Below, one piece after another: positions 1 to 64,000 of a DNA stretch of 64,000 bases. Within the stretch, counting starts at the first letter, position 1; each line of letters begins with the position of its first letter. The stretch lies in NCBI GenBank assembly GCA_018242665.1, contig JAFEBL010000006.1, positions 62,001 through 126,000 on the forward strand. Reading direction: 5' to 3'. The notes beneath the pieces were generated by a model that was given only the letters and a program-made list of their open reading frames with translations, was not told the origin of the DNA and did no database searches. The DNA comes from Nitrospira sp. (GTDB taxonomy: Bacteria > Nitrospirota > Nitrospiria > Nitrospirales > Nitrospiraceae). Both the position numbers and the translations under genes were made by a program.

Positions 1-669
1 TACGATCATGCCGCCGCGCGACTGAGTCAGCACAATCGCCAGGAGCAGGCTGCAGAGCGAGGCGGCCATGCCGCACCACCACAACGCCGGAGGGAATGAG
101 CGCCAGGACGGCGCCATCACTCGCCGATATCCATACACGGCGCCGCTCAGAAGGATCGCCCAACTGACCGCGAGATAGCCTGCGAGAAAGTTGGGGTTGA
201 AGAAGGTGCCGCTCGGTCTCACGACATTCCCGACAAGGCCTTGGACGATGGTCAAGACGGCTTCGCCGACTCCCATCAAGACGATCACCATCGTCACTGT
301 ATGAACATGCTCCCATCGGTCCACAAAAGAGACAAGCAAATAGAAAAACGTCACATAGCCGATGATCGTCAGCAGCCACTGCCGGCTGGGATGAGCATAG
401 GGGGAGAACAGGGTGGCGGCTAGCGCAAGCCCAAGAAACGCCAGCACGACATATCTGACCGATAACAGGGGAATCGTCAGATGCCCCTGCCGGATACACA
501 CGACCATCGTCCCTCCGGCCCACGCAAGTAGCAGGAGGCGGATCACCATCTGCGCGAGATGCGTCGTGCCGCCCTCCTGGAGCGGCGAAAAGATCACGAG
601 CGCGCTGGTCATGATCAGCGGAACGAAACACAGAATGCTTGTGGATGGATGTCGACCGCGCGCGTTCAT
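1..669 (-). CDS. O-antigen ligase / pilin oligosaccharyltransferase-like membrane protein (partial, N-terminal part)
   Basis: The minus-strand frame is open from an ATG at 669 to the window edge, so the C-terminus is missing. About 223 residues are visible with at least five hydrophobic segments. The stretch GTFFNPNFLAGYL is typical of the Wzy_C/O-antigen ligase superfamily (WaaL, PglL, TfpO/PilO), which transfers lipid-linked glycans in the periplasm; the loop with catalytic residues lies outside the window. The frame is open upstream of 669, so an earlier start is possible. It lies directly downstream of two pilin genes on the same strand, where pilin-glycosylating members of this family are often found. 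The family assignment is good; the substrate is inference. Confidence 0.75.
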   Translation of the reverse strand, partial: MNARGRHPSTSILCFVPLIMTSALVIFSPLQEGGTTHLAQMVIRLLLLAWAGGTMVVCIRQGHLTIPLLSVRYVVLAFLGLALAATLFSPYAHPSRQWLLTIIGYVTFFYLLVSFVDRWEHVHTVTMVIVLMGVGEAVLTIVQGLVGNVVRPSGTFFNPNFLAGYLAVSWAILLSGAVYGYRRVMAPSWRSFPPALWWCGMAASLCSLLLAIVLTQSRGGMIV

Positions 670-803
670 CGCTTCTCTTGCTTTATCAGAGAGCCTCGAT
701 TTGACAAAGCGAAATTGAATACCCTGGCGAGACGCGGACGCGTGCGGAAGGAACCGATGGTGATCGTGGAAGGAAAATTACCGAGCGGTCAGCTGAAATG
801 ACA

Positions 804-832
804 ACGGGGGAGGAACATCGTTCCTCCCCCGT
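804..832 (-). terminator. Stem-loop downstream of the first pilin gene
   Basis: There is a perfect 13-bp inverted repeat (804-816 with 820-832) and a 3-base loop, 26 bases past the pilin stop. On the minus strand it is followed by a moderately T-rich stretch (GTTGTCATTT). It probably ends the pilin transcript and separates it from the ligase-like gene. Confidence 0.7.
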
Positions 833-857
833 CTCTGAGCACACTAACGAGTGATGC

Positions 858-1394
858 TTAGCTGACCACGTCGTCAGGAACCGCCTGGGTCAAACCACCC
901 TTGACGTCATTGACCGACCAGCCATCGATCGTGGCGTCATTGTCGATGCTGGCAGCCGCCGACGCGGTGAAGCCAATCGGACCCGCCGTTCCATCGCTTG
1001 CAGCGGACGAGACGGCAGGAGCTGCGTCGGTCTGAACCGCACAGCCCGCAGGAGCACCGCAGGGAATCTGGTCATAGTTGGCAGCCGGATAAGCCGTTCC
1101 GCCGGACGCCGCGTTACCGAGTCTCGCCGGGCTACGATAGGTGTATCGATTGGTGTTACCAGCCAAGGCGTAACCGATTTCCGAGAAGCTACCATAGCGC
1201 GAGTTTTCGCTGAGGTAGGCCGTCTCAGCCACGAAGATCGCGCCCAGGTTGGTCTTGGCTTCCGACTGGCGCGACTTCGCCTGGTAGCGCAAGAAGTTCG
1301 GAATGGCGATGGCCGCCAAGATACCGATGATCGCCACGACGATCATCAACTCAATCAAGGTAAAACCTTTCTGACCCTTCACTTGCTTCAACAT
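858..1394 (-). CDS. Type IV major pilin (PilA-like), copy 1
   Basis: This 178-residue prepilin has a short leader (MLKQVKGQKG) and then the PilD cleavage motif G/FTLIEL. The required Gly precedes the cut, Glu is at mature position 5, and the usual N-terminal hydrophobic helix follows. The globular part has two cysteines (CGAPAGC) and ends in the acidic tail DDVVS with a C-terminal Ser. I chose the ATG at 1394 because GGGAGG lies just upstream and the leader then has normal length; a 16-residue upstream extension does not look like a leader. It is the structural subunit of type IV pili, driven by PilT/PilU encoded at 13.9-16.1 kb. The second pilin gene upstream is a paralogue. Confidence 0.93.
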   Translation of the reverse strand: MLKQVKGQKGFTLIELMIVVAIIGILAAIAIPNFLRYQAKSRQSEAKTNLGAIFVAETAYLSENSRYGSFSEIGYALAGNTNRYTYRSPARLGNAASGGTAYPAANYDQIPCGAPAGCAVQTDAAPAVSSAASDGTAGPIGFTASAAASIDNDATIDGWSVNDVKGGLTQAVPDDVVS

Positions 1395-1494
1395 AGTGCC
1401 TCCCTTTCCTATTGTGACCACTTCATCCAACACAGGCTTCATTTCTGTGTCTCTGTCCGGAACAACCTGTTCACGACTAGCAGATCTTGGGAAT

Positions 1495-1510
1495 AGCAGC
1501 TTCTATGCCC
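1495..1510 (-). promoter_or_regulatory. Sigma-54-like -24/-12 element for pilin copy 1
   Basis: On the minus strand the sequence reads GGGCAT-N5-CTGCT, with the invariant GG and GC separated by exactly 10 bases as sigma-54 requires. It lies about 100 bases upstream of the pilin ATG and shares CTGCT with the element before the second pilin gene. PilR/sigma-54 control of pilA is known in other bacteria; its use here is inferred. Confidence 0.45.
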
Positions 1511-1647
1511 AACACCTCCTTCCTCCAGTTTTCTCTCTTTCGTTTCATATTCCAGGTAGTTACATCCATCGCTGAGTTTCGTTCTGGTTTGCCTACTAGC
1601 GCCCGGTACCATTTTCCGTCACTTGGCGACAAGATTTGCTGCCACCG

Positions 1648-2175
1648 TCAGCTCGTCACGTCATTCGGCTCGGCGCCAATCAATCCCTGCTTGGCATCAT
1701 TCACATACCAGCCATCGTGAGTCGCGTCGGTATCCAGATCAGCCGCCGCAGTTGCTGTAAATCCTGAAATCGAGGTCGTCGCGACACCTACGGAGCCGGT
1801 ATAGGTAATCATTCCTACGGACGGACTTTCCGTCTGAATCGTGTCACAACTAGTGGCAGGCCCGCAGAGCGTCCCTCCGTTCGGTCCTGTTCCGGCCCCA
1901 ACCCCCAAACCGCTTCGGTATGTGTATCGGTTCGTCCCGCCCGCAGCAATCGCAAACCCGATATCCGTAAAGTTGCCGAATTCTTTTCGTTCAGTAAAAA
2001 ACGAGGTCTCCGCGACAAAGATTCCTGCCAAATTCGACCGCGCCTCGGCCTGCATGGCCTTTGCCCGATATCGAAGAAAGTTGGGAATCGCCAAGGCCGC
2101 CAAGATGCCCACGATCACCACCACAACCATGAGTTCGATCAGCGTGAATCCAGTTTGCTTTGATGGGAGCGCCAT
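1648..2175 (-). CDS. Type IV major pilin (PilA-like), copy 2
   Basis: This 175-residue prepilin has the leader MALPSKQTG, the cleavage motif G/FTLIEL, Glu at +5 and a hydrophobic N-terminal helix. It aligns by eye with copy 1 over the first 60 mature residues and again at the end, where both read D-x-D-A-T-x-D-G-W-x-V-N-D and finish in Ser (NDVTS). It also has a cysteine pair (CGPATSC). The central globular segments differ, suggesting divergence under surface selection or two functional subunits. The gene has its own sigma-54-like promoter, and 253 bases separate it from copy 1. Confidence 0.93.
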   Translation of the reverse strand: MALPSKQTGFTLIELMVVVVIVGILAALAIPNFLRYRAKAMQAEARSNLAGIFVAETSFFTERKEFGNFTDIGFAIAAGGTNRYTYRSGLGVGAGTGPNGGTLCGPATSCDTIQTESPSVGMITYTGSVGVATTSISGFTATAAADLDTDATHDGWYVNDAKQGLIGAEPNDVTS

Positions 2176-2253
2176 GACCTGTGATCACCCATTCCCTGGT
2201 CGCCGCAGGATATTCACGTGTTGACGCGGCGCCCTGACGTGACGACTTTCCTA

Positions 2254-2269
2254 AGCAGGCCTTGTGCCA
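2254..2269 (-). promoter_or_regulatory. Sigma-54 -24/-12 promoter for pilin copy 2
   Basis: The minus strand reads TGGCAC-N5-CTGCT, a complete -24 box and a near-complete -12 box with GG-N10-GC spacing. It lies about 80 bases upstream of the ATG at 2175. It is the better of the two pilin promoters and argues for NtrC-family (PilR-type) control. Confidence 0.65.
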
Positions 2270-2571
2270 GGAAGGGCGACATCAAGAAATGCGGCGCTAA
2301 CCCGCTGTTAGAATTGGGAGTTTTCTCTCAGACTTGAATCGGTCGCGAGGAGATTCCATCGGAAACCCGGCACGAACTCACGAAAAGTGCCAAAAATTGA
2401 CTCAAACGAACAGGCAGGGGGCGGCGGCCTCCACAGAAAAGGTGGTGCCGATCGTGGTGGACGCTGTGCCGAGGATGTTGAGACGTTTGATGGCGGGCTG
2501 GCGCTACGGAAGGTGCGCCAACGTTGATTACGATAAGGGAGAGGCCGAGATCAGAACGGAGGAGGCAGAAA
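2270..2571. other. Intergenic stretch with no recognised gene
   Basis: No ORF here has a credible start site or family signature; the open frames on both strands are short and compositionally ordinary. Apart from the sigma-54 element at its left edge, I see no repeat or strong stem-loop. Confidence 0.5.
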
Positions 2572-4425
2572 TTACTGGACCGGTGGCAGGGCCTTGCGCT
2601 CGGAGACACGCCGAATGGCCTGACGGATTCGTTCTTCCTTGGAGGGATCCCCTAAGCCCAGGTCACGAAATCGCTGCATCAGCTTATCGTTGGAGGGATC
2701 CAGTTCCAGCGAATGGAGCAGCGCCTCCCGACCGTCGGTGAGATGCTGCTGCTTCAGGTGAATTTCACCCAAGTGTTCATAAATCACCGGATCATCGCCG
2801 ACTAGCGCCACAGCCCGCTTCATTTCTGCAAGCGCTTCAGTCAAGAGTCCTTTCTTGAAGAAGGCCCAAGCCAGGCTATCGACATAATACCCGTTGGTCG
2901 GCCTGAGGGCGACAGCCTGCTTCGTCAAGGCGATCGCCTCCTCAATCTTGACGCCGCGCTCGGCATAACTGTAGCCAAGATAATTCAACGCGTCGGCATG
3001 GTGCGGATCCAACGCAAGCGTGGTTTCCATCGATTTTACGACGTCGTCGAAACGATTCAGCTTGTCGTAGGCCGTGCCGGCGTTGAAATGTAGATCCGCG
3101 TTGTCGGGGTTGTGGCGTATGCCCTCCAGGAATGCCTGCAGGGAGGGTTCATACTCTTCGACTTGGAAATGCGACAACCCAAGGACGATGTGGGCTTCCG
3201 GCAGTTTGGGATTCAGCCGACTGGCTTCACGCAAATGCTGAATGGCCTCAGGATATTGCTTCGTCCGATAGAGCAGCACGCCCAAATGCAAATGCCCTTC
3301 GAAATAGGACGGCTCCAACGACAGGTTATGACGATAGGCCGCCATCGCATTGGAATAGTCCTTGGTTTCTTCGTAGAGGTACCCCAAATAGTCACGAACC
3401 TTGAGCTCGTTGGGGCGCACGGTGAGAATCTGGGCTAATTGCTGTATAGCCTTGGGATAATTTTTCTGCTCGCCATACACCAATCCCATTCTGAGTTGCG
3501 CGTCGAGGTCGGCGGGATCTTCAGCCAGAATCTCCTGCAACTCTCTCAATGCTTCGTCATACTGCTTGGCCGACACTTGCAGACGGATCAGATGGTGCCG
3601 GATTTCGCGGTTCTTCGGATTCACCCCCTGCAAATAGCGGCGATAGATCTCAATCGCCTTGTCGCGATCCTGCTTGGCCTCATACACCGATCCCAGAGCG
3701 ACGTATGCGGGTTCAAACGCGGGATTGAGCGTCACCGCCTGCTCGAAGTGTGTCGTAGCCTTGTCGAAATCCCTCGCCTCAACCCCAATGCGCCCAAGGT
3801 AGTAGTAGCCGACGGCCGAGTCCGGGCTGACCTTGATTCCCGAACGAATCGTCTCTTCGGCTTCGCCATATTGCTTTTGATTCGCCAGCAGCAGGCCCTT
3901 GGCAAAGAAATGCTCGCTGCGTTGCGGTTCTTGCTCGATGGCCCGATTGAACAGTCGCAACGCCTTGTCCGGCTTGCCGGCCGCGGCGTACATTCCGCCC
4001 AGCTGGCCAAGCATTTGCGCATCCAACCCCGGCGCGTCGGCGACCTCGTCGGCAAAACGCACGGCGGCCGGCACATCACCAGCCGTAAAATTTAAGACCG
4101 CCAGCCTGGCCTTCAGATAGTTGGACGAGGGATCTGTCTGCAGCGCGAGCTGATACTCCTTGATCGCCTGCTCCGTCTCCTGCTCCAATTCCGCTTGATA
4201 GCCGAGTAGAAAATGGTAGGACGCGCGAGAATCCGAGGAAGACGGCGAGACGCGCGGAACCGTGGGTGTCGCAGCTGGAGCCACCGGTGGCGCAGGACGA
4301 GCCGGCGGAGCCGTCTGGCACGCGGTGGTGGAAGCCAGCGCTGCCAACAACAGGACCGTTGTTCGCACGCTCAGAGACCTCTGTGTGGTGTGCGGTTGCC
4401 GGCGTTCTTCACACAATGGTTGCAC
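2572..4425 (-). CDS. Large TPR-repeat lipoprotein
   Basis: This 617-residue protein has an N-terminal hydrophobic segment ending in a Cys (TTAC, about residue 36). That resembles a lipoprotein signal, although the -3 position is not the usual Leu. A Pro/Ala-rich linker follows, then a nearly continuous array of about 15 tetratricopeptide repeats to the C-terminus (for example AVGYYYLGRI and ALNYLGYSYAE). Such proteins act as scaffolds at the outer membrane or in the periplasm. It lies 82 bases downstream of dnaB on the same strand and may be co-transcribed. No specific partner can be named. The start is uncertain because the positively charged leader is unusually long. Confidence 0.8.
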   Translation of the reverse strand: MQPLCEERRQPHTTQRSLSVRTTVLLLAALASTTACQTAPPARPAPPVAPAATPTVPRVSPSSSDSRASYHFLLGYQAELEQETEQAIKEYQLALQTDPSSNYLKARLAVLNFTAGDVPAAVRFADEVADAPGLDAQMLGQLGGMYAAAGKPDKALRLFNRAIEQEPQRSEHFFAKGLLLANQKQYGEAEETIRSGIKVSPDSAVGYYYLGRIGVEARDFDKATTHFEQAVTLNPAFEPAYVALGSVYEAKQDRDKAIEIYRRYLQGVNPKNREIRHHLIRLQVSAKQYDEALRELQEILAEDPADLDAQLRMGLVYGEQKNYPKAIQQLAQILTVRPNELKVRDYLGYLYEETKDYSNAMAAYRHNLSLEPSYFEGHLHLGVLLYRTKQYPEAIQHLREASRLNPKLPEAHIVLGLSHFQVEEYEPSLQAFLEGIRHNPDNADLHFNAGTAYDKLNRFDDVVKSMETTLALDPHHADALNYLGYSYAERGVKIEEAIALTKQAVALRPTNGYYVDSLAWAFFKKGLLTEALAEMKRAVALVGDDPVIYEHLGEIHLKQQHLTDGREALLHSLELDPSNDKLMQRFRDLGLGDPSKEERIRQAIRRVSERKALPPVQ

Positions 4426-4507
4426 AATACATCCGCTCGATTTGCAGGGAAACTGTTTGAGAAACGGGACACAATGGGAGGATTATACCGGCCCTGAAAA
4501 GAACGCG

Positions 4508-5863
4508 TCAAACGACCTCACGAGTCTCGAGGTTCTCAAATTTGGCAAAACGATCGTGAAAGAACAGCTCTCGCTTGCCGATGGGACCGTTGCGATGTTT
4601 ACTGACCAGAATATCGGCGATGCCCTTTCGTTCGGTCGCGGGCTCATAGACCTCTTCGCGATAAATGAACATCACCACGTCGGCGTCTTGCTCGATGGCG
4701 CCGCTCTCGCGCAAGTCGGCCAGCATCGGCACCGGCGGTTTTCTGGCCTCAACCGCACGGCTCAACTGCGACAAGGCGATGACCGGCACATTGAGCTCCT
4801 TGGCGAGACTCTTCAAGGAACGTGAAATGTCGGAAATTTCCTGCTGCCGCGATTCGGAATCGCTCTTCCCCTGCATCAACTGGAGATAGTCGACGATCAG
4901 GAGGTCGAGGCCACGTTCGGCCTTCAGCCGCCTGGCCTTGCCACGCATCTGCTGCACGGTCACTGCACCCGAATCGTCGATGAAAATCGGCGCCTGCTCC
5001 AGCTTGCCGGCCGCTTCGGCCAACCGCCACCAATCTTCCTTTTGCAGTCTGCCGGTCCGCAGCGCGTGCGAATCCACGCGGGCCTCGGAGCTCAACATGC
5101 GAAGGACGAGCTGCGGTTTCGACATTTCGAGGCTAAAAATCCCGACCACGGTGCCGGCATGCAGGGCCGCATGCTGGGCCATGCCGAGCGCCAGGCTGGT
5201 CTTGCCCATACTCGGACGGCCGGCCACGATGATCAAATCCGACGGTTGCAAACCCGCGGTCAGATCATCCAGGTCGATGTATCCGGTCGGCACGCCGGTG
5301 ACACGTTCTTTCCGCTTGGACAGCTTGTCCACGACATCAAGGCTTTCCTTGATGATCTGATTCACCTGCGTGAATGAGCGGTCCAGCTTGCCTTGCGCAA
5401 GGCCAAAGACGGAGCGTTCGGCAAAATCGAGCAGTTCATCGACGGCGGCGGTGCCGTCATACCCTCGGGTGATGACTTCCGTGGACGTTTCAATCAAGCC
5501 CCGCAACAATGCCTTGTCGCGGACGATCTTGCTGTGATAGCGGATGTTGGCCGCCGTCGGAACGACTTGCACCAACTCCGCCAGATAGGCCGATCCTCCC
5601 ACCGCGTCGAGCTCCGACCGTCCCTTCAGGCATTCGGTCAGCGTGATCTGATCGATGACTTCGCCGCGATCGGATAGCTCCAGCATGGCCTGGTAAATCT
5701 TGCGGTGCGCAGTCCGGTAAAACTCCTGATCCGTCAGGACTTCCATGGCCTTGGCCATGGCTGTGTTATCCAACAAAATCGCCCCGAGCACGGATTGCTC
5801 CGCCTCAAGGTTTTGCGGGGGCAGCCTGGGAGCCGTGAGATCGACGGCGGACAAGGATTTCAT
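4508..5863 (-). CDS. dnaB: Replicative DNA helicase DnaB
   Basis: This 451-residue protein has the full DnaB layout. The N-terminal primase-interacting domain begins with the PQNLEAEQSVLGA signature. A linker follows, then the RecA-like helicase domain with Walker A GRPSMGKTS (215-223), LLIVDYLQLM and the C-terminal DADVVMFIYRE segment. The hexameric ring unwinds DNA ahead of the replication fork. The start codon overlaps the hisZ stop by 4 bases, so the two are probably translationally coupled. Its length is normal and no intein is present. Confidence 0.97.
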   Translation of the reverse strand: MKSLSAVDLTAPRLPPQNLEAEQSVLGAILLDNTAMAKAMEVLTDQEFYRTAHRKIYQAMLELSDRGEVIDQITLTECLKGRSELDAVGGSAYLAELVQVVPTAANIRYHSKIVRDKALLRGLIETSTEVITRGYDGTAAVDELLDFAERSVFGLAQGKLDRSFTQVNQIIKESLDVVDKLSKRKERVTGVPTGYIDLDDLTAGLQPSDLIIVAGRPSMGKTSLALGMAQHAALHAGTVVGIFSLEMSKPQLVLRMLSSEARVDSHALRTGRLQKEDWWRLAEAAGKLEQAPIFIDDSGAVTVQQMRGKARRLKAERGLDLLIVDYLQLMQGKSDSESRQQEISDISRSLKSLAKELNVPVIALSQLSRAVEARKPPVPMLADLRESGAIEQDADVVMFIYREEVYEPATERKGIADILVSKHRNGPIGKRELFFHDRFAKFENLETREVV

Positions 5864-6984
5864 GTTCGTCTCCCCGCCTGCCTGGAAGGAATTGCGACCT
5901 GGCTCTGGCGCTTTGTTCTGGATTCAGTCGAGGCGGGCAGCAGACGTTCGTCGGAGGAATCAATGGCACGGAAAACTCGATCGACATCCAAGGCAAATCC
6001 GGTGGAGGCAGCAGTGCGACCAAACCGTCCCATCAAATGATCGTACCGGCCGCCGCCGCCCAGTTCCGCTCCGATGCCTGGCGCGAACACATCGAACACG
6101 ATCCCATCATAATATTCAAAGCCGCGGAATTCCCCCAGGTCGATCAGCACCGACGCTTGCCTGGATGCGTCGAGTCGCTCATACACCTGCGCCAGTCGTT
6201 CGAGCGGCGTGAGCAACCGCCGGTCACGTCCGACCAGCTTGCGCCCACGAGTCAGCACTTCAGGGCCGCCACACAATTCCAGCACCTCAAGAATCATGTG
6301 CGCGGTTGATTTGGCGACGCCGTCCCGCGCCAGCAATTCCTCCAGCAACGGCCTGTCCTTTCGTGCAGCCGCCAGCTCCACACGCTTCTGTCCTTCCGGC
6401 GACAAGCCGGAGCGGACCAATAACGCCGTGAAGAAGCCGACATGACCCACCGCTACCTTGAACGCCGCGAGCTTCACTTGCGTCAAGCATTCCAGCAGCA
6501 GCGTCAATACCTCGGCATCACCAGCCACGCCATCGACGCCGATGAGTTCAGCCCCGACCTGAAAAATTTCACGGTCGCGTCCGGCATGTTCACGCTCGTA
6601 CCGAAACACCGATGTCCGGTAGCAGAGCCGTAGCGGGAGTCGATCCCCCATCATGCCCATCGCCACGGTTCTGGCAATCTGGGCCGTCGCATCCGGTCGC
6701 AGCAGCATCAGGCGGCCGGTAGTCCGATCGACGAGCTGGTAGCATTTTTCGATCAGTTCCGGTTCGAGGCCCGGGGCGAGGACGTCAAAATACTCGAACA
6801 TCGGCAGGATAATTTCGTCGTAGCCGGCCTTGGCCAGCACGGCAAGGAGCGTGTCCTCAAGACGACGAATCCGGCGCGCGGCGTCCGGCAGAATGGTGCT
6901 CATCCCAACTGGAATGAGCGACCGTTCCCGACCAGCCACCAGCGAAGTGGAGGGCGACGAGGCCTTCAACGAACGGGAGCCCAT
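5860..6984 (-). CDS. hisZ: ATP phosphoribosyltransferase regulatory subunit HisZ
   Basis: This 374-residue protein is homologous to the histidyl-tRNA synthetase catalytic core. Visible features are the class II motif 2 region (LMLLRPDATAQIARTV, then LCYRTSVFRYE) and the HisRS-like motif EFRGFEYYDGIVFDVFAPG with GGGGRYD. It lacks the C-terminal anticodon-binding domain, which fits HisZ rather than HisS. HisZ pairs with a short-form HisG to start histidine biosynthesis; no hisG is present in this window. It lies 18 bases after serA and overlaps dnaB, so it belongs to the same operon. The first 25 or so residues may be untranslated if MSTILPDAAR is the true start. Confidence 0.9.
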   Translation of the reverse strand: MGSRSLKASSPSTSLVAGRERSLIPVGMSTILPDAARRIRRLEDTLLAVLAKAGYDEIILPMFEYFDVLAPGLEPELIEKCYQLVDRTTGRLMLLRPDATAQIARTVAMGMMGDRLPLRLCYRTSVFRYEREHAGRDREIFQVGAELIGVDGVAGDAEVLTLLLECLTQVKLAAFKVAVGHVGFFTALLVRSGLSPEGQKRVELAAARKDRPLLEELLARDGVAKSTAHMILEVLELCGGPEVLTRGRKLVGRDRRLLTPLERLAQVYERLDASRQASVLIDLGEFRGFEYYDGIVFDVFAPGIGAELGGGGRYDHLMGRFGRTAASTGFALDVDRVFRAIDSSDERLLPASTESRTKRQSQVAIPSRQAGRRT

Positions 6985-7002
6985 GATCGACTGCGGGGCA
7001 CG

Positions 7003-8595
7003 TTACAACCCTTTCGACAGGTCGGCGACCTTCACGGAAAGGATGTGTTTGCTGTTCGTAATTTGATCGAGGACGGATGTCGGAAGCGGGGCATCAAGGC
7101 CGAAGATCAACAAAGCGTTCCCGCCCCGCTCTTCCCGTGAACACTGCATGCGCGCAATGTTGATGTTGTGATCGCCGAGAATATGCCCGACCGTGCCGAT
7201 CACACCAGGACGATCTTCATTCAAGATCAACAACAAATGGTTGTCGGGAACCACTTCGACCTTGAATTGATCGATTTCGATGATGCGCGGATCCTTTCGA
7301 TGATACAGGGTCCCCGCGACTTGATGGGACTTTTTCCCGCCTTCGACGCGCACCCGAATCACGCTGGTGAAATCGCCGGCATCGCTGATCTTCACCTCTT
7401 TGACTTCGATGCCGCGTTCTTTGGCCACCACGGGCGCGTTCACATAGTTGACCGGGTCTTCGAGGATGGGCGTCAGGAGTCCCTTCAGCACGGCAATCGT
7501 CAAGGGCGCGACCGTCAACCCGGCGACCTCGCCGCTATACTCCACGGTCAACCGTTCTAAGCTGCCTTCAAGCAATTGTGACTGCAAGAGGCCGACACGC
7601 TCGCCGAGCGAGAGATAGGGCTGGAGCTGCGGCAACAACTCCGGTGACACAGAAGGAATGTTGACCGCACCACGAGCAATTCCCTTGGTGAAATATTCAA
7701 CGATTTGCTCGGCAATGCCAACGGCCACGTTTTCCTGCGCTTCGGTCGTGGATGCCCCGATGTGCGGCGAGCAAATAAAATTGTCCAATCCCAGCAGCGG
7801 ATTGTCCGCCTTCACTGGCTCATCTTCAAACACGTCGAATGCCGCCGCGGCGACTTTCTTGGATTTCAGCGCCTCGCAGAGATCACCTTCATGCACAATT
7901 CCGCCGCGGGCGCAGTTGGCGATCATGACGCCCGTCTTCATTTTGGCGATCGCCTGCGCATTGATGAGCGATTTGGTTTCTGGTGTCAACGGCGTATGCA
8001 CTGAGATCACATCGGCCCGCCGGAAAAGTTCATCCAGATCAACAATGCTGACCCCCATCTTCTCCGCCCGCTCGGGAGCCAAGTAGGGATCGTAGGCAAT
8101 CACCTGCATCCCGACTCCCTGAGCAAGCTTCGTGAGATAGCCGCCGATCTGCCCGACCCCGACGATGCCAAGGATCTTGTTGTACAGCTCCACGCCCATG
8201 AATTTTTCTTTTTCCCACTTGCCGCCCTTGGTCGAGGCGGTGGCTTGGGGAATGCGACGCGACATCGAGAAAATCATGGCCATCGTGTGTTCGGCGGTGG
8301 TCACGGTGTTCCCACCCGGGGTATTCATGACCACAATGCCGCGACGCGTTGCGGCGGGCGTATCGACGTTGTCTAGCCCGGAGCCGGCGCGCCCGACGAC
8401 CTTCAAGCGTTCAGCAGCAGCGATGACTTCCGCCGTCACTTTCGTCCCGGATCTGACGATCAGTCCATCTGCATCCTTGATTTCTTTCAGCAGTTCTTCT
8501 TTCGGCAGCTTGGTTTTCACCACCACCGTAAAGCCGGCCTTTTCCAATACCTCTACGCCCTGCTTCGACAGACTATCGCTGACCAAGATTTTCAT
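7003..8595 (-). CDS. serA: D-3-phosphoglycerate dehydrogenase
   Basis: This 530-residue protein has the long-form SerA layout: a D-2-hydroxyacid dehydrogenase catalytic fold with the NAD-binding motif GVGQIGGYL near residue 147, NCARGGIV, and the catalytic CSPHIGAST region. An intervening domain follows, then a C-terminal ACT domain (LLILNEDRPGVIGTVG). It oxidises 3-phosphoglycerate to 3-phosphohydroxypyruvate, the first step of serine synthesis, and the ACT domain usually senses serine. It lies 35 bases downstream of the class V aminotransferase gene, which probably performs the next step. Confidence 0.96.
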   Translation of the reverse strand: MKILVSDSLSKQGVEVLEKAGFTVVVKTKLPKEELLKEIKDADGLIVRSGTKVTAEVIAAAERLKVVGRAGSGLDNVDTPAATRRGIVVMNTPGGNTVTTAEHTMAMIFSMSRRIPQATASTKGGKWEKEKFMGVELYNKILGIVGVGQIGGYLTKLAQGVGMQVIAYDPYLAPERAEKMGVSIVDLDELFRRADVISVHTPLTPETKSLINAQAIAKMKTGVMIANCARGGIVHEGDLCEALKSKKVAAAAFDVFEDEPVKADNPLLGLDNFICSPHIGASTTEAQENVAVGIAEQIVEYFTKGIARGAVNIPSVSPELLPQLQPYLSLGERVGLLQSQLLEGSLERLTVEYSGEVAGLTVAPLTIAVLKGLLTPILEDPVNYVNAPVVAKERGIEVKEVKISDAGDFTSVIRVRVEGGKKSHQVAGTLYHRKDPRIIEIDQFKVEVVPDNHLLLILNEDRPGVIGTVGHILGDHNINIARMQCSREERGGNALLIFGLDAPLPTSVLDQITNSKHILSVKVADLSKGL

Positions 8596-8630
8596 TATCG
8601 TGACGCCTTACCTGAAGGTGACTGTGTAAC

Positions 8631-9776
8631 TTACGACTTCCCCATAATAATCTCTTGTGCCTTGGCCACTCCGCTGCCCAACTTGATGGGATGGCCCAGG
8701 CCTTTGATGACCATTTCCACAGCCGCCAAGGCCGTGATGACATCAAAGCTGTCGATGTAGCCCATATGTGAAATACGGAAGATCTTGCCCTTGAGGTGGT
8801 CCTGACCACCTGCCGCCGTCATCCCATACTGGGTGCGCAAATTCTTATAGACTGCCTGCCCGTCCACACCTTCCGGTGCCGAAATGGCCGTAAGTGCATC
8901 GCTTGGCCGTTCTTGCGGGAAAATGGAAAGCCCCGCCGCCTTGACGCCTTCGCGCATGGCCTTCGCCAGCATGGCATGGCGTGCAAATACCGCCTCCAGT
9001 CCTTCGGCTTTCAGGATGTTCATCACTTCCTTCAGACCTAAGATCAAGGACACTGCTGGCGTGTAGGCCGTCGTGCTCTTTTGTTGGTTCTCACGCTCCC
9101 GCTTGAAATTAAAATAGAACGCGGCGTTCTTGGCTTTATCGGCGAGACGCCAGGCCTTGTCGCTCACGCTGGCGAAGGCCAATCCCGGGGGCAGCATCAA
9201 GGCCTTCTGCGATCCTGTGATGACGACGTCCAGGCCCCACGCATCAGTCTTCAGATCGAGCACTCCCAGGGCCGTAATGGCATCCACCACGAGAATGGTG
9301 TCTTCGTACTGTTTCACAATGTCGGCCAGGGTTTTGACATCGTGTGCGACCGCCGTGGAGGTTTCGCTCGCCTGCACATAGACGGCTTTGATCGATGGGT
9401 CTTTCTTCAACGCATCAGCCACGGCTTGCGGGTCGATGGCACGCCCCCACTCCACCTTCAACTCGGTCACCTGGGCGCCGAACGTCTTACAGAGCTTCGT
9501 CCACCGCTCACCGAACTTGCCACCGTTGATCGTCAGGGCTTTGTCGCCGGGAGAGAGGAAATTGGACACCGACCCTTCCATGCCACCGGTGCCGGAGGCC
9601 GCCAGAATCAAGACATCGTTCCTGGTTTGGAACAGCCATTTCAGGTCTTCACGAACCTCGGCGAATAATTTATCGAACTCGGGCGCCCGGTGATGAATCA
9701 TCGGCCTGGCCATGGTCAGCAGCACCTCCGGAGGAACGGGGGTAGGTCCGGGAGCCAGCAAATACCGTTTGAGCAT
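8631..9776 (-). CDS. Class V PLP aminotransferase (serine/phosphoserine or alanine-glyoxylate type)
   Basis: This 381-residue protein has fold-type I features: LLAPGPTPVPP at the N-terminus, the cofactor-binding SGTGGME, VVDAITALG, and the PLP lysine in TGSQKAL. It groups with the serine-pyruvate/alanine-glyoxylate aminotransferases. Members of this group next to serA can replace SerC as phosphoserine aminotransferase, and direct adjacency to serA supports that role here. I chose the ATG at 9776 because GAGGAGG precedes it at good spacing; an upstream extension of 22 residues is not family-like. It is the first gene of the leftward aminotransferase-serA-hisZ-dnaB operon. Substrate specificity cannot be read from the sequence alone. 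Confidence 0.9.
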   Translation of the reverse strand: MLKRYLLAPGPTPVPPEVLLTMARPMIHHRAPEFDKLFAEVREDLKWLFQTRNDVLILAASGTGGMEGSVSNFLSPGDKALTINGGKFGERWTKLCKTFGAQVTELKVEWGRAIDPQAVADALKKDPSIKAVYVQASETSTAVAHDVKTLADIVKQYEDTILVVDAITALGVLDLKTDAWGLDVVITGSQKALMLPPGLAFASVSDKAWRLADKAKNAAFYFNFKRERENQQKSTTAYTPAVSLILGLKEVMNILKAEGLEAVFARHAMLAKAMREGVKAAGLSIFPQERPSDALTAISAPEGVDGQAVYKNLRTQYGMTAAGGQDHLKGKIFRISHMGYIDSFDVITALAAVEMVIKGLGHPIKLGSGVAKAQEIIMGKS

Positions 9777-10023
9777 GGGACGATCCTCCTCGCTGTGCGG
9801 AACGAACAATGTCAGGGATTTAGAAGGCGCGTACGCTACCATAGCCCCCCCTGGGTGTCAAGGTAACGGATCATGAAGATGCTTATCTTTTCAGCGTGTT
9901 CACGCCCTTGACGGAACCGGCGTCACCGAGTTTCATCTCCCACATTTCATCGGCGCCAGCGCATCGCATGCGCATGCACCTCGGCACATCCGGGGATACC
10001 TCCACCCGAACTCTTTCAATTTC

Positions 10024-10052
10024 TTGACAACCTGGCACCTCCCCGATAGGCT
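10024..10052 (+). promoter_or_regulatory. Sigma-70-type promoter for the lytic transglycosylase gene
   Basis: A perfect -35 box TTGACA (10024-10029) is followed by 17 bases and a weaker -10 box TAGGCT (10047-10052). The predicted transcript start is about 50 bases before the ATG at 10107. Confidence 0.5.
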
Positions 10053-10106
10053 ACCGTTCGAGAGTCAACAACCGCACCTTCCCTGAACAGTTTAGTGGGT
10101 GTCTTG

Positions 10107-11507
10107 ATGCATGCATGTATGTTCGGCGCTGGCGTTCGCTCGTTGCCGCTCCTCTCGCTGTGTCTGTTGTCATTGTCTTGGACAGCTCTTGCTCGGGCAG
10201 AATCGCCGCTCCCGCCTCAGGGTGAAGCCACCGCCCCCACCGAAGCGACAGAACCGGCCGAACCGGCCAATCCACTTCTCATCCAAGAGCCAGACTATAT
10301 GTTGGATGAAGAGGATCGCGAGACCGCTGCGGAAGCTGAAGCCACTGAATCGTCAACGGCCGTTGCCAGCGAACCCTCGACGGAAGTCCCGCCGGCAGAG
10401 GCTCTGCTGCAATTCAAGCCGCTGACCGGCAACACCGCCCGCTTTGCCGACTTGCTGACGCCCCCGGCGGAGGTCATTCAAGAAGCGGCAGCCGAACAAC
10501 GGCAGGAATCAGAAGGCGTCCCCGAATACAACGTGCCGATCGTCCTGGACCCCTCGGTGCAGGGCCACATTCGATTTTTTAATGTGTCCATTCGCAACCG
10601 GTTCGAGCAATGGCTCATCCGCCTCAGCCACTATCGCCCGCTGGTCGACAGCATCTTCACGGAATTCCAGCTGCCGAGCGATCTGATCTATTTGTCGTTG
10701 GTCGAAAGCGGATTCAACCCACACGCCTATTCGCGGGCGCGAGCAGCCGGGCCCTGGCAGTTCATGAAGGGAACGGCCAAAGTCTATGGGCTCCGTGTCG
10801 ATAGCTATGTGGACGAACGGCGTGACCCTGTGAAATCGACCGTGGCCGCCGCGCGCTACCTGCGGGACCTGTATGATTTGTTTGGCACCTGGCCGTTGGC
10901 CATGGCGGCTTACAATGCCGGCGAAGGCAAAGTGATGCGGGCGCTGCATACGGCGCAGGCCGAGAGCTTCTCGGATATTGCCAAGACACGGCTCATTCGT
11001 CGCGAAACGAAGGAGTATGTGCCGCGTTTCATGGCTGCGACGATCATTGCCAAGAATCCTGATCGGTACGGGTTTCCTCAGAACGATGTCCGCCCCCATC
11101 AGTTCGAGGAAGTGGTCGTGCGGAGGCCCGTTCACTTCAAGGCGATCGCCAATGTGACCGGAATTTCCTATCAGGAATTGAAGGTGCTGAATCCAGAACT
11201 CCGACGTGATGCCACGCCTCCGGATGATCCCGAATATCACCTGAAGGTGCCGGTCGGCACCAGAGAAAAGGTGGAACAGCTCCTGGAGCGGGCTCCGACC
11301 CACAAATTTCCACCCATGCCGGTTCCGGTTAAGGGCCGACATTTCAAGAGCGATCCTGACTCCGGACATTGGTACAAAGTCCGTGTCGGCGACTCCTTGG
11401 AGAAAATCGCGAAGCGATTCAACATCTCCGTCAAGACCCTCAAGTCCAGCAACAACTTGACGGGCCCCACCATCAAGGCAGGGAGCCGCCTCGTCATTGC
11501 CAACTGA
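10107..11507 (+). CDS. MltD-like membrane-bound lytic murein transglycosylase with LysM
   Basis: The protein has a signal peptide, an Ala/Pro/Glu-rich linker of about 100 residues, then an SLT (lysozyme-like) domain with the catalytic Glu in LSLVESGFNPHA and the motifs AAGPWQFM and MAAYNAGEGKV. A C-terminal LysM domain (WYKVRVGDSLEKIAKRF) binds peptidoglycan. It cleaves the glycan strands of murein in the periplasm, as MltD does. A GTG 12 bases upstream (10095) is an alternative start; neither has a strong Shine-Dalgarno. It is transcribed away from the serine operon and toward the convergent YfgM-like gene. Confidence 0.9.
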   Translation: MHACMFGAGVRSLPLLSLCLLSLSWTALARAESPLPPQGEATAPTEATEPAEPANPLLIQEPDYMLDEEDRETAAEAEATESSTAVASEPSTEVPPAEALLQFKPLTGNTARFADLLTPPAEVIQEAAAEQRQESEGVPEYNVPIVLDPSVQGHIRFFNVSIRNRFEQWLIRLSHYRPLVDSIFTEFQLPSDLIYLSLVESGFNPHAYSRARAAGPWQFMKGTAKVYGLRVDSYVDERRDPVKSTVAAARYLRDLYDLFGTWPLAMAAYNAGEGKVMRALHTAQAESFSDIAKTRLIRRETKEYVPRFMAATIIAKNPDRYGFPQNDVRPHQFEEVVVRRPVHFKAIANVTGISYQELKVLNPELRRDATPPDDPEYHLKVPVGTREKVEQLLERAPTHKFPPMPVPVKGRHFKSDPDSGHWYKVRVGDSLEKIAKRFNISVKTLKSSNNLTGPTIKAGSRLVIAN

Positions 11508-11560
11508 GGCAACCCAGACCGATCACTGTTTTCTGATAGGGAACTTTCAGGAAGACAGAA

Positions 11561-12403
11561 CTACGGCTGCGGCTTCTTTTTTGCGGCTGGAGCGGCTGAT
11601 TTGCCCGACGCCGCCTTGGCAGGCTTTTCAGGCTGTGGCGCTGGCGCGCTGGCTGCCGGGGCCGGTGGCGTCGCGGCTGCTGGGGTCTCAGGCGTCTTCT
11701 TCACCTCCAAGACCTTCACCCGGACCGCGGCTTCGCTGGTGAAGGGCGAATTGGGATAGTTCTTCATCAAGTCCTGGTAGTGAGCGATAGCCCCTTCCGG
11801 CCTCGACTGTGACTCCTCAATCTTCGCTAACTCGAACAAAACATGATCTTTGTTCAAGGCTCCTGGAATCTCAAGGATTCCGGTGAAGGCTTTGACCGCC
11901 TGGTCTCGATCGCCCTTGGCCAAAAAGGCATAGGCGAGCCGTTGTTGGACGAGCCCCAGAAGCGAGGTATTCGAACTGTAGAGCAGCATGAAGCGCTTAT
12001 AGGTTTCAATACCGGCATCGACCTGATTCGCAAGGACTTGGGCGTTCCCGAGGTGGAACAGCGCCACAGGCGCCACAGGACTCCGCGGGTATTGGTCGAC
12101 GACTTGCTGATAGAGGTTGATCGCCTGCGTCAGCTGTTCCTGACTTTTTTTCGGGTCGTCAGCGGGCCGATTGAGATAATGCAGCGTGGCTTCCTGGTCG
12201 AGTTCCCTGGCCTTCAAGGTTGATTGGTAGTCGTACCAGATCACGCCTGCAACCACGGCCCCCGCAACCAACACCACCCCCACCCCAACCAACAACGCAC
12301 GCCGCTGCTCCTGCAACACATGCAGAAACCGGTCGACGCCACTGATCAAGTGGGCTTCGTCGAGTGGATCCTCTTTTTCAGGAACTCTGATGCGATAACT
12401 CAT
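11561..12403 (-). CDS. YfgM/BamD-like TPR membrane protein
   Basis: This 280-residue protein has a short cytoplasmic N-terminus, one transmembrane helix (LLVGVGVVLVAGAVVAGVIW), and a periplasmic TPR region (DQYPRSPVAPVALFHLGNA, LMKNYPNSPFTSEAAVRV). The tail is low-complexity and rich in Ala, Pro and Lys. This matches the YfgM-type ancillary Sec-translocon/chaperone family, which also resembles the TPR of BamD/YbgF proteins. The Ala/Pro/Lys tail is unusual for YfgM and may be a cell-wall-spanning spacer. It is divergent from bioF, sharing a 119-base upstream region. Confidence 0.75.
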   Translation of the reverse strand: MSYRIRVPEKEDPLDEAHLISGVDRFLHVLQEQRRALLVGVGVVLVAGAVVAGVIWYDYQSTLKARELDQEATLHYLNRPADDPKKSQEQLTQAINLYQQVVDQYPRSPVAPVALFHLGNAQVLANQVDAGIETYKRFMLLYSSNTSLLGLVQQRLAYAFLAKGDRDQAVKAFTGILEIPGALNKDHVLFELAKIEESQSRPEGAIAHYQDLMKNYPNSPFTSEAAVRVKVLEVKKTPETPAAATPPAPAASAPAPQPEKPAKAASGKSAAPAAKKKPQP

Positions 12404-12522
12404 GGACGGGAAGTCGTCTCGTTGAGCAACAAGAAACGGTCGTTTCTGAGAACCGTCCGCCTTATACTAGGGACCACTCAGGCTTGTCAAATAGGAGGCT
12501 CCCGTCAGAGGCTCACCGTCCG

Positions 12523-13683
12523 ATGTTCGAACAGCATCTGCAAAAACTCCAGGATCACCACCTCCTTCGCCGGCTTCGCACTATCGCCTCTGCGACAGGA
12601 CCGACAGTGGTGCTGGAGGGGCGTGAAGTTCTTCTGCTGTCATCAAACAATTACCTCGGGTTAGCCACTCACCCTTCTGTCGTGGCGGCAGCAATCGCGG
12701 GCACACGGCAATTCGGCGCCGGCGCCGGCGCAGCCCGCCTGGTCTGCGGCAGCCTGACGCCTCATCAGGCACTGGAAGCCGCACTCGCCCGGTTTAAAGG
12801 CACCGAGGCGGCGCTGACCTTCGCCGCCGGGTATCTTGCCAATATCGGGGTCATTCCTACCCTGATTGGAAAAGAAGGATTCATCCTCGCCGACCGCTTA
12901 TGCCACGCCAGCCTGATCGACGGCTGCCGCCTCAGCGGGGCCACGTTTCGCGTGTATCACCATTGTGACATGCATCACCTGGAGCGGTTGCTGGCCCGTC
13001 GTCCCGCAGGCAAACCCACGCTGATCGTCACCGATGGGCTCTTCAGCATGGACGGCGACATTGCGCCGATGCAGGACATTACACAGCTGGCCGAACGGTA
13101 CGGTGCCATGATCTATGTCGACGATGCACATGGCACCGGCATCCTGGGACGCACAGGACGAGGCACCTTGGAGCATTGCGAGGTCGAATCCCGCGTGCCC
13201 TTCCACATGGGAACCCTGAGCAAAGCCCTCGGAAGTTCGGGAGGCTACCTAACCGGTTCCGCGTCTTTCATTGCCTATCTGGTGAATACCTGCCGGAGCT
13301 TTACCTATACGACTGCGCCGACACCGGGCAGCGCCGCTGCCGCGGCTGCCGCGCTTGAGATCATCGAACAAGAACCGGAGCGACGTGTCCGGTTATGGGA
13401 AAATCGCGCACAGCTGGCACAGGGACTTCTTCAGCTCGGCTTTCAACTGGCCGCATCGGCCAGCCCGATCCTACCCATCATCGTCGGCGATCCTGATCGC
13501 GCCATGACGATGGCTCAGTCGCTCCTCGATCACGGGGTGTACGCTCCAGCGATTCGCCCTCCAACCGTCCCCCCCGCAACCAGCAGAATTCGTCTCACCA
13601 TCACCGCCGATCACACCACCGAGCAGATCGATCGCGCCCTTGCACTCCTTAAACAGGCCGGGCGCGCCATCAATCTGATTTGA
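12523..13683 (+). CDS. bioF: 8-amino-7-oxononanoate synthase
   Basis: This alpha-oxoamine synthase of about 386 residues has SSNNYLGLATHP at the N-terminus, ADRLCHASLIDG, the PLP-site VDDAHGTG and the Schiff-base lysine in TLSKALGSSGGY. The segments MDGDIAPM and VDDAHGTG resemble BioF more than the related glycine C-acetyltransferase Kbl. It condenses pimeloyl-ACP and alanine in biotin synthesis. No other bio gene is adjacent, so the pathway role rests on family resemblance. I prefer the ATG at 12523; a TTG start at 12484 would also be in frame. A -10-like TATACT lies at 12463-12468. Confidence 0.85.
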   Translation: MFEQHLQKLQDHHLLRRLRTIASATGPTVVLEGREVLLLSSNNYLGLATHPSVVAAAIAGTRQFGAGAGAARLVCGSLTPHQALEAALARFKGTEAALTFAAGYLANIGVIPTLIGKEGFILADRLCHASLIDGCRLSGATFRVYHHCDMHHLERLLARRPAGKPTLIVTDGLFSMDGDIAPMQDITQLAERYGAMIYVDDAHGTGILGRTGRGTLEHCEVESRVPFHMGTLSKALGSSGGYLTGSASFIAYLVNTCRSFTYTTAPTPGSAAAAAAALEIIEQEPERRVRLWENRAQLAQGLLQLGFQLAASASPILPIIVGDPDRAMTMAQSLLDHGVYAPAIRPPTVPPATSRIRLTITADHTTEQIDRALALLKQAGRAINLI

Positions 13684-13863
13684 TCGAACACTCGACCTGG
13701 CGAACCGCTGAAGGCCCTCGCTTCCAGCCCCGTTTCTTCTGGATATTTTCTTGATTTCCCCCCTTCCTATGGCATGATCGAAACAGTTCCACGAGCCATG
13801 ATTGTGCGATTCATCCCTACACTTGTTTCCTACACTGTTTCTTAACTCATATGGAGTGTTCCG

Positions 13864-14919
13864 ATGATTGATATCTCCAAACTGTTGACCTTTGGCGTCC
13901 AGCAGGGAGCCTCGGACTGCCACATCAGCGCCGGCGAGCCGCCGATGATTCGCCTGCACGGCGACTTGAAGAAACTCGACCACCCTCCCCTGACACAGGA
14001 TGAAACCCACGCGCTCATCTATGACATGATGAGCGATGCACAGCGCAAGAATTTCGAAGAACATCGGGAATGCGACTTCTCCTTCGACCTCGGCGACATC
14101 GCCCGTTTCCGGGTGAACGTGTTCGTCCAAGGCCGCGGGTTGGGCGCCGTCTTCCGGACCATTCCCACCGAGATTCTGCCGCTCGAAAAGTTGGGCATGC
14201 CCCCCATTCTCCGGCAGCTCTGCGACCGGGAAAAGGGCCTGATCCTGGTGACTGGGCCGACCGGCTCAGGAAAATCCACCACGCTCGCCGGCATGATCGA
14301 CTATCTCAACAACACCTTCGAGGGCCACATTCTCACGATCGAAGATCCGGTGGAGTTTGTGCACAAATCAAAAAAATGTCTGGTGAACCAGCGAGAGCTG
14401 GGCGTGCACACCTTGTCATTTGCCAATGCGCTGCGTGCCGCGCTCCGCGAAGACCCCGATATCATTCTCGTCGGTGAAATGCGGGATCTGGATACGATCC
14501 AACTGGCCTTAACCGCCGCCGAAACCGGACACCTGGTGTTCGCCACCCTCCACACCTCCAGCGCGCCGAAAACCATTGACCGCATCATCGACGCGTTCCC
14601 GCCGAATCAGCAGGCACAGGTCCGTGCGCAGCTGTCGGAAACGCTGGAAGCGGTGTTGACGCAAACGCTGCTTAAGAAGAAGAGCGGCGGCCGCATCGCT
14701 GCGGTGGAAATCATGGTGGGAACCACGGCCGTACGAAACCTCATTCGCGAAGGCAAGCTGCATCAGATTCCCGGTATCATGCAGGCCAGCCAGAAAGACG
14801 GCATGCAGACCATGGACATGGCCTTGATCGATCTGGCCACGCGCGGCCTCGTCACCAAAGCCGAAGCCCAGTCGCGCAGCATGAATCCCAACCTGTTCAA
14901 TGCGGCCGGCGCTGCCTAA
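13864..14919 (+). CDS. pilT: Type IV pilus retraction ATPase PilT
   Basis: This 351-residue hexameric secretion ATPase has Walker A GPTGSGKST (131-139), the Asp box around TIEDPVEFVH, Walker B ILVGEMRDLDT and a His box HTSSAPKTIDRI. The N-terminal PAS-like domain starts with the PilT-typical GASDCHISAGEPP. It depolymerises pili to power twitching and DNA uptake. The preferred start has only a weak Shine-Dalgarno (TGGAGTGTTCCG). A second paralogue follows 51 bases later on the same strand, so the two form an operon. Confidence 0.95.
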   Translation: MIDISKLLTFGVQQGASDCHISAGEPPMIRLHGDLKKLDHPPLTQDETHALIYDMMSDAQRKNFEEHRECDFSFDLGDIARFRVNVFVQGRGLGAVFRTIPTEILPLEKLGMPPILRQLCDREKGLILVTGPTGSGKSTTLAGMIDYLNNTFEGHILTIEDPVEFVHKSKKCLVNQRELGVHTLSFANALRAALREDPDIILVGEMRDLDTIQLALTAAETGHLVFATLHTSSAPKTIDRIIDAFPPNQQAQVRAQLSETLEAVLTQTLLKKKSGGRIAAVEIMVGTTAVRNLIREGKLHQIPGIMQASQKDGMQTMDMALIDLATRGLVTKAEAQSRSMNPNLFNAAGAA

Positions 14920-14970
14920 CCAGGCGTCGTATCGGTTACCGTTCTGAGCGAGTAACAGAAGAGGCATGCC

Positions 14971-16134
14971 ATGGAAGTTCGCACACTCCTCGAAGTGATG
15001 GTCAAACAAGAGTCCTCCGACCTCTATCTGACCGTCGATGCGCCCCCCATCTACCGCATCCATGGCTCGACGCATCGAACCGATGCCCCACCCTTCACCA
15101 ACGAGCAGTTGGAATCGTTGGCGCTCGCGCTCATGCGGGGACAACAACGGGGCGAATTCGAGGAGAAGATGGAGATGAACCTGGCCTTGTATTACAAGGA
15201 CCTGGGACGTTTCCGCGTGAATATCTTCCGCCAAAAGGGCAACGTCGGGCTGGTGTTCCGGCACATCAAGGCGGAGATCATGACGGTGGAGCAGTTGGAT
15301 CTGCCACCCATCGTCAAAGATATCGCCATGACGAAACGAGGGTTGGTGCTCGTCGTCGGCGCCACGGGATCAGGAAAGTCCACGACCTTGGCCGCGATGA
15401 TCGATCACCGGAACACGGTGCATGCGGGACACATCATCAGTGTGGAAGATCCGATTGAGTTCGTTCATCACCACAAGAAATCGATCGTGACCCAGCGCGA
15501 AGTCGGTTTCGATACCCATTCATTCGGCAACGCGCTCAAGAACACGCTGCGGCAGGCTCCGGACGTGATCCTGATCGGAGAAATCCGGGATACGGAAACG
15601 ATGGAAGCCGCGATTACGTTTGCGGAAACCGGACATCTCTGCCTTGGGACGCTGCACTCAAACAATGCGAATCAATCCATCGAACGCATCATGAACTTTT
15701 TCCCGGTGGAACGACATGCGCAGATCTATCTGCAACTCTCACTGAACCTCAGGGCCATCATTTCCCAGCGGCTCATCCCGTCGCTTGATAATCGCCGGGT
15801 TCCCGCACTGGAAATCATGCTGGACACGCCGCGCATCAAGGACCTCATCAAGCGATCAGAAATCGACACATTGAAGGAAGCGATGGAACAGGGCATTGAC
15901 GAAGGCTGCCAGACGTTCGACCACGTGCTGCTGCAACTCTACAAGGCCGGCAAAATCAGCATCGAACAGGCGCTGATCAACGCCGACAGCGCGAACAATC
16001 TTCGCCTGAAAATCAAGCTGGCAGGGCTCAAGGGCGATGAGGCGGTTGCTGCGCTCCTGGACAAGAATGACCGCGAGGAAAAGGGATTCCAGATCCAGGG
16101 ACAGATGGGTCAAGGTGCAGGCAAGAAACGGTAA
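14971..16134 (+). CDS. pilU: PilT-dependent retraction ATPase PilU
   Basis: This 387-residue PilT paralogue has Walker A GATGSGKST (130-138), SVEDPIEFVHH, Walker B ILIGEIRDTET and a His box HSNNANQSIERIMNFFP. The C-terminal extension beyond the ATPase core and the HSNNANQ motif are typical of PilU, which assists PilT under load. It follows pilT with a 51-base gap. Its stop lies 6 bases from the end of the convergent cytochrome gene. Confidence 0.93.
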   Translation: MEVRTLLEVMVKQESSDLYLTVDAPPIYRIHGSTHRTDAPPFTNEQLESLALALMRGQQRGEFEEKMEMNLALYYKDLGRFRVNIFRQKGNVGLVFRHIKAEIMTVEQLDLPPIVKDIAMTKRGLVLVVGATGSGKSTTLAAMIDHRNTVHAGHIISVEDPIEFVHHHKKSIVTQREVGFDTHSFGNALKNTLRQAPDVILIGEIRDTETMEAAITFAETGHLCLGTLHSNNANQSIERIMNFFPVERHAQIYLQLSLNLRAIISQRLIPSLDNRRVPALEIMLDTPRIKDLIKRSEIDTLKEAMEQGIDEGCQTFDHVLLQLYKAGKISIEQALINADSANNLRLKIKLAGLKGDEAVAALLDKNDREEKGFQIQGQMGQGAGKKR

Positions 16135-16140
16135 GAGCCA

Positions 16141-16662
16141 TTAGTGGGCGTCCGGCCGCGATTCTCCCGTGATCGGTTCGAGATACGACGCGATCGCACT
16201 CAACGCTCCCGCACTCAATTTTCTTCCATACCACGTCGGCATCGTATTTGGGGGGAACCCAGGGACCACATAGGTTCCTGGCGACACAATTGACTCCACG
16301 ATATACTCCCGAATCGTCTGCGCCTGCCCCTTATATTGCGGGTCGGTCAAACGGCTAGGCCCATTCTTGCCCAGCCACAGCGGTGGGCCCACCTTCCCGT
16401 TAGCCCCAGCAATCCCCGGAATCTGATGGCAAACCGTACAGCCGGCGCGCACGAACAGTTCCTGAATCGGCTCCTCGCCGGTCACCAAGGGCATCATCGT
16501 GGGGTCAATCTGAGGAACCGCCGGAGGAACGGGTGAGGAGGTGGGGGACTGTTGAATCCCGGCCAAGGCAATCAGCAGGACAAATCCAGCCACGAGAGCC
16601 GCAACAGCCTTGTTCTTTTGATTCGAGGGTGGAACCGATGAGGAAGAGGTTGGACCAAGCAT
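16141..16662 (-). CDS. Membrane-anchored single-haem cytochrome c
   Basis: This protein of about 173 residues has one hydrophobic N-terminal anchor (VAALVAGFVLLIALAGI), a Pro/Ser-rich linker and a c-type haem site CTVCH near the middle. A Met in NTMPTWYG is the likely distal ligand. It is a periplasmic electron carrier; donor and acceptor cannot be deduced. A GTG 36 bases upstream (16698) could extend it. It lies 92 bases downstream of the SUMF1-domain gene on the same strand and ends 6 bases from the convergent pilU stop. Confidence 0.85.
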   Translation of the reverse strand: MLGPTSSSSVPPSNQKNKAVAALVAGFVLLIALAGIQQSPTSSPVPPAVPQIDPTMMPLVTGEEPIQELFVRAGCTVCHQIPGIAGANGKVGPPLWLGKNGPSRLTDPQYKGQAQTIREYIVESIVSPGTYVVPGFPPNTMPTWYGRKLSAGALSAIASYLEPITGESRPDAH

Positions 16663-16754
16663 ACGAGGAAAACGACCCTTACACAGCTGTTGAGGCACGC
16701 TGACTGCAAACGCCTGAGCGGGACACCCGACTCAGTTCGACGAATCGCCAGTCG

Positions 16755-17612
16755 CTACTTTGATGCATCCATGGCGCAGCGAAACCCGATCGCACGGTCC
16801 TGAAAATCCGGTTCCGCCGAAACACGAGCCGATGATCGCAAGGCCACCGGGAGATCGGACCAGGACCCGCCGCGAATCACCTTCTTCTCCCCTTTTGCCG
16901 GGCCAGTCGGATTCTTGTCTGGGCTTTTTGCATAATATTCACGATCGTACCAGTCAGCGACCCATTCAGCCGCATTGCCGGCCATGTGGTGCAGACCATA
17001 GGGGCTTCGTCCACCCTCCTTTAATCCGTGGCGAACGCTCATGCCTTCAATACCGCCGGCCACATTCACGAGCGTAACCGCCTCGCTCACCCACACTCCG
17101 CGATTATAGTTGGCAATGTCCACAAACGGCTGCATATGCCCCCAGGGATATCGTCGCCCATCGGTTCCCCTCGCCCCCTTTTCCCATTCAGCTTCTGTCG
17201 GGAGCCTCTTCCCTGCCCAGGTACAGTAGGCTGACGCATCAGCCCAACTCATCCCGACCGCCGGACGATCGCCCACTGTTTCGGCTGCTTCATCATCCCA
17301 GGTCGGCGGAGCATCGCGCTGCGCTTCCTGAAGGAACTTCCGATAGAGCCGGAGAGACACCTCGTATCGATCAATCAGATAGGCATCAAGATGTACGACA
17401 TGCTCCGGGCGTTCTGCCGGCAGGCCCTCAGTGCTTCCCATCGTAAACGCCCCGGCTGGAATCAACACCATCGGCGCGCCGTCTTTCCCTGGCATAGCCT
17501 CGGGAGTTCCTTGCTGGCCGGCTGTCGCAGGCGCTGGTTCCTCGGCCGCGATGCCCCAGGTTCCGGAAAACAGCATTGCAGACATCACCACCGACATACC
17601 GAATAGACGCAT
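16755..17612 (-). CDS. SUMF1/formylglycine-generating-enzyme-fold exported protein
   Basis: This 285-residue protein has a signal peptide (cleavage near GIAAEE) and a complete FGE-sulfatase/SUMF1 domain. The domain starts at MVLIPAGAFTMGS and includes RLPTEAEWEKGARG, YGLHHMAGNAAEWVADWY, VIRGGSWSD and the C-terminal GFRCAMD. I see no Cys pair typical of true formylglycine-generating enzymes and no sulfatase gene nearby. A binding or structural role in the periplasm is therefore more likely than Cys oxidation. I chose the ATG at 17612 because GGGAGG precedes it; the longer open frame upstream (to 17960) lacks protein-like character. Confidence 0.85.
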   Translation of the reverse strand: MRLFGMSVVMSAMLFSGTWGIAAEEPAPATAGQQGTPEAMPGKDGAPMVLIPAGAFTMGSTEGLPAERPEHVVHLDAYLIDRYEVSLRLYRKFLQEAQRDAPPTWDDEAAETVGDRPAVGMSWADASAYCTWAGKRLPTEAEWEKGARGTDGRRYPWGHMQPFVDIANYNRGVWVSEAVTLVNVAGGIEGMSVRHGLKEGGRSPYGLHHMAGNAAEWVADWYDREYYAKSPDKNPTGPAKGEKKVIRGGSWSDLPVALRSSARVSAEPDFQDRAIGFRCAMDASK

Positions 17613-17805
17613 ACAGACCTCCCACCCGAGAGACGCGTGCCAGCAATCAGACGTCACACTTCGACAAAGTGTACCCGTGCATGGCACCAAACTCAACTGG
17701 ACAACCGACGGACAATAACCTGTGACGCGGTGGTTGCAAAGGGTGCCGGATGCCATGACTGGACGACGGGAGACAGCGGTGAGGACGACAGCTTCGTGAA
17801 CACAC

Positions 17806-17836
17806 ATCGGCCGGCAGGGGGGACCTGCCGGCCGAT
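17806..17836 (-). terminator. Strong stem-loop after the lipoprotein gene
   Basis: A perfect 13-bp GC-rich inverted repeat (17806-17818 with 17824-17836) with a 5-base loop lies 29 bases past the lipoprotein stop. There is no clear T-run afterwards, so it may be a Rho-assisted terminator or an mRNA-stabilising hairpin. Confidence 0.6.
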
Positions 17837-17865
17837 CAACTGGCGGGCAACGGCGGAGGCGGGGG

Positions 17866-18360
17866 TTACCGGGCGAGTTCGGCCACTCGACGCTCATGAT
17901 CCTTGACGGCTCGCGCCGCCGTGAGATCCGAACGTTCCAACAGATGTTGCAACACCTCATGCTTGAGCTGAACCATCAACGCTTTATGATGGAGGGAGGA
18001 AACTGAAGCGTCCTGGAGCAGATTCAACCAACCGATCGTCGCACCCTCATATCGACTGTTCGGCATCGCCGTGCGCAACTCCTGAAAAACCGTAATGGCA
18101 TCTGCCCGATTCTCGAACAACGCCACTAATGCACGGGTATAGTACGCATCTTCGCAGGCAGGGCCCTTATGGCAATTCTTCATTCGTACATCCTGGGCAT
18201 GAGCAATCACCTGAAGCGGTTTTAACTCTCCGGGATCAGCCTGAAAAAAGGCGCTACTCGGGAGCGTGGTGGACGACCCGGGCTGCATCGTCGTGCAGCC
18301 TTCGATCCCTCCGATCATCACTATCCAGAACGCAGCATAAAGAATGGTTCGTTGCGACAT
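17866..18360 (-). CDS. Small hypothetical lipoprotein
   Basis: This 164-residue protein has a clean lipoprotein signal ending in GIEGC. I chose the ATG at 18360 because GAGGAGG precedes it at good spacing. The mature part is mostly helical, with a TPR-like middle (CEDAYYTRALVALFENRADAITVFQELRTAMPNSRY) and a charged C-terminus. No family is certain; it faintly resembles QseG/YfhG-type outer-membrane lipoproteins. It is followed by the SUMF1-domain gene after 253 bases and a strong stem-loop, so it is probably monocistronic. Confidence 0.75.
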   Translation of the reverse strand: MSQRTILYAAFWIVMIGGIEGCTTMQPGSSTTLPSSAFFQADPGELKPLQVIAHAQDVRMKNCHKGPACEDAYYTRALVALFENRADAITVFQELRTAMPNSRYEGATIGWLNLLQDASVSSLHHKALMVQLKHEVLQHLLERSDLTAARAVKDHERRVAELAR

Positions 18361-18505
18361 CCTAAGCCTCCTCACAAACAAGACGATGGTGGTGGGCGGA
18401 TGCTGATCTCTTGGCTCACGCGGATGTTCTGACTGTACCATCGCAACTCACTTCAGCCATTCCACAGAGGCCGTACCTCGTTCGTATAGGGGAGCGCCGC
18501 AGCTA

Positions 18506-18530
18506 TAAGTGCCTGAAATAGCGGCACTTA
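18506..18530. promoter_or_regulatory. Inverted repeat in the intergenic region
   Basis: TAAGTGCC and GGCACTTA form perfect 8-bp arms around a 9-base spacer. There is no T-run on either side, so an operator upstream of the lipoprotein gene is as likely as a terminator. Confidence 0.3.
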
Positions 18531-18585
18531 ATGCTTGACCGAAGCGAGGGAAGATTGAGTACAGAGTGGCAGAGGCAAGTTTAGC

Positions 18586-18624
18586 TAAGAAAAAACAGGG
18601 CGCCCCGCCTGGCGGCGAGGTGCC
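18586..18624 (-). terminator. Intrinsic terminator of the RTX/type I secretion operon
   Basis: Just after the RTX stop, the minus strand shows an 11-bp GC-rich stem (one mismatch and one wobble) with a 4-base loop at 18599-18624. CTGTTTTTTCTT follows. This is a textbook Rho-independent terminator. Confidence 0.85.
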
Positions 18625-18636
18625 TTCCAATCGCTT

Positions 18637-21600
18637 CTAGTGCCAGTTGGCGGCAAGAATCTGCTGCACGTCCTGTGGACGTTGGGCAATGGCCTGATCC
18701 CAGCTCAGCCCCGTCTGTTGGGTAAATCCCGCCATAGCCTGAATGAGTTGATTCACCTGAGTGCTCATTAATTGTTGCCCATTGCCGGCTTGAACCGTTT
18801 CGATTTGATTGGCTGCTCCTCCGTACCAGTTGGCAATCGTCACCTGATCCGTCGAGCCATACACGGCAATACGCAAATCGTTGGCACTCTGACTCAGCAT
18901 AAGGTCCAGGGGATTGATCCCCGACGCAAAATTCAAGCGATCACCAGTTCCGCTGGCATCTGTAATCGTGTCCTGGCCATCTCCGCGAGCCAGCTGGAAG
19001 ACGTCATTGCCCGTCCCACCATTGAGAACATCATTCCCTTTTCCACCCGACAACGTATCGTTGCCGTCGCCACCCATCAAAACATTGTTGCCGGCATTGC
19101 CGATCAAAGAATTAGCTAGTGTATTGCCCGTTCCGTTGATCGCGGCTGTTCCAGTGAGAGTCAGATTTTCCACGTTCGCACCCAAGGTCCAGGTCACCGA
19201 GCTCTGCACCGTATCGATGCCGCCGCTCACTGCCTCGACGACCGTATCCCCCGTCCCGACCACATAGGTGTCGTCTCCGGCCCCACCGGTCAGGGTGTTA
19301 ACAGCGGTATTGCCGACGAGAATGTTATTGAGGGCGTTCCCTGTCCCGTTGATCGCGGCTGTGCCTGTGAGAGTGAGGTTTTCGACATTGGCAGCGAGGG
19401 TATGGGTCACGGAACTCTGAACTGTATCAATCCCCGCATTTACCCCCTCGACCACGGTGTCACCAGCCCCAACGACATACGTGTCGTTTCCCGCCCCCCC
19501 GGTCAACTGATTGGCGGCACTATTCCCGGTCATCACGTTGTCCAGTCCATTTCCTGTCCCATTGATTGCAGAGGTGCCGCTTAGCGTAAGATTTTCAACA
19601 TTGGCACTTAGCGTGTACGTCACGGAACTCTGAATCGTATCCAGGCCTTCACCGGCCAATTCCGTCACCTTGTCGCCGACGTTGTCTACGAGATACAGAT
19701 CATCCCCCTGCGCTCCAATCAGCGTGTCCGCCCCGGCCTCTCCACTGAGAATATTTGCCGCGCTGTTGCCGGTCAGGGTGTTAGCAAGACTATTGCCGGT
19801 CCCGTTGACCGCAGCAACGCCAGTTAAGATGAGATTTTCGAGATTCGTGCCCAGCGTCCAACTGATATCGGACTTCACCGTGTCAGTGCCGGCACTTGCT
19901 GCTTCGATAACGGTGTCGCCAAGGCCCACCACGTAGGTGTCGTTTCCGGCCCCACCCGTCAGGACATTGACCGCACTATTTCCAGTTAAGGTATTATTCA
20001 GAGAATTGCCGGTACCATTGATGGCGGCGGTTCCAGTGAGGGTCAGATTTTCCAAATTCGAACCCAGCGCATAGGTCAGACTGCTGGACACTGTATCGGT
20101 ACCTTGCCCGGCTGATTCGATTACGATGTCGTTGATATTGTCGACCACAAACAGATCATTTCCGGATCCACCGGTCATGCGATCTGCGCCAGTGCCCCCA
20201 TCCAGCGTGTCATTGCCTGCGCCGCCGGAGAGCGTGTCGTCGCCGCCCATTCCGAACAGTGTATCGTTCGTCACATTTCCGTAGAAATAGTCCGTGTCTT
20301 CGGTGCCGACCAGATTGACGCCTTCCGTATGGGCCAGCATGGCATTGTAGTCCCACACCGTCCCATCGCTGAATTGGATGCGATCAACGCGCATCCCATC
20401 GGATGTGAAGAACCCGCCAAGATTTACCTGATCTTCGGTGCCATTGATCGACAGGACGGCATCGGTCCCAAAATCAGGCGTGGCACGCAAAGTGATTTCG
20501 CTCGGAGCAATGCCATCAATCAATTTGAGCGTATCAATCTCACCGCTGACTCCCTGCTCATCGATGGCATCTTGCCCATAGCCGCGGCCGAACACATAGG
20601 TGTCGTTTCCGCTATATCCTTCCAGGAAGTCATTTCCAACGCCTCCGTCGAGCGTATCATTGCCGGAGGACGCCCGAAGCTGGTCATTCCCCCCTAACCC
20701 TTGCATGACATCATCTCTCACGGTTCCGTCAAACCAATCATCCGCCTCGCTGCCGACAAAAATCATCCGGCTTTCAATATTGGCAAGCCCCCACACCGTA
20801 CCATCCGCGAACACAAACTCATCGACTGTCTGCCCGGGCAGCGAGAAGTATGAGCGCACCGTCAATTGATCGTTTGTTCCACTCACTCTGAGAACAAGGT
20901 CATGGCCATGGTTCTCAACGATGAGATCGGCGGACGCGATATTTGATAGAACCTCCACCCGGTCGAGGCCCGTATGCGCGTACCACTGGCTACCCGTTTC
21001 CACTGTATCCTGCCCATATCCACGACCAAACACGAATGTATTGTCACCAGTGCCGATCAGCGTGTCATTGCCCGCCTGTCCATCCAACCGGTGAGAACCA
21101 GACAGCTCATTGTCCAGAGCGTTCCCGACCAGATTCACCTGCGTTGTCGGGCTCAGAAACAGATCATCCTCAATCCTCACGTTTTCGACATTGTTCGGAG
21201 TCTGAAACGTCAGCGATTCCGTCGGGCTGAGGTAGATCGTATCAGTGCCTGCATTTATTTCCTCGGTGATGACTTGGCCTAGAGACCGCAGGTGGTACGC
21301 ATCATCCCCTGCACCACCAAAGAGCTGGTCTCCAAGACCTGCGGATTCCAAAATGTCATTGCCCTCGCCACCACGCAAGACGTTGGATCCGTCATTCCCG
21401 TACAGTCGGTCGTTTCCGGCACCACCGTCTAATTCATCGTCGCCGGCCTCGCCTTGCAAGACATCATCGCCCAACCCACCGAGCAACACATCGTTGCCCC
21501 CACGCCCTTTCAGCCAATCCCCAACTTGGCTGCCTTGCATACGATCGGCAAAGCTCGTTCCTTGCAACGTTCCACCGCTTTCTGGAGAGGATAACTGAAA

Positions 21601-24600
21601 GCCTCGGGCGAGCAACTCGGCGTCCGTCAACACCGTCCCGTCAGCAAATTCAAACTGACGGATGGTATGGAACTCGGCAGGAGCGTCCAATCCAAACCCG
21701 GTGATCTGAATTGAATCCTCACCATTGCCCACCCGCAACACCAACGAATCGCTTGGTGCCACATCCAAACTCAGTGATTCGGCCGTGATGCCCGCACCAA
21801 AGATGAGGCGATTGCGTTGCACCGCATCGTCTTGGATCGTATCGGTACCATCACCCAGATTAAAACGGTACGTATCGAGTCCGCTTCCGCCAATCAGCAG
21901 ATCGTTCCCCCTACCACCCTGCAGATCATCCTCGCCGCCCCCGCCCTGAAGCGTATCATCGCCCTCACCCCCATCAAGCACATCCGATCCTGCTTGGCTG
22001 GAGAAGAACGGAGAATCTCCAAAGAGGAGATCATTGCCGGCTTCGCCATAGAGCAGATCGTCCCCAGCATCTCCGACTAGCTGATCTGATCCCTCTCCAC
22101 CAAACAATTGGTCCTGTCCCGCACCAGCCCATAGCTGGTCATCGCCCTCTTCCCCATCCAGCGTATCGTTTCCACCTGCGAGACTCAGAACGGTAGGATT
22201 GTTTCCATCCCCGTACAGAAAATCGTTTCCGGCACCGCCGACCAAGAAATCATCACCTTCACGTCCCTGCACATCGTCGATGCCATCGCCACCGTCCAGT
22301 TGATCATTGCCGAGTCCGCCGTTCAGCACATCATCGCCGGCTTCCCCTGAAAGAACATCGTCTCCATCTTGGCCAAACAGCGCATCATGACCTTCCCCAC
22401 CGAACAGCGTATCGCTTCCCGCATCTCCTTGGAGTTCATCATCCCCTTCGTCACCGAAAAGCGTATCATTCCCCTCCTGCCCGATCATGCGATCATTGCC
22501 GGCACCACCCCAAAGCTCGTCGTCTCCGAGGCCGCCCTGCAATTCATCAGCGTCAGCGCCCCCATCAAGGAAATCATTCCCGGCAAATCCGGCAAGCCGA
22601 TCCATCCCACTTCCACCGTACAGAATGTCGTCGCCTCCACCTCCCTGTAACTCATCAGCTCCGGCACCACCGTCAAGAATATCAGCGGCCCCAGGGTCGC
22701 CAGAAAAGTCGCCGACTAGGAGGTCATCCCCATCACCTCCAGAGAGCATGTCGGCTCCGGCACCTCCGAACAACGAATCGTTTCCCTCGCCCCCATCAAG
22801 CCAATCTTCGCCTGCAATCGTTTGAGTGAAATCCGATTCGCCATATAAGCGATCGTCACCGGCTCCGCCGAGCAGAATGTCATTCCCGCCATCGCCGACA
22901 AGCAAGTCGTTGCCGGCCCCTCCATCGAGATAGTCGTCGCCTCCCGACAGTGAGGTCACAGCGGGTTGTGGCGATGGATTCCACATGAAATTTTCATCAA
23001 AAAGACTCATCCAGCCGGCTGGGCGATTCTCTCCGCGAAGAATATCATTGCCATCTCCTCCCAACAGCACATCGGCGCCCATCTCCCCCAAGAACGTGTC
23101 GTTACCCATCCCACCATCGGCGTAGTATGCCCCGCCATCGACACGAAGACCGCTGGAATCCCAAAAGTCGGCGACACCCACAGCATAATCGTCGCCGGCC
23201 CCTCCCAGGAACATATCCCCCTCAGTCATCATTGCGTAATCATTCCCCGAACCGCCAATCAAGTAATCATCCCCGAACCCACCTATGAACACGTCATCGC
23301 CGCTGCCGCCATCCAATAGATCGTTGAAGGCACCAACAACCGCCCAATTGTCTCCACTAAGTATATCGTTGCCGCCATTTGCATGGATTTCTGTCGGGCC
23401 TAAGCCTGGGGAAAACGCTTCAGATTCTCCACCACCTAGGTAGGTATCTACAAAAGGTCCTGTCGGAACTCCTATGTCGCGCGGCATGCCCGACATGTCC
23501 CGCAGCTGAATCCCCATCTGACCGCTTTGGAAATTCTCGTTGACGATCAGCACTCCGTTGACGATTAGATCGGTTCCTGACATCACATAGTTGGTTCGAC
23601 CGTCAAGACTCGTATATGTATTCCCCGCATCACCCGTACGGCGAATACCGCCCTGCAACACACGGCTGTCAAAAACAATCTGACCCCGAGCATCGCTGTC
23701 TTCAATCCGATCCATCCCATCGCCGACATTGTAAATGTACGTGTCGAACCCGATGCCGCCTTCGAGGAGGTCAAAGTCGCCAGCGCCGCCGAGAAGAGAG
23801 TCGTTTCCGCCGTTCCCCACAAGATGATCCTCTCCTCCGAGTCCGCTTAAGACGTTTCTTGCGCTGTTTCCAACGATCGTGTTCGCGAGTTCATTGCCCA
23901 TTCCATTTCTTACGCTTGTCCCGATAATCGTGAGGTTTTCGACTTGGGAGTCAAGGGTGAATGTGACCGAGCTTTTTACTTCATCCCTGCCACCATTCGC
24001 GTACTCTCGAACCACATCGCCAATGTTATCGACAATGTATACATCGTCTCCCGGCCCCCCCAGCATGGTATCGGCGCCGCTTCCACCATCAAGAAGATCG
24101 TCATCTTGATTTCCTTCCAGATAATCCTTACCGCCTTGCCCATAGAGCTGGTCTTTTCCTTGGCCACCATATAGATGATCTCCCCACAATAGACTTCCAG
24201 TGAGGAAGTCGCCTTCCTGTCCACCAAACAGCACTTGGGGCAAGGGAAGAGCGTCAGAACCCAGCTCATAGGCCAACTCAAGATCATTAAAATGGATTGG
24301 GGAGGGAAGACTGATGGAATGGCTGTCCACCTCAATCTTTTTCACTAAGAATGCGGCCCGATCTTCGAGATACTGCGATGTAAGGTCTCCCACACCGGTG
24401 TCCGGCTGCAACAGCGATAGTTCTCCCATCTCGTTGTGGCGGCTGTAGAGTGCTTGGGTCGTATCTCGATCCGCTCCTCGCAACACGAAGGGGTTGAGTT
24501 CCTTCAGCGCATAGCGATACGCGACCCCTAACGCATCGTCCGGACCATCTTGCAGGGCGATCGTCGCCATATTGCTGGCCGACTCGCCAACCAAAGAGTC

Positions 24601-25950
24601 AATCCGATATAGAGCACCAGTAAGCACGGCAGTGACTTGTTGAATGTTTTGATAGAAGGCATTCCTGTTTGTGAAATTGCCAAAATCGCCAGGTTGCCGG
24701 CCGAATGGCGTACTTGAAACGTTTCCCAAAAACACTTTGCGAAGTGCATCTAAAGACTTTTCCAGAGTGTCACCTTCGACTTGTGGAATGACACCTGGCA
24801 ATACCGTTACATCGGCTCTCTGAGCCGAAACAGCATTAAAAATGTCCTCAATTTTCGACTGCTCGAGATTAGGATCGACCTTCAGAAATAACTCTTGGAG
24901 GGCAAGGGAATCTACGAGGAGAGTGAGACTGTGAGTGTTCCCATACTGGAACTCTCGCTGTTGGTTGAAGCCCTCGAGCAGAGGTTGTCCCTCAATAAAT
25001 ATGTTTTTTGAAGGAGCATGGATCCCTGAGTTGGCGACAAACTGCACGTCACTGCCAGTCTCAGCATTCCCGATTAACTGAACAACCTTGCCTAACGCTT
25101 CACTCTGCGTCGGGATACCGCCCACGACTCCGGCTGGGACTGTAAAAAATTCAATGTTCCCTGTACCTATCGTTGGGAATCGGGTCAGTGTGGCCTGACG
25201 CGCAGCATCATACCCGGCATCGCCATAAATGTTTCCTGCAGCCCCACTCCTGAACAGTGTCCCATCTGAGTCAAATGCGAGCAGACGTCCCTCAAGATCC
25301 AACACCATCCGACGAAGAGTTTGCTCAACCGGCTGCCCGTCCTGCCCCAGTTCGGAGACGAACCCGCGTCCAGCGCCATTGAAGGTGTAGGTTTGCAGAA
25401 TGCGATCGGAATGCATCTCAGTGAAAACAGTGGCCAAATGGCCGCTTAAGGAATACCCCGTCACGTTGATCTTGGCGTCCGGAGCCACTTTACCCCCAGC
25501 AGCAGTCAGCTCACGCCAGTAACGCTCCAGACTCACCAGTTGAGCCAAAGCAAAACCATAATCCTTAATTTCACCATCGGCTCCCGGCAGGCCGTCCCGC
25601 TGCCAATCTCCACCTTGGGCCTCATCACGGTACTCGGTACTTCGGATGGAAAGAGTATATTGTTGCGTCTCTCTATCGAATAGAAGCGTGGCGCTAAACC
25701 CCGTCGCGTCACTGGCGTGATGGTCGACAATTTGATATCGAGCAAGAAACTGATCTGCTAATGCGCTGGTGAACCGAGTTTTGCCTGTGAGATCTGCCTC
25801 CGTTGGGCTGATTCCAAGTATGTTATTGTTGCCCAGCAGCAAGCGCGACTTAACTGCGGGTACATCTTGCAAATCGATCCCTTGAAGGTAGGATTCTGCA
25901 GCGATTTGCTGGAGAGCAAAATTGAGCCACACCGTCGCATTACTTGACAT
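18637..25950 (-). CDS. Giant RTX protein with N-terminal lipase-like domain (type I secretion substrate)
   Basis: This 2437-residue acidic exoprotein lacks a Sec signal. The first 350 residues resemble an alpha/beta-hydrolase (class 3 lipase-like) fold with INVTGYSLSGHLA around Ser167; the usual GxSxG ends in Ser-Gly here. From about residue 570 come dozens of GGxGxDxLx calcium-binding nonapeptides in several blocks. These are separated by haemolysin-related modules (YRFNLGDGTDTI, YVFGRGYGQD). Near the C-terminus are five longer tandem repeats (ENLTLTGTAAINGTGN...). The final 60 residues should hold the uncleaved secretion signal. The start overlaps the preceding exported-protein gene by 11 bases. 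It is probably a secreted or surface-bound adhesin or lipolytic enzyme. Confidence 0.9.
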   Translation of the reverse strand: MSSNATVWLNFALQQIAAESYLQGIDLQDVPAVKSRLLLGNNNILGISPTEADLTGKTRFTSALADQFLARYQIVDHHASDATGFSATLLFDRETQQYTLSIRSTEYRDEAQGGDWQRDGLPGADGEIKDYGFALAQLVSLERYWRELTAAGGKVAPDAKINVTGYSLSGHLATVFTEMHSDRILQTYTFNGAGRGFVSELGQDGQPVEQTLRRMVLDLEGRLLAFDSDGTLFRSGAAGNIYGDAGYDAARQATLTRFPTIGTGNIEFFTVPAGVVGGIPTQSEALGKVVQLIGNAETGSDVQFVANSGIHAPSKNIFIEGQPLLEGFNQQREFQYGNTHSLTLLVDSLALQELFLKVDPNLEQSKIEDIFNAVSAQRADVTVLPGVIPQVEGDTLEKSLDALRKVFLGNVSSTPFGRQPGDFGNFTNRNAFYQNIQQVTAVLTGALYRIDSLVGESASNMATIALQDGPDDALGVAYRYALKELNPFVLRGADRDTTQALYSRHNEMGELSLLQPDTGVGDLTSQYLEDRAAFLVKKIEVDSHSISLPSPIHFNDLELAYELGSDALPLPQVLFGGQEGDFLTGSLLWGDHLYGGQGKDQLYGQGGKDYLEGNQDDDLLDGGSGADTMLGGPGDDVYIVDNIGDVVREYANGGRDEVKSSVTFTLDSQVENLTIIGTSVRNGMGNELANTIVGNSARNVLSGLGGEDHLVGNGGNDSLLGGAGDFDLLEGGIGFDTYIYNVGDGMDRIEDSDARGQIVFDSRVLQGGIRRTGDAGNTYTSLDGRTNYVMSGTDLIVNGVLIVNENFQSGQMGIQLRDMSGMPRDIGVPTGPFVDTYLGGGESEAFSPGLGPTEIHANGGNDILSGDNWAVVGAFNDLLDGGSGDDVFIGGFGDDYLIGGSGNDYAMMTEGDMFLGGAGDDYAVGVADFWDSSGLRVDGGAYYADGGMGNDTFLGEMGADVLLGGDGNDILRGENRPAGWMSLFDENFMWNPSPQPAVTSLSGGDDYLDGGAGNDLLVGDGGNDILLGGAGDDRLYGESDFTQTIAGEDWLDGGEGNDSLFGGAGADMLSGGDGDDLLVGDFSGDPGAADILDGGAGADELQGGGGDDILYGGSGMDRLAGFAGNDFLDGGADADELQGGLGDDELWGGAGNDRMIGQEGNDTLFGDEGDDELQGDAGSDTLFGGEGHDALFGQDGDDVLSGEAGDDVLNGGLGNDQLDGGDGIDDVQGREGDDFLVGGAGNDFLYGDGNNPTVLSLAGGNDTLDGEEGDDQLWAGAGQDQLFGGEGSDQLVGDAGDDLLYGEAGNDLLFGDSPFFSSQAGSDVLDGGEGDDTLQGGGGEDDLQGGRGNDLLIGGSGLDTYRFNLGDGTDTIQDDAVQRNRLIFGAGITAESLSLDVAPSDSLVLRVGNGEDSIQITGFGLDAPAEFHTIRQFEFADGTVLTDAELLARGFQLSSPESGGTLQGTSFADRMQGSQVGDWLKGRGGNDVLLGGLGDDVLQGEAGDDELDGGAGNDRLYGNDGSNVLRGGEGNDILESAGLGDQLFGGAGDDAYHLRSLGQVITEEINAGTDTIYLSPTESLTFQTPNNVENVRIEDDLFLSPTTQVNLVGNALDNELSGSHRLDGQAGNDTLIGTGDNTFVFGRGYGQDTVETGSQWYAHTGLDRVEVLSNIASADLIVENHGHDLVLRVSGTNDQLTVRSYFSLPGQTVDEFVFADGTVWGLANIESRMIFVGSEADDWFDGTVRDDVMQGLGGNDQLRASSGNDTLDGGVGNDFLEGYSGNDTYVFGRGYGQDAIDEQGVSGEIDTLKLIDGIAPSEITLRATPDFGTDAVLSINGTEDQVNLGGFFTSDGMRVDRIQFSDGTVWDYNAMLAHTEGVNLVGTEDTDYFYGNVTNDTLFGMGGDDTLSGGAGNDTLDGGTGADRMTGGSGNDLFVVDNINDIVIESAGQGTDTVSSSLTYALGSNLENLTLTGTAAINGTGNSLNNTLTGNSAVNVLTGGAGNDTYVVGLGDTVIEAASAGTDTVKSDISWTLGTNLENLILTGVAAVNGTGNSLANTLTGNSAANILSGEAGADTLIGAQGDDLYLVDNVGDKVTELAGEGLDTIQSSVTYTLSANVENLTLSGTSAINGTGNGLDNVMTGNSAANQLTGGAGNDTYVVGAGDTVVEGVNAGIDTVQSSVTHTLAANVENLTLTGTAAINGTGNALNNILVGNTAVNTLTGGAGDDTYVVGTGDTVVEAVSGGIDTVQSSVTWTLGANVENLTLTGTAAINGTGNTLANSLIGNAGNNVLMGGDGNDTLSGGKGNDVLNGGTGNDVFQLARGDGQDTITDASGTGDRLNFASGINPLDLMLSQSANDLRIAVYGSTDQVTIANWYGGAANQIETVQAGNGQQLMSTQVNQLIQAMAGFTQQTGLSWDQAIAQRPQDVQQILAANWH
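19080..20160 (-). repeat. Five in-frame tandem repeats inside the RTX gene
   Basis: Five copies of a unit encoding ENLTLTGxxAINGTGN followed by a GGAGNDTYVVG-type calcium motif recur about every 205-250 bp. The DNA copies are similar enough by eye to recombine, which would change protein length in frame. Confidence 0.8.
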
Positions 25951-26935
25951 TCGTTAACTCCCTAAAACTCATCTCATAATTGATCGGCTTAACAACCTTG
26001 CCGATAAACCAATAAGCGAAATCAAAATCTCTACTGCGCCCTGCCCTGTATTGATAATAGGGACAGGCCTGACCAGTAAGCCACCACACACCTGTGAGGT
26101 TGTTGCGAACGTTTCCAGTTCGGATATATCCACGCCGTACGCCTAAGACCTCTCCGCTCTCCAAGTCCAATACAATGAGTTCGCCACCAGCAATTCCCAT
26201 TTCTCGATCGTGAGGCCGAACAATACCTCGCCATGTATACCCATACCTCGCGTTCCTCACTGCGCCGTACTCCTTGGTCATGGTGCGTGGGTCTCTCCCA
26301 TTCGACCCTAGATATCGTTCATATTGAGCACGATTGCTCGGAGCTATGAAATACGACTTGTCAAGAAATGATTTCCCCCAGCTCGGTTTCTTACTAGGAG
26401 CCAGAGGATGTTCCAAAAATTTATAGCGAAGCGGTCCAACGAAAAGGAACTCCGGATCCTGAGATTCTGCATCCATGTACCCATATGGATCTTCCATGGC
26501 ATAGAGATGCTCTTGCATGTAGTCATTCGCGTACTCACGCGGCCGCATCATGTAGAGCCCTTCAACGTTCTCAACAGTTTTGTAGATAAACTCCCCCGCC
26601 TCCGCCTTACAGAGATGGTCAAAATACTCTCGGCTCGTCATCCCTGGCTTATATCCGCTGTCCTCCGGCACTGGATTCGGAATTTTGATCGAATGAGCAA
26701 ACCGCCCCTCTTCCGTCGCCAACGGATCTGCGGCTGTGAGCTTGGTCACGCCACCGCACACTTCTCCTGGCGCCAACGTTCGACGCTCACAACTCTGTCT
26801 GATCTTCTCAATGGCTTTTTGAAACCGTTCACCGACGGTCTCGTCTTTCTGAAAAAGTCCCGCACTGCTAACACTCGTCATTGCCAGCATGCTGACCAGT
26901 GTCAGCATGCCCAACACTGTTCCGTTTTGTTTCAT
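25940..26935 (-). CDS. Exported protein of unknown function in the type I secretion operon
   Basis: This 331-residue protein has a Sec signal peptide (MLTLVSMLAMTSVSSAG). The mature part is rich in Tyr, Arg and Glu. It contains Cys in REVSCERRTLAPGEVCGG-like spacing (SCERR, then EVCGG), a further Cys in HLCKAE, and a WWLTGQACPYYQYRAG segment near the C-terminus. I do not recognise a family. I chose the ATG at 26935 because GAGGGG precedes it. It lies between the HlyD gene (53 bases upstream) and the RTX gene (11-base overlap). That position suggests a periplasmic or surface partner of the RTX protein, such as a chaperone, inhibitor or processing factor. Confidence 0.75.
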   Translation of the reverse strand: MKQNGTVLGMLTLVSMLAMTSVSSAGLFQKDETVGERFQKAIEKIRQSCERRTLAPGEVCGGVTKLTAADPLATEEGRFAHSIKIPNPVPEDSGYKPGMTSREYFDHLCKAEAGEFIYKTVENVEGLYMMRPREYANDYMQEHLYAMEDPYGYMDAESQDPEFLFVGPLRYKFLEHPLAPSKKPSWGKSFLDKSYFIAPSNRAQYERYLGSNGRDPRTMTKEYGAVRNARYGYTWRGIVRPHDREMGIAGGELIVLDLESGEVLGVRRGYIRTGNVRNNLTGVWWLTGQACPYYQYRAGRSRDFDFAYWFIGKVVKPINYEMSFRELTNVK

Positions 26936-26988
26936 TGGTACCCCTCGTCCTGAAGGTTCCTTGCGCCATCGTCTACGCATTGACAGGT

Positions 26989-28386
26989 CTACCGCTCCCG
27001 CAAACTTTCTTTCATCGACTTCAATAGTGGGCTCAGCACAAATTCAATCACCCGCCGCTGTCCCGTCTTGATTTCCACCGTCACGGCCATGCCGGGGCTG
27101 AGATGAATGTGCTTTCCCTCCACCTGCATCGTGGCTCGATCCATACTCACCCGGGTCGCATAGACCAGTCCGCCCTTCTCTTTGTCTAACGGTACCGCAT
27201 CGTCCGAGACGGTCAACACCTTTCCGGGAATCGTCCCGTACAGCGTAAACGGAAACGTTTCGATCTTCAGTTCTACCGATTGCCCTTCCTTCACAAATCC
27301 AATGTCTCTATTTTCCAACTGTGCCTCAACTTCAACTGGATGGTCCTGAGGCACAACTAGCAGCAGCGTTTGAGCCGGCGTCACCACCCCGCCCACCGTG
27401 TGCACCGTCAATTGCTGAACCACGCCATCGATCGGGGAGATCAGTTTCTGAAGTTCTGTTTTTTGCCCGGCTTTCCGCACCTCTTGGACAAGCGACGCGG
27501 CTTTCGTCTCCATAGCCGACAGTTCTGCTTGCTTGCTTTGCTGAAATTCCGAGATGAGCACCTGATAGTTCTGCTCTGCCTCGGCCAAGGCCGCTTGATC
27601 CTGACGCAATTTGCTCTTCTGCCCTGCCCACTCCTGCGCTTTATCGATGCGTTGTTGTTCAAATTGGAGGTAGTCCATCTTCGACACATACTGCTGTGCC
27701 AACAACGCACGGTAGGCCGCGGCCCGCTCATTCTCCATCGGAACAGTGGCTTCAAGGCGTCGGAGATTGTCTTTCGTCGCATCCACCGCGGCGTGACGCT
27801 GACTGATCAGATGTCGTGCGGCATCTACCCGGGCAGCATATTCCCTCGTCTGATCCCGTAAGAGCTGCCGTTGCAGCAACACAAATTCCGGATCGACATC
27901 ACCCGGCGCGGCAAACGTACTTTGTCCAGCTATCAGGGCTTGCAACCGAGCCGCCTCGACCAGAGCGGCTCGATATTCACTGGACGCCCGATCACGGTCT
28001 GCGCTGTTTTGAGTCGCGTCGAGCTCAATCAGAATTTCTCCCTGTTTGACCACTTGACCGTCTTGCACATGGATGGCAGCAATCACGCCGGCTTCAAACG
28101 GTTGAATGGTTTTGGAATAGCCGCTGGGAATGATTTTGCCCGGCGCCACCGCCACGATATCGACTTGGCTTAGTGAAGCCCATGTCACGGCTGAGGCGAA
28201 GGCCAGCATGATGGTCCAGAGAATCGCCCGGCCGATCGGCGACGGCGGGGCATCCTGAATTTCAAGGATGGCGGGGAGAAACTCGATCGCTGGTCCTCGG
28301 GCTACAGCGCGAGATGGCTGAGCCGAACCGACGCGCCCAAGCGCTCGCATCCCTGCCAGGCTTCGTTGAAAGACATTCATCATCAC
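26989..28386 (-). CDS. HlyD-family type I secretion membrane fusion protein
   Basis: This 465-residue protein has an N-terminal cytoplasmic segment and one transmembrane helix (about 55-75, AILWTIMLAFASAVTWASL). A lipoyl/biotinyl-like half motif (GVIAAIHVQDGQVVKQGEIL) follows, then a long coiled-coil hairpin, the second lipoyl half (KLISPIDGVVQQLTVHTVGGVVTPAQTLL) and a beta-barrel C-terminus. It bridges the ABC transporter to the outer-membrane channel for RTX export. The start overlaps the ABC gene stop by 4 bases (ATGA). No TolC gene is in this operon; the distant OprM-like gene at 61-62 kb belongs to an RND pump. Confidence 0.93.
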   Translation of the reverse strand: MMMNVFQRSLAGMRALGRVGSAQPSRAVARGPAIEFLPAILEIQDAPPSPIGRAILWTIMLAFASAVTWASLSQVDIVAVAPGKIIPSGYSKTIQPFEAGVIAAIHVQDGQVVKQGEILIELDATQNSADRDRASSEYRAALVEAARLQALIAGQSTFAAPGDVDPEFVLLQRQLLRDQTREYAARVDAARHLISQRHAAVDATKDNLRRLEATVPMENERAAAYRALLAQQYVSKMDYLQFEQQRIDKAQEWAGQKSKLRQDQAALAEAEQNYQVLISEFQQSKQAELSAMETKAASLVQEVRKAGQKTELQKLISPIDGVVQQLTVHTVGGVVTPAQTLLLVVPQDHPVEVEAQLENRDIGFVKEGQSVELKIETFPFTLYGTIPGKVLTVSDDAVPLDKEKGGLVYATRVSMDRATMQVEGKHIHLSPGMAVTVEIKTGQRRVIEFVLSPLLKSMKESLRER

Positions 28387-30545
28387 GCCGCACGCCCTTC
28401 CTGATGCTGGTGAAGTCGCGTATACATCCCGTCGCGCGAGAGCAATTCATCGTGCGTGCCTTGCTCAACCAATTGCCCTCGATCGATGACGTAAATCTTA
28501 TGGGCTGGACGGACCGTGCTGAGCCGATGAGCGATGATGATGACCGTACGCCCTTTGCAGATCTGGGCCATATTGCGTTGAATGATCGCTTCGGATTCAT
28601 AGTCCAAGGCACTCGTCGCTTCATCGAAGATCAGAATACGCGGGTTCGCCACCAATGCGCGTGCGATGGCAATACGTTGCCGCTGTCCGCCTGAGAGCGC
28701 GCAGCCATGCTCGCCGACAACGGTGTCGTATCCATCCGGCAGCTCAAGAATGAACTCATGAGCGCCGGCGAGTGTGGCGGCATGCATGACGCGATCCATG
28801 GGAAGCCCGGGATCCGTCAACGCGATGTTGTCCCGCACCGACCGGTTGAAGAGAAAGTTCTCTTGCAGGACGACCCCGACTTGACGCCGCAACCAGGCAG
28901 GGTCGATCTGCGCGAGATCAACACCGTCCACCAGGACCCGGCCACGCTCTGGCACATAGAGGCGTTGCATCAGCTTGGCAATCGTGCTTTTTCCAGACCC
29001 AGAGCGCCCCACCACACCGACGACCTGTCCTGGTTGCAGAGTAAGCGAAACCTGCTGCAGGACCAACGGCCCATCGGCACGATACCGAAACGCCACATCG
29101 TCAAAGATGATCTTGCCGGCAATTTGTGGAAGCGTCGTGCGGGTGGGATTGTAGGAAGGTTCCGGCTTGGTATTGAGGACATCCCCCAGTCGTTGGATCG
29201 AAATACCGACTTGTTGAAATTCCTGCCAGAGGTTCACCATACGCAACAATGGCCCCGTTACCTGCCCTGAGAGCATGTTGAAGGCAATTAACTCTCCGAT
29301 GCTCAACGCGCCGTCGATGACTTGGTAGGCGCCCACCCACATAATGGCAATGGTTGTCGATTTCTGAATGCCGGACGCTATTTGTCCGGCGACAGTCATG
29401 AGACTGGTGGCTCGAAAGCTTGCCCGCACGTAGCCGCTCAATTGCTCATCCCATCGGCGCTGGAGCGGCGGTTCGACGGCGAGCGCTTTCACGGTTTGAA
29501 TACCACTCACCACTTCCACGAGAAACGACTGGTTCTCCGCGCTGCGGTTGAACTTTTCATGGAGTCGCGCGCGAATCGTTGGCGTAATGAGCACCGAGAG
29601 GAGGGCATACAATGGCAGCGAGGCCATCACCACCAATGTGAGTGTAGGGCTATAGATCCACATCACCCCGAGAAACACGACGGTAAACACCACATCCAGC
29701 ACGACCGTCACCGAGTTACTGGTGAGAAATTGGCGAATCTGTTCGAGTTCGCGTACCCGCGCCACCGTATCGCCGACCCGTCGAGCTTCGAAGTAGGCCA
29801 GCGGGAGCGCGAGGAGATGGCGAAACAGTTGCGCCCCCAGACTCACATCGATGCGATTCGTGGTGTGGGCAAACAGGTACGTACGGAGACCGCCGAGCAG
29901 CGCATCGAAAAGAACGAGCGCCAGCATCCCCACCGCCATCACATGGAGTGTCGTGAATCCTTTGTGCACGAGCACTTTGTCGATGACCACTTGGGTAAAG
30001 AGCGGGGTCAGCAGCGCAAACACCTGGAGGAAGAACGAAGCCACTACGACTTCGCCCAACAGACGTCGATACTTGAGCACGGCGGGAATAAACCAGGTCA
30101 GGTCGAAGGAAGGATTGTCCAGTCGTAAGCCTGATCGTTTGACACACAGCAGCAAGTTGCCACTCCAGGACGCGACGAATTCCTCCGTTGAAAGAATATG
30201 CGGCTGCTCCTTCAGCGGATCCTGCAGGAGCACCTTTTCTCCCTGCACTTTCGCCAGGATGACGTAGGTCCCGTCGGTTCGTTGGGCGATCGCCGGCAGA
30301 GGCGTCACCGCCAGCTCGTCCCACGCAGTGGACACAAGACCGGCTTTGAGGCCGACATGCTTCGCGGCACACAGCAATGCGTTCGTCGTCAGCGCATGGC
30401 CGGATTGGCCGAATTGATGCTGAATTTGGCCGCCATCGATCGGCACATCGTGAAACCGCGCGATCACTAGCAGACACAACAATCCGGTATCGGGGCGAGA
30501 TGGCGCCGTTGAACAAGACTCGAGATGGGAAGTGGGGACATTCAT
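28383..30545 (-). CDS. Type I secretion ABC transporter (HlyB-type)
   Basis: This 720-residue protein has three parts: an N-terminal C39-peptidase-like domain (1-135), a six-helix ABC transmembrane domain, and an ATPase with Walker A GRSGSGKST, signature LSGGQRQR and Walker B ILIFDEATSALD. The catalytic Cys-containing motif of true C39 peptidases is not conserved (LLCLLVIARFHDVP instead of ECG-type). The domain is therefore a CLD that binds RTX substrate without cleaving it, as in HlyB. This fits export of an RTX protein without a double-glycine leader. It is coupled to the downstream HlyD gene. Confidence 0.93.
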   Translation of the reverse strand: MNVPTSHLESCSTAPSRPDTGLLCLLVIARFHDVPIDGGQIQHQFGQSGHALTTNALLCAAKHVGLKAGLVSTAWDELAVTPLPAIAQRTDGTYVILAKVQGEKVLLQDPLKEQPHILSTEEFVASWSGNLLLCVKRSGLRLDNPSFDLTWFIPAVLKYRRLLGEVVVASFFLQVFALLTPLFTQVVIDKVLVHKGFTTLHVMAVGMLALVLFDALLGGLRTYLFAHTTNRIDVSLGAQLFRHLLALPLAYFEARRVGDTVARVRELEQIRQFLTSNSVTVVLDVVFTVVFLGVMWIYSPTLTLVVMASLPLYALLSVLITPTIRARLHEKFNRSAENQSFLVEVVSGIQTVKALAVEPPLQRRWDEQLSGYVRASFRATSLMTVAGQIASGIQKSTTIAIMWVGAYQVIDGALSIGELIAFNMLSGQVTGPLLRMVNLWQEFQQVGISIQRLGDVLNTKPEPSYNPTRTTLPQIAGKIIFDDVAFRYRADGPLVLQQVSLTLQPGQVVGVVGRSGSGKSTIAKLMQRLYVPERGRVLVDGVDLAQIDPAWLRRQVGVVLQENFLFNRSVRDNIALTDPGLPMDRVMHAATLAGAHEFILELPDGYDTVVGEHGCALSGGQRQRIAIARALVANPRILIFDEATSALDYESEAIIQRNMAQICKGRTVIIIAHRLSTVRPAHKIYVIDRGQLVEQGTHDELLSRDGMYTRLHQHQEGRAA

Positions 30546-30566
30546 GTGGGGATTGCGAGTGACGGG

Positions 30567-30902
30567 TTAGGACAGTTTCGATTGGGCAGGCTGGAGACTG
30601 GCGACCATCTGCTGAAGTTGTTGATGCAAGCGAATCACCGCATCAAAGGGCAAGGCCACTCGGGCAGTTCTATTCCCCACCAACTCCTTTGGCATCGTTT
30701 CTCCCTTTTGGGCCCGTTGCGTCACCGCACTGATCAGCCCCGGCTCGAGAAACCCAAAATCAATGTAGGCCACCCCTTGTGCAACACTCGCATGTGAATA
30801 GTTCGCCAGAGTCGGCTGACTGCTATCCCCTGTAGATTGAAGACGGACGTTCACCGCGACTGACTTGTCACCATTCTGCTTGGAACTGCTTCCAACGGCC
30901 AT
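30567..30902 (-). CDS. Small protein, possibly DUF3467-like, first gene of the secretion operon
   Basis: This 111-residue protein begins at the ATG at 30902, preceded by GGAGGGAG. The segment ANYSHASVAQGVAYIDFGF and the later ARVALPFDAVIRLHQQLQQMV resemble the DUF3467 fold pattern (short beta-sheet, then helix with ARV-alpha). It has no signal peptide or membrane segment. It lies 21 bases upstream of the ABC transporter gene on the same strand and is probably part of the operon. DUF3467 proteins are small cytoplasmic proteins of unclear role. The link to RTX export is inference; it could act in substrate handling or regulation. Confidence 0.65.
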   Translation of the reverse strand: MAVGSSSKQNGDKSVAVNVRLQSTGDSSQPTLANYSHASVAQGVAYIDFGFLEPGLISAVTQRAQKGETMPKELVGNRTARVALPFDAVIRLHQQLQQMVASLQPAQSKLS

Positions 30903-31250
30903 GCGCTCCCTCCTTCTGCAAATGACGATATACCGGATGGACTGCCCTGCGTGGGCGGGTAAGGGCGATACTATTCGAAGGTCGGCAAGTGGAATATTCC
31001 CCGGAGGGTGGGCGCTGAGGAAAACTTTGGTAGGCCCGGCTCTTTTCCTAGGTAAACCACCACCCAACGGATTGCGACACACAAGGCGATCACGCGTGCA
31101 TACCTACGTGACGTGCAAGTCCAGAAGTCTCCGTCAGATGGCTCAAGAGAGGCTAACAGGTGAAAGACTGCGCCCCATGACATTTGGGGCATCCTTCAAT
31201 CATACCTCCCGACGGTATACAATTTGCCCAGAGGAATGAGAGGATTCGCC
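30903..31250. other. Divergent intergenic region between the secretion operon and lipocalin gene
   Basis: No gene is supported here. A 6-bp inverted repeat (GCCCCA/TGGGGC, 7-base loop) lies near 31172-31190. Promoters for both flanking transcripts should lie here, but no clear -35/-10 pair stands out. Confidence 0.45.
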
Positions 31251-31868
31251 ATGTGCGGTTCACGTGACGGCCTGTACCGCAAGACAGGCCTACCACTAGT
31301 CGTGACCTTGGTTTTGATCGTGTCAGGCTGCGCCAGCATGGATCGCAATGACACTCTTCCAACCGTGCCCTTCGTCGATCTTAACCGCTATGCCGGCACC
31401 TGGCATGAAATTGCGCGGTCGCCCATGTGGTTTCAACGCCACTGCGTCGACTCCAAAGCGATCTACTCCATACGGGAAGATGGGGCGATCGGCGTGCGGA
31501 ATGAATGTGTGACCGACGCGGGAGCCTATGACCACATTGAGGGTGTGGCGCGGGTTGTTGATCCACAGGCGAACGCGCGATTGACCGTTGTATTTGACAA
31601 TTTCTTTGCCCGGCTGTTCGGCTCCTCGCGCGACGGGAACTACTGGGTACTCGGGCTTGGCCCAGACTATCGCACCGCGATGGTCGGCACGCCCGACCGT
31701 CGGTACCTCTGGATTCTTTCCCGAACCCCGCAGATGAACGAGAGTACCTATCGACAGTTTGTCGAACAAGCCAGGCAACTCGGCTTTTCTGTTTCGTCAC
31801 TGATTCGCACGCGCCGACCGCTTCAACCGGAGCCTTCTCCACTCCTCCAGCGCCAGCCGGCCATGTGA
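31251..31868 (+). CDS. Bacterial lipocalin, Blc-like outer-membrane lipoprotein
   Basis: The protein is 205 residues from the ATG at 31251 (AGAGGA upstream). It has a lipoprotein signal ending in LIVSGC, then the lipocalin signature RYAGTWHEIARSPMWFQRHC and the family motifs GNYWVLGLGPDYRTAMVGTP and YLWILSRTP. Blc-type lipocalins bind fatty acids or lysophospholipids at the outer membrane. The C-terminus is about 25 residues longer than E. coli Blc and rich in Arg, Pro and Gln. Starts at 31224 (TTG) or 31236 (ATG) are possible but give poorer leaders. It is divergent from the secretion operon. Confidence 0.9.
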   Translation: MCGSRDGLYRKTGLPLVVTLVLIVSGCASMDRNDTLPTVPFVDLNRYAGTWHEIARSPMWFQRHCVDSKAIYSIREDGAIGVRNECVTDAGAYDHIEGVARVVDPQANARLTVVFDNFFARLFGSSRDGNYWVLGLGPDYRTAMVGTPDRRYLWILSRTPQMNESTYRQFVEQARQLGFSVSSLIRTRRPLQPEPSPLLQRQPAM

Positions 31869-32147
31869 CGTGAGCTCCGTTTTCCCCGGGCAAGAATGGG
31901 TTGCAGAGAGAAGAATCGGTTCTGTATAGTGCCCTGAGAGTACGCCTCCTCAGGATACACAATCCCCGGACCAGGCCGCTGCGTTCCGTAGACATCAAGA
32001 ATCTCTGATCTTGATGCCCACGATAGGTTGTTTCTGCAGTCAAAAACCGCATCACGCGGTCTTAGGGAAACGCTCCCGCGCGCCAAGCCCATCGCAAAAA
32101 CGGCCGCTCCGGAGAGCGCGTCACTCCATTGAATGTCGGGAGTACGT

Positions 32148-33701
32148 ATGCCTCTGCATTCAGTCGACTTGATCGTCTTCATCCTTCCGCCGGCGGTGAT
32201 GCTGTATTACCTGCTCAATCGGTCCGGCTATTTCCGCGTCGCCGTGGCGGCACTCGTGGGGCTGTCGTTTGCATTGTGCGGTTGGCATGCCTTCACCGAT
32301 GCGGGAATGTTGGCGGGATCGATCGGGTTCAATTTTCTCGTTGCCGTGCTCATGCATCGGCACTCAGGGCAGCCACGCGCGACACGCACAGCCCTGTTAG
32401 CGATCGGAGTCACCGCCAATCTCTCCATGCTCGGCTACTTCAAGTATTCAGCCTTCGTCACGGAAAATCTCAACGCCGTGCTCCACACAACCTATCCCCT
32501 GCTCACGACCTATCTGCCCCTAGGCATTTCTTTTCTCACCTTTCAACAAATTGCCTATCTGGTTGATGTGTACCGCGGGCACATCAAGTCCTTCAATTTT
32601 CTGGACTACTGCTTTCTGTGTTCGTTCTTTCCCAAAATCTTGGCCGGGCCCATCGTCCGCCACGGGGAACTTGTTCCTCAGATCGCAGGGCCTATGCCCA
32701 ACGTCTCGCTCGACGACTTGGCGACCGGCGCCACACGCTTCACCATCGGACTCTTCAAAAAAGTGGTGCTGGCCGATTCGCTCGCCGCCTATGCCAATCC
32801 CCTATTCACCGCAAGTGCAGCCACCGGAGACGTGGGCATGGTCGAGGCCTGGGGCGGTATTCTGGCCTACACGTTTCAGATCTACTTCGATTTTTCCGGC
32901 TATACCGATATGGCGCTCGGTCTCGCCCAATTGTTCGGCGTCTCGCTCCCCGAGAACTTCAATTCCCCTTACAAAGCCACCAGTATCATCGATTTCTGGA
33001 AGCGATGGCATATGACGCTTTCTCGCTTTCTTCGTGATTATCTGTACATTCCGCTAGGTGGGAACAGGCAAGGGCCCCGACGTCAGCAGGTGAACCTACT
33101 GATTACGATGGTGCTCTGCGGACTGTGGCATGGGCCCAGTTGGACGTTCGTGATATGGGGCGCGCTTCACGGTGTTTATCTGCTGATCAACCATACCTGG
33201 CGGCGCCTCTCGTTCTCTTGTCCGCCTGCCATCGGGTGGGGACTGACTTTTTTGTCGGTTGCCCTCGGGTGGGCTTGGTTTCGGGCGGAAAATCTGTCGG
33301 CTGCCACCAGGCTTACGGCATCATTGTTCGGGGTGAATGGCCTCTGGACGCAAGGGTTGCACACGACGCTTCGCTACCTGGAAGTCCCTGCCCCACAACT
33401 CGAAACCGTGGCGCGGTTTTTCGGCCATGACCTCGGCCTGGTTGTATCTATCGGCCGCTGGACAATCTATCCAGCCAACCTACTGCTCTCCAACCCTGCG
33501 CTACAGATTTGCTGGCTGGTTGTTTCGGGTATGATCGTGCTACAGTTACCCAACGCCGCCGAATGGATCCGGGCCACCCCCCAGACATCGGAACACCCCC
33601 TCACACTGCGACGAGCGCTCGTGGTGGGGCTGCTGCTTTTCCTGGTGTGGCTGGCATCCATTTCATCGCAGACCAGTGGCTTTATTTACGAAAATTTTTG
33701 A
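32148..33701 (+). CDS. MBOAT-family membrane-bound O-acyltransferase (AlgI/DltB-like)
   Basis: This polytopic protein of about 517 residues has the MBOAT core: FNFLVAVLMHR, FLTFQQIAYLVD, FPKILAGPIVRH, FSGYTDMALGLAQLFG, FNSPYKATSIIDFWKRWHMTLSRFLRDYLYIPLGGN and the catalytic-histidine region CGLWHGPSWTFVIWGALHG. Such proteins pass acyl groups, often acetyl, across the inner membrane to extracytoplasmic polysaccharides. It is followed 6 bases later by an SGNH-like protein gene, the usual arrangement for alginate-type O-acetylation modules. GGGAG precedes the ATG at 32148. No polysaccharide synthase gene is nearby. Confidence 0.93.
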   Translation: MPLHSVDLIVFILPPAVMLYYLLNRSGYFRVAVAALVGLSFALCGWHAFTDAGMLAGSIGFNFLVAVLMHRHSGQPRATRTALLAIGVTANLSMLGYFKYSAFVTENLNAVLHTTYPLLTTYLPLGISFLTFQQIAYLVDVYRGHIKSFNFLDYCFLCSFFPKILAGPIVRHGELVPQIAGPMPNVSLDDLATGATRFTIGLFKKVVLADSLAAYANPLFTASAATGDVGMVEAWGGILAYTFQIYFDFSGYTDMALGLAQLFGVSLPENFNSPYKATSIIDFWKRWHMTLSRFLRDYLYIPLGGNRQGPRRQQVNLLITMVLCGLWHGPSWTFVIWGALHGVYLLINHTWRRLSFSCPPAIGWGLTFLSVALGWAWFRAENLSAATRLTASLFGVNGLWTQGLHTTLRYLEVPAPQLETVARFFGHDLGLVVSIGRWTIYPANLLLSNPALQICWLVVSGMIVLQLPNAAEWIRATPQTSEHPLTLRRALVVGLLLFLVWLASISSQTSGFIYENF

Positions 33702-33707
33702 GCGCCC

Positions 33708-34796
33708 ATGACACTGTCACTCCCGACACGATACCTCGGAACCATCGCGCTCACCCTGCTGGTGGGTGCCCTGATGTATATCGGGGCCTTCCTCTATCAG
33801 ATGGGCGCGCTCGTCTCGGCCGAGTACTGGCTGCATGATGCGCAAGTCGTCAAGCAGGAGTTGCTCGCACAACACCAGAATCAGACCAAAATCGTCTTTG
33901 CCGGAGGTTCCAGTGCCTTTTTCGGTATTGACTCTCAGGAGATAGAACGGAAACTGGGCATTCCCACGATCAACCTCGGCCTTCACATCGGTCGCCCCGT
34001 TCACTTTCTGTTGAACGAGATGATGCCCTACCTCACGAAAGGCGATATCGTCGTCCTCCCTCTGGAATACGAACATTACCGCGAGGACACGCCTTACACC
34101 GACTGGTTTACGAATCAGGTCATGAGCTGGCATCCTGACTACTTTTGGCAATTGGACATGACCGAAAAGCTCAAATTCGTGCGGTCTGTCCTTCCCCAAC
34201 GCGTACTGGTTGGGGTGCTGACCAAGCTGATGGGAGAGCACCTTGACCGCGTTCGTACCAGAGCCTTAAAGGCCCCGGAAGAAATCCTCACCCGAGTACG
34301 GGAGGCGTGGCACAGCCGCGACCATCACCCGGATAAAATGTTCTCATTTCTCAACGTCACCCCGCACGGCGATGCGATCGTCAGCACGCCGGAGCCTGCG
34401 CTGGAATATCGGGGGAACCCCTATCAACTGGATTTGGATTTCGTGGAGCCGGAGTATTTCTGGCACACGTTGCAGGAGTTCTTTGCGAAAGCCCGGGCAC
34501 AAGGCATCCAAGTCTATATCGCCTGGCCTCCGACGATGAAGGCCAAACTCGACCTCACGTCACCACGTCTGCACGATACCGTGCAAGCCATTGCCGACAA
34601 GGTGCAGCAACTCGGCATTCCCATTTTGGGAAGCCCGTCGGATTTTCAGTATCACGCGGATCTGTTCACGGGAAACATCTACCATCTGACGTCTCAAGGG
34701 AAGGCGGAGCACACGCAGAGGCTGCTTGATCAGATGACGCGAGCAGCCGTTTCCCCCTCGCAATTGCCGCGCGAGTCTCTGCTGTCCTCCCACTGA
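33708..34796 (+). CDS. SGNH-hydrolase-like partner of the MBOAT acyltransferase
   Basis: This 362-residue protein has one N-terminal transmembrane helix and a periplasmic domain. The domain shows an SGNH-like block I (IVFAGGSSAFFGID) and a C-terminal TGNIYHLTSQGKAEHT that may supply the catalytic Asp/His equivalent. AlgJ/AlgX/PatB-type SGNH proteins receive acyl groups from MBOAT proteins and transfer them to glycans, which fits its position 6 bases after the MBOAT gene. Block I has Gly-Ser-Ser rather than GDS, so activity is not assured. The family call is moderate. Confidence 0.7.
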   Translation: MTLSLPTRYLGTIALTLLVGALMYIGAFLYQMGALVSAEYWLHDAQVVKQELLAQHQNQTKIVFAGGSSAFFGIDSQEIERKLGIPTINLGLHIGRPVHFLLNEMMPYLTKGDIVVLPLEYEHYREDTPYTDWFTNQVMSWHPDYFWQLDMTEKLKFVRSVLPQRVLVGVLTKLMGEHLDRVRTRALKAPEEILTRVREAWHSRDHHPDKMFSFLNVTPHGDAIVSTPEPALEYRGNPYQLDLDFVEPEYFWHTLQEFFAKARAQGIQVYIAWPPTMKAKLDLTSPRLHDTVQAIADKVQQLGIPILGSPSDFQYHADLFTGNIYHLTSQGKAEHTQRLLDQMTRAAVSPSQLPRESLLSSH

Positions 34797-34944
34797 CATG
34801 CGCGTGGTCTGTGATGCTCGCCACGCTTCAAGCGAGGCCGATACGAGCGCAGCCAGCATCTTCAGCCTCAGGTCAACTGAGCTCTGCAACACCACTTTGC
34901 ATACTCATCCCACGCACCCACACGCGGCCCGACGTGCCACGGAT

Positions 34945-35700
34945 TCAGCGGCGCCCCTCCCGCAACACGGTTTCCAGCCGCTGCCGCAAGGCCCCAATCT
35001 CTTTTGACTTGAACGAGCTTCTCGTGCGCTCCATGACCTCCACGGCCTCTTCAAGCGCAGCCTCGTAGCGGTCGAGGCGTGGACATCTCATGAAGGCACA
35101 CATATCCGTGGGCGCTTGCGGTTGCGCCGTTCGGGAAGCCTCCAGGGTCCGCCCCACCAAAGCCGACAAGTGCGCGATATGTCCCATGGCTTGAGCCATA
35201 TACTCCTGCGCACTCCACTCCACCAGTTCGGCCTGCCGACCGGTCTGATGCATTGACCGGCCCAATTGCTCGAAGATGCCGGCCACTTTTGCCGTTTCGG
35301 TCATGGCCTCTTTTACCGCCCGCGTCATGACCCGGCGTCGCAGGCCTCGCTCGACCGTGCGTCGCAACTCATCCAGGTCAACCGGTTTGATCAAATAGTC
35401 GACGATCGCCAATCGGAACGATTCGATCGCCGTGCCCACCGTCGGGTATCCCGTGACCACTACCACCGGTAAATCCGGATGACGGTGAGAGACGGTTTCC
35501 AAGAGCTCCAACTGCGCGTTCCCGGGCATACGCAAGTCAGCCACCAGCAGATCGAAGCCCTGTTCTAACAAGCGCTCAGCCTCCATCGCATCTTTGGCCG
35601 AACTGCACGCATAACCCGCCTCGACGAGTATCGCCGACGTCGACTCCCTGAATGTTTCTTCATCATCAGCAATGAGAATGCGTTCCGGCATAGTCATCAT
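34945..35700 (-). CDS. Response regulator with receiver domain and novel helical output
   Basis: This protein of about 251 residues has an N-terminal receiver domain: ILIADDEETFRES acidic pair, the phosphoacceptor Asp in LLVADLRMPG, VVVTGYP, and the Lys in YLIKPVD. The remaining 130 residues are helical, with no recognisable HTH, AAA+ or GGDEF domain. The gene starts inside the end of the histidine kinase gene (35-base overlap), so it is its partner. Output is probably by protein-protein contact, or it is a phosphate sink. It converges with the SGNH-like gene. Confidence 0.85.
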   Translation of the reverse strand: MMTMPERILIADDEETFRESTSAILVEAGYACSSAKDAMEAERLLEQGFDLLVADLRMPGNAQLELLETVSHRHPDLPVVVVTGYPTVGTAIESFRLAIVDYLIKPVDLDELRRTVERGLRRRVMTRAVKEAMTETAKVAGIFEQLGRSMHQTGRQAELVEWSAQEYMAQAMGHIAHLSALVGRTLEASRTAQPQAPTDMCAFMRCPRLDRYEAALEEAVEVMERTRSSFKSKEIGALRQRLETVLREGRR

Positions 35701-38437
35701 CCTGTTGTTCCTTTCCGCTCCCATCTAGTGCATCGGGCCGCTCGACACCTTGGACCGGAGCCAGCGGATGCACGACGGTAAATGTCGCCCCCTGTTCAAC
35801 GTTCGTATCAATGTCGATCCGGCCTCCCATGGCCTGCACCAACCCTCGAGAGACGGAGAGCCCGAGCCCAAGGCCCCGCCACCTGGACCCGGCCTTGGTC
35901 GTGAAAAACGGTTCAAAAATATGCGGCAGAATATCGGGCGGAACCCCGGCGCCCTGATCGATCACACTCCAACGAAGCTGCCCATCTTGTTCAACTACGC
36001 ACAACAGGACTTCGCCCCCGGGACTCGAGGCATCAATCGCGTTCTGCACCAGATTGAGCAAGACCTGAAAGAGGTCAGATCGTGACACCTCCACGCAGGC
36101 ACGCGCAGTTCGAACCTCCGTGCGAAAGTGAAGGCCTTTTGACGCAACGGCATGGCCCAGCAACGTCGTCAGATCCTGAAGGAGCGCTGCGATATCGGTC
36201 GGTTCACAGGTCCCTGCCGGCACGCCTTGATAGAGGGTGTACATCTTTTTCACGATGCTGGCCAGGCGACGGATTTCTCGGTCGATGAGCTCCACAAACC
36301 GATAGTGCCGATGGTCGGGGTCGATGCCCTCCTTGACCAGATGGAAGGCATTCGTGATTCCAGCCAAGGGGTTGTTTACCTCATGAGCAATACCGACCGC
36401 CAAATGGCCGAGGGCCGCCAACTTTTCGGCCTGAGAACGCTGGGACTCCAGCTCCTGAATCCTGACAGTCCGCTCCCTTACGCGATGCTCCAGTTCACAC
36501 TGCACCTGGCGCAAGGCCTCTTCGGCCTGTCGACGCTCAGTGATGTCCTGGAACGATCCTACCACCCCATACGGGTGGTGGCCCTGCGGTTCCCACAGGG
36601 CTTGTGTATTGATGGAGAGCCAGCGTAATTCCCCCTTCGGCCGACGCAATCCCATGACGACTTCCGTACACGAACGCCCGGTTCGAAGAGTGACCATCGG
36701 GGGACGCAACTCGTCCTCAAACGGCCTCCCGTCGGGATGAACCGCCTGCCAACCGGAATCAAGCGGCGTCCGACCTATGAGTTGATCGCCGGTCAGGCCG
36801 AGAATCCGCTCCGCACTCGGATTACAAGCGATGATCCGCCCTTGCGCGTCGTGTACGAGCACCCCTTCAGCCAACGCCGCCACCACGCCTCGATACTGCG
36901 CAGCGGTTTCTCTCAATGTCATTTCCAATCGTCGGGACTCCGTGACATCCTCGACGAGGTACGAGTAGCGAGACTTGCCGATCCGGCCGGGTCCGACCCA
37001 ACAGACCGTTGCGGATAAGTACAACTCGGCGCCGGAATCCGAGTCGCGAAGGCCGTACGTAAACCGAACTGGTTGTTTAGTCGACTCACTGTCCTGACAG
37101 TGCTGCACCCACAGCCGGATAACCTCGGCGGGGGCCCCCATTTCTGATGCCCGTCGCCCTTGCATCAACGCCGGAGTCGTCCCGAAAAATGAGGCCACCC
37201 GCCGATTGTCGGATATGTGCACAATATCGCCGTCGACCACTTCCACGATTCCCATCATCACCACATCGCTGTCGAAAAAGCTGCGCAGTGTCGATTCGCT
37301 TTGGGTCAAGGCCTGCTCTGCCTGCTTGCGTGTGGTGATATCCACATGCGATCCCGTCATTCGTCGGGGACATCCTTCCGCGTCTCGCTGCAAAACGGCG
37401 ACGGTATGGATCCACCGATAGGTCCCATCTTTGTGACGCAGCCGGTGTTCCAATTCATACGAGGCCACCCGACCAGAGAGGTAGTCGTCCACCAGACCGA
37501 TGACGCGCGCGCGGTCGTCGGGATGGAGGCGGGATTCCCACTCTTGTGGCGAATCCGAAATCTCCGACTCGTCATAGCCCAAACTGGACTTCCATAAAGG
37601 AGAGTAGTATGTGCGGTTGCTGTGTATGTCCCAATCCCAAATTCCGGTCTGTGTCGCGACGACCACCACATCCAACCGCTCTTGCGCTTCGTGACGATCC
37701 GCCTCAGCCAGCAACCGTGCCGTCATATCTGTGGCCACACACCCGACAGCCTCGATCCGACCGGCCTGGTCGCGGAATGGAACCTTCCGAGACACATACC
37801 AACGCAAGCAACCGTCGACCAAGGCAGCTTCCTCAAAATTCATCGCAGTTCCGGCCTTCACGACCTCCGCGTCATGCTGACGGTACACGTCGGCGAACTG
37901 GGCGGGAAAGAAGTCATAGTCGGTCTTCCCGATGACTGCGTCAGCCGAAAGCCCGATCAGGCCCGCAAACTGGTCGCTGACATCGAGAAACCGGCCATCG
38001 AGATCTTTCACGAAGATAATGGTCTGGCTATGGGTCAGGAGTGAGTGCAAGCGAGCCGAGAGCACGGAATCCCGGCTGTGGGAGGCAGGTCGTTTTCTGG
38101 AGACCATCCACGCCGTCAGCACCAAGGCCGCGACGAACATGCCGCGATTCGTCAGGTCGTTCCACGCCTGTCCACCAGGCTGAGACCAGTCGGCACCCAG
38201 CATCAGGAGCCCGGTTGCCAGAGCCGCCACGATCCAGGGACCGCGGGTGAAGGGCACCATTCCAGCGGCAAGGACGGCCACTACATACCCTGCGCCTGGA
38301 TGCAGGGACGTGGAGAGGTCGAACACGGCTGTGCCGAGAAGGCTTCCACTACAGAGGACAGACCACGACCACGTTGCCCATCCCACATGAAATCCAGCCG
38401 GCAGGTGCCGCTGCCAACGAGAAACGAGACTGGTCAC
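35666..38437 (-). CDS. Multi-PAS sensor histidine kinase
   Basis: This 923-residue protein has several N-terminal membrane helices (about residues 20-115), then four PAS/PAC units (roughly 130-250, 255-375, 385-505, 515-640). A short coiled coil leads into the kinase core. The H-box is AVGIAHEVNNPLAG; the N box LLNLVQNAIDA, G1 DQGAGVP, F box FEPFFTTK and G2 GLGLGLS are all present. PAC tails such as SHVDITTRKQAEQAL separate the sensors. The ligand cannot be told. It overlaps the response regulator gene and lies about 240 bases from the left end of the integrated element. Confidence 0.93.
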   Translation of the reverse strand: MTSLVSRWQRHLPAGFHVGWATWSWSVLCSGSLLGTAVFDLSTSLHPGAGYVVAVLAAGMVPFTRGPWIVAALATGLLMLGADWSQPGGQAWNDLTNRGMFVAALVLTAWMVSRKRPASHSRDSVLSARLHSLLTHSQTIIFVKDLDGRFLDVSDQFAGLIGLSADAVIGKTDYDFFPAQFADVYRQHDAEVVKAGTAMNFEEAALVDGCLRWYVSRKVPFRDQAGRIEAVGCVATDMTARLLAEADRHEAQERLDVVVVATQTGIWDWDIHSNRTYYSPLWKSSLGYDESEISDSPQEWESRLHPDDRARVIGLVDDYLSGRVASYELEHRLRHKDGTYRWIHTVAVLQRDAEGCPRRMTGSHVDITTRKQAEQALTQSESTLRSFFDSDVVMMGIVEVVDGDIVHISDNRRVASFFGTTPALMQGRRASEMGAPAEVIRLWVQHCQDSESTKQPVRFTYGLRDSDSGAELYLSATVCWVGPGRIGKSRYSYLVEDVTESRRLEMTLRETAAQYRGVVAALAEGVLVHDAQGRIIACNPSAERILGLTGDQLIGRTPLDSGWQAVHPDGRPFEDELRPPMVTLRTGRSCTEVVMGLRRPKGELRWLSINTQALWEPQGHHPYGVVGSFQDITERRQAEEALRQVQCELEHRVRERTVRIQELESQRSQAEKLAALGHLAVGIAHEVNNPLAGITNAFHLVKEGIDPDHRHYRFVELIDREIRRLASIVKKMYTLYQGVPAGTCEPTDIAALLQDLTTLLGHAVASKGLHFRTEVRTARACVEVSRSDLFQVLLNLVQNAIDASSPGGEVLLCVVEQDGQLRWSVIDQGAGVPPDILPHIFEPFFTTKAGSRWRGLGLGLSVSRGLVQAMGGRIDIDTNVEQGATFTVVHPLAPVQGVERPDALDGSGKEQQDDDYAGTHSHC

Positions 38438-38814
38438 ACGAACGCTCCGTACGTCGCTGATTCACAAGGACGTCGGATCATGAGGCGGGGTGCGGACTGC
38501 TTCGTAGTCGAAATCCGCCGACGGACTCAGCCTACCGGCAAGCCGTCTACGGATCCTCTCCCACGACAGACACCATCCTCCATGAAGCCGTCACAGCACT
38601 ATACTGGGTGCAGCCTGCCATCGGAGAGACAGTCGCCTTCCGACACAGTCTGCCAACAAGCAACCTGGAGAAGTGTGGTGTCCCCAACGGGAGACGACTA
38701 ACTACACGCCAAAAGCCGCGACCACGGCTTATTCACAGGGAAACTGTAGCGCGGACTGTAGCTAGTGAAACTGGAGAAGTCAATGTCCCTCTTCTGATTA
38801 ACACCGAGGACTTA
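38438..38814. other. Intergenic region holding the left element junction
   Basis: This stretch has no supported gene. It contains the attL repeat at 38676-38692; sequence to the right of that is element DNA and is visibly more AT-rich (around 38800-38825). Confidence 0.6.
38676..38692. other. attL, left attachment site
   Basis: TGGTGTCCCCAACGGGA is identical over 17 bp to the 3' end of the tRNA-Glu gene at 53885-53901. The match ends exactly at both sides. It is the tRNA-end copy left by site-specific integration. Confidence 0.92.
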
Positions 38815-39537
38815 TTAATAATATGGGGCGGGCGGAAGAAGAAGATATCCAGCGAACTGTCGGACGATGTTCGATGCAAAACCAATCCAATCGCGAGTGG
38901 ATGCGCCGTCGAGGCCTACCGTTACCGCAGTGGATAGCAAGGTACCAAGAAGAAGCACAAGCCAATCCTTGCGCCCCATTCTTGAGGAAGCTTCCACCAG
39001 GTAATCAAATTTGTGGTCAATGAGCTTCTGCTGCTCTAGGGTAAATGTCTTGGCAGACTTCAGATAAGCTTTGATCTCCTCCAGACCCTCAACAACTCGC
39101 CCCCTCTCATCAATGGTAAAGGGGGCATTGCTGTTTGTTTCTTCTGAGGATTTTGCCGCAGAATTTACCAACGGTCGTTCTGTCATCAAAGCGTCCCAGA
39201 GGTCCGGCAACTCAGCCTCTCTTCTGATAAATCCGAGCCACCTCCGAACATGAGACACCACATCTTTCCAATGCTGCACACTGAAACCGTCCACTTCAGA
39301 TTGCAGGCCGGGCGAGTACGTGGGACGAAAGCTTCCTTCATGCTTTTCAAATTCAAAATAGTAGTCAGTCCCGGTAAAATATAACGTGGGTATGTGCGCC
39401 GGGTAATTATCCAACCAGCTCTCCGAAGTTCCCCAGGCAAAGGCGGAAGGGTCAAACTTTTCGTCCTGAATACACTTAAAAATGTCATTCCGCTGTGATG
39501 TCAGTAAATTGTATTTGGTCGAAATATCTTCACTCAT
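38815..39537 (-). CDS. Hypothetical protein with C-terminal membrane segment (element cargo)
   Basis: This 240-residue protein has an N-terminal soluble part containing TDYYFEFEKHEGSFRPTYSPG and a Trp-rich helix region (HWKDVVSHVRRWLGFIRREAELPDLWDAL). A charged coiled stretch follows, then one or two hydrophobic segments near the C-terminus (WLVLLLGTLLSTAVTVGL and FAGYLLLPPA). I do not recognise the family. Its place at the element's left edge, its minus orientation and lower GC suggest accessory cargo. A sensor domain plus a terminal membrane segment is common in anti-phage effectors, but that role is only a guess. Confidence 0.65.
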   Translation of the reverse strand: MSEDISTKYNLLTSQRNDIFKCIQDEKFDPSAFAWGTSESWLDNYPAHIPTLYFTGTDYYFEFEKHEGSFRPTYSPGLQSEVDGFSVQHWKDVVSHVRRWLGFIRREAELPDLWDALMTERPLVNSAAKSSEETNSNAPFTIDERGRVVEGLEEIKAYLKSAKTFTLEQQKLIDHKFDYLVEASSRMGRKDWLVLLLGTLLSTAVTVGLDGASTRDWIGFASNIVRQFAGYLLLPPAPYY

Positions 39538-39684
39538 GCCGAGGGTCTCGCTTTACATACAAGCAGGCAGATCATTCTGAACTGGCATTCAAGGTGAACC
39601 ACGGCGCGCAGTCTAGGCATCTGCCTAGGAAGTGTCAACAACCCCGCCGGTCGCCGAATTTTGCCCAAAAATGTTTCCGGGTAT

Positions 39685-39788
39685 ACGCGATGCGCCGGAA
39701 GCCAATTTCCCCCGTACCCCTCGCGCGAAGATAGGACGCGCCTACACGCGCACAGAAGGACGCGAACGCCCGCGCGTCAATTCACGCG
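39685..39788. repeat. Cluster of ACGCG motifs
   Basis: Six ACGCG/CGCGT copies occur within 104 bp (39685, 39736, 39746, 39760, 39773 reverse, 39784), the last five at 10-14 bp steps. It lies in the 285-base gap between two leftward genes. It could be an iteron-like binding array or just a GC-rich tract. Confidence 0.4.
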
Positions 39789-39822
39789 CACGTGCAGGCA
39801 CAGGCGCGAAGAATGGACACGC

Positions 39823-40026
39823 TCACGGACGAGCGTTGCACTTCTCAGTGAGGTCGCGCCTTCCGGTCACGTAGGCGGCTCTGAGCGTTCCGCCGACTGC
39901 ATTGATTGTCTTGATATCGTCTTCGTAGCCCGCATAGATCTTCGCCGCCACATCCCTATGACGCTTGATGTACTCGACAGCAACATCAAGCACACGGACC
40001 TCTTCAAGGGTTAGATCTAGCTTCAT
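39823..40026 (-). CDS. Small helical hypothetical protein
   Basis: This 67-residue protein starts at the ATG at 40026 with AAGGAGAG upstream. It is charged and predicted helical (LTLEEVRVLDVAVEYIKRH), with no Cys-based zinc motif except a single Cys near the end. It lies divergent from the serine recombinase gene, with an inverted-repeat control region between them. By position it could be an excisionase or a small regulator; no motif proves this. A longer frame to 40092 lacks a ribosome-binding site. Confidence 0.6.
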   Translation of the reverse strand: MKLDLTLEEVRVLDVAVEYIKRHRDVAAKIYAGYEDDIKTINAVGGTLRAAYVTGRRDLTEKCNARP

Positions 40027-40178
40027 GGATACTCTCCTTTCTTGAGGAACATCCCAAAGACATAGCGTAGGTAAAACGGGGAGGTCGTTCAAGAGATCAC
40101 CTATACAGAAATCCCTTTCGTTTCCGGCCTCTCAAATGCTGCGCCAATCCCACAAATTCCCATTCGCCCCTAAATATT

Positions 40179-40205
40179 CGATATACACTTGATTTTTGTA
40201 TATCG
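40179..40205. promoter_or_regulatory. Inverted repeat operator/recombination site before the serine recombinase
   Basis: CGATATACA (40179-40187) and TGTATATCG (40197-40205) are perfect 9-bp arms with a 9-base AT-rich spacer, 40 bases before the recombinase ATG. It lies between divergent genes. It fits a dimeric repressor operator, or a resolvase-type binding site. Confidence 0.55.
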
Positions 40206-40244
40206 CTGTGCTACCTTCCACTCATCAACTTGGAGGCGCACACC

Positions 40245-40835
40245 ATGACCACAGTCAAGCGAGTAGCCTTATACGCACGTGTCTCGACAGACGGACAGAG
40301 CGTAGAGAATCAGCTTCGGGAACTGCGAGAGGTCGCGGAGCGGCATGGATGGCAGATCGTTAAGGAGTACGTCGATAAGGGCATTTCTGGAGCCAAGGGA
40401 CGCGATGAGAGGCCACAATTCAACGCAGTCCTCAATGGGGTAGCCCGCAAGGAGTTTGACCTTGTTGCGGCCTGGTCTGTAGATCGTCTAGGCCGGAGCC
40501 TTCAGCATCTCATCGGCTTCTTGAATGAACTACACGCCAAGAAGGTTGACCTCTATTTGCATCAACAGGGCATCGACACCACCACTCCCGCAGGCCGTGC
40601 GATGTTCTCCATGCTAGGCGTCTTCGGGGAGTTTGAACGGTCGATGATTCAGGAGCGCGTCAAGGCCGGGCTCAAGCGAGCCGTCGCGCAAGGGAAGGTC
40701 CTAGGTAGGCCGATGATTAACGGGGAGATCGAACAGAAGGTTCTCGCTCTCCGAGCCAAGGGGCAGGGCATTATCAAGATAGCCAAGACCGTAGGCATCG
40801 GCGTAGGTACCGTGTCCCGAATGGTGAAAGCCTAG
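40245..40835 (+). CDS. Serine recombinase (resolvase/invertase family)
   Basis: This 196-residue protein starts at the ATG at 40245, with TTGGAGG upstream. The catalytic domain has the nucleophile Ser14 in YARVSTDGQ, the conserved GxSGA region and VDRLGRSLQHL. The long helix E includes MFSMLGVFGEFERSMIQERVKAGL. A C-terminal helix-turn-helix (GIIKIAKTVGIGVGTVSRMV) binds DNA. It could resolve multimers, invert a segment or help the element's life cycle. No inverted pair of crossover sites flanking a segment was spotted. Confidence 0.93.
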   Translation: MTTVKRVALYARVSTDGQSVENQLRELREVAERHGWQIVKEYVDKGISGAKGRDERPQFNAVLNGVARKEFDLVAAWSVDRLGRSLQHLIGFLNELHAKKVDLYLHQQGIDTTTPAGRAMFSMLGVFGEFERSMIQERVKAGLKRAVAQGKVLGRPMINGEIEQKVLALRAKGQGIIKIAKTVGIGVGTVSRMVKA

Positions 40836-40849
40836 GCCGTCAGTTTCGA

Positions 40850-40877
40850 GGCTAGCCGGGAACTCTTCCGGCTGGCC
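40850..40877 (+). terminator. Stem-loop after the serine recombinase gene
   Basis: GGCTAGCCGG and CCGGCTGGCC form a 10-bp stem with one wobble and an 8-base loop, 14 bases past the stop. There is no T-run, so termination is probable but not certain. Confidence 0.5.
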
Positions 40878-40973
40878 GCGCCTCTCTCCTCCGTCCATCC
40901 GCAACCGATCCAAAATATTTTTCACCTTCATCCAACCCAGCCGCGCTTTCGTGTGGCTGACGGAGCTTCGTAA

Positions 40974-41798
40974 ATGCCTAAACTGTGTTCTAAATCACAC
41001 AACCTTAGAATGGTCGCGCTCATGCGGGCCAAGATTCCCACCAAGGTTTGCGTTGTCCCTCGCTGTGGGCGGGCCGTCTATCCCGGCCTTACCGTCTGTA
41101 GTAAGCACCAAATCGCCAGAGCCGTGAGAGGCCTAGCATGGGCCGAGCCCGATGTACTGCCCTTGGCGAAGAGACGGCCTTACATTCGCGCCTTACGTAC
41201 TCACCTGACGGAACGGCTTCGACTGGGAACAGACCTCACCGTCTATACCGCTGTCCGCGACCTCGCTTCGTTTATTCGCGTTCAGTGCATGCCTGAAGGT
41301 CTACAACCCTCCGACTTAGGAAGACGAGGCTTAACGGGAGTTCGCAAGATTCGAGCGGTCCTAGGCATCCTTGCTCGACAATTCGGTTCACCCGAAGCCG
41401 CTGCCCTTGCCGTGCTCTCTGTGGCCTGTGGCGTCACCCTCGCCGCGAAGGTCGAAAGTAAGGTTCAACACCCTCTCATCACTCGCGCCTCTATTACTTC
41501 CTCCATCTGGTTTCTCGTCTCAACACGCCCTCAGCGCTTTGGCGAACGCGTCTACCGGCGACACCGGCCACAGATCAAAGGTCCGCGTCTCCAAGCTGCC
41601 GTCGAAAAGCTTATCGTGAAGCCTTATGTCCCGTTCCTGCTGACGGCTGACACTGAGCACGAACTACTCTCGCACATGATGCAACCTGACGCGGCGGTCT
41701 ATGGGTTTCCTGGGTATCTGTGGAAACGCTGGAGCCGTCGCCTCAACAAGTCCATTCAAAAAGTCATGAACAAAGGAGCCTACTACCATGTCCGTTAA
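40974..41798 (+). CDS. Hypothetical protein with an N-terminal zinc-finger-like motif
   Basis: This 274-residue basic protein has an N-terminal C-x4-C-x10-C-x3-H arrangement (CVVPRCGRAVYPGLTVCSKH, residues 26-45) suggesting zinc binding. The rest is rich in Arg and Leu with predicted helices (GLTGVRKIRAVLGILARQFG) and a Trp/Arg-rich C-terminus (LWKRWSRRLNKSIQKV). I do not recognise a family. High basicity, the zinc motif and location after the recombinase suggest DNA binding, perhaps in replication initiation. It overlaps the next gene by 11 bases. Confidence 0.65.
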   Translation: MPKLCSKSHNLRMVALMRAKIPTKVCVVPRCGRAVYPGLTVCSKHQIARAVRGLAWAEPDVLPLAKRRPYIRALRTHLTERLRLGTDLTVYTAVRDLASFIRVQCMPEGLQPSDLGRRGLTGVRKIRAVLGILARQFGSPEAAALAVLSVACGVTLAAKVESKVQHPLITRASITSSIWFLVSTRPQRFGERVYRRHRPQIKGPRLQAAVEKLIVKPYVPFLLTADTEHELLSHMMQPDAAVYGFPGYLWKRWSRRLNKSIQKVMNKGAYYHVR

Positions 41799-42321
41799 GG
41801 AAGACCAGGAAGCGTTTGAAAAGGAAAAGACAGCACGAGCGAGCAAGATCAAAACCTATTTGCAGGGCAAGGCCGAGCCTAAGGCCAAACGTAAGGCCCA
41901 CCCAAAGGCCAAGCCTCAGGCAGCACTACCCGCAGAGACCATGGCCGAGCCTTCCACTCCCTCTACCGTGAATCAACCTATCAGCATCCCTGTCCGCGAC
42001 TCTTCCGCGCCTAATGGCTTACGGTATCGACCTATGAAGCCGTGGGAACGGATGGAAGGAAACCGAGTCGTTCAGTTCCGCCCTATGACACGTAGGGAGC
42101 GAGAGGCAGAACAAGAGTTCAAGTTTCTCGCCTCAGTGAAACGAGACGACGAAGCCCACAAGGAGCAACGCAGGAAGGCCGACGAAGAGGCGAAGCAATG
42201 GGCGAAGGAAGACCGACAGAGGCGAGAGCATGAGGAGCGAACCGGCTTGAGGGAATATGAGCCGGGGCGGTATCTCGATATTGAGGACGCAGTACGGCAA
42301 GGGTATATCCAGGGAAAATGA
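41788..42321 (+). CDS. Highly charged hypothetical protein
   Basis: This 177-residue protein is rich in Lys, Glu, Arg and Ala. A Lys/Ala/Pro-rich low-complexity linker (about 25-50) follows a short helix, then FRPMTRREREAEQEFKFLASVKRDDE and a long charged helix. It looks intrinsically disordered or coiled-coil. It overlaps the preceding gene by 11 bases with its ATG after AAAGGAG, implying coupled translation. A terminator follows it. No family is recognised. Confidence 0.6.
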   Translation: MSVKEDQEAFEKEKTARASKIKTYLQGKAEPKAKRKAHPKAKPQAALPAETMAEPSTPSTVNQPISIPVRDSSAPNGLRYRPMKPWERMEGNRVVQFRPMTRREREAEQEFKFLASVKRDDEAHKEQRRKADEEAKQWAKEDRQRREHEERTGLREYEPGRYLDIEDAVRQGYIQGK

Positions 42322-42397
42322 GCCCGATACGAGAGTAAAACTCCTTGGTGAGACGATGAAGCCTTGAATATTGAGACCCGCACAAATCTAAGGCGAG

Positions 42398-42427
42398 AGG
42401 GAGAGGCGCGTCAGTCTCTCCCTTTTT
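42398..42427 (+). terminator. Intrinsic terminator
   Basis: AGGGAGAG and CTCTCCCT form a perfect 8-bp stem with a 10-base loop, immediately followed by TTTTA. It closes the transcript of the Zn-finger-like and charged-protein genes. Confidence 0.75.
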
Positions 42428-42473
42428 ATTCACTGAATTGCATAGTTGTAAGGCTTGCGTTAGGTGGAACGGC

Positions 42474-42495
42474 TTGGAGGAATTATTTCCTCCAA
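42474..42495. other. Perfect 9-bp hairpin
   Basis: TTGGAGGAA and TTCCTCCAA are separated by TTAT. There is no T-run. It lies upstream of the gene starting at 42643, in an otherwise gene-free 320-base stretch (42322-42642). It could be an operator or a structured 5' leader that hides a Shine-Dalgarno-like GGAGG. Confidence 0.45.
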
Positions 42496-42642
42496 CAACG
42501 CTTCCCTAGCAACCAGATAAACCGCGAGGAGGCGAGGCCGTTTTAGTGGCATGGAAAAATATTTTCAACGGCTCTCAGGGGATAAAAACTCCTTGGCGCT
42601 CTTCATGCGGATTAGTCGAAACGCGAGGTTGTAGAGGCGAGA

Positions 42643-43476
42643 ATGCCTTGGCGGAAATTTTCTCCGCCCAAAGTCGCGTACGTAGCTTTCCAAACACTCC
42701 GGCACCCATTGCGGAGCCTCAGATACGGGTGTATAAGCGCTTACATGAAAGATGAATACGTAAATGATGATTGCAACCCTGAGCGATGGCATCAAGCCAT
42801 CCGCGCGGAGATGATTGCTCGTAGTGAGGAATTTGCGGAGGCCTTCGCGGAGGAGTGGCAGGCTGAAGAGCCGTATCTACGGCTCAAGGCTACGAAGAGA
42901 AGAAAGTCACACGATAAGGCCGCTTACCTGGCAGCTAAGGAACGCTACGAAAAAGCCTGCCACAATGTTCATCGGGTCATAGATACCCAGCGGGAGCTGT
43001 ACCGGGAAGCTGAACTTGCGGCCCTCAATAAGTACTTTGAACGACCAAAGCTAACCGATCCTACGCAATTCACTACTTGGCTGCGGAAGCATGTTGAATT
43101 GTATTTCAAGGCCCGTCTGTGTCCGGCCCGCGTCGTAATGGCTCCGATCTGGAAGCACGGTATCAGAGCACAATATGAGCAGCGCTATCTTCTTTTCGCG
43201 ACCCTCCATCGCGTGTTCATGGCCGACGGGGTAGAAGCCGCCATGAGGTTATATCAAGAAGAAATCGCCCAAAAGCTTCACGACAGCGTGTGGGCAACAA
43301 GCGAAACAGAAAAGATAAAAGGTAATCCCGCACAACGAAATGGCAGATACGATGGCGGATACTATGAGACTTCTATTCAAGCAGACCTTACGCCTTGGAT
43401 TGCGCCTGGACCAATTCCTTTCGTAGCGCGGGCAATCACGGAAATGGACGCCCACTTCGGCTTTGACTTCGACTAA
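42643..43476 (+). CDS. Hypothetical protein of the element
   Basis: This 277-residue protein is helical and rich in Ala, Glu, Arg and Tyr (AEMIARSEEFAEAFAEEWQAEEPYLRLKATKRRK; ERYEKACHNVHRVIDTQRELYREAELAALNKYFERP). It ends in an acidic-aromatic tail (MDAHFGFDFD). GAGGCGAGA precedes the ATG at 42643; an alternative start is the ATG at 42745. It is not recognised. The middle (FKARLCPARVVMAPIWKHGIRAQYEQRYLLFATLHRVF) has no catalytic motif I can name. By position it is the first gene before the small-gene block. Confidence 0.6.
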   Translation: MPWRKFSPPKVAYVAFQTLRHPLRSLRYGCISAYMKDEYVNDDCNPERWHQAIRAEMIARSEEFAEAFAEEWQAEEPYLRLKATKRRKSHDKAAYLAAKERYEKACHNVHRVIDTQRELYREAELAALNKYFERPKLTDPTQFTTWLRKHVELYFKARLCPARVVMAPIWKHGIRAQYEQRYLLFATLHRVFMADGVEAAMRLYQEEIAQKLHDSVWATSETEKIKGNPAQRNGRYDGGYYETSIQADLTPWIAPGPIPFVARAITEMDAHFGFDFD

Positions 43477-43528
43477 AAACCCTCGCTCCGGTATCCGCAA
43501 CAGACCGCCGCAAATTATCCCTGTGTTA

Positions 43529-43555
43529 CATGACATATGTGCCTGATATGTCGTG
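43529..43555. promoter_or_regulatory. Inverted repeat before the small-gene block
   Basis: GACATAT (43532-43538) and ATATGTC (43546-43552) are perfect arms around 7 bases, extendable to 9 of 10 matching positions. It lies about 145 bases before the first small gene. It fits a dimeric repressor or activator site. Confidence 0.45.
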
Positions 43556-43697
43556 ACAATCTGGCCGAAAAACAGGCCAAAATCCGAAAACTGTCATCCC
43601 TATAAAGGGAAGAAGCTTTTCGGCTTCGATCCTCTCTCTTTCTTTTCCGTTTTGTAACACTCTCGTTTCCGTTGCCTCTAACTAAAGGAGTCTCTCT

Positions 43698-43979
43698 ATG
43701 TCTGCCTTGGTGTCTATTCCTATTTGCTCCGACCCACACGCGCCGAGACCACGCATCAAGCATCAACCCAAGGTCCACTATCGGCCCTTCAAATTTTCAG
43801 ACCAAGACCTTCTGAATATTGATGCAATCCAACGGCTAACCATCCGAGCACAGAGCACGCCGAGACAGGCTTTCTCTATGGCTGCTGCCGTTCGTGCCGC
43901 GATTGCAGACTATGCCGCGAAGTTAAGGCGCAATGAAGGTACCACCAAACGCTCAACCAGTCCGCTGTCCGTGAAGTAA
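43698..43979 (+). CDS. Small protein, possibly ribbon-helix-helix-like
   Basis: This 93-residue protein has AAAGGAG 8 bases before its ATG. After a Pro/His-rich start, FKFSDQDLLNIDAIQRL and SMAAAVRAAIADYAAKLRR could form the strand and two helices of a ribbon-helix-helix DNA-binding fold. This is tentative. It heads the rightward run of small genes, and an inverted repeat lies upstream, so autoregulation is possible. Confidence 0.55.
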   Translation: MSALVSIPICSDPHAPRPRIKHQPKVHYRPFKFSDQDLLNIDAIQRLTIRAQSTPRQAFSMAAAVRAAIADYAAKLRRNEGTTKRSTSPLSVK

Positions 43980-44017
43980 CCGCATCCTCAACCACCATCA
44001 AAAAGGAGTTTCAACCA

Positions 44018-44257
44018 ATGCCCCATCATCATTCCATTACTCACGCTTCACTCGCTCAAGACATTGTGACTGCCCTTGTTGACCTCGATGAAAAACTGAA
44101 ACTGGCCGACGTAACCGACTTCGCAGACCTTGCCGACCGTCTTCGGAGCCTTGGCCGCTCTGAGTTCTTGCATCTCATGTCGTTTGCTTCGATTGCGTTT
44201 GGACTCGCACCGCTGGAGCCTGTCACTTCTGAAGTCGAAGAAAAGTCGAAGGAGTAA
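44018..44257 (+). CDS. Small acidic hypothetical protein
   Basis: This 79-residue helical protein (LVDLDEKLKLADVTDFADLADRLRSLGRSEF) ends in an acidic tail. AAAAAGGAG precedes the ATG. No family is recognised. It lies between the possible DNA-binding protein and the virion-like protein, 8 bases from the latter, in an apparent operon. Confidence 0.55.
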   Translation: MPHHHSITHASLAQDIVTALVDLDEKLKLADVTDFADLADRLRSLGRSEFLHLMSFASIAFGLAPLEPVTSEVEEKSKE

Positions 44258-44265
44258 CGTCCACA

Positions 44266-44895
44266 ATGAAACATGAACACCGATACCTGTCATGCGAACC
44301 GGCTTCGCTCACCTTGGCTTCGATGGGGATGGCTGCTGCTGGTGCTGGCGCGTCCCTCTATGGGCAGTCTCAACAACATGAGGCAGCGGAGCAGGTCGAA
44401 CAACAGAAGGCGGACGCGGTCAACGAACAAATCACCACGAATCGAAAACGCGCAACCGAAGATTACCTACAAACTGTCGAAGATGAGATGCTTCAGCAGG
44501 CACAGGAGAAACAAGCGCTCGCCGTCAAAGAGCAGGATCTCTATAAGGCCGAGCGAGCCGGTGCATCCTCCGCGAAAGTCGCCGCCGCTGAGTCTGGCGT
44601 TGTCGGTCAATACCTCGAAGCAATCCAAGCGGACTACAGACGACAGACTGACGAAGCGGCTATGCGTCTCGGCGTCAACCAAGGGAACGCCGACTATCAA
44701 CATACGCGCAACATCGAGGCCGCAACGACCATCTACAACAACCGCTCAACTAGCGTCATGCCCTATCAGAAGAACCCTGTGAAGCCGGTTGATTGGTTTG
44801 GCCCGATCTTCGGTGTCGCGCAAGCAGGTCTTGATATGGGTGTGAGGACAGGGGCGCTCATCAATCCGCTCACTCCTTCCACTCCGTCTAAGTAA
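44266..44895 (+). CDS. T7 gp14-like internal virion protein
   Basis: This 209-residue protein has a short hydrophobic Ala/Gly helix (LASMGMAAAGAGASLYGQ, about 15-32) and then a long Gln/Glu/Ala coiled coil. The motif AKVAAAESGVVGQYLEAI precedes an Arg-rich helix (DYRRQTDEAA), and the C-terminus has a second amphipathic Gly/Ala stretch. This order closely resembles phage T7 internal virion protein gp14 and related podovirus ejection proteins, which form a channel in the outer membrane during DNA entry. GAAGGAG precedes the ATG. It is the only gene in the element with a recognisable virion signature. Confidence 0.65.
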   Translation: MKHEHRYLSCEPASLTLASMGMAAAGAGASLYGQSQQHEAAEQVEQQKADAVNEQITTNRKRATEDYLQTVEDEMLQQAQEKQALAVKEQDLYKAERAGASSAKVAAAESGVVGQYLEAIQADYRRQTDEAAMRLGVNQGNADYQHTRNIEAATTIYNNRSTSVMPYQKNPVKPVDWFGPIFGVAQAGLDMGVRTGALINPLTPSTPSK

Positions 44896-44957
44896 TTCTT
44901 CCCCTCTTCCCCTAGAACCATTTCATCGAGGGCAGCAATTCCGCTGTCCTTGGTGAG

Positions 44958-45191
44958 ATGCGTTCGCCTTCCGTTGCAAAGGATCTTTCAGTGAAACCAT
45001 TTTTACCTCACGTGGCCTGTGCGTATCAGTTTAAAGACCGCTCAACCGTGACACCCTCAAAGCCCTTCGACCTTTCCGCCGCCGTCTGTGCGTGTCAAAG
45101 GTGGGCCTGTTTCTCGACTACGAGGGAGACAGGATTCCAAGAGTGGAGCAAACACATTTCAACCCAGATGAACCAGAAGGAGCACAACTAA
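44958..45191 (+). CDS. Doubtful small ORF
   Basis: This 77-residue frame ends directly before the next gene's ATG. It has no good ribosome-binding site, unusual composition (five Cys, many Ser) and no recognisable motif. It may be an untranslated spacer rather than a gene. Confidence 0.25.
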   Translation: MRSPSVAKDLSVKPFLPHVACAYQFKDRSTVTPSKPFDLSAAVCACQRWACFSTTRETGFQEWSKHISTQMNQKEHN

Positions 45192-45905
45192 ATGAGCTAT
45201 CCGACTCAATTCACGCGCTACACGATTGGCAGCGACAAACCTCAAGAAGAAATCGGTCAACGGAATAACCGCTACATCGGTCCGGAGAGTGGCTGGAAGG
45301 ACCATGGATTTAACAGCATGGAGGAGTGCCAAGCCGCATTTCAAAGCGAACTCTATCAGGTCGATGAGGAATATCGCCTTGCCGTACAAATCATGCTCGC
45401 CAACTCGCCGGAATTTGCGCCGGGGAATGCTGGTTCCGGTATCGAGATCGGAAATGGAGTACTTGAACGAAAGATGGCGAACACAGACGCCGCTCGACAG
45501 GCTGAAGACGCGGCTTGCTGGAACGAGTATGTTCAAAATCTCTTCAACGATCCAAGGTACCATACCTCGCCTATCTACAGACGCGAAGTCCGCGAACTCA
45601 TCGCCAAACATGAGGCTGAGTTTAACGGGAGTCCACTTGCCAGCCGTGTGGTGGATCGCACAGGGCAAGCCATGCGTATCGAATTAACGAGTGATGCCAT
45701 CGCAGAAACACGCGAGCAGCTTAAGGCCGAACATAAGGCCGATGCCAAAGCACAAGCGCAAGCCGCTGCAAGGTCCGCAGCAAGACAGGCGTACTTCTCG
45801 GCCTTAGGCACAAACGACCCCGGCGAAAGTGGACCGGATGGCATCTCTAACCAGACTCTTTTCGGGTCAACTTCGCCCACGCCTCAACCAGAATCAGAAG
45901 AATAA
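45192..45905 (+). CDS. Hypothetical acidic protein, possibly scaffold- or virion-associated
   Basis: This 237-residue protein has AGAAGGAG upstream of the ATG. The N-terminus is Gln/Tyr-rich, with FNSMEECQAAFQSELYQVDEEYRLAVQIM. A helical middle is followed by an Ala/Lys/Gln coiled region (EQLKAEHKADAKAQAQAAARSAARQAYF) and a flexible Pro/Ser/Gly tail. No family is recognised. The coiled, acidic make-up and position after the gp14-like gene would suit a scaffolding or internal virion role, but this is inference. Confidence 0.6.
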   Translation: MSYPTQFTRYTIGSDKPQEEIGQRNNRYIGPESGWKDHGFNSMEECQAAFQSELYQVDEEYRLAVQIMLANSPEFAPGNAGSGIEIGNGVLERKMANTDAARQAEDAACWNEYVQNLFNDPRYHTSPIYRREVRELIAKHEAEFNGSPLASRVVDRTGQAMRIELTSDAIAETREQLKAEHKADAKAQAQAAARSAARQAYFSALGTNDPGESGPDGISNQTLFGSTSPTPQPESEE

Positions 45906-45917
45906 GGAGCACGATCC

Positions 45918-46145
45918 ATGGCTATTACGATTCCGACACCGGGAGAAATTGCCGCGTTCGCACAAAAGCCACAGCCGGAAGTGATCGACTCAGACGTTAC
46001 TCCGACCAAAGAACGGCATGAACTGAGCACCGAGCAGACCCCCGCCGTCACGATCACTCGATACAGTGATGGGACGGTACGGAAGGACTGGGCGATTTCT
46101 CAAAGCGCAGTCGTCCAGCCGGAAACAGGGCTTCAGATCCAGTAA
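45918..46145 (+). CDS. Small hypothetical protein
   Basis: This 75-residue protein starts at an ATG with AATAAGGAG upstream, 12 bases after the previous gene. It contains a Pro/Glu-rich linker and the short segment VTITRYSDGTVRKDWAI, likely a beta-hairpin. It is not recognised. A structured repeat (hairpin A) follows immediately. Confidence 0.55.
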   Translation: MAITIPTPGEIAAFAQKPQPEVIDSDVTPTKERHELSTEQTPAVTITRYSDGTVRKDWAISQSAVVQPETGLQIQ

Positions 46146-46154
46146 GGACGGAAC

Positions 46155-46237
46155 GGCGTTAAAAGCCCTCCAGTGAGTCGGCAACGCCTACCCTTACCTC
46201 TGGTCGTCTTTTCCGTATCGTTGATCCTGGGGCAAAT
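46155..46237 (+). repeat. Structured intergenic repeat, copy A
   Basis: An outer stem GGCGTT/AACGCC (46155-46160 with 46183-46188) encloses GCC-CTC pairing with GAG-(TC)-GGC around loop CAGT. A partly conserved tail (ATCGTTGAxCCTG) follows. The same architecture recurs at 46571 with compensating base changes. Confidence 0.55.
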
Positions 46238-46330
46238 GCCCCTTCAAAAAAGGCCGCCAAATGAAGATTTGGGTTTCATTTTGGCGAGTCACTCCATCAT
46301 CACTCATTGTCTCCGGAGGGAGAAAGTCCC

Positions 46331-46420
46331 ATGCACGACCGTGAAACGAATTTTAGCCATGACTCAGACGAGCCGCAGCCCCTTCACCATCAAGCCGCGA
46401 ACCGCCAGGAAATGGAATGA
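46331..46420 (+). CDS. Possible 29-residue leader ORF
   Basis: ATG at 46331 has GGAGGG 10 bases upstream and encodes 29 residues rich in His, Gln, Asp and Glu, ending in TGA at 46420. It overlaps the next frame. It may be a leader peptide or chance. Confidence 0.25.
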   Translation: MHDRETNFSHDSDEPQPLHHQAANRQEME

Positions 46421-46559
46421 AGGGTTGATTGACTGTCTTCTAGCCCGCCGTCCGGAGAAGACGGCTACTGAACCGAAGTATACGGAGCCGATTACTGTAG
46501 CCGGTCCTCCGGGATGGGCTGAGGATCGGCCTTGGTGGTGGGGAGCCGGGAGAGCGTAG
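46359..46559 (+). CDS. Small hypothetical protein, start uncertain
   Basis: The frame 46173-46559 is open; the part from the ATG at 46359 (66 residues) looks most protein-like, with TIKPRTARKWNEGLIDCLLARRPEK and a Trp/Gly-rich end (GPPGWAEDRPWWWGAGRA). No good ribosome-binding site precedes this start. It lies between the two copies of the structured repeat. Function is unknown. Confidence 0.35.
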   Translation: MTQTSRSPFTIKPRTARKWNEGLIDCLLARRPEKTATEPKYTEPITVAGPPGWAEDRPWWWGAGRA

Positions 46560-46570
46560 AGAGAGAACCG

Positions 46571-46665
46571 AAGGCGTGAAGGCCGTCCAGTCAGACGGCT
46601 ACGCCTTACGCTCCGCCTTTTGTGCGTCCTTGCGTCCATCGTTGAACCTGCGCCCAATGCGTTCG
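46571..46665 (+). repeat. Structured intergenic repeat, copy B
   Basis: AAGGCGT/ACGCCTT (46571-46577 with 46601-46607) encloses GCCGTC/GACGGC (46582-46587 with 46594-46599) with a CAGTCA loop. Downstream, CCATCGTTGAACCTGCGC resembles the tail of copy A. Confidence 0.6.
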
Positions 46666-46716
46666 CACTGGAGGGCATTCTGTGAACCACTCCAGCCTGC
46701 CAACGCACGCGCCTCC

Positions 46717-46738
46717 TATGCTCATAGCTATGGGCATA
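46717..46738. promoter_or_regulatory. 22-bp near-perfect palindrome
   Basis: TATGCTCATAG and CTATGGGCATA are adjacent arms with one mismatched pair, 47 bases before the next gene. The form suits a dimeric DNA-binding protein. Confidence 0.45.
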
Positions 46739-46784
46739 ACTACGGCTCCAATTAGACCTATATCCAAACCAAGAAAGGCAACAC

Positions 46785-47165
46785 ATGCCCACTTCATCCC
46801 AAGATTGCTCGACTGATCTCGTTACCACCATCCTCGACGGTCCGCGACCAGGCACAGCCACCACGCGAGTAGACAAGAAGAACGTGCTCATTACTGGTCC
46901 CGCGTCGTTTACTGTGGTGAACAATGCCAGCAACGGCGCAGCGGTAGGCACCATGACCGCCGACGCGAACGCCGCACGGGTCTTCTCAATCACAGCCGGG
47001 AACGCGCAAGGGGTCTTTACGATCAATGCCAGTAGCGGAGCGATCACTGTTCTATCGAACACGAACTTAGGCATTGCGGGAACGATCCACCGCTTGACCG
47101 TGCGCTACTCCCTCACCAACGACACGGCGTTTGATGAGACGGTAGCGGTTGTCACTGTCACCTAA
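46785..47165 (+). CDS. Cadherin-like beta-sandwich protein
   Basis: This 126-residue protein has AGAAAGG upstream of its ATG. Residues 35-126 match the cadherin-like pattern: VGTMTADANAARVFSITAGN, then GVFTINASSGAITVLSNTNL, then a strand-rich end (TVAVVTVT). There is no signal peptide. In phage-related DNA such Ig-like or cadherin-like folds often decorate capsids or tails, so a virion-surface role is plausible. A terminator follows directly. Confidence 0.65.
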   Translation: MPTSSQDCSTDLVTTILDGPRPGTATTRVDKKNVLITGPASFTVVNNASNGAAVGTMTADANAARVFSITAGNAQGVFTINASSGAITVLSNTNLGIAGTIHRLTVRYSLTNDTAFDETVAVVTVT

Positions 47166-47177
47166 CGTCAGGTTTTC

Positions 47178-47206
47178 AAGGCCGGGACTGCCAACCGGCC
47201 TTCTTT
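47178..47206 (+). terminator. Intrinsic terminator
   Basis: AAGGCCGG and CCGGCCTT form a perfect 8-bp stem with a 9-base loop, followed by CTTTTC. It closes the transcript that ends with the cadherin-like gene. Confidence 0.75.
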
Positions 47207-47428
47207 TCACTGCCCCCCTGAAAATAAATTTTCACGAGTGCAGGCCTGCAAGACTTACAGCGTTCTCCTCCAAATCCTCAACCGCACTGCGTCCTTCTGT
47301 TGACGCCCACTCTTACGCCTTTGCAACACTTGCAACCATGCAATAGTTACCTAGGTTTGACTACTTGACGTTGTCCCATCTGTCATGGATACTGGCTTCA
47401 GCCATTCACACTTTTGGAGGTCTGAATT

Positions 47429-47749
47429 ATGTGGAGCATCCCACCGAGCCAAGCCGCCTCCCCGCCGATGCCTCAGCCGCAACCGCGCCGCGTTGTAGAG
47501 CATCAGCTTAGTCGAGCGACATATTTTCTTGCTGTTTCGTTGGTCAAGTTTGCGCCAGAGGAAACACTGATTGTGGTTCCTGGATTTCGAGAGACCACGA
47601 TCCCGCGCCTACTGGCCCTTGCCGAAAGCGGAAAAGGATCAGCCATCTTTCAAGGCCTCGCTGACGTATACCGCCGTCTCGACAGTATCGACCAAGCCGT
47701 GAGAGAGCAGGAACAGCGAGCCGGGATTGTTCGCGAAAAGAACGGGTAA
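47429..47749 (+). CDS. Small hypothetical protein
   Basis: This 106-residue protein has TTTGGAGG before the ATG. A Pro-rich start leads to a folded part (SLVKFAPEETLIVVPGFRETTIPRLLALAESGKG) and a C-terminal helix (VYRRLDSIDQAVREQEQRAG). It is not recognised. It lies 29 bases before the next gene in the same direction. Confidence 0.55.
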   Translation: MWSIPPSQAASPPMPQPQPRRVVEHQLSRATYFLAVSLVKFAPEETLIVVPGFRETTIPRLLALAESGKGSAIFQGLADVYRRLDSIDQAVREQEQRAGIVREKNG

Positions 47750-47778
47750 AATTTCACAATCACAGGAGGAGGGAGACC

Positions 47779-48333
47779 ATGAAGACTGCAACCGAACGAC
47801 ACCAGGGAGAAGCGGAGCAAATTGCATACGACCTTGAAACGTTGTGCATTGAGATGGCTCCGAACCAAGACGCGATCCAAGACGCAGCACGACGCGGCGA
47901 TCTTGGTAAGGAGATGAGCACGCTTACTCGCCAAGCGTTTGAGCGAGGAGAGGGAAGCCCCCGGTTTCGAAGGTTCATGGGGATACTTCAGCACATGGAA
48001 GCCGCCCTGGTAGCGACGTGCTTGGCGCTGTGTGTCGTGGTGCCCTCAGCGTTTGCCGTGGATCTTGGCTCGCTGGAGGAACTGACCAGCAACGCGCCTT
48101 CTTCCTGGGCCGCTGAGCCGCTGTATGGAGCGGACAAGGTACAGGCGGACGCCTACCTTCAGGAACGGCTTGACCTCAACACCTACCAAGCGGAGCGATC
48201 AGCCGAGCTACAGGCTCCTGTCACCTATGGAGCACCGAGCTATCAGAGTCCGACACACAACTTCACCGCGTACGGACCAAACGGAACGGCACTGAAGTGT
48301 ACACAGACAAGCCGTTCCGTAGACTGTTTTTAG
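47779..48333 (+). CDS. Hypothetical protein with an internal signal-peptide-like segment
   Basis: This 184-residue protein has AGGAGGAGGGAG before the ATG. The first 65 residues are charged and soluble. They are followed by MGILQHMEAALVATCLALCVVVPSAFAV (67-94), which looks like a complete Sec signal peptide. The rest is Tyr/Ser/Pro-rich with two Cys near the end (TALKCTQTSRSVDCF). Either it is a type II membrane protein, or an internal start at 47977 makes a second, exported product. No family is recognised. Confidence 0.6.
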   Translation: MKTATERHQGEAEQIAYDLETLCIEMAPNQDAIQDAARRGDLGKEMSTLTRQAFERGEGSPRFRRFMGILQHMEAALVATCLALCVVVPSAFAVDLGSLEELTSNAPSSWAAEPLYGADKVQADAYLQERLDLNTYQAERSAELQAPVTYGAPSYQSPTHNFTAYGPNGTALKCTQTSRSVDCF

Positions 48334-48471
48334 AATAGAAATCACCGTGAAAGGAGCGAGGCGCTCAGCGTCTCCTAGGGTACCCCGGCCTTCGCCCGCC
48401 GATGTTGTCTAGGAGAATGTCTGGGCGCTTCGTTCGTTTCGCACAACCATGAAGGGCGAAACTTCATCATC

Positions 48472-50565
48472 ATGATTACTCATCAACGCGACCGGCTAGC
48501 CCGTTGCTCGTATCAGATGCACCGCGATCAGCTCGAAAGCCACCACAACCGCCTCAGTCCCGCTCACGATCATTCCATAAGATCCTTTCACGCGCTCCTT
48601 GCTGGAATGGTAGACGGCAACGATACAAGCCTACAGGGAAAGTGGGCATGGGGCAGCGGGACCGGATGGGGAAAATCCACAGGCCTCTGTTCCTTTATGC
48701 GGGGCCTTGGTTCTCTCTACATGCTGAACCAACCTGGACGACCGTGGAACCATCAAGGCCACGTCTCCGCGATCATCACCGCCGCACGGATTGAAAGCCT
48801 CTATGAACTCCGCGACCAAATGACGCGAGCCGACAGGGGGAACCCAGCCTTCCGCTTTCCTGTCCCGGCTCATCGAATAGCCGTCTTGCATAGCGATTGG
48901 ACAGGGAAGTATGAAGCGAGCGAAGACGGCAAGGACGCGCCTATCGTCCTTGTCGCTCATAACAAGCTGAAGCATCTCGCCAAACGGCCCACCAAGGACC
49001 AAGAGGAGTTTCTTTACTACCACGGTCAACCGCGAGACCTCTGTATTGTGGACGAAGCCTTCAGCGAGAGCGAGGTAGGGTATCTAGATCAAGGCCTTCT
49101 CTGTAACGCGCTTCGGACCTGTCTCCTCAATGCGAAGGACCATCCTAAGGCGCATGACTTCGCGGACCTCCTCACCACCCTTGAACCGTTGTATGAAGCG
49201 ATTAAGGCCGAGAACCTCCGACAGGATAAGCTGACCGTCCTTGACCACTCAGAAGGGATGATCCATTCACCCGCCTTGAGCCAAGAAGACATCACGACCC
49301 TTGAAGGCTTAGTCAAAAGAGTCAGCTTAAGCCGAGACGATAAGACCTTACTCTGTAAATTTCTCCAAATGATTCCGTCTCCGTTGCGCCTGATTCGAGG
49401 CCATCAAAGCGGAGTCGTCACCGTCATTCAGACCATGCCGCCGTGTCTGACCAACCGTATCGAACTCAACGCCTCCTTTGAAGTCGGTATGCTGTCGGCC
49501 CTTGATCCGACAATCAAGAATGCTGACGATCATTTTCCCATGCTTCAGACGTTGAAGACTCAGTATGGGCTAGAAGGGTTAGCGGGAATCATCGACTACT
49601 CAGATATGCAGATTACCCACCTTCAACGCGGCGGAGGCAAAAGCACGATGAAAGGCCACCTGGAAGACCTCGCCAAGGAGAGCGGGTCTACGAAGGAGAT
49701 TCTTGATTTCTATATCTCGGCGATTAAGGCGACTCCAGAAGACGAAGGCGTCTTGGTGCTGACCTACAAGGACGACGGCGTAGACTATGTAAGGCAGCTT
49801 CAGCGAATCTTTGTGAGAGCGGGTATCGACATCAACCAGAAGATCCAAGACGCTGAAGGTCACACACAGCCTAGAATTGCCTTCACCACCTATGGGCAGC
49901 ATGTTGGAACGAATCAGTTTCGCTACTGTGCGACCGGCATTCTCGCTGGAGTCCAGCAGAGACATAAGGCCGATATTGCCGGAGCCATGTGTGGTGCGAG
50001 GAAGTCCATCGCCAGCCGGATCGACTTTGCAGAGGTAGACCTTGTCCATCAAGCCGTTGCTGCGTCCGATGCTCAACAGGCGATAGGTAGGTTACGCTGT
50101 CGTCTGGTGAAGAATGGGAAGGCGCTACCGGCTCGAATTTATGTCGTCCATCTCGACTCGGCTGACCGTACGTTTAAGACACGGTTGACCAAGGCCTATC
50201 CTAAGGCCGCATGGAAAGACCAGGCCTCAGAGAACCGAAAACAACAAGGCCAGTTCTTCAACCTAGCGAAAGCCGTAGCTGAGTATCTTGAACAAAGCTA
50301 CGTCGGAGCTTCCATTTCGACCGATGCAATAAAGACTCATCTCAGCTCAAAAGCAAAACGTTCCTCTGACCATAAGATAGATATAGGTTCCGTAACGTTT
50401 TCAGATCAGGTGTTTAGAAAGGCTATCCGATTGTTCCTAAAGGATAATTCTGGATGGAAACGGCAAGGACATGCCCTTGTGAAGGCCGTCCATAAGGCAG
50501 GGCTGGAGGTCGAGGAAATGGCAGATCCGATAGACTGGGGCGAGGATTCTAAAAAGGCTGTGTAG
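48472..50565 (+). CDS. SF2-helicase-like replication protein
   Basis: This 697-residue protein has a Walker A GSGTGWGKST (61-70), a DEAx-type Walker B CIVDEAF (191-197) and a motif VI QAIGRLRCR (536-544) supplying arginine fingers. VLVLTYKDDG (about 427-436) fits motif IV. This is a superfamily 2 DEAD/DExx-like core with divergent spacing. The last 120 residues may hold a DNA-binding domain. It probably unwinds DNA in element replication, as plasmid and phage-satellite helicase-primases do. No primase motif is seen. An 8-codon ORF (48449-48475) overlaps its start by ATGA. Confidence 0.8.
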   Translation: MITHQRDRLARCSYQMHRDQLESHHNRLSPAHDHSIRSFHALLAGMVDGNDTSLQGKWAWGSGTGWGKSTGLCSFMRGLGSLYMLNQPGRPWNHQGHVSAIITAARIESLYELRDQMTRADRGNPAFRFPVPAHRIAVLHSDWTGKYEASEDGKDAPIVLVAHNKLKHLAKRPTKDQEEFLYYHGQPRDLCIVDEAFSESEVGYLDQGLLCNALRTCLLNAKDHPKAHDFADLLTTLEPLYEAIKAENLRQDKLTVLDHSEGMIHSPALSQEDITTLEGLVKRVSLSRDDKTLLCKFLQMIPSPLRLIRGHQSGVVTVIQTMPPCLTNRIELNASFEVGMLSALDPTIKNADDHFPMLQTLKTQYGLEGLAGIIDYSDMQITHLQRGGGKSTMKGHLEDLAKESGSTKEILDFYISAIKATPEDEGVLVLTYKDDGVDYVRQLQRIFVRAGIDINQKIQDAEGHTQPRIAFTTYGQHVGTNQFRYCATGILAGVQQRHKADIAGAMCGARKSIASRIDFAEVDLVHQAVAASDAQQAIGRLRCRLVKNGKALPARIYVVHLDSADRTFKTRLTKAYPKAAWKDQASENRKQQGQFFNLAKAVAEYLEQSYVGASISTDAIKTHLSSKAKRSSDHKIDIGSVTFSDQVFRKAIRLFLKDNSGWKRQGHALVKAVHKAGLEVEEMADPIDWGEDSKKAV

Positions 50566-50612
50566 GTAAGAGAGGGGCTCAGGGTGTCGTTGCCTTGGGC
50601 TCCGCCTTACCT
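50564..50612 (+). terminator. Stem-loop after the helicase-like gene
   Basis: AGGTAAG (50564-50570) and CTTACCT (50606-50612) flank 35 bases and are followed by TTCC. The stem is modest; it is a candidate terminator or mRNA end structure. Confidence 0.4.
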
Positions 50613-50709
50613 TTCCTAGTACAGATAACTGAAGCGGCCAGGATCTTCAAAGCGGGCTCTGAATGCGGATGGAAGCCAGTGGGTTACGATGGGGGACAAA
50701 GGGTTACAT

Positions 50710-50738
50710 TTGTCTGACAAAAGTAGTACACTTGTAAT
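50710..50738 (+). promoter_or_regulatory. Sigma-70-type promoter for the 56-residue ORF
   Basis: TTGTCT (50710-50715), 17 bases, then TGTAAT (50733-50738, 5 of 6 matches to the -10 consensus). The ATG at 50793 follows about 47 bases after the likely transcription start. Confidence 0.55.
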
Positions 50739-50792
50739 GCGCGTGCAGTCCGTCTGCATCGAACAGCCTCACTCCTGAAAGGAGCTATTCCT

Positions 50793-50963
50793 ATGGGCAT
50801 GTATAGCGCCATGATGAAACAAGTACTCGAACACGCTAAGAAGCTGGAGAAATCTGGTCAGTTAGACCGGATGTTTCAGCCGCAGGTGCGGAGGCCGGAA
50901 CAGGAGGTTGTTTGTCGTCCTCTTCTGAAGCCGGAACAGGATCGCGTGCGTCGCGGTAAGTAA
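50793..50963 (+). CDS. Small 56-residue protein
   Basis: The ATG at 50793 has GAAAGGAG 8 bases upstream and a promoter before it. It encodes MGMYSAMMKQVLEHAKKLEK, then a basic Arg/Pro/Gln-rich tail ending RVRRGK. An amphipathic helix plus basic tail suits a small DNA- or membrane-binding regulator. Its last 128 bases overlap the end of the convergent membrane-protein gene. Confidence 0.5.
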   Translation: MGMYSAMMKQVLEHAKKLEKSGQLDRMFQPQVRRPEQEVVCRPLLKPEQDRVRRGK

Positions 50964-51723
50964 TGTTAAGGTTCTTGATCTCATTATACCTAATCAAAAA
51001 ATAATCCCCTGGCTCTATCCGTTGCCAAGAAAACACGGCCTTTTCACTGTCCACAACCTTCCTGAATTTACTTCTCCTTGCAGCGGTAATAATTAGGTCT
51101 CTTAGTGCTCCTCTCTCATCCGTGGTGAAGGCCGCAACGAGCCCTCTATAGAGACGCGTTTTGCCAGGTTCTTCAGTTGGCTCATCAGTCAAGGCATCGA
51201 CCCACACGATAACAAACTTCGACGGAACCCCCTCCAACTGCCCCCGACCGAGAATTGAATATATCCAGTCATTCCTGAAAGCAAAAATCTTTGGGCAATG
51301 CACGTCTAGCTCAAATTCCCACACGATCCAGCGAGAGAGATGACCAAATCCAAAAGCCGCTAACAGGATAAGTCCATAGTAGGTGAGGAGATGGATTTTG
51401 CTTTGATAAAACCGATCAAGAACCTCTGAAAATTTGAAGGTGTAGTCAGATCCAGTAGTTGAAAATTCCCCTGCCAACATCCTAAAGACACTTTCGATGT
51501 TTAGCGTGTGATGAATGACATGAGAATGCTGAAGGCAAATAACAATAAGGACGCCTGCAATGTGAAATGGGAGCGAGAAAATGATGGCTTTGGCTAGGTC
51601 GTCCGTCCAGCTTCGTTGAAGCACCTGACGAGTGAATTCATGGGAGAAGTAACAAGCTAGGAAAATGTATCCGGGAAGGGCGAGAAGAAGGAAAAGTAGA
51701 GATGTGAAGGCTATGTTAGTCAT
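50836..51723 (-). CDS. Membrane protein of unknown function (element cargo, possibly DUF6338-like)
   Basis: This 295-residue protein has an N-terminal transmembrane helix (MTNIAFTSLLFLLLALPGYIFLACYF) and further hydrophobic stretches near 45-65 and 115-130. A soluble C-terminal domain of about 150 residues follows (FAFRNDWIYSILGRGQLEGVPSKFVIVWVDALTDEP; AVFSWQRIEPGDYFLIRYNEI), then a Pro/Ala/Glu tail. It recalls DUF6338-type membrane proteins, but I cannot verify this. AT-richer than its neighbours and near the right end, it is probably cargo. Confidence 0.65.
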   Translation of the reverse strand: MTNIAFTSLLFLLLALPGYIFLACYFSHEFTRQVLQRSWTDDLAKAIIFSLPFHIAGVLIVICLQHSHVIHHTLNIESVFRMLAGEFSTTGSDYTFKFSEVLDRFYQSKIHLLTYYGLILLAAFGFGHLSRWIVWEFELDVHCPKIFAFRNDWIYSILGRGQLEGVPSKFVIVWVDALTDEPTEEPGKTRLYRGLVAAFTTDERGALRDLIITAARRSKFRKVVDSEKAVFSWQRIEPGDYFLIRYNEIKNLNITYRDARDPVPASEEDDKQPPVPASAPAAETSGLTDQISPAS

Positions 51724-51788
51724 ACAGCCGAGCGGAAGCTACCATAGACACCCTGTTTTGGCTAGGCCAATGACTTAAAATGTATAGC

Positions 51789-52067
51789 TCAAGACTTCAT
51801 GTGACAGACAACGAGTCCTCGCCGGGTTTCCTTCTCAATCAGGCGCAGAAGGTTGCCGTAGGGTAGCCGCATAGGTAAGCCATCCGGCATATCTGCACTA
51901 AATTTCTCCCCGTCTGAGCTTCTTCTTCCTTTGACTTGAACAGGGGGAGACGCTGACTCCTCATGGATTATAGCGAGGACATATCGCGTCTCCCCCGGCT
52001 CAAAGTTCCTCAGGACTGAACAATTGTGTTTGTCTTTCAAGTCTAGTATCCACGTCGGTTCTCCCAT
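51789..52067 (-). CDS. Small hypothetical protein
   Basis: This 92-residue protein starts at the ATG at 52067, with AAGGAG 6 bases upstream. It appears beta-rich (WILDLKDKHNCSVLRNFEPGETRYVLAIIHEE) with no membrane segment. It is not recognised. It lies between the membrane-protein gene and the integrase on the same strand, so it could be an excisionase-like or cargo protein. Confidence 0.55.
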   Translation of the reverse strand: MGEPTWILDLKDKHNCSVLRNFEPGETRYVLAIIHEESASPPVQVKGRRSSDGEKFSADMPDGLPMRLPYGNLLRLIEKETRRGLVVCHMKS

Positions 52068-52211
52068 ATCGTCTCCTTGCTGAGGCTGTGGGTTGAGCTT
52101 CACGCAAGAAGCTTACTGGAGGTTTAGATCAACCAACAACCAGAATAAATGGTCTCGACCCTGCAGCAACCTTTAATGTGGGTAGAAACGTTCAGGAGAG
52201 GGGAAGACCTA

Positions 52212-53771
52212 TCAAACCAGTCGTTTCAGCATTCCTCTGTACGCCTCCCCTAGCACATCCATCGAATTCTTCAACTTCTCCAAGCTGAATGCTCCGGTAT
52301 GTGTGTAATCTTTAAAATGCACGTCTGTCCGGCCTCCTGTGTGGCCTGTGAGCGCAGTAGCATGAGCATCCGGAACCCCATGCTCTGCTAGCTTCGTTAT
52401 GCCTCCGTGCCGGAGTGAGTGCAGCACCTTACCCTTTCCACCTATCTTGAGCCGCTTGACCAACCTCGCCCACGCCTTCCCCGGCACATCTCCATAACCG
52501 TTACCCTTGTGTTTGAGTTGAGGAAAGATGCGCTTATGGTCGATGGATTCGGCATACCGAAGAAATCCCAATTGAAGGAGCAAATCTGGCAGCGGCACCA
52601 CTCGACGAGAGCCGACATTCTTCACGGTCTTTTCCTTGTCCTCTTCTCCTCCATCAATGAAATGAAAACACCAAAGGCCGGTCTTTGGATCTTTCTTCAC
52701 ATCGGCCTTATCGAGTTGATACACCTCCTCGCGCCGAGCCGCTGTGAGGAGGAGAGCCAGCAGGCCGAAATAGTATTCGGGATGAGTTTCCTTCCAGTCT
52801 TGGAAGTTCTTACTACAGAAGATGGTAGCTAGCTCCTCGTCTGTGAATGGAACCACCTTCCTAGCCTGTGACCGTACCACGCTCTTTGCGATCCTCAGCC
52901 CTTGTGCCGGATTGCGATGGTCTTCAGCCAAGAAGCCTTGAGCCTGAGCCCATGTAAGGCAGTGCTCAAGGCTATGCAGGTACTTATTCACGCTTGCGGC
53001 TCCTAGCTCCATCTCGCCGACCATCTCTTCCTTGTAGGCTCTACAATCGGCCTTCGTGATGTCCCCTACCGGCTTATCTCCTCCCATTACTTTTATGAAC
53101 CGTTGGAACCCCGCTCGAATCTGGCTCTGTGTACGTGTCTGACGGTTGGAAAATTCCTTCATGTAGGCGTCCACGACAACGGAGAAAGGCTTAGAGACTA
53201 TGAGCGGTCTTGCTTCGGTGTAAGGGCGCTTTGACTCTTCCCGGTACTCCCCATCCATTCGCCTGATTTCTTCGCGGTACAGTTCCACCCGCCCCTTCAA
53301 CAGCTCATGACACAGCCGCCCAAACTCCGGCGAACCTGGTTCGATTGGCAGGCTATGACGTGTAACGAGTTCCAAGGCGAGGTCTTTCACTTTCCATTGT
53401 TGATTCATCAACCGCGCTTCGTCCGCCTCTTCCAGCAAATCCCCATAGGTGTCCTTGTACCCTTCGGCCTCCTCAAGCTCATTCGTACCGCTCTCAGCCT
53501 TAGCCTGTTCTGTCCGCTCAAGCTCTGAGTGAATCCATTGCGCGACAAGGGCTTTGATTTGATCGGGACGCATAGCAGCTCCGTAGCGTTGAAGATGAAG
53601 GAAGAGACGACGGCCTTGGCTCTCGAAGGTGCAGGCCCTTAGTTTGGCCTTCGTGCGGTCTGTTGTTCTGAGCGATTTCCAGAACTCTACACGACCCTGA
53701 AGCAACGACCAAAGGTTTTTAGGGACAGTGAGGCGGATGTAATAGGACTTGCGGGAGTTGTGGAACCACAC
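52212..53771 (-). CDS. int: Tyrosine site-specific integrase
   Basis: This 519-residue phage-type integrase carries the catalytic set: Arg346 in LLTAARREEV, the H-x-x-R pair in HSLRH (451/454), His477 in TGHTGG and the nucleophile Tyr489 in FKDYTH. The N-terminal part (WFHNSRKSYYIRLTVPKNL) resembles the short arm-binding domain seen in many tRNA-targeting integrases, followed by a core-binding domain (about 195-300). It lies 113 bases from the right att site, in the 3' end of tRNA-Glu, and catalyses element integration and excision. Confidence 0.95.
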   Translation of the reverse strand: MWFHNSRKSYYIRLTVPKNLWSLLQGRVEFWKSLRTTDRTKAKLRACTFESQGRRLFLHLQRYGAAMRPDQIKALVAQWIHSELERTEQAKAESGTNELEEAEGYKDTYGDLLEEADEARLMNQQWKVKDLALELVTRHSLPIEPGSPEFGRLCHELLKGRVELYREEIRRMDGEYREESKRPYTEARPLIVSKPFSVVVDAYMKEFSNRQTRTQSQIRAGFQRFIKVMGGDKPVGDITKADCRAYKEEMVGEMELGAASVNKYLHSLEHCLTWAQAQGFLAEDHRNPAQGLRIAKSVVRSQARKVVPFTDEELATIFCSKNFQDWKETHPEYYFGLLALLLTAARREEVYQLDKADVKKDPKTGLWCFHFIDGGEEDKEKTVKNVGSRRVVPLPDLLLQLGFLRYAESIDHKRIFPQLKHKGNGYGDVPGKAWARLVKRLKIGGKGKVLHSLRHGGITKLAEHGVPDAHATALTGHTGGRTDVHFKDYTHTGAFSLEKLKNSMDVLGEAYRGMLKRLV

Positions 53772-53884
53772 GCGCCGACCTCATAGACCGTAGACATAAA
53801 CCGTAGCGAGCTACAGTCGGCCCTGTGAAATCGACACAGCGAAACGCTGAAACGCTAGTCTGGGAGCGGTATTTGTGAGGTAAT

Positions 53885-53901
53885 TGGTGTCCCCAACGGG
53901 A
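53885..53901. other. attR, right attachment site within tRNA-Glu
   Basis: This 17-bp repeat matches 38676-38692 exactly and is the 3' end of the tRNA including CCA. The crossover preserved the full tRNA on this side. Confidence 0.92.
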
Positions 53902-53962
53902 TTTGAACCCGTGTTACTGCCTTGAAAGGGCAATGTCCTAGGCCAGGCTAGACGATGGGGAC
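53885..53962 (-). tRNA. tRNA-Glu (UUC)
   Basis: The 78-base minus-strand cloverleaf has acceptor arms GTCCCCA/TGGGGAC, an anticodon loop CTTTCAA with anticodon TTC, T-arm CGGGTTCAAATCCCG, discriminator A and an encoded CCA (53885-53887). It stays intact after element insertion. Confidence 0.97.
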
Positions 53963-54117
53963 GAAGAGAGACTCGTATTAGCGGAACGATTCATACCACA
54001 CTTGCTTGAGATGTGTCACTAGCCCCCTGCAAGATCTCCCGTCTCTCATGCGATGAGGTGTGCGCGAATCGGCAAGGCCGATTGACGCCCCACCCTCAGC
54101 CGAAGTACTCTGCCTTT

Positions 54118-56085
54118 ATGGAGCATTCCCGACACACCCAAGCCGGTCAGCCACTTGGTTCCCTCTCCCCGCATGAGTCGTCCCCTCAGAACCGCAGCCT
54201 TCTCTCTGCGGATGATCTCTATCTCTTTAACGAGGGCACTCATTTTCACTTGTATGACAAACTCGGGGCGCACCCGACAACGATCGAAGGTGTCGAGGGG
54301 ACCTATTTCGCGGTCTGGGCGCCCGAAGCGGAACAGGTGTCGGTGTTCGGAACGTTCAATCATTGGGACCCGATCCGGCATCCCCTCCGGCCCTGCCACT
54401 CTTCCGGCATTTGGGAAGGGTTCGTCCCGGGCGTAGGACGCGGCACCCTATATAAATTCCACATCCGCTCGCGGAATCACGGCGCGGTGCTCATCAAAAC
54501 CGATCCGTTTGCCAGACTGAATGAAGTGCCGCCGAAGTCCGCTTCCGTAGTCTGGGACCTGGACTACACCTGGCACGACCAGGACTGGATGCAGTCCCGC
54601 AGCCGGCACAATGCATTGCATGCACCCATCAGTATTTATGAAGTACATCTCGGCTCTTGGATGCGCGTCCCCGATGACGGCAACCGCTCCCTCAGCTATC
54701 GTGAGGCCGCGCCGAAACTGATTGAATACGTGCAGCAATTAGGGTTCACGCACGTTGAATTCCTGCCGCTCATGGATCATCCCTTCTTCGGCTCCTGGGG
54801 CTACCAAACGACCGGATACTTCGCTCCTTCCGGCAACTACGGCACGCCGCAAGACCTGATGTATTTGATTGACCAATTGCATCAGCACAATATTGGCGTG
54901 ATTCTGGACTGGGTGCCGTCGCACTTCCCGACGGACGAGCATGGCCTCAGCCGGTTCGACGGCAGCTACCTCTTCGAACATGCTGATCCTCGCCAGGGAC
55001 TCCATCCCGATTGGGGGACCGCCGTGTTCAACTACAGCCGCAATGAAGTACGCAGCTTTCTCATCAGCAGTGCGCTCTTCTGGCTGGAGCAATACCACGC
55101 AGACGGACTTCGGGTGGATGCCGTCGCCTCCATGTTGTATCTGGACTATTCACGCAGGGAAGGGGAATGGATTCCGAATCGCCACGGCGGGCGGGAAAAT
55201 TTGGACGCCATCACATTTCTCCGCCAACTCAACGAGGAAATCTATCGCCGACATCCGGACGTACAGACCTATGCGGAAGAATCAACCTCGTGGCCGTCCG
55301 TGTCGCGTCCGACCTATGCCGGCGGACTTGGATTCGGCATGAAGTGGGATATGGGGTGGATGCACGACACACTCGAATATATGGCGTTGGATCCTGTCTA
55401 TCGCAAGCACCACCACAGGAATCTCACCTTTCGCATGCTCTACGCCTTCCAAGAGAATTTCTTGCTGCCTCTCTCCCATGACGAAGTCGTGCATGGGAAG
55501 GGCTCCCTCCTCGGCAAAATGCCGGGAGACGACTGGCAAAAATTTGCCAACCTCCGCGCACTCTTTGGCTATATGTACGCGCAAGCGGCCAAGAAATTGT
55601 TGTTCATGGGAGGCGAAATCGGCCAATGGCGCGAGTGGGCGCATGACGATAGTATCGATTGGAATCTGCTGCAATATCCCCCCCATCAAGGTGTGCAACG
55701 GTGGGTGGCCGACCTCAATCGCCTGTACCGCACGGAGCCGGCGCTGCATGAATGCGACTTTGATCCACGCGGGTTTGCATGGATCGACTGTGAGGATGCG
55801 GATACCGGCGTGATCAGCCTGCTGCGCCATGGCCGTTCGGCACCCCACAGCATTGCGGTCATCTGCAATTTTACACCTGTACCGCGCCAACGGTACCGTA
55901 TGGGCGTGCCGCAAAGCGGATACTGGAAAGAGTTACTCAACAGTGACGCCACAACGTATGGCGGCAGCGGGATGGGAAATCTGGGCGGTTTGAACACCGA
56001 GCCTGTTCCCGCACACGGCCACGCTCAGTCTCTGGTCATGACCCTGCCCCCGCTGTCGGTGCAGTTCTTTAAGCCGAGTGCCTAG
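54118..56085 (+). CDS. glgB: 1,4-alpha-glucan branching enzyme
   Basis: This protein of about 655 residues has a CBM48 N-terminal domain (FAVWAPEAEQVSVFGTFNHWDP) and a GH13 catalytic barrel. The nucleophile Asp lies in DGLRVDAVASMLYLDYSR, the acid Glu in TYAEESTSWPSVSRP and the third Asp in PLSHDEVVHGK. The C-terminal beta domain is complete. It makes alpha-1,6 branches in glycogen. A GTG at 54013 would add 35 residues without family support, so I prefer the ATG at 54118. No other glycogen gene is adjacent. Confidence 0.95.
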   Translation: MEHSRHTQAGQPLGSLSPHESSPQNRSLLSADDLYLFNEGTHFHLYDKLGAHPTTIEGVEGTYFAVWAPEAEQVSVFGTFNHWDPIRHPLRPCHSSGIWEGFVPGVGRGTLYKFHIRSRNHGAVLIKTDPFARLNEVPPKSASVVWDLDYTWHDQDWMQSRSRHNALHAPISIYEVHLGSWMRVPDDGNRSLSYREAAPKLIEYVQQLGFTHVEFLPLMDHPFFGSWGYQTTGYFAPSGNYGTPQDLMYLIDQLHQHNIGVILDWVPSHFPTDEHGLSRFDGSYLFEHADPRQGLHPDWGTAVFNYSRNEVRSFLISSALFWLEQYHADGLRVDAVASMLYLDYSRREGEWIPNRHGGRENLDAITFLRQLNEEIYRRHPDVQTYAEESTSWPSVSRPTYAGGLGFGMKWDMGWMHDTLEYMALDPVYRKHHHRNLTFRMLYAFQENFLLPLSHDEVVHGKGSLLGKMPGDDWQKFANLRALFGYMYAQAAKKLLFMGGEIGQWREWAHDDSIDWNLLQYPPHQGVQRWVADLNRLYRTEPALHECDFDPRGFAWIDCEDADTGVISLLRHGRSAPHSIAVICNFTPVPRQRYRMGVPQSGYWKELLNSDATTYGGSGMGNLGGLNTEPVPAHGHAQSLVMTLPPLSVQFFKPSA

Positions 56086-56175
56086 TGTCATGCGTCGACT
56101 CGCCTTTCCACCTCCGCTCAGGTAGGATCACTCCACCGAACTCGCACAAAGACTGGCATTACCCGGGAGGAACCC

Positions 56176-56667
56176 ATGGCCATGCGCATCCGCGTACCGT
56201 CGCTCTGTCGAAGCTTGGGGTTGCTCATTCTAGGCCTCCTGCTCGCATATTGCTCCCATGACATTCATGAAAAGCGGGCGGATACCGTAAAAGACCATGT
56301 CGAGGCCTTTTACGATCACTTGACGCACGATCGCGTCGCCGCCGCTGTCCGGGAAAACGAAGCGATCGAACAGCTTTCCGCGCAACTGGGAGAGATCATC
56401 ACGAAGCGCGTCAACCGTCCAGGAACCAACCAGGTCGATCGCGAATGGACCGACCTCCGCACCGCCAATGAGACGGCCGCCCAAAACTGGCTGGCGTTGG
56501 GGCAATACCTTTCGATCAAGAAGCAATACGCTCAATCCCGCGCCACCTACCAACGCGTCATCGATACCTATACAGGCGCCACCGAACGAACCTATCGCGA
56601 TCAAGCGGCACGGGCCATTCGCGATCTTGAGATGCTCACCCCACCCCCGGCTGCACGCGAACGATAA
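56176..56667 (+). CDS. Small hypothetical lipoprotein
   Basis: This 163-residue protein has a hydrophobic leader ending in LLAYC, a lipobox-like site. The mature part is mostly helical (EAFYDHLTHDRVAAAVRENEAIEQLSAQLGEIITKRV), with a TPR-like second half (WLALGQYLSIKKQYAQSRATYQRVID). No family is recognised. GGGAGG precedes the ATG at 56176. The next gene follows in 19 bases and is another lipoprotein, so the two form an operon. Confidence 0.75.
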   Translation: MAMRIRVPSLCRSLGLLILGLLLAYCSHDIHEKRADTVKDHVEAFYDHLTHDRVAAAVRENEAIEQLSAQLGEIITKRVNRPGTNQVDREWTDLRTANETAAQNWLALGQYLSIKKQYAQSRATYQRVIDTYTGATERTYRDQAARAIRDLEMLTPPPAARER

Positions 56668-56686
56668 CGGATGGCGCGCTGACACG

Positions 56687-57238
56687 ATGCTGAGACTGAA
56701 TCATCGACTGACCATCCTGTTGCTTGGCGTCTTCCTTCTCGGATCGGGATGCGTCCATAGGATTCATCTCTCGATCCCGGCACATGGCACCAGTGCCGCA
56801 CCAATTCCCGTGAACGCGCAACTGGAGATACCATTTCTCGCCATCGAAGGTGCGGATCATATGCCGGGAATTCCTCTGCTCGAGTGGCCAGTCCAAGAGC
56901 TTCGCCACACCATCACTGATTACTTCACTCAACGCCAGACCTTCGCCAGCATCGGGCCCGATCCTGCTGAACTGCGCATTGTGATCAAAGCCTGGCTCAC
57001 CCTTCGTGCTCCCGACCGCTACCTCTACCGCGTGCACTTAGAATCCGACGTCTCAGTGCCCGGGCAATCGCCGATCAAAGCCTACGTGGCCGAAGGGGAG
57101 GCTCTGGGGTCGTCGGTCCGATGGGTGACCGCATCCGACCAAGACCCCATCACAGAGGCGACAAGTCAAGCATTGCAGCAACTCGCAACCCAATTTGAAG
57201 CGGACCGCGACCTCCTCTCAAAAGGCCTTCGCCGATAG
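56687..57238 (+). CDS. Hypothetical outer-membrane lipoprotein
   Basis: The protein is 183 residues from the ATG at 56687. The signal ends in LLGSGC, a good lipobox. The mature part alternates strands and helices (IVIKAWLTLRAPDRYLYRVHLESDVSV) and resembles LptE/DUF-type or YajG-like small lipoproteins only in size. I cannot name a family. The frame extends upstream to 56468, but that part is a shadow of the previous gene. It is co-oriented and close to the preceding lipoprotein. Confidence 0.7.
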   Translation: MLRLNHRLTILLLGVFLLGSGCVHRIHLSIPAHGTSAAPIPVNAQLEIPFLAIEGADHMPGIPLLEWPVQELRHTITDYFTQRQTFASIGPDPAELRIVIKAWLTLRAPDRYLYRVHLESDVSVPGQSPIKAYVAEGEALGSSVRWVTASDQDPITEATSQALQQLATQFEADRDLLSKGLRR

Positions 57239-57664
57239 CACTTCGCAAATCTTCCCGCAATCGCAACGGGCACGTCCTGTCCTTCCATCCAGAGAGGCCT
57301 CAAAACCCAAATTAGGCGCTATCCCCAAAGGGGCGCTCATGGGCGGAGGATGCGCGGAGTACGGTTGGTTGATCTGGGCGCAATCCTGCCGTACACGTTC
57401 AGATACGAGCCCGTATCAGTTCAGATACAAATTTCGACGTCAACGTGGATCCCTTTTCGCGCCTAACAAATCCAACATTGAGTTCGTCATCGAGGATATT
57501 CGGCTTTCCAGCGCAGACCACGTGTTCGCAGCATCTCGCAATGGTGGCATTGGGTTTGCTAGTACGGGTGCGCAGTCTGCTGCTTCCAACTACTGTCTGC
57601 AAAACCGAGCAGACAGATCCATCCGTAAGGAATCGCAAGCGCCTGTTGGCGGGAAAGCGTCCGT
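57239..57664. other. Intergenic region with a small repeat pair
   Basis: No gene is supported here. GTTCAGATAC occurs twice (57397-57406 and 57419-57428) around GATACG/CGTATC, an inverted pair that could form an operator upstream of the DUF2235 gene. The rest shows no structure I trust. Confidence 0.45.
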
Positions 57665-58855
57665 GTGTCCAAACGCATAATTCTGTGTTTCGATGGCGAA
57701 TGGCATCGACCTCCCGCCTCTGGCCACCAGCCCACTCTTTCGAGCGCTTCCGGCCATTCCTCCTGTTCCCACCCCGGATGCCATGGGCAACAGGAAACGA
57801 ACGTCTATCAACTCTACCGATCGATTCTTCTGCGGACGGAGACAGGGCTTGTGCAGCACAAGTGGTATGACTCCGGCATGGACCGTCCCTGGTTTCATCG
57901 ATTCCGCGATGGCTCGTTTGGCTATGGGCTCGATCGATCCATCCTGTTGGCCTACGCCTATTTGACCGCCACCTATCAACCTGGCGATCAGCTCTTTCTC
58001 TACGGATTCAGCCGCGGCGCCTATATCGCGCGAGCCCTTGTGGGTCTGCTGGCAACCGCAGGACTTCCTTCCCTCCCACTGCTCGATCAAGATTGCCTCA
58101 GAGGCATCCGTGCTGCTGTCGACATACAGGACACGAACGTTTCAGGCATGTCTGATTTGTCTGAGTGCCTCAATCAACTGATTCAGCATGCCTCAAGCTA
58201 TGTGCTCGAGGACGCGTATCGGCGCTATCGCGGCACACCAAGCGACATCGGCAAATCTTCCACCAGAAAGCGACAAGGGTTTCGACGGGTCTCCATCACA
58301 CTCCTCGGGCTCTGGGACACCGTCGGCCCTCTGGGGATCCCAACCAGCGCACTCAAATGGCTGAATGAACCTCGTTACAATTTTCACGATACCGAACTTA
58401 GCCCCATTGTGCAGCGGGCGTACCACGCGCTCGCCATCGATGAACACCGGGCAGACCACAATGCAACTCTTTGGACTTCTCCGAATAGAGCCGGACAAGT
58501 CATCGAACAGCGATGGTTTGCCGGAGCACATGGAGATCTCGGCGGGACGTATCCTGAACGTGGCCTCGCCGATATTTCCTTAGCGTGGATACTGCGAGCT
58601 TCAGTGGGAAACGGATTGGCGATTGATTCTTACGCTGTCCGTGTAAAGGCTGATGCGCTTGGTCCGATTCACGATTCCTTCAGCGAATCGTTTGTAGGAC
58701 TGCGAAAGTGGATTCATTCACGATTCTACCGACCCGTCATGCAAACCGGCACAAATACTGAAATGGTAGATAGCTCCGTCCACACGCGGCTGATCGCGAC
58801 TCCCACGTACCGGCCCCAAAATGAGGGCCTCAACAGCCTACTGACCATTCGGTAA
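57665..58855 (+). CDS. DUF2235 (Tle1-like) alpha/beta-hydrolase
   Basis: This 396-residue protein shows DUF2235 motifs: IILCFDGEWH at the N-terminus, ETNVYQLYRSI, the nucleophile elbow FLYGFSRGAYIARALVGLL, and a later GLWDTVGPLG and WFAGAHGDLGG supplying acid/histidine. Members include type VI phospholipase effectors, but many DUF2235 proteins are stand-alone and no T6SS gene is nearby. A stretch after the first motif (SGHSSCSHPGCHG) is atypical and Cys/His-rich. It has no obvious signal peptide. Confidence 0.85.
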   Translation: MSKRIILCFDGEWHRPPASGHQPTLSSASGHSSCSHPGCHGQQETNVYQLYRSILLRTETGLVQHKWYDSGMDRPWFHRFRDGSFGYGLDRSILLAYAYLTATYQPGDQLFLYGFSRGAYIARALVGLLATAGLPSLPLLDQDCLRGIRAAVDIQDTNVSGMSDLSECLNQLIQHASSYVLEDAYRRYRGTPSDIGKSSTRKRQGFRRVSITLLGLWDTVGPLGIPTSALKWLNEPRYNFHDTELSPIVQRAYHALAIDEHRADHNATLWTSPNRAGQVIEQRWFAGAHGDLGGTYPERGLADISLAWILRASVGNGLAIDSYAVRVKADALGPIHDSFSESFVGLRKWIHSRFYRPVMQTGTNTEMVDSSVHTRLIATPTYRPQNEGLNSLLTIR

Positions 58856-59076
58856 CAGAATGAGCCACCCCAACCCTTCTTCCTAGCAACTGGCTGGGGC
58901 GCGCGACCCGCTTCGGCAAGCGCATACCCCTATCATGCGATCCATCACGCAGAACGACTGACCGCGCTCCCCTCCATCGACGTACCTTCTTTGCAGGCTA
59001 TCCGGCACGTCGGAATCGGGATACTGTCGGTCGATCAAGCGCAAGGCGAGTGTGGCGAGACGTGGAGGAACGCAGG

Positions 59077-59439
59077 ATGAAGCCGCAACAAAAGGCAAAC
59101 GTTATTGTTCATGGCACGTTATCCGAGGTCGCTACCGGGTGTGCCGAGCATGCTCGTGCGTATCACCTGGAACGCGACACCCAGCAGGGCACAACTTTTC
59201 ACAGACTCATCGATGGCGACTATCTTGCCCTTCGTCTGCAAGTCCCAACAGACCGACGCCCTCTTTTGGTCGGGTTGGCAAGGGTGCTTTGGATACAGGG
59301 TGATCGATTGGAGGTGGAAGTACTCATCATGGATGCGGATGAGCGTATCCGGCTCAACCGATTTCTCGAGGCGACTGACTCCGACGAAATCGGCACTCGG
59401 AATGCGTGCCCAACACTCATCCTGAGCACGGGAGAATAA
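59077..59439 (+). CDS. Small PilZ-like protein
   Basis: This protein of about 120 residues starts at the ATG at 59077 with GGAGG upstream. A beta-rich core (FHRLIDGDYLALRLQVPTDRRPLLVGLARVLWIQGDRLEVEVLIMDADERIRLNRFL) resembles the PilZ beta-barrel. The RxxxR c-di-GMP motif is not clearly visible before it, so binding may be lost. PilZ-type proteins often serve pilus or surface control. The assignment is tentative. Confidence 0.6.
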   Translation: MKPQQKANVIVHGTLSEVATGCAEHARAYHLERDTQQGTTFHRLIDGDYLALRLQVPTDRRPLLVGLARVLWIQGDRLEVEVLIMDADERIRLNRFLEATDSDEIGTRNACPTLILSTGE

Positions 59440-59659
59440 GCAAAGCCTGGGCATAGAAGCAGCACACAGTTCGGAAGGATCCACATCTCTGCTTCTTCAC
59501 CCACCGAACCACAGGAAAGGAGCCGAGAATGTTGCTGCTGTAGGACGGTCTGGCAGGTCTCCTACCAAGGAGGTACTGCATTCTGGTCTACCGGATAGGG
59601 AGGCTCCGATCTAGGCTTACACATAGGCGCTGAACAGCTGAACAATGGAGGAACCCGCT

Positions 59660-59902
59660 ATGAGCTGCTCTCGTTGTGCTGGATGTATGGTCCAAGATTT
59701 TCTGTTGGATATGGAAGACTCCTCCGGCCCCATGTGGCTCCAAGCATGGCGATGCATGAATTGCGGAGACATTTACGAAAGTGTGTTGGAACAAAACCGC
59801 AGGACGCAGGAAGCAAAGATTCTCGCCTCGAACACCCCTGTTCAAGAGATCAATGGGAAGGTTCTCGGGGACTCAGCGAACACTGCAGATCTGGCGGCCT
59901 AA
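59660..59902 (+). CDS. Small zinc-ribbon protein
   Basis: This 80-residue protein starts at the ATG at 59660 after GGAGGAAC. Two Cys pairs (CSRCAGC near the start, CMNCGD about 30 residues later) form a likely zinc ribbon. The rest is helical and ends NTADLAA. Such small ribbons bind nucleic acid or protein. The role is unknown. Confidence 0.65.
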   Translation: MSCSRCAGCMVQDFLLDMEDSSGPMWLQAWRCMNCGDIYESVLEQNRRTQEAKILASNTPVQEINGKVLGDSANTADLAA

Positions 59903-59960
59903 CAACGGTCGTGAGCTGACAGGTCGAAGGTCGCAATCAACAACCGAGGAAGGGCGACGT

Positions 59961-60047
59961 ATGGATGTGATCCGGCCCACAACGGCCACGATAGAATTCT
60001 CAGCGCTTTTCTCAACGAATCTGTGGAAGAACAAGTATGTCCATTGA
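59961..60047 (+). CDS. Possible 28-residue ORF
   Basis: The ATG at 59961 follows GAGGAAGG. It encodes 28 residues (MDVIRPTTATIEFSALFSTN, then LWKNKYVH) and its end overlaps the next small gene's start by 11 bases. It may be a leader peptide coupled to that gene. Confidence 0.35.
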   Translation: MDVIRPTTATIEFSALFSTNLWKNKYVH

Positions 60048-60216
60048 TGTAGAGCTGGCCTTGATCCTAGGGCTATTCCTAATCGGTGCTGTGGTCCTGG
60101 CAATTGACAATCTTGTGTATGCCTTGTCCAAGCGATTGCGCCGCTGGAGGCACGACCGAAAATCGCTACCCCGCTCATCACCTTCTCCCAGGTCGCCTCA
60201 GAAACAACGGCTATAA
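60037..60216 (+). CDS. Small single-pass membrane protein
   Basis: This 59-residue protein has one transmembrane helix (LALILGLFLIGAVVLAI) and a basic Ser/Pro/Arg-rich cytoplasmic tail (SKRLRRWRHDRKS). A start overlapping the preceding ORF suggests coupled translation. The family is unknown. Confidence 0.5.
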   Translation: MSIDVELALILGLFLIGAVVLAIDNLVYALSKRLRRWRHDRKSLPRSSPSPRSPQKQRL

Positions 60217-60320
60217 CGGATGCTAAGTCTTCGCTACTCGGCTTCACCTGTGGCGGGCACAGACGACCCTACGCCGTCCCTCTTATTGCGAACGGCCTAT
60301 TCATCTCGGAGGAGATTTCC

Positions 60321-60470
60321 ATGAGAAATCCCGCAGCCAAAACTGTCAGGCCCCTAACAGCCCACACCACGCACGGTGATGGTATCCCGCAAACGCTCCT
60401 CTTCTTTATCCTCAAGAAGCTGGAGACACCTTTGTCCGTTACGGACACCCAACAGGATTTGCTGAAATGA
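60321..60470 (+). CDS. Small ORF translationally coupled to the next gene
   Basis: This 49-residue protein has CGGAGGAG before its ATG. Its TGA overlaps the next ATG (ATGA at 60467-60470). A short hydrophobic stretch (TLLFFIL) sits mid-protein. The coupling makes it more likely to be translated. Confidence 0.5.
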   Translation: MRNPAAKTVRPLTAHTTHGDGIPQTLLFFILKKLETPLSVTDTQQDLLK

Positions 60471-60859
60471 CCTCACGGCCCGCGGCGGTTCTACGAGACG
60501 CTGGAATTATCTATGGCCTCACCTTCGCAACAGGGATCGGCATGGCCCTGGTTGGAGTCACACTCTTCAGCTACCCGTGGACCACGTACCTGGCAAACCT
60601 GCTGTCCGGCTCCCTTGGATTTTTGCTATCGGGAATTCGGAGAGAGGTTGACCGGGTTGAACACCTTGCATGGGTCGCCTCAACCCTATGGTCCTTCAAT
60701 CTCCTCAATGTTGGTTTGGGACTTCAAAGCACCGCCTCCTGGATTGACAGTGGCCTCACAGTTATCCTCATGGCCGCCATTGGGGGAACTGTTTCGATGA
60801 TACTCACGGTGGCACTCCCCTTGATTCGCCAACGACGACCACACACCGTACACCAATGA
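60467..60859 (+). CDS. Small polytopic membrane protein
   Basis: This 130-residue protein has about three or four hydrophobic segments (GIIYGLTFATGIGMALVGVTLF; YLANLLSGSLGFLLSGI; LTVILMAAIGGTVSMILTVALPLI) and a short basic end. It is not recognised. It is coupled to the 49-residue ORF by an ATGA overlap. Confidence 0.65.
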   Translation: MTSRPAAVLRDAGIIYGLTFATGIGMALVGVTLFSYPWTTYLANLLSGSLGFLLSGIRREVDRVEHLAWVASTLWSFNLLNVGLGLQSTASWIDSGLTVILMAAIGGTVSMILTVALPLIRQRRPHTVHQ

Positions 60860-60988
60860 CCCGTTGGGTGACTTCTTCACTCAGTGTAAGTTGATCCCAA
60901 AGATCGCAACGAAATAACACAGCAGCACGTGGGGGAACCTGCGGCAAGGAAGATAGAAGAATTGAGCAAGGTCGGTTGTTGATGGAAT

Positions 60989-62422
60989 CTATTTCGGCAT
61001 GTCCGATGTCATTCGTGAGAGCTGACCTGGTGACTGCCCCTCCGGTGTCCAGCCTCCACCAAGGGCTTTATACAGCTGAACAATGGATACCAGATGCAAC
61101 CGATGAGTTCCCATGAGGGCTAACTCGGCCTCAAACAAATTGCGCTGGGCAATCAACACATCCAGATAATTGGCCAATCCACCTTTATAGCGCAGGTTGG
61201 CCAGGCTCAGCGCTGATCGTAACGCGTCAACCTGTTGCAGTTGCGCCGTGCGCTGCTCACGCACAGTCCGCACCGCGACGAGAGAATCCTCGACCTCTTT
61301 AAATGCCACCAATACGGATTGCTCGTATTGCGCGACCACCTGTCTCGCTTGTGCCTCGGCCGCTCTCTGTTGAAATCCCAAGATCTGGGCATTCAATAAC
61401 GGACCGGCTAAACCTGGCCCGGCAACCCCAAACGCCGTCTCGTTTGCCACCAACCGGGACAGGTGTGGACTTGCCACACCAAGAATTCCGGTAATACTCA
61501 ATTTGGGAAACCGATCGGCTTTGGCCATTCCGATTCGGGCCGTTGCGGCAGCCAAGTCTTGCTCGGCTTGCAAAATATCCGGACGCCGTTGCAGCAACTC
61601 GGAAGGAAGCCCGGGCGGCACGTCCGGTGGCATGACCTGCTCGGTCAGAGAATGGCCCCGCGCGATCCGTCCGGGATTGCGTCCCAGCAATACGCTGAGC
61701 TGATTTTCCTTCTGCACTTTTTGCCGCTCGAATTCCGCCGCCTTCGCCGCAGCATTCGCTCGTTCGGCTTCGAATTGATCGGCATCGAGTTTGGAAATCA
61801 TGCCTTGCCGCAAACGGGCCTGGGCAATTCTGACCGATTCCTCCCAGGACTTCAGCGTACGCCGGGCGATATCGAGTTGCATGTCGAACTGCAACAAATC
61901 GAAATAAGCCTCCGCCACACCGCTCACCAGCTGCAGGACGATGGCTCGTCGATTTTCCTCGCGTGCAAGTAAGTCTCCGCGGGCTGCTTCATTGGATCGG
62001 CGGATACGCCCCCAGATGTCAATCTCCCATGAGAGATTCCCTTGGAGGTAGTAGTTGAACGGGCTCGGAAATCCCGGAACGAGAAAATTGCTCTTGCGGC
62101 CGAACGCCGGAGCATTGGCCGTCACGTTCATCTGTGGAGCAAAATCAGTTCTCGCAATAAACATACGGGCCTGAAACTCCTCCACCGCCGCCGCAGCGCG
62201 CTTCAGGTCTTTATTATCTTCGAGCGCCGTTCGGATGAGTTTCTGCAGCTCCTGATCTCTCAACAATTCCCACCAGGGGGTATTAGCAATGGATGTCGCA
62301 TCGCCACCTGGCTCCGCCATGCGGAAGGCATCCGGCGTGGTGGCATCGGGTTTGGTGAAATCCGGACCGACGGCACACCCGGCCAACAACCCTGCACACA
62401 ACCCCAACACTAGTCTACGCAT
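60989..62422 (-). CDS. RND efflux outer-membrane lipoprotein (OprM/NodT family)
   Basis: This 477-residue TolC-type protein begins at the ATG at 62422 with lipobox LLAGC. It contains the two OEP repeats with long helices (LQKLIRTALEDNKDLKRAAAAVEEFQARM; LEAERANAAAKAAEFERQKVQKEN-like) and the typical motif RRPDILQAEQDLAAATARIGMAKADRFPKLSITG. It forms the outer-membrane duct of a tripartite pump. Its start overlaps the RND transporter stop by 8 bases, so they are co-translated. Confidence 0.93.
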   Translation of the reverse strand: MRRLVLGLCAGLLAGCAVGPDFTKPDATTPDAFRMAEPGGDATSIANTPWWELLRDQELQKLIRTALEDNKDLKRAAAAVEEFQARMFIARTDFAPQMNVTANAPAFGRKSNFLVPGFPSPFNYYLQGNLSWEIDIWGRIRRSNEAARGDLLAREENRRAIVLQLVSGVAEAYFDLLQFDMQLDIARRTLKSWEESVRIAQARLRQGMISKLDADQFEAERANAAAKAAEFERQKVQKENQLSVLLGRNPGRIARGHSLTEQVMPPDVPPGLPSELLQRRPDILQAEQDLAAATARIGMAKADRFPKLSITGILGVASPHLSRLVANETAFGVAGPGLAGPLLNAQILGFQQRAAEAQARQVVAQYEQSVLVAFKEVEDSLVAVRTVREQRTAQLQQVDALRSALSLANLRYKGGLANYLDVLIAQRNLFEAELALMGTHRLHLVSIVQLYKALGGGWTPEGQSPGQLSRMTSDMPK

Positions 62423-64000
62423 GATGATATTCGCGCTCCTTTTCGGACTCATCAGGGATGTTCGGTGCCGGCGGAGCGCCAGGATTTTTCCCGCGCCTGC
62501 TCAGCGAGCGGATCAAGACAAAGAACAACGGCACAAAGAAAATGGCCAAAAATGTCGCCGCCAGCATCCCACCGAACACGCCGGTGCCGATTGAGTTACG
62601 ACTGGCGGCACCGGCGCCGGTGGCAACCACCAGAGGCACCACACCCAGAATAAACGCCATCGATGTCATCACGATCGGGCGGAAGCGAAGTTTGGCCGCC
62701 TCGATCGTCGCGTCCAACAAGGGAAGACCTTCCTCATACCGCTTGTTTGCAAACTCCACGATCAGAATCGCATTCTTGGCCGACAGCCCAATCAACGTCA
62801 CCAACCCGATCTGAAAATAAATATCATTGGTCATGCCCTTCAGCCACACAGCACTCAGTGCGCCGAATAGCCCCAACGGCACAGCCAGGATGACCGCAAA
62901 TGGCACCACCCAGCTTTCGTACTGCGCAGCGAGCACCAGAAACACCATGAGCAAGCCAAACGCGAACGCATACATCGACTGACTACCCACCATACGCTCT
63001 TGATAGGAAATGCCGCTCCAATCGATTCCATACCCCTGCGGAATCAGTACCTCTTTCGCAACCTGCTCGAGGGCATCCAGCACTTGACCAGAGCTGTACC
63101 CAGGAGCTGCCGAGCCCAACACCAGTGCGGTATTGTAGCCGTTGAAATGGGTCACGGGGTCTGGACCGCTGGAGAAATCCGTGTCCACCACCGTGTCCAA
63201 AGGAATCATCGTGGCACCTTGCGGGCCTATCGCCCGCACATAGATTTTGGACACATCCTTCGGCGTGGAACGATATTGCGCATCAGCCTCTGTCTGAACA
63301 CGATAGACTCGGCCGTACTTAATAAAGTCATTGATGTAAAAGTTTCCAAAATAGGCCTGCATCGTATCGAAAATTTCGGAAATCGGCACGCCCAATGCTT
63401 TTGCCCGCTCACGGTTCACCTTGGCAATAATGCGTGGCGCGCTCACTCGGAAACTCGTGCCGATGGCGCCGATGGCTGGATTCTGTCGCGCCTTGCCGAT
63501 AAATTCCTGGGCCGCGGCGGAGAATTTATTGAAATCGCCGCTGCTTGGATCTTGGAGCTGCAAGGTAAACCCACCCGTGGCACCGAGCCCGCGAATCGAC
63601 GGGGCATTAAAGGCTAAAATGAGTGCCTCGGGGATTTTTGCAAATTCACCAAATGCCGCCCCGATCACCGCTTTCACATGTTGTTGCGGCGCTTTGCGCT
63701 CATCCCAGTGTTTGAGCGGCACGAACATCGTAGCCGTATTCGACCCCCGTGTACTGAACACGAAGTTCTGGCCGGAGAGGGTATCGGTCGAATGGATCAC
63801 CGGGCTGGCCAGGAAGTAACTCTCGATCTTGTTCAGCACCGCATCAGTCCGTTGCTTGGAGGCGCCATCCGGCAACTGCACGATCGTGATGAAATAGCCC
63901 TGGTCTTCTTCTGGCAAGAAACTGCTCGGGATGACCTTGAATAACATGAACACGCCGACGAGCAGGCCTCCGAAGAGCGCCACCGACAGCACACGTCGGG
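62415..64000 (-). CDS. RND (HAE1/AcrB-type) multidrug efflux transporter, C-terminal half
   Basis: The frame runs off the right edge; about 528 residues of a usual 1040 are present. They begin at the second half (FLPEEDQGYFITIVQLPDGASKQRTDAVL). Included are the porter region (GLGATGGFTLQLQD), the C-terminal transmembrane set with GLLMVFLVLAAQYESWVVPFAVILAVPLGLFGA, IGLVTLIGLSAKNAILIVEFA, and the final ATFLAIFFVPLFFVLIRSL. These match AcrB/MexB. It pumps hydrophobic compounds with proton motive force. The adaptor gene (MFP) would be further upstream, outside the window. Confidence 0.95.
   Translation of the reverse strand, partial: RRVLSVALFGGLLVGVFMLFKVIPSSFLPEEDQGYFITIVQLPDGASKQRTDAVLNKIESYFLASPVIHSTDTLSGQNFVFSTRGSNTATMFVPLKHWDERKAPQQHVKAVIGAAFGEFAKIPEALILAFNAPSIRGLGATGGFTLQLQDPSSGDFNKFSAAAQEFIGKARQNPAIGAIGTSFRVSAPRIIAKVNRERAKALGVPISEIFDTMQAYFGNFYINDFIKYGRVYRVQTEADAQYRSTPKDVSKIYVRAIGPQGATMIPLDTVVDTDFSSGPDPVTHFNGYNTALVLGSAAPGYSSGQVLDALEQVAKEVLIPQGYGIDWSGISYQERMVGSQSMYAFAFGLLMVFLVLAAQYESWVVPFAVILAVPLGLFGALSAVWLKGMTNDIYFQIGLVTLIGLSAKNAILIVEFANKRYEEGLPLLDATIEAAKLRFRPIVMTSMAFILGVVPLVVATGAGAASRNSIGTGVFGGMLAATFLAIFFVPLFFVLIRSLSRRGKNPGAPPAPNIPDESEKEREYHHA

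Follow-up and report, generated by a model that had tools for sequence, protein, structure and literature searches.

A tRNA-borne element of Nitrospira with T7-type assembly look-alikes that probably travels by hijacking T7-like virus particles

Defence genes are present in known phage satellites, PICMIs rely on virulent helper phages, and the Sid protein of P4/P2 satellites is an external scaffold that forms a cage. A different solution is found in SaPI1, a PICI, whose CpmB protein carries the C-terminal coat-binding motif of the helper scaffold, shown twice as a dimer; this dimer straddles two capsomers and thereby leads to smaller heads (Dearborn 2017, PMC5644958). Capsid-remodelling genes are absent from PICMIs (PMC10803314). 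None of the described satellites that we could find in our literature search uses T7-like podoviruses as helpers; the search returned no relevant report of a satellite with a T7-like helper phage, no satellite described for Nitrospira, and none described with an internal virion protein. Nor did the literature searched report T7 gp14, gp15 or the T7-type scaffold motif in PICMIs, tycheposons or VEIMEs.

We analysed a window of 64,000 nucleotides from Nitrospira sp. and identified a mobile element of 15.2 kb (38676-53901), precisely bounded by a 17-bp direct repeat and a tRNA-Glu gene. The left attachment site (attL, 38676-38692, TGGTGTCCCCAACGGGA) copies the 3' end of tRNA-Glu and is an exact repeat of attR (53885-53901), which lies within the tRNA gene itself (53885-53962, minus strand). 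The unoccupied site is contiguous in two genomes (G019 and G021), with 84-85% identity across all 461 nt. Three genes encode recombinases or a helicase. The tyrosine integrase (52212-53771, minus strand; PF00589 and PF20172) adjoins tRNA-Glu and has homologues in related elements, and the serine resolvase (40230-40835, plus strand; PF00239, E=3.7e-46) has homologues in most of them. The third, a 697-aa protein (48472-50565, plus strand), is the marker gene of the family. It was considered as a terminase and rejected, as its fold is that of a DinG/XPD-type SF2 helicase; no sequence relatives were found in the PDB and no match among IMG/VR contigs. Iteron-like repeats lie near the helicase in N. 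defluvii, and no primase was recognised. The locus is an integrated element with a recombinase and att sites, an incomplete set of virion genes and about one third of the size of a 40-45 kb T7-like genome, which is the usual satellite ratio (PMC10803314).

The initial annotation saw in 44266-48333 a virion-like module made up of a gp14-like protein, small genes and a cadherin-like protein. The first of these is well founded. The product of 44266-44895 (plus strand, 209 aa), which is preceded by a good ribosome-binding site (GAAGGAGT), matches the T7_gp14 family PF24072 over residues 10-190 with 51.9 bits (E=1.2e-13; gathering cut-off 27) and also matches internal virion proteins in PHROG. Its AlphaFold model is a long helical hairpin (mean pLDDT 71), and the best two of 350,542 chains in a Foldseek search, 8e4g_a and 9jz0_0, are each T7 gp14, with TMt of 0.75 and 0.65 and weak E-values (0.44 and 0.52). 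As the profile match and the top PDB fold matches both point to T7 gp14, the refuting reading of an unrelated coiled coil is not borne out, and we assign the protein to the T7 gp14-type internal virion (ejection core) proteins. It shares 34-36% identity with gp14 of two T7-like phages (L063 and L078), and tblastn found no named phage with a close gp14 or helicase. The gene has a dN/dS of about 0.1 or less against its orthologues, with dS near saturation.

A second virion-derived gene had been overlooked. The product of 45192-45905 (plus strand) resembles the T7-type scaffold (gp9) solely in the C-terminal 40 residues of the latter: PF05396 is matched with 28.2 bits (cut-off 27.1) at profile positions 150-183 of 188, and PHROG head assembly at 1.4e-7. 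Because the match is confined to these positions, we regard it as a scaffold-derived protein rather than a scaffold. This DPRY motif occurs in it twice, at about residues 38-72 and 119-134, and in single copy in phage scaffolds. An HMM for which only the C-terminal 40 residues of four scaffolds from T7-like phages were used was run against 9,155 ORFs and matched 13 satellite proteins, most of them twice; besides these, only T7 gp9 itself scored below E=0.5. The gene order is gp14 followed by the scaffold-like gene, the reverse of that in T7-like phages.

The cadherin-like protein did not survive as a member of the module. The match of 46785-47165 (plus strand) to PF00028 is weak (17.7 bits, cut-off 28.8; E=0.0048), the ORF lies within a segment of about 456 bp that the G044 sister element (L027) lacks, and no homologues were found in sister elements. 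We therefore rejected it as a decoration protein and treat it as accessory. Several of the other genes are small and conserved. On the plus strand, a 93-aa protein (43698-43979) is conserved, a conserved 79-aa protein (44018-44257) lies directly upstream of gp14, and a small ORF (44958-45191) between gp14 and the scaffold-like gene is conserved at 66% identity in two sister elements. Downstream follow proteins of 75 aa (45918-46145) and 106 aa (47429-47749), with 59% and 53% identity in G031, and a conserved 184-aa protein (47779-48333, 69%) with a single hydrophobic segment. Upstream on the same strand are a 274-aa protein (40974-41798) with a Cys-Cys-Cys-His zinc-finger-like motif that is also found in Reyranella-order elements, an unassigned 177-aa protein (41788-42321) conserved in G031 and G044 (54-58% identity), and a 277-aa protein (42643-43476) with no match in Pfam or PHROG. 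The minus strand encodes a 240-aa cargo protein (38815-39537) without a family match and with a possible C-terminal membrane helix, a small protein (39823-40092) that is conserved in the G031 and G044 sister elements (71-81%), and a 295-aa membrane protein (50836-51723) with 86% identity in G044 and 37% in L040. PADLOC returned no match for the cargo genes of the window, and in a promoter and terminator scan sites were no more numerous than in shuffles.

Pfam and PHROG scans found no capsid, portal, terminase or tail genes in 38676-53901, and neither a terminase small subunit nor a packaging site was recognised. The absence of capsid and portal noted initially extends beyond this element, as capsid, portal, terminase and tail were likewise not found among 80 further proteins of related elements. 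What these do include are the defence genes TIR and AbiJ, a cargo that fits known satellites. Relatives occur at tRNA genes in 13 of the 175 Nitrospiraceae genomes and also in the order of Reyranella, so that the family spans two phyla and is integrated at Glu, Leu, His and Asn tRNA genes. Its members are elements of 10-15 kb with an integrase, a resolvase, a helicase and a scaffold-like gene, and this gene set is under purifying selection. Only part of the Nitrospiraceae elements carry gp14, which is therefore not essential to the family. At helicase-bearing loci of the Reyranella order gp14 recurs, up to 50% identical to that of T7-like rhizobial phages; one such element encodes gp15, and in some the gp14 or gp15 closely resembles its counterpart in T7-like Rhizobium phages. 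These elements have no clear scaffold motif, the one weak hint being a 291-aa protein aligned to the scaffold core domain at an hhalign probability of 35%. It had been suggested that helper prophages might be found in the same hosts. A T7-type portal was detected in 0 of 172 Nitrospiraceae genomes, using a profile that recovered the T7 and Pasto portals as positive controls, and a resident prophage was accordingly rejected as helper. No Nitrospira helper isolate was identified.

Since look-alikes of T7-type assembly proteins are present and a virus shell of its own is absent, the element probably spreads in hijacked T7-like virus particles. We consider it likely that T7-like podoviruses serve as helpers to 38676-53901, which would be a phage satellite that combines borrowed particles with a competing bivalent scaffold and its own gp14. 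This agrees with one of the two initial readings, that the module modifies helper-phage particles, which is favoured because gp14 and a protein with two copies of the scaffold motif are present and nothing else of a virion is. We propose the following model: (i) Integration and replication. The tyrosine integrase would place the element in tRNA-Glu, and its own SF2 helicase would replicate it. (ii) Packaging by the helper. Shell, portal, terminase and tail would be borrowed from an infecting T7-like phage. The scaffold C-terminus presumably binds the coat protein in T7-like phages, and because only this motif has been kept, in duplicate, the product of 45192-45905 may bind two coat subunits simultaneously and serve as an internal scaffold in competition with that of the helper, as SaPI CpmB does. 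Assembly would thereby be redirected to small heads that fit a genome of 10-15 kb. (iii) Re-equipping of the inner core. If incorporated into particles, the satellite gp14 could replace or supplement that of the helper, which may ensure proper ejection of satellite DNA or place the helper at a disadvantage.

An alternative that we regard as unlikely is that the island serves self-defence, with the duplicated scaffold motif and gp14 as dominant-negative decoys against T7-like assembly and ejection, and is never packaged. Related elements do carry the defence genes TIR and AbiJ, assembly might be poisoned by a bivalent fragment that binds coat protein, and known satellites inhibit their helpers too; however, the integrase, the exact att sites, the dedicated helicase and the spread over four tRNA types in two phyla indicate a transmissible element, and mobilisation and interference are not mutually exclusive. 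We consider very unlikely the second initial reading, in which the element is an autonomous virus whose capsid and portal have escaped recognition, so that only gp14 and the scaffold stand out. Several small conserved proteins without an assigned function speak for it, but no capsid, portal or terminase was found in about 20 related elements of two phyla, and none of the 80 other element proteins matches a family of head or packaging proteins. A T7-type portal exceeds 500 aa, a size reached among the conserved proteins of the family only by the helicase, the integrase and, in two elements, a PHROG 4756 protein; moreover, the borrowed parts derive from T7-like phages, in which gp14 and scaffold operate with T7-type coats. 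Temperate T7-like phages such as TRX32-1, for which induction from a lysogen is recorded, do exist, yet decayed T7-like prophages that retained gp14 and a scaffold fragment by chance are largely excluded by the recurrence of one small gene set under purifying selection with defined att sites in many genomes, a helicase that is not T7-like, the reversed gene order, the duplicated motif and the failure to find a T7-type portal in any of 172 genomes.

Returning to the satellite interpretation, it would extend molecular piracy to the group of T7, in nitrifiers that are relevant to the nitrogen cycle. It would also be the second independent reuse of the coat-binding tail of a scaffold by a satellite after CpmB, suggesting a general rule that could be put to a direct test with T7. 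An ejection-core protein on a satellite may further point to control of DNA delivery besides head size. We see an even balance for and against the broader proposal that these elements of Nitrospirota and the Reyranella order form a previously undescribed satellite class dedicated to T7-like podoviruses, whose scaffold mimic, bivalent within a single chain, redirects the assembly of T7-type heads and whose own gp14 or gp15 re-equips the ejection core.

The gp14, gp15 and scaffold C-terminus probably derive from Autographiviridae such as T7, RHEph21, Pasto and P-SSP7. These phages encode a full head, tail and packaging set, of which no other part is present in the element; without portal, capsid or terminase it is not itself a T7-like phage or prophage. 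With PICMIs, tycheposons and VEIMEs of marine bacteria it shares small size and site-specific integration. The likeness to P4/P2 satellites lies in an integrase, a location at a tRNA gene, a size of about 11-15 kb, defence cargo and, as proposed here, capsid-size control; P4-type alpha primase, Sid and Psu were not found by the Pfam and PHROG scans, and the internal scaffold-derived motif contrasts with the external cage of Sid. Pri-rep, TerS and CpmA/Cpm homologues were not recognised in the element, which sets it apart from PICIs. The closest parallel is nevertheless SaPI1, as in both a satellite protein presents the C-terminal motif of a helper scaffold in two copies. The two differ in that the motif here is that of T7-like scaffolds and is duplicated within a single chain, the proposed helper belongs to the podoviruses, and the element additionally encodes an ejection-core protein.

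The gene at 44266-44895 encodes a real gp14 protein, as the initial annotation had noticed. Its product scores 25 bits above the curated cut-off of the Pfam family T7_gp14, and its predicted model, a long helical hairpin, retrieves T7 gp14 chains at ranks 1 and 2 in a Foldseek search of 350,542 PDB chains, with weak E-values (0.44 and 0.52), as helical hairpins commonly give. Two IMG/VR contigs, both clearly from T7-like phages, carry homologues with 34-36% identity: L063, with the gene order gp12-gp13-gp14-gp15-gp16-fibre, and L078, which also carries a scaffold and a capsid. Between the window and sister elements, gp14 shows a dN of 0.2-0.3 with saturated dS. Across eight loci of six genomes, gp14 lies each time within elements of the same helicase/integrase/resolvase family.

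The element in the window, on contig C6 of a 4.06-Mb genome with Candidatus Nitrospira defluvii and Nitrospira sp. UBC2 among its relatives, has as its ends two identical 17-bp direct repeats, at 38676-38692 and at 53885-53901; the second copy forms the 3' end of a tRNA-Glu. The joined chromosomal flanks match uninterrupted in two relatives, G019 and G021 (84-85% identity, all 461 nt), so the 15.2-kb element is absent there and its borders are correct. A tyrosine integrase (52212-53771) adjoins the tRNA, and a serine resolvase (40230-40835) lies close to the opposite end. Homologues of the 697-aa helicase (48472-50565; DinG/XPD-type SF2 fold) are present in 13 of 175 Nitrospiraceae genomes, and end-mapped elements of 15.2 (window), 15.0, 15.0, 12.8, 12.1 (N. 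defluvii), 13.4, 9.9 and 13.8 kb sit at tRNA-Glu, Leu or His genes. Integrase, resolvase, helicase and a scaffold-like gene are common to the elements, the last being undetected in those of N. defluvii, L042 and L035. The helicase, with iteron-like direct repeats near its gene in N. defluvii, probably drives replication; these repeats, together with AT-rich tandem repeats (L039:7404-7926), form a candidate origin. Two gp14-bearing elements without the helicase encode instead a related PHROG 4756 protein of 445-535 aa (L028:18964-20000 with L029:2-571; L035:14183-15520), perhaps an alternative replication protein. Endonuclease VII, TIR, AbiJ and AlbA domains are found among 80 further proteins of related elements. 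The TIR-domain protein (L035:8663-9472) lies inside a gp14-bearing element and, with the AbiJ and AlbA domains of other elements, suggests defence cargo. Several elements encode nucleases resembling endonuclease VII (Holliday junction; L030:7030-7686, L039:13314-13841), which possibly process concatemers ahead of packaging. A conserved 184-aa protein in the window (47779-48333) has a single hydrophobic segment, internal to the chain, as well as two C-terminal cysteines, and is possibly a membrane or exclusion factor.

A second virion gene, overlooked by the initial annotation, lies at 45192-45905, and its product matches T7-type scaffolds over the C-terminal part only, lacking their long N-terminal and middle part. 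The motif described by an HMM of the C-terminal 40 residues of the T7, RHEph21, Pasto and P-SSP7 scaffolds occurs once in full-length phage scaffolds, at the extreme C-terminus. The same HMM matches all 13 related-element proteins (most weakly L030 and L033), in most of them twice. Run against the 9,155 open frames of the window and the loci, its only hits at E<0.5 are the scaffold-like family and T7 gp9. In the window protein each copy taken singly is weak in so large a search (0.004 and 12), and a small search shows both clearly; the duplication is unambiguous in the better-scoring orthologues L038, L025 and L043. By analogy with 80alpha and P22 scaffold biology, the C-terminus of T7-like scaffolds would bind coat protein (PMC5644958).

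The helicase profile also finds loci in the Reyranella order, including a 14.3-kb, helicase-bearing element of Reyranella sp. CPCC 100927 (L070:5096-19444; tRNA-Asn, 18-bp repeat). No gp14 was recognised in this element; one of its proteins, of 802 aa, is homologous to the one that T7-like Rhizobium phages encode in gp15 position. Within the same order gp14 is present at five more loci, whose ends are unmapped, and at one of them a gp13-like acetyltransferase (L088:8172-8681) lies beside it, as arranged in T7-like phages. A 290-340 aa family in this order (L070:14091-14966, L087:2950-3906, L091:12763-13794, L092:13647-14639) weakly matches the middle domain of T7-type scaffolds by profile. In the gp14 tree, several deep forks of which are weak, satellite sequences are intermingled with those of phages, and the Nitrospiraceae form a group apart from that of the Reyranella order; L035 groups with phage L063 (49% identity), and in the Reyranella order L090 gp14 reaches 50% identity to rhizobial phages. 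The simplest reading is that gp14 was picked up repeatedly from local T7-like phages.

By anatomy the element is a satellite, and by gene content it is not a PICI or P4 member. Of the two roles initially proposed, action on helper particles is favoured over an unrecognised virion of its own; no capsid, portal, terminase or tail families were found among the 80 further related-element proteins. In the element gp14 precedes the scaffold-like gene, whereas phages have the two in the opposite order, which argues against a remnant left by simple deletion. The cadherin-like protein (46785-47165), proposed as a module partner, drops out: its match is sub-threshold and it sits in about 456 bp missing from the G044 sister element, making it accessory at most. 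A T7-type portal was found in none of 172 genomes of the host family, in a search that recovered the T7 and Pasto portals as positive controls, and the helper is therefore not a resident T7-like prophage.

We found no satellite carrying internal virion proteins in the searchable literature. The nearest precedent is SaPI1's CpmB. This small protein has the C-terminal motif of its helper's scaffold; as a dimer it displays the motif twice, bridges two capsomers and imposes a smaller head size (PMC5644958). The scaffold-like protein may achieve such bivalence and yield smaller heads, into whose core the element's gp14 would be built for ejection, or from which it would oust the helper's own. Whereas CpmB is bivalent through dimerisation, the element's protein would be so within a single chain.

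Follow-up and report, generated by a model that had tools for sequence, protein, structure and literature searches.

The window analysed here, a stretch of 64,000 nucleotides from a Nitrospira genome of 4.06 Mb, carries a whole integrative element of 15.2 kb at 38676-53901. The element is bounded by an exact 17-bp repeat (38676-38692 and 53885-53901) of the 3' end of a tRNA-Glu gene, which lies on the minus strand at 53885-53962. One end is occupied by a tyrosine integrase gene (52212-53771, minus strand; DUF6538 E 1.1e-9, Phage_integrase E 4e-5, the latter below its cut-off), and a serine recombinase gene (40230-40835, plus strand; PF00239 E 3.7e-46) lies towards the opposite end. On the plus strand between them are genes for a T7 gp14-like internal virion protein (44266-44895; PF24072 E 1.2e-13), a T7 scaffold-like capsid assembly protein (45192-45905; PF05396 E 2.9e-6, phrog_1052 1.4e-7) and a helicase-like protein (48472-50565), labelled from its motifs (Walker A GSGTGWGKST and DEAF) and used as the query for relatives. 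The match of the scaffold-like protein covers the C-terminal part only of the T7-type scaffold (positions 235-291 of the 293 of phrog_1052).

Phage satellites such as PICI and P4 have an integrase acting at a tRNA gene and a scaffold-like protein of their own. The element of the window shares these traits: integrase, att repeat and scaffold-like gene are present, and a full virion gene set was not detected (portal, major capsid and terminase had no match among the proteins tested). It differs from PICI and P4 in its T7-like scaffold and gp14 genes. Together with its relatives it has the appearance of a satellite of T7-like phages, and the gene content would fit a satellite that alters capsid assembly. 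No described case of a satellite of T7-like phages was found in the part of the literature that was searched.

Two related intergenic segments, A and B, lie downstream of the scaffold-like gene. Copy A (46149-46257, plus strand, by direct reading) consists of a hairpin at 46155-46188 with the stem GGCGTT/AACGCC, a spacer and a tail, ATCGTTGATCCTG, which starts at 46217; the extended tail, ATCGTTGATCCTGGGGCAAATG, occupies 46217-46238. Copy B (46567-46678, plus strand) has the same layout, with the stem AAGGCGT/ACGCCTT and the inner pairing GCCGTC/GACGGC at 46571-46607, a spacer and the tail ATCGTTGAACCTG at 46638 (extended form ATCGTTGAACCTGCGCCCAATGCGTTCG, 46638-46665). The first-pass annotation had placed two copies with a stem and a common tail at 46155 and 46571, and both are present there. 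A and B are 73% identical over 100 columns, and their local alignment score of 39 compares with a maximum of 18 in 1000 dinucleotide shuffles; the two segments are related beyond chance. The annotation had further read the inner pairings as a compensating base change. As text, CTC/GAG in A and GTC/GAC in B are indeed present. However, the loops differ (CAGT in A, CAGTCA in B), so the 3' triplets do not fall in the same alignment columns: GAC of B stands opposite GTC of A, and GAG of A opposite CAG of B. The difference is a register shift and not a strict compensatory substitution.

Further inverted repeats accompany the two copies. A hairpin (GCCAAATGAA/TTTCATTTTGGC, 46252-46287, plus strand) lies between A and the following small ORF; near-identical sequence occurs in two related elements (G015 and G028, described below), with folding z scores of -2.4 in the window, -2.2 in G015 and +0.7 in G028. 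On the 3' side of B there is a 22-bp imperfect palindrome (TATGCTCATAGCTATGGGCATA, 46717-46738, plus strand), and G015 and G028 have a 22-bp imperfect palindrome at the equivalent place, unlike in sequence. Hairpins flanking a small ORF are also a feature of integron cassettes, whose attC sites have the boxes RYYYAAC ... GTTRRRY. By reading, B contains GTTGAAC with no RYYYAAC upstream, and A contains GTTGATC, without a GTTRRRY-like box; an attC identity was rejected. A resolvase res site was also set aside, the serine recombinase gene having a separate palindrome of its own upstream (CGATATACA...TGTATATCG).

The small ORF lies between A and B, as had been noted, and behaves as coding. It starts with GTG and encodes 72 amino acids (46341-46559, plus strand); the protein is 68 and 77% identical to its homologues. 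Over 150 nt, substitutions at the three codon positions numbered 10/13/16, 11/13/22 and 14/13/25 in the three pairs, a third-position excess in two of the three. The protein had no Pfam or PHROGs match, and its AlphaFold model was poor (pLDDT 66.7, pTM 0.30). At 46331-46559, an ATG with a good ribosome-binding site opens a 29-codon frame that overlaps the small ORF, and the conserved protein is read in the +1 frame from the GTG 10 nt past this ATG; a frameshift or a coupled start is possible. The small protein is unlikely to be a binder of A and B: a distant relative, G001, has tails and no homologue (tblastn, 1e-3), and locus L017 has a homologue and no match to the motif model introduced below. 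The codon-position count was also applied to the repeats, for B only. In the tail region of B the substitutions are even across the three elements (16/15/14, 11/9/11, 15/10/15), and the alignments contain 1- and 2-nt indels. For B these results reject a duplicated coding sequence as the source of the similarity, an origin the annotation had named as one that would undo its proposal.

Two other segments of the window near these genes were recorded. A 126-aa cadherin-like ORF (46785-47165; Pfam E 0.0048, below cut-off) lies between B and the next operon; tblastn searches of the other element loci found no counterpart of it, and it is probably cargo. At 47220-47400, a promoter-like site (47365-47393) is directly preceded by palindromic repeats of the TGCAAGNCTTGCA kind and by an AT-rich box (AAAATAAATTTT) that is conserved; comparable boxes occur in G015 and G028, and the segment looks like an operator or origin region. 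Elsewhere in the window (18637-30545) a 2437-aa repeat-rich protein adjoins ABC-exporter and HlyD-like genes, probably a type I secretion system as judged from the translation alone.

By DNA search, B was found in two of 29 genomes of the genus besides the window's own, G028 (81% identity) and G015 (73%). The gene order in both is gp14-like gene, scaffold-like gene, 75-aa ORF, A, small ORF, B and helicase operon; for G028 it was pieced together from two contigs, and the 75-aa ORF was not found there by tblastn. The block from A through the small ORF to B is kept at 70-80% in the three elements. The three B copies, together with A, served to build a covariance model, which was run on 147 genomes of the family Nitrospiraceae. 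A and B of the window scored 78.8 and 121.8 bits, both copies being part of the model; the best match outside the model's own copies was in G001 (E 1.1e-4). The G001 locus is a distant relative of the element, with helicase, integrase and recombinase 29, 30 and 58% identical. It has a 72-nt stretch 74% identical to A that contains one tail copy, and a second tail 6.4 kb away; both lie outside any small-ORF operon, and one of them is in 1.7 kb of non-coding sequence, rich in repeats and in AT, that adjoins the helicase gene. At this locus (L124, 8900-10150), the interval between the integrase and helicase genes contains direct repeats of 34-78 bp in arrays as well as an AT-rich tract, an arrangement that resembles a replication origin. 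The proposal of a conserved RNA or DNA element is supported, the block being present in three related elements and partly in distant G001, with B non-coding.

Counting the window's own genome, the helicase alignment matched 13 of 175 family genomes. The element family comprises 38676-53901 of the window and loci L014, L015, L016, L124 and L139-L146, with genes for a serine recombinase, gp14-like, scaffold C-terminal-like and helicase-like proteins and a tyrosine integrase; some relatives keep the gp14-like and/or scaffold-like gene, and some have an endonuclease VII-like gene. When the covariance model was run on ten loci from other helicase places (some partial or contig pieces), the sole match was the included G001 locus, and an unfiltered search of five of these ten gave nothing below E 0.39. 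Viral contigs yielded no relatives with the helicase, helicase alignment, gp14 and scaffold queries. Two DNA patterns gave three stretches there, which all look like coding coincidences, one (L020) as judged in a 301-bp excerpt and the other two from 150 bp of sequence preceding the motif and 110 bp following it. Phage and plasmid records gave no match.

The position of A and B between genes of the same strand, with A followed by the second hairpin, then GGAGGGAG and then the ORF, would suit a structured RNA: the small-ORF transcript would have A as its leader and B as its 3' region, the hairpins serving processing, stability or translation. This is the main rival to a site acting as DNA, and we consider it rather unlikely. 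The folding results are divided. Compared with shuffles, hairpin plus tail gave z scores of -5.4 for A of G015, -3.3 for A of G028, -2.25 for B of the window, -1.8 for B of G028 and -1.2 for B of G015, whereas A of the window (+0.4) and the two G001 copies (+0.7 and -0.4) folded no better than shuffles. There is room for action as RNA because the B hairpins are strong on both strands about equally (z about -4 to -5) while the A folds favour the plus strand (for A of G015, z -6.7 on plus versus -3.9 on minus). Stems drawn by hand for five copies had G-U as their only pairs of non-Watson-Crick type and no A-C, a weak hint at action as RNA or as the plus single strand. Against an RNA role, the stems differ between orthologous A copies: those of G015 and G028 form long hairpins with the tail as 3' arm, unlike A of the window, and the tail is better conserved than any stem. 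The covariation argument of the annotation is weak: in an alignment of four sequences, 87.5% of cells were paired and two of 14 pairs had double changes, a number equalled by 57 of 500 shuffles. Searched against Rfam 15, the window gave no match over A or B at the gathering threshold, and neither did the region or two relatives at the looser limit of E<=10. The suggested attenuator found no support, as no intrinsic terminator follows A or B; in 45900-47500 there was no plus-strand site, and the two terminator-like sites, both on the other strand, compare with 1.8 expected.

The kinship of the copies is uneven. The 5' half of A of the window resembles B (score 22 with B of the window versus 12 and 8 with the A orthologues), and its 3' half resembles the A orthologues of G015 and G028. 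In these two elements A and B have little in common apart from the tail, with scores of 16 and 14 against shuffle maxima of 15 and 16. A of the window may be a hybrid produced by A/B conversion or, being also closer to G001 than any other copy, a retained older form. A tentative reading is that A and B are direct copies of a non-coding cis-acting module made up of a short hairpin followed by the conserved tail ATCGTTGAWCCTGNGSC.

Matches of the covariance model outside the elements (E 5e-4 to 0.05) were found in G404, G183, G426 and other genomes. Tail-only matches fell in 137-bp repeats with the terminal inverted repeat CTAGGAGCCTGTCCGA (MITEs) in G028, G390, G294, G016 and G002, and at transposase genes in G220. 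Their E values of 0.1-0.5 per genome, over 147 genomes, are at chance level, and clear coding coincidences occurred alongside. The MITE and IS copies, however, agree with one another over about 36 nt. A sequence-only model was made from ten MITE/IS copies, with no element copies in it. At E<=0.01 it found sites in 71 of 172 Nitrospiraceae genomes, and in several of these their number reached ten or more; at E<=1e-4 it matched 26 of 335 genomes of the phylum, all 26 in this family, whose share of the 335 is not shown. The pattern CATCGYTGAACCTGMGSCC, searched with two mismatches, occurred in 148 of 395 genomes, mostly as scattered single sites, and exceeded the reversed control; it was set aside as evidence. 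The wider motif goes beyond what the first-pass annotation had proposed, and no description of the motif or the element was found in the portion of the literature covered.

Most of the inspected sites lie in MITEs or near the 3' ends of transposase genes. The thirty loci retrieved in the family scan were classified by reading as 16 MITE-like, six IS110-type flanks, six resembling rve-type IS ends and two other. Pfam supported IS110 for the two tested; three loci gave an rve domain, one of them above the curated cut-off. L173, whose flank places it with the rve-type ends, has an upstream AIPR gene. At IS110-type loci with an open transposase frame the motif follows the stop codon in sense, and at rve-type loci with a frame it is antisense to the transposase. 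In the repeated G220 copies identity ends 121-122 nt beyond the motif start, and it is evident from these and from the repeated copies in G028 that motif and element move together. The 137-bp MITE family with the CTAGGAGCCTGTCCGA terminal repeat was present in the genomes G028, G002, G016, G294, G390 and G227; full-size IS with the same terminal repeat (L121, L122) are without the internal motif. The 45 nt upstream of 20 distinct motif sites had a mean folding z of -0.98, with seven below -1.5 as against at most two in controls, and the layout of a stem followed by the motif is the same as in A and B.

On the element loci (118 kb), the sequence-only model gave exactly five matches, all of them module tails: A of G015 (E 2.7e-4), A of the window (8.5e-4), the first G001 copy (1.4e-3), B of the window (1.5e-3, model positions 5-32 of 48) and the second G001 copy (0.01). 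The tails of B of G015 and of both copies of G028 were not among them. The tail similarity could be a coincidence, A and B having arisen by an ancient duplication confined to elements of this type and being unrelated to the dispersed motif. The seeds of the model had been chosen by their likeness to the tail, so that its finding tails is partly circular, and eleven other loci fetched as element relatives had no match at E<=10 (most were from helicase places, some of them partial, and one, L017, was the scaffold-like place in G004). Nevertheless, five tails and nothing else were picked from 118 kb, and the match continues past the core on differing sides (upstream for G001, downstream for A and B of the window and for A of G015), an extension not imposed by seed choice. 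We consider coincidence quite improbable, and the tail and the dispersed motif are probably homologous.

In another rival reading, the tails are functionless fossils of MITE or IS ends that had entered an ancestor of the elements. The tail does resemble MITE/IS sequence, and G028 holds both. This origin appears unlikely: a search of the window's genome for the terminal repeat of the MITEs found no match, no terminal repeats were seen by eye around A or B, and the block is preserved in three elements to the degree given above. The same two observations on terminal repeats led us to reject A and B as MITEs themselves. Like MITEs and IS subterminal repeats, A and B are short, non-coding and dispersed in mobile elements with inverted repeats nearby. 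They differ from both in having no visible terminal inverted repeats and no sign of self-movement, and in that IS elements with unrelated families of transposase carry the motif. REP/BIME-type palindromic repeats are dispersed, hairpin-forming and lineage-restricted. The motif shares these properties but differs in that the tail, not the hairpin, is conserved and in that most inspected sites are in mobile elements.

The best reading, which we put forward tentatively, is a cis-acting site that belongs to mobile elements, is specific to this lineage and probably functions at the DNA level. The tail would be the 5' part of a site of about 30 nt (GATCGTYGWTCCTNNGCCAANTGTGYGCG) located near the ends of unrelated elements in the family, namely satellite-like elements, MITEs, IS110-family and rve-type IS elements. 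An action at the DNA level is suggested by the orientation relative to the transposase, which differs between IS families, by the lack of conservation of the stems, and by the G001 copies, which lie outside a small-ORF operon, one in the non-coding stretch by the helicase gene. The site would work mainly as DNA, bound by a putative factor common to the lineage or its phages, and binding may serve replication, packaging or expression of the element. That unrelated elements acquired such a site of about 30 bp near their ends horizontally or by convergence, as a means of access to common machinery of the lineage, is rather unlikely; examples of such machinery would be a DNA-binding factor of the host, or a phage that packages all of them.

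If the tail is such a shared site, mobile elements of one bacterial lineage that are otherwise unrelated would have a signal in common, which would point to a host or phage factor on which all those elements depend. Nitrospira are key nitrifiers with few genetic tools, and the shared site, if true, would provide a sequence tag for their mobile elements.
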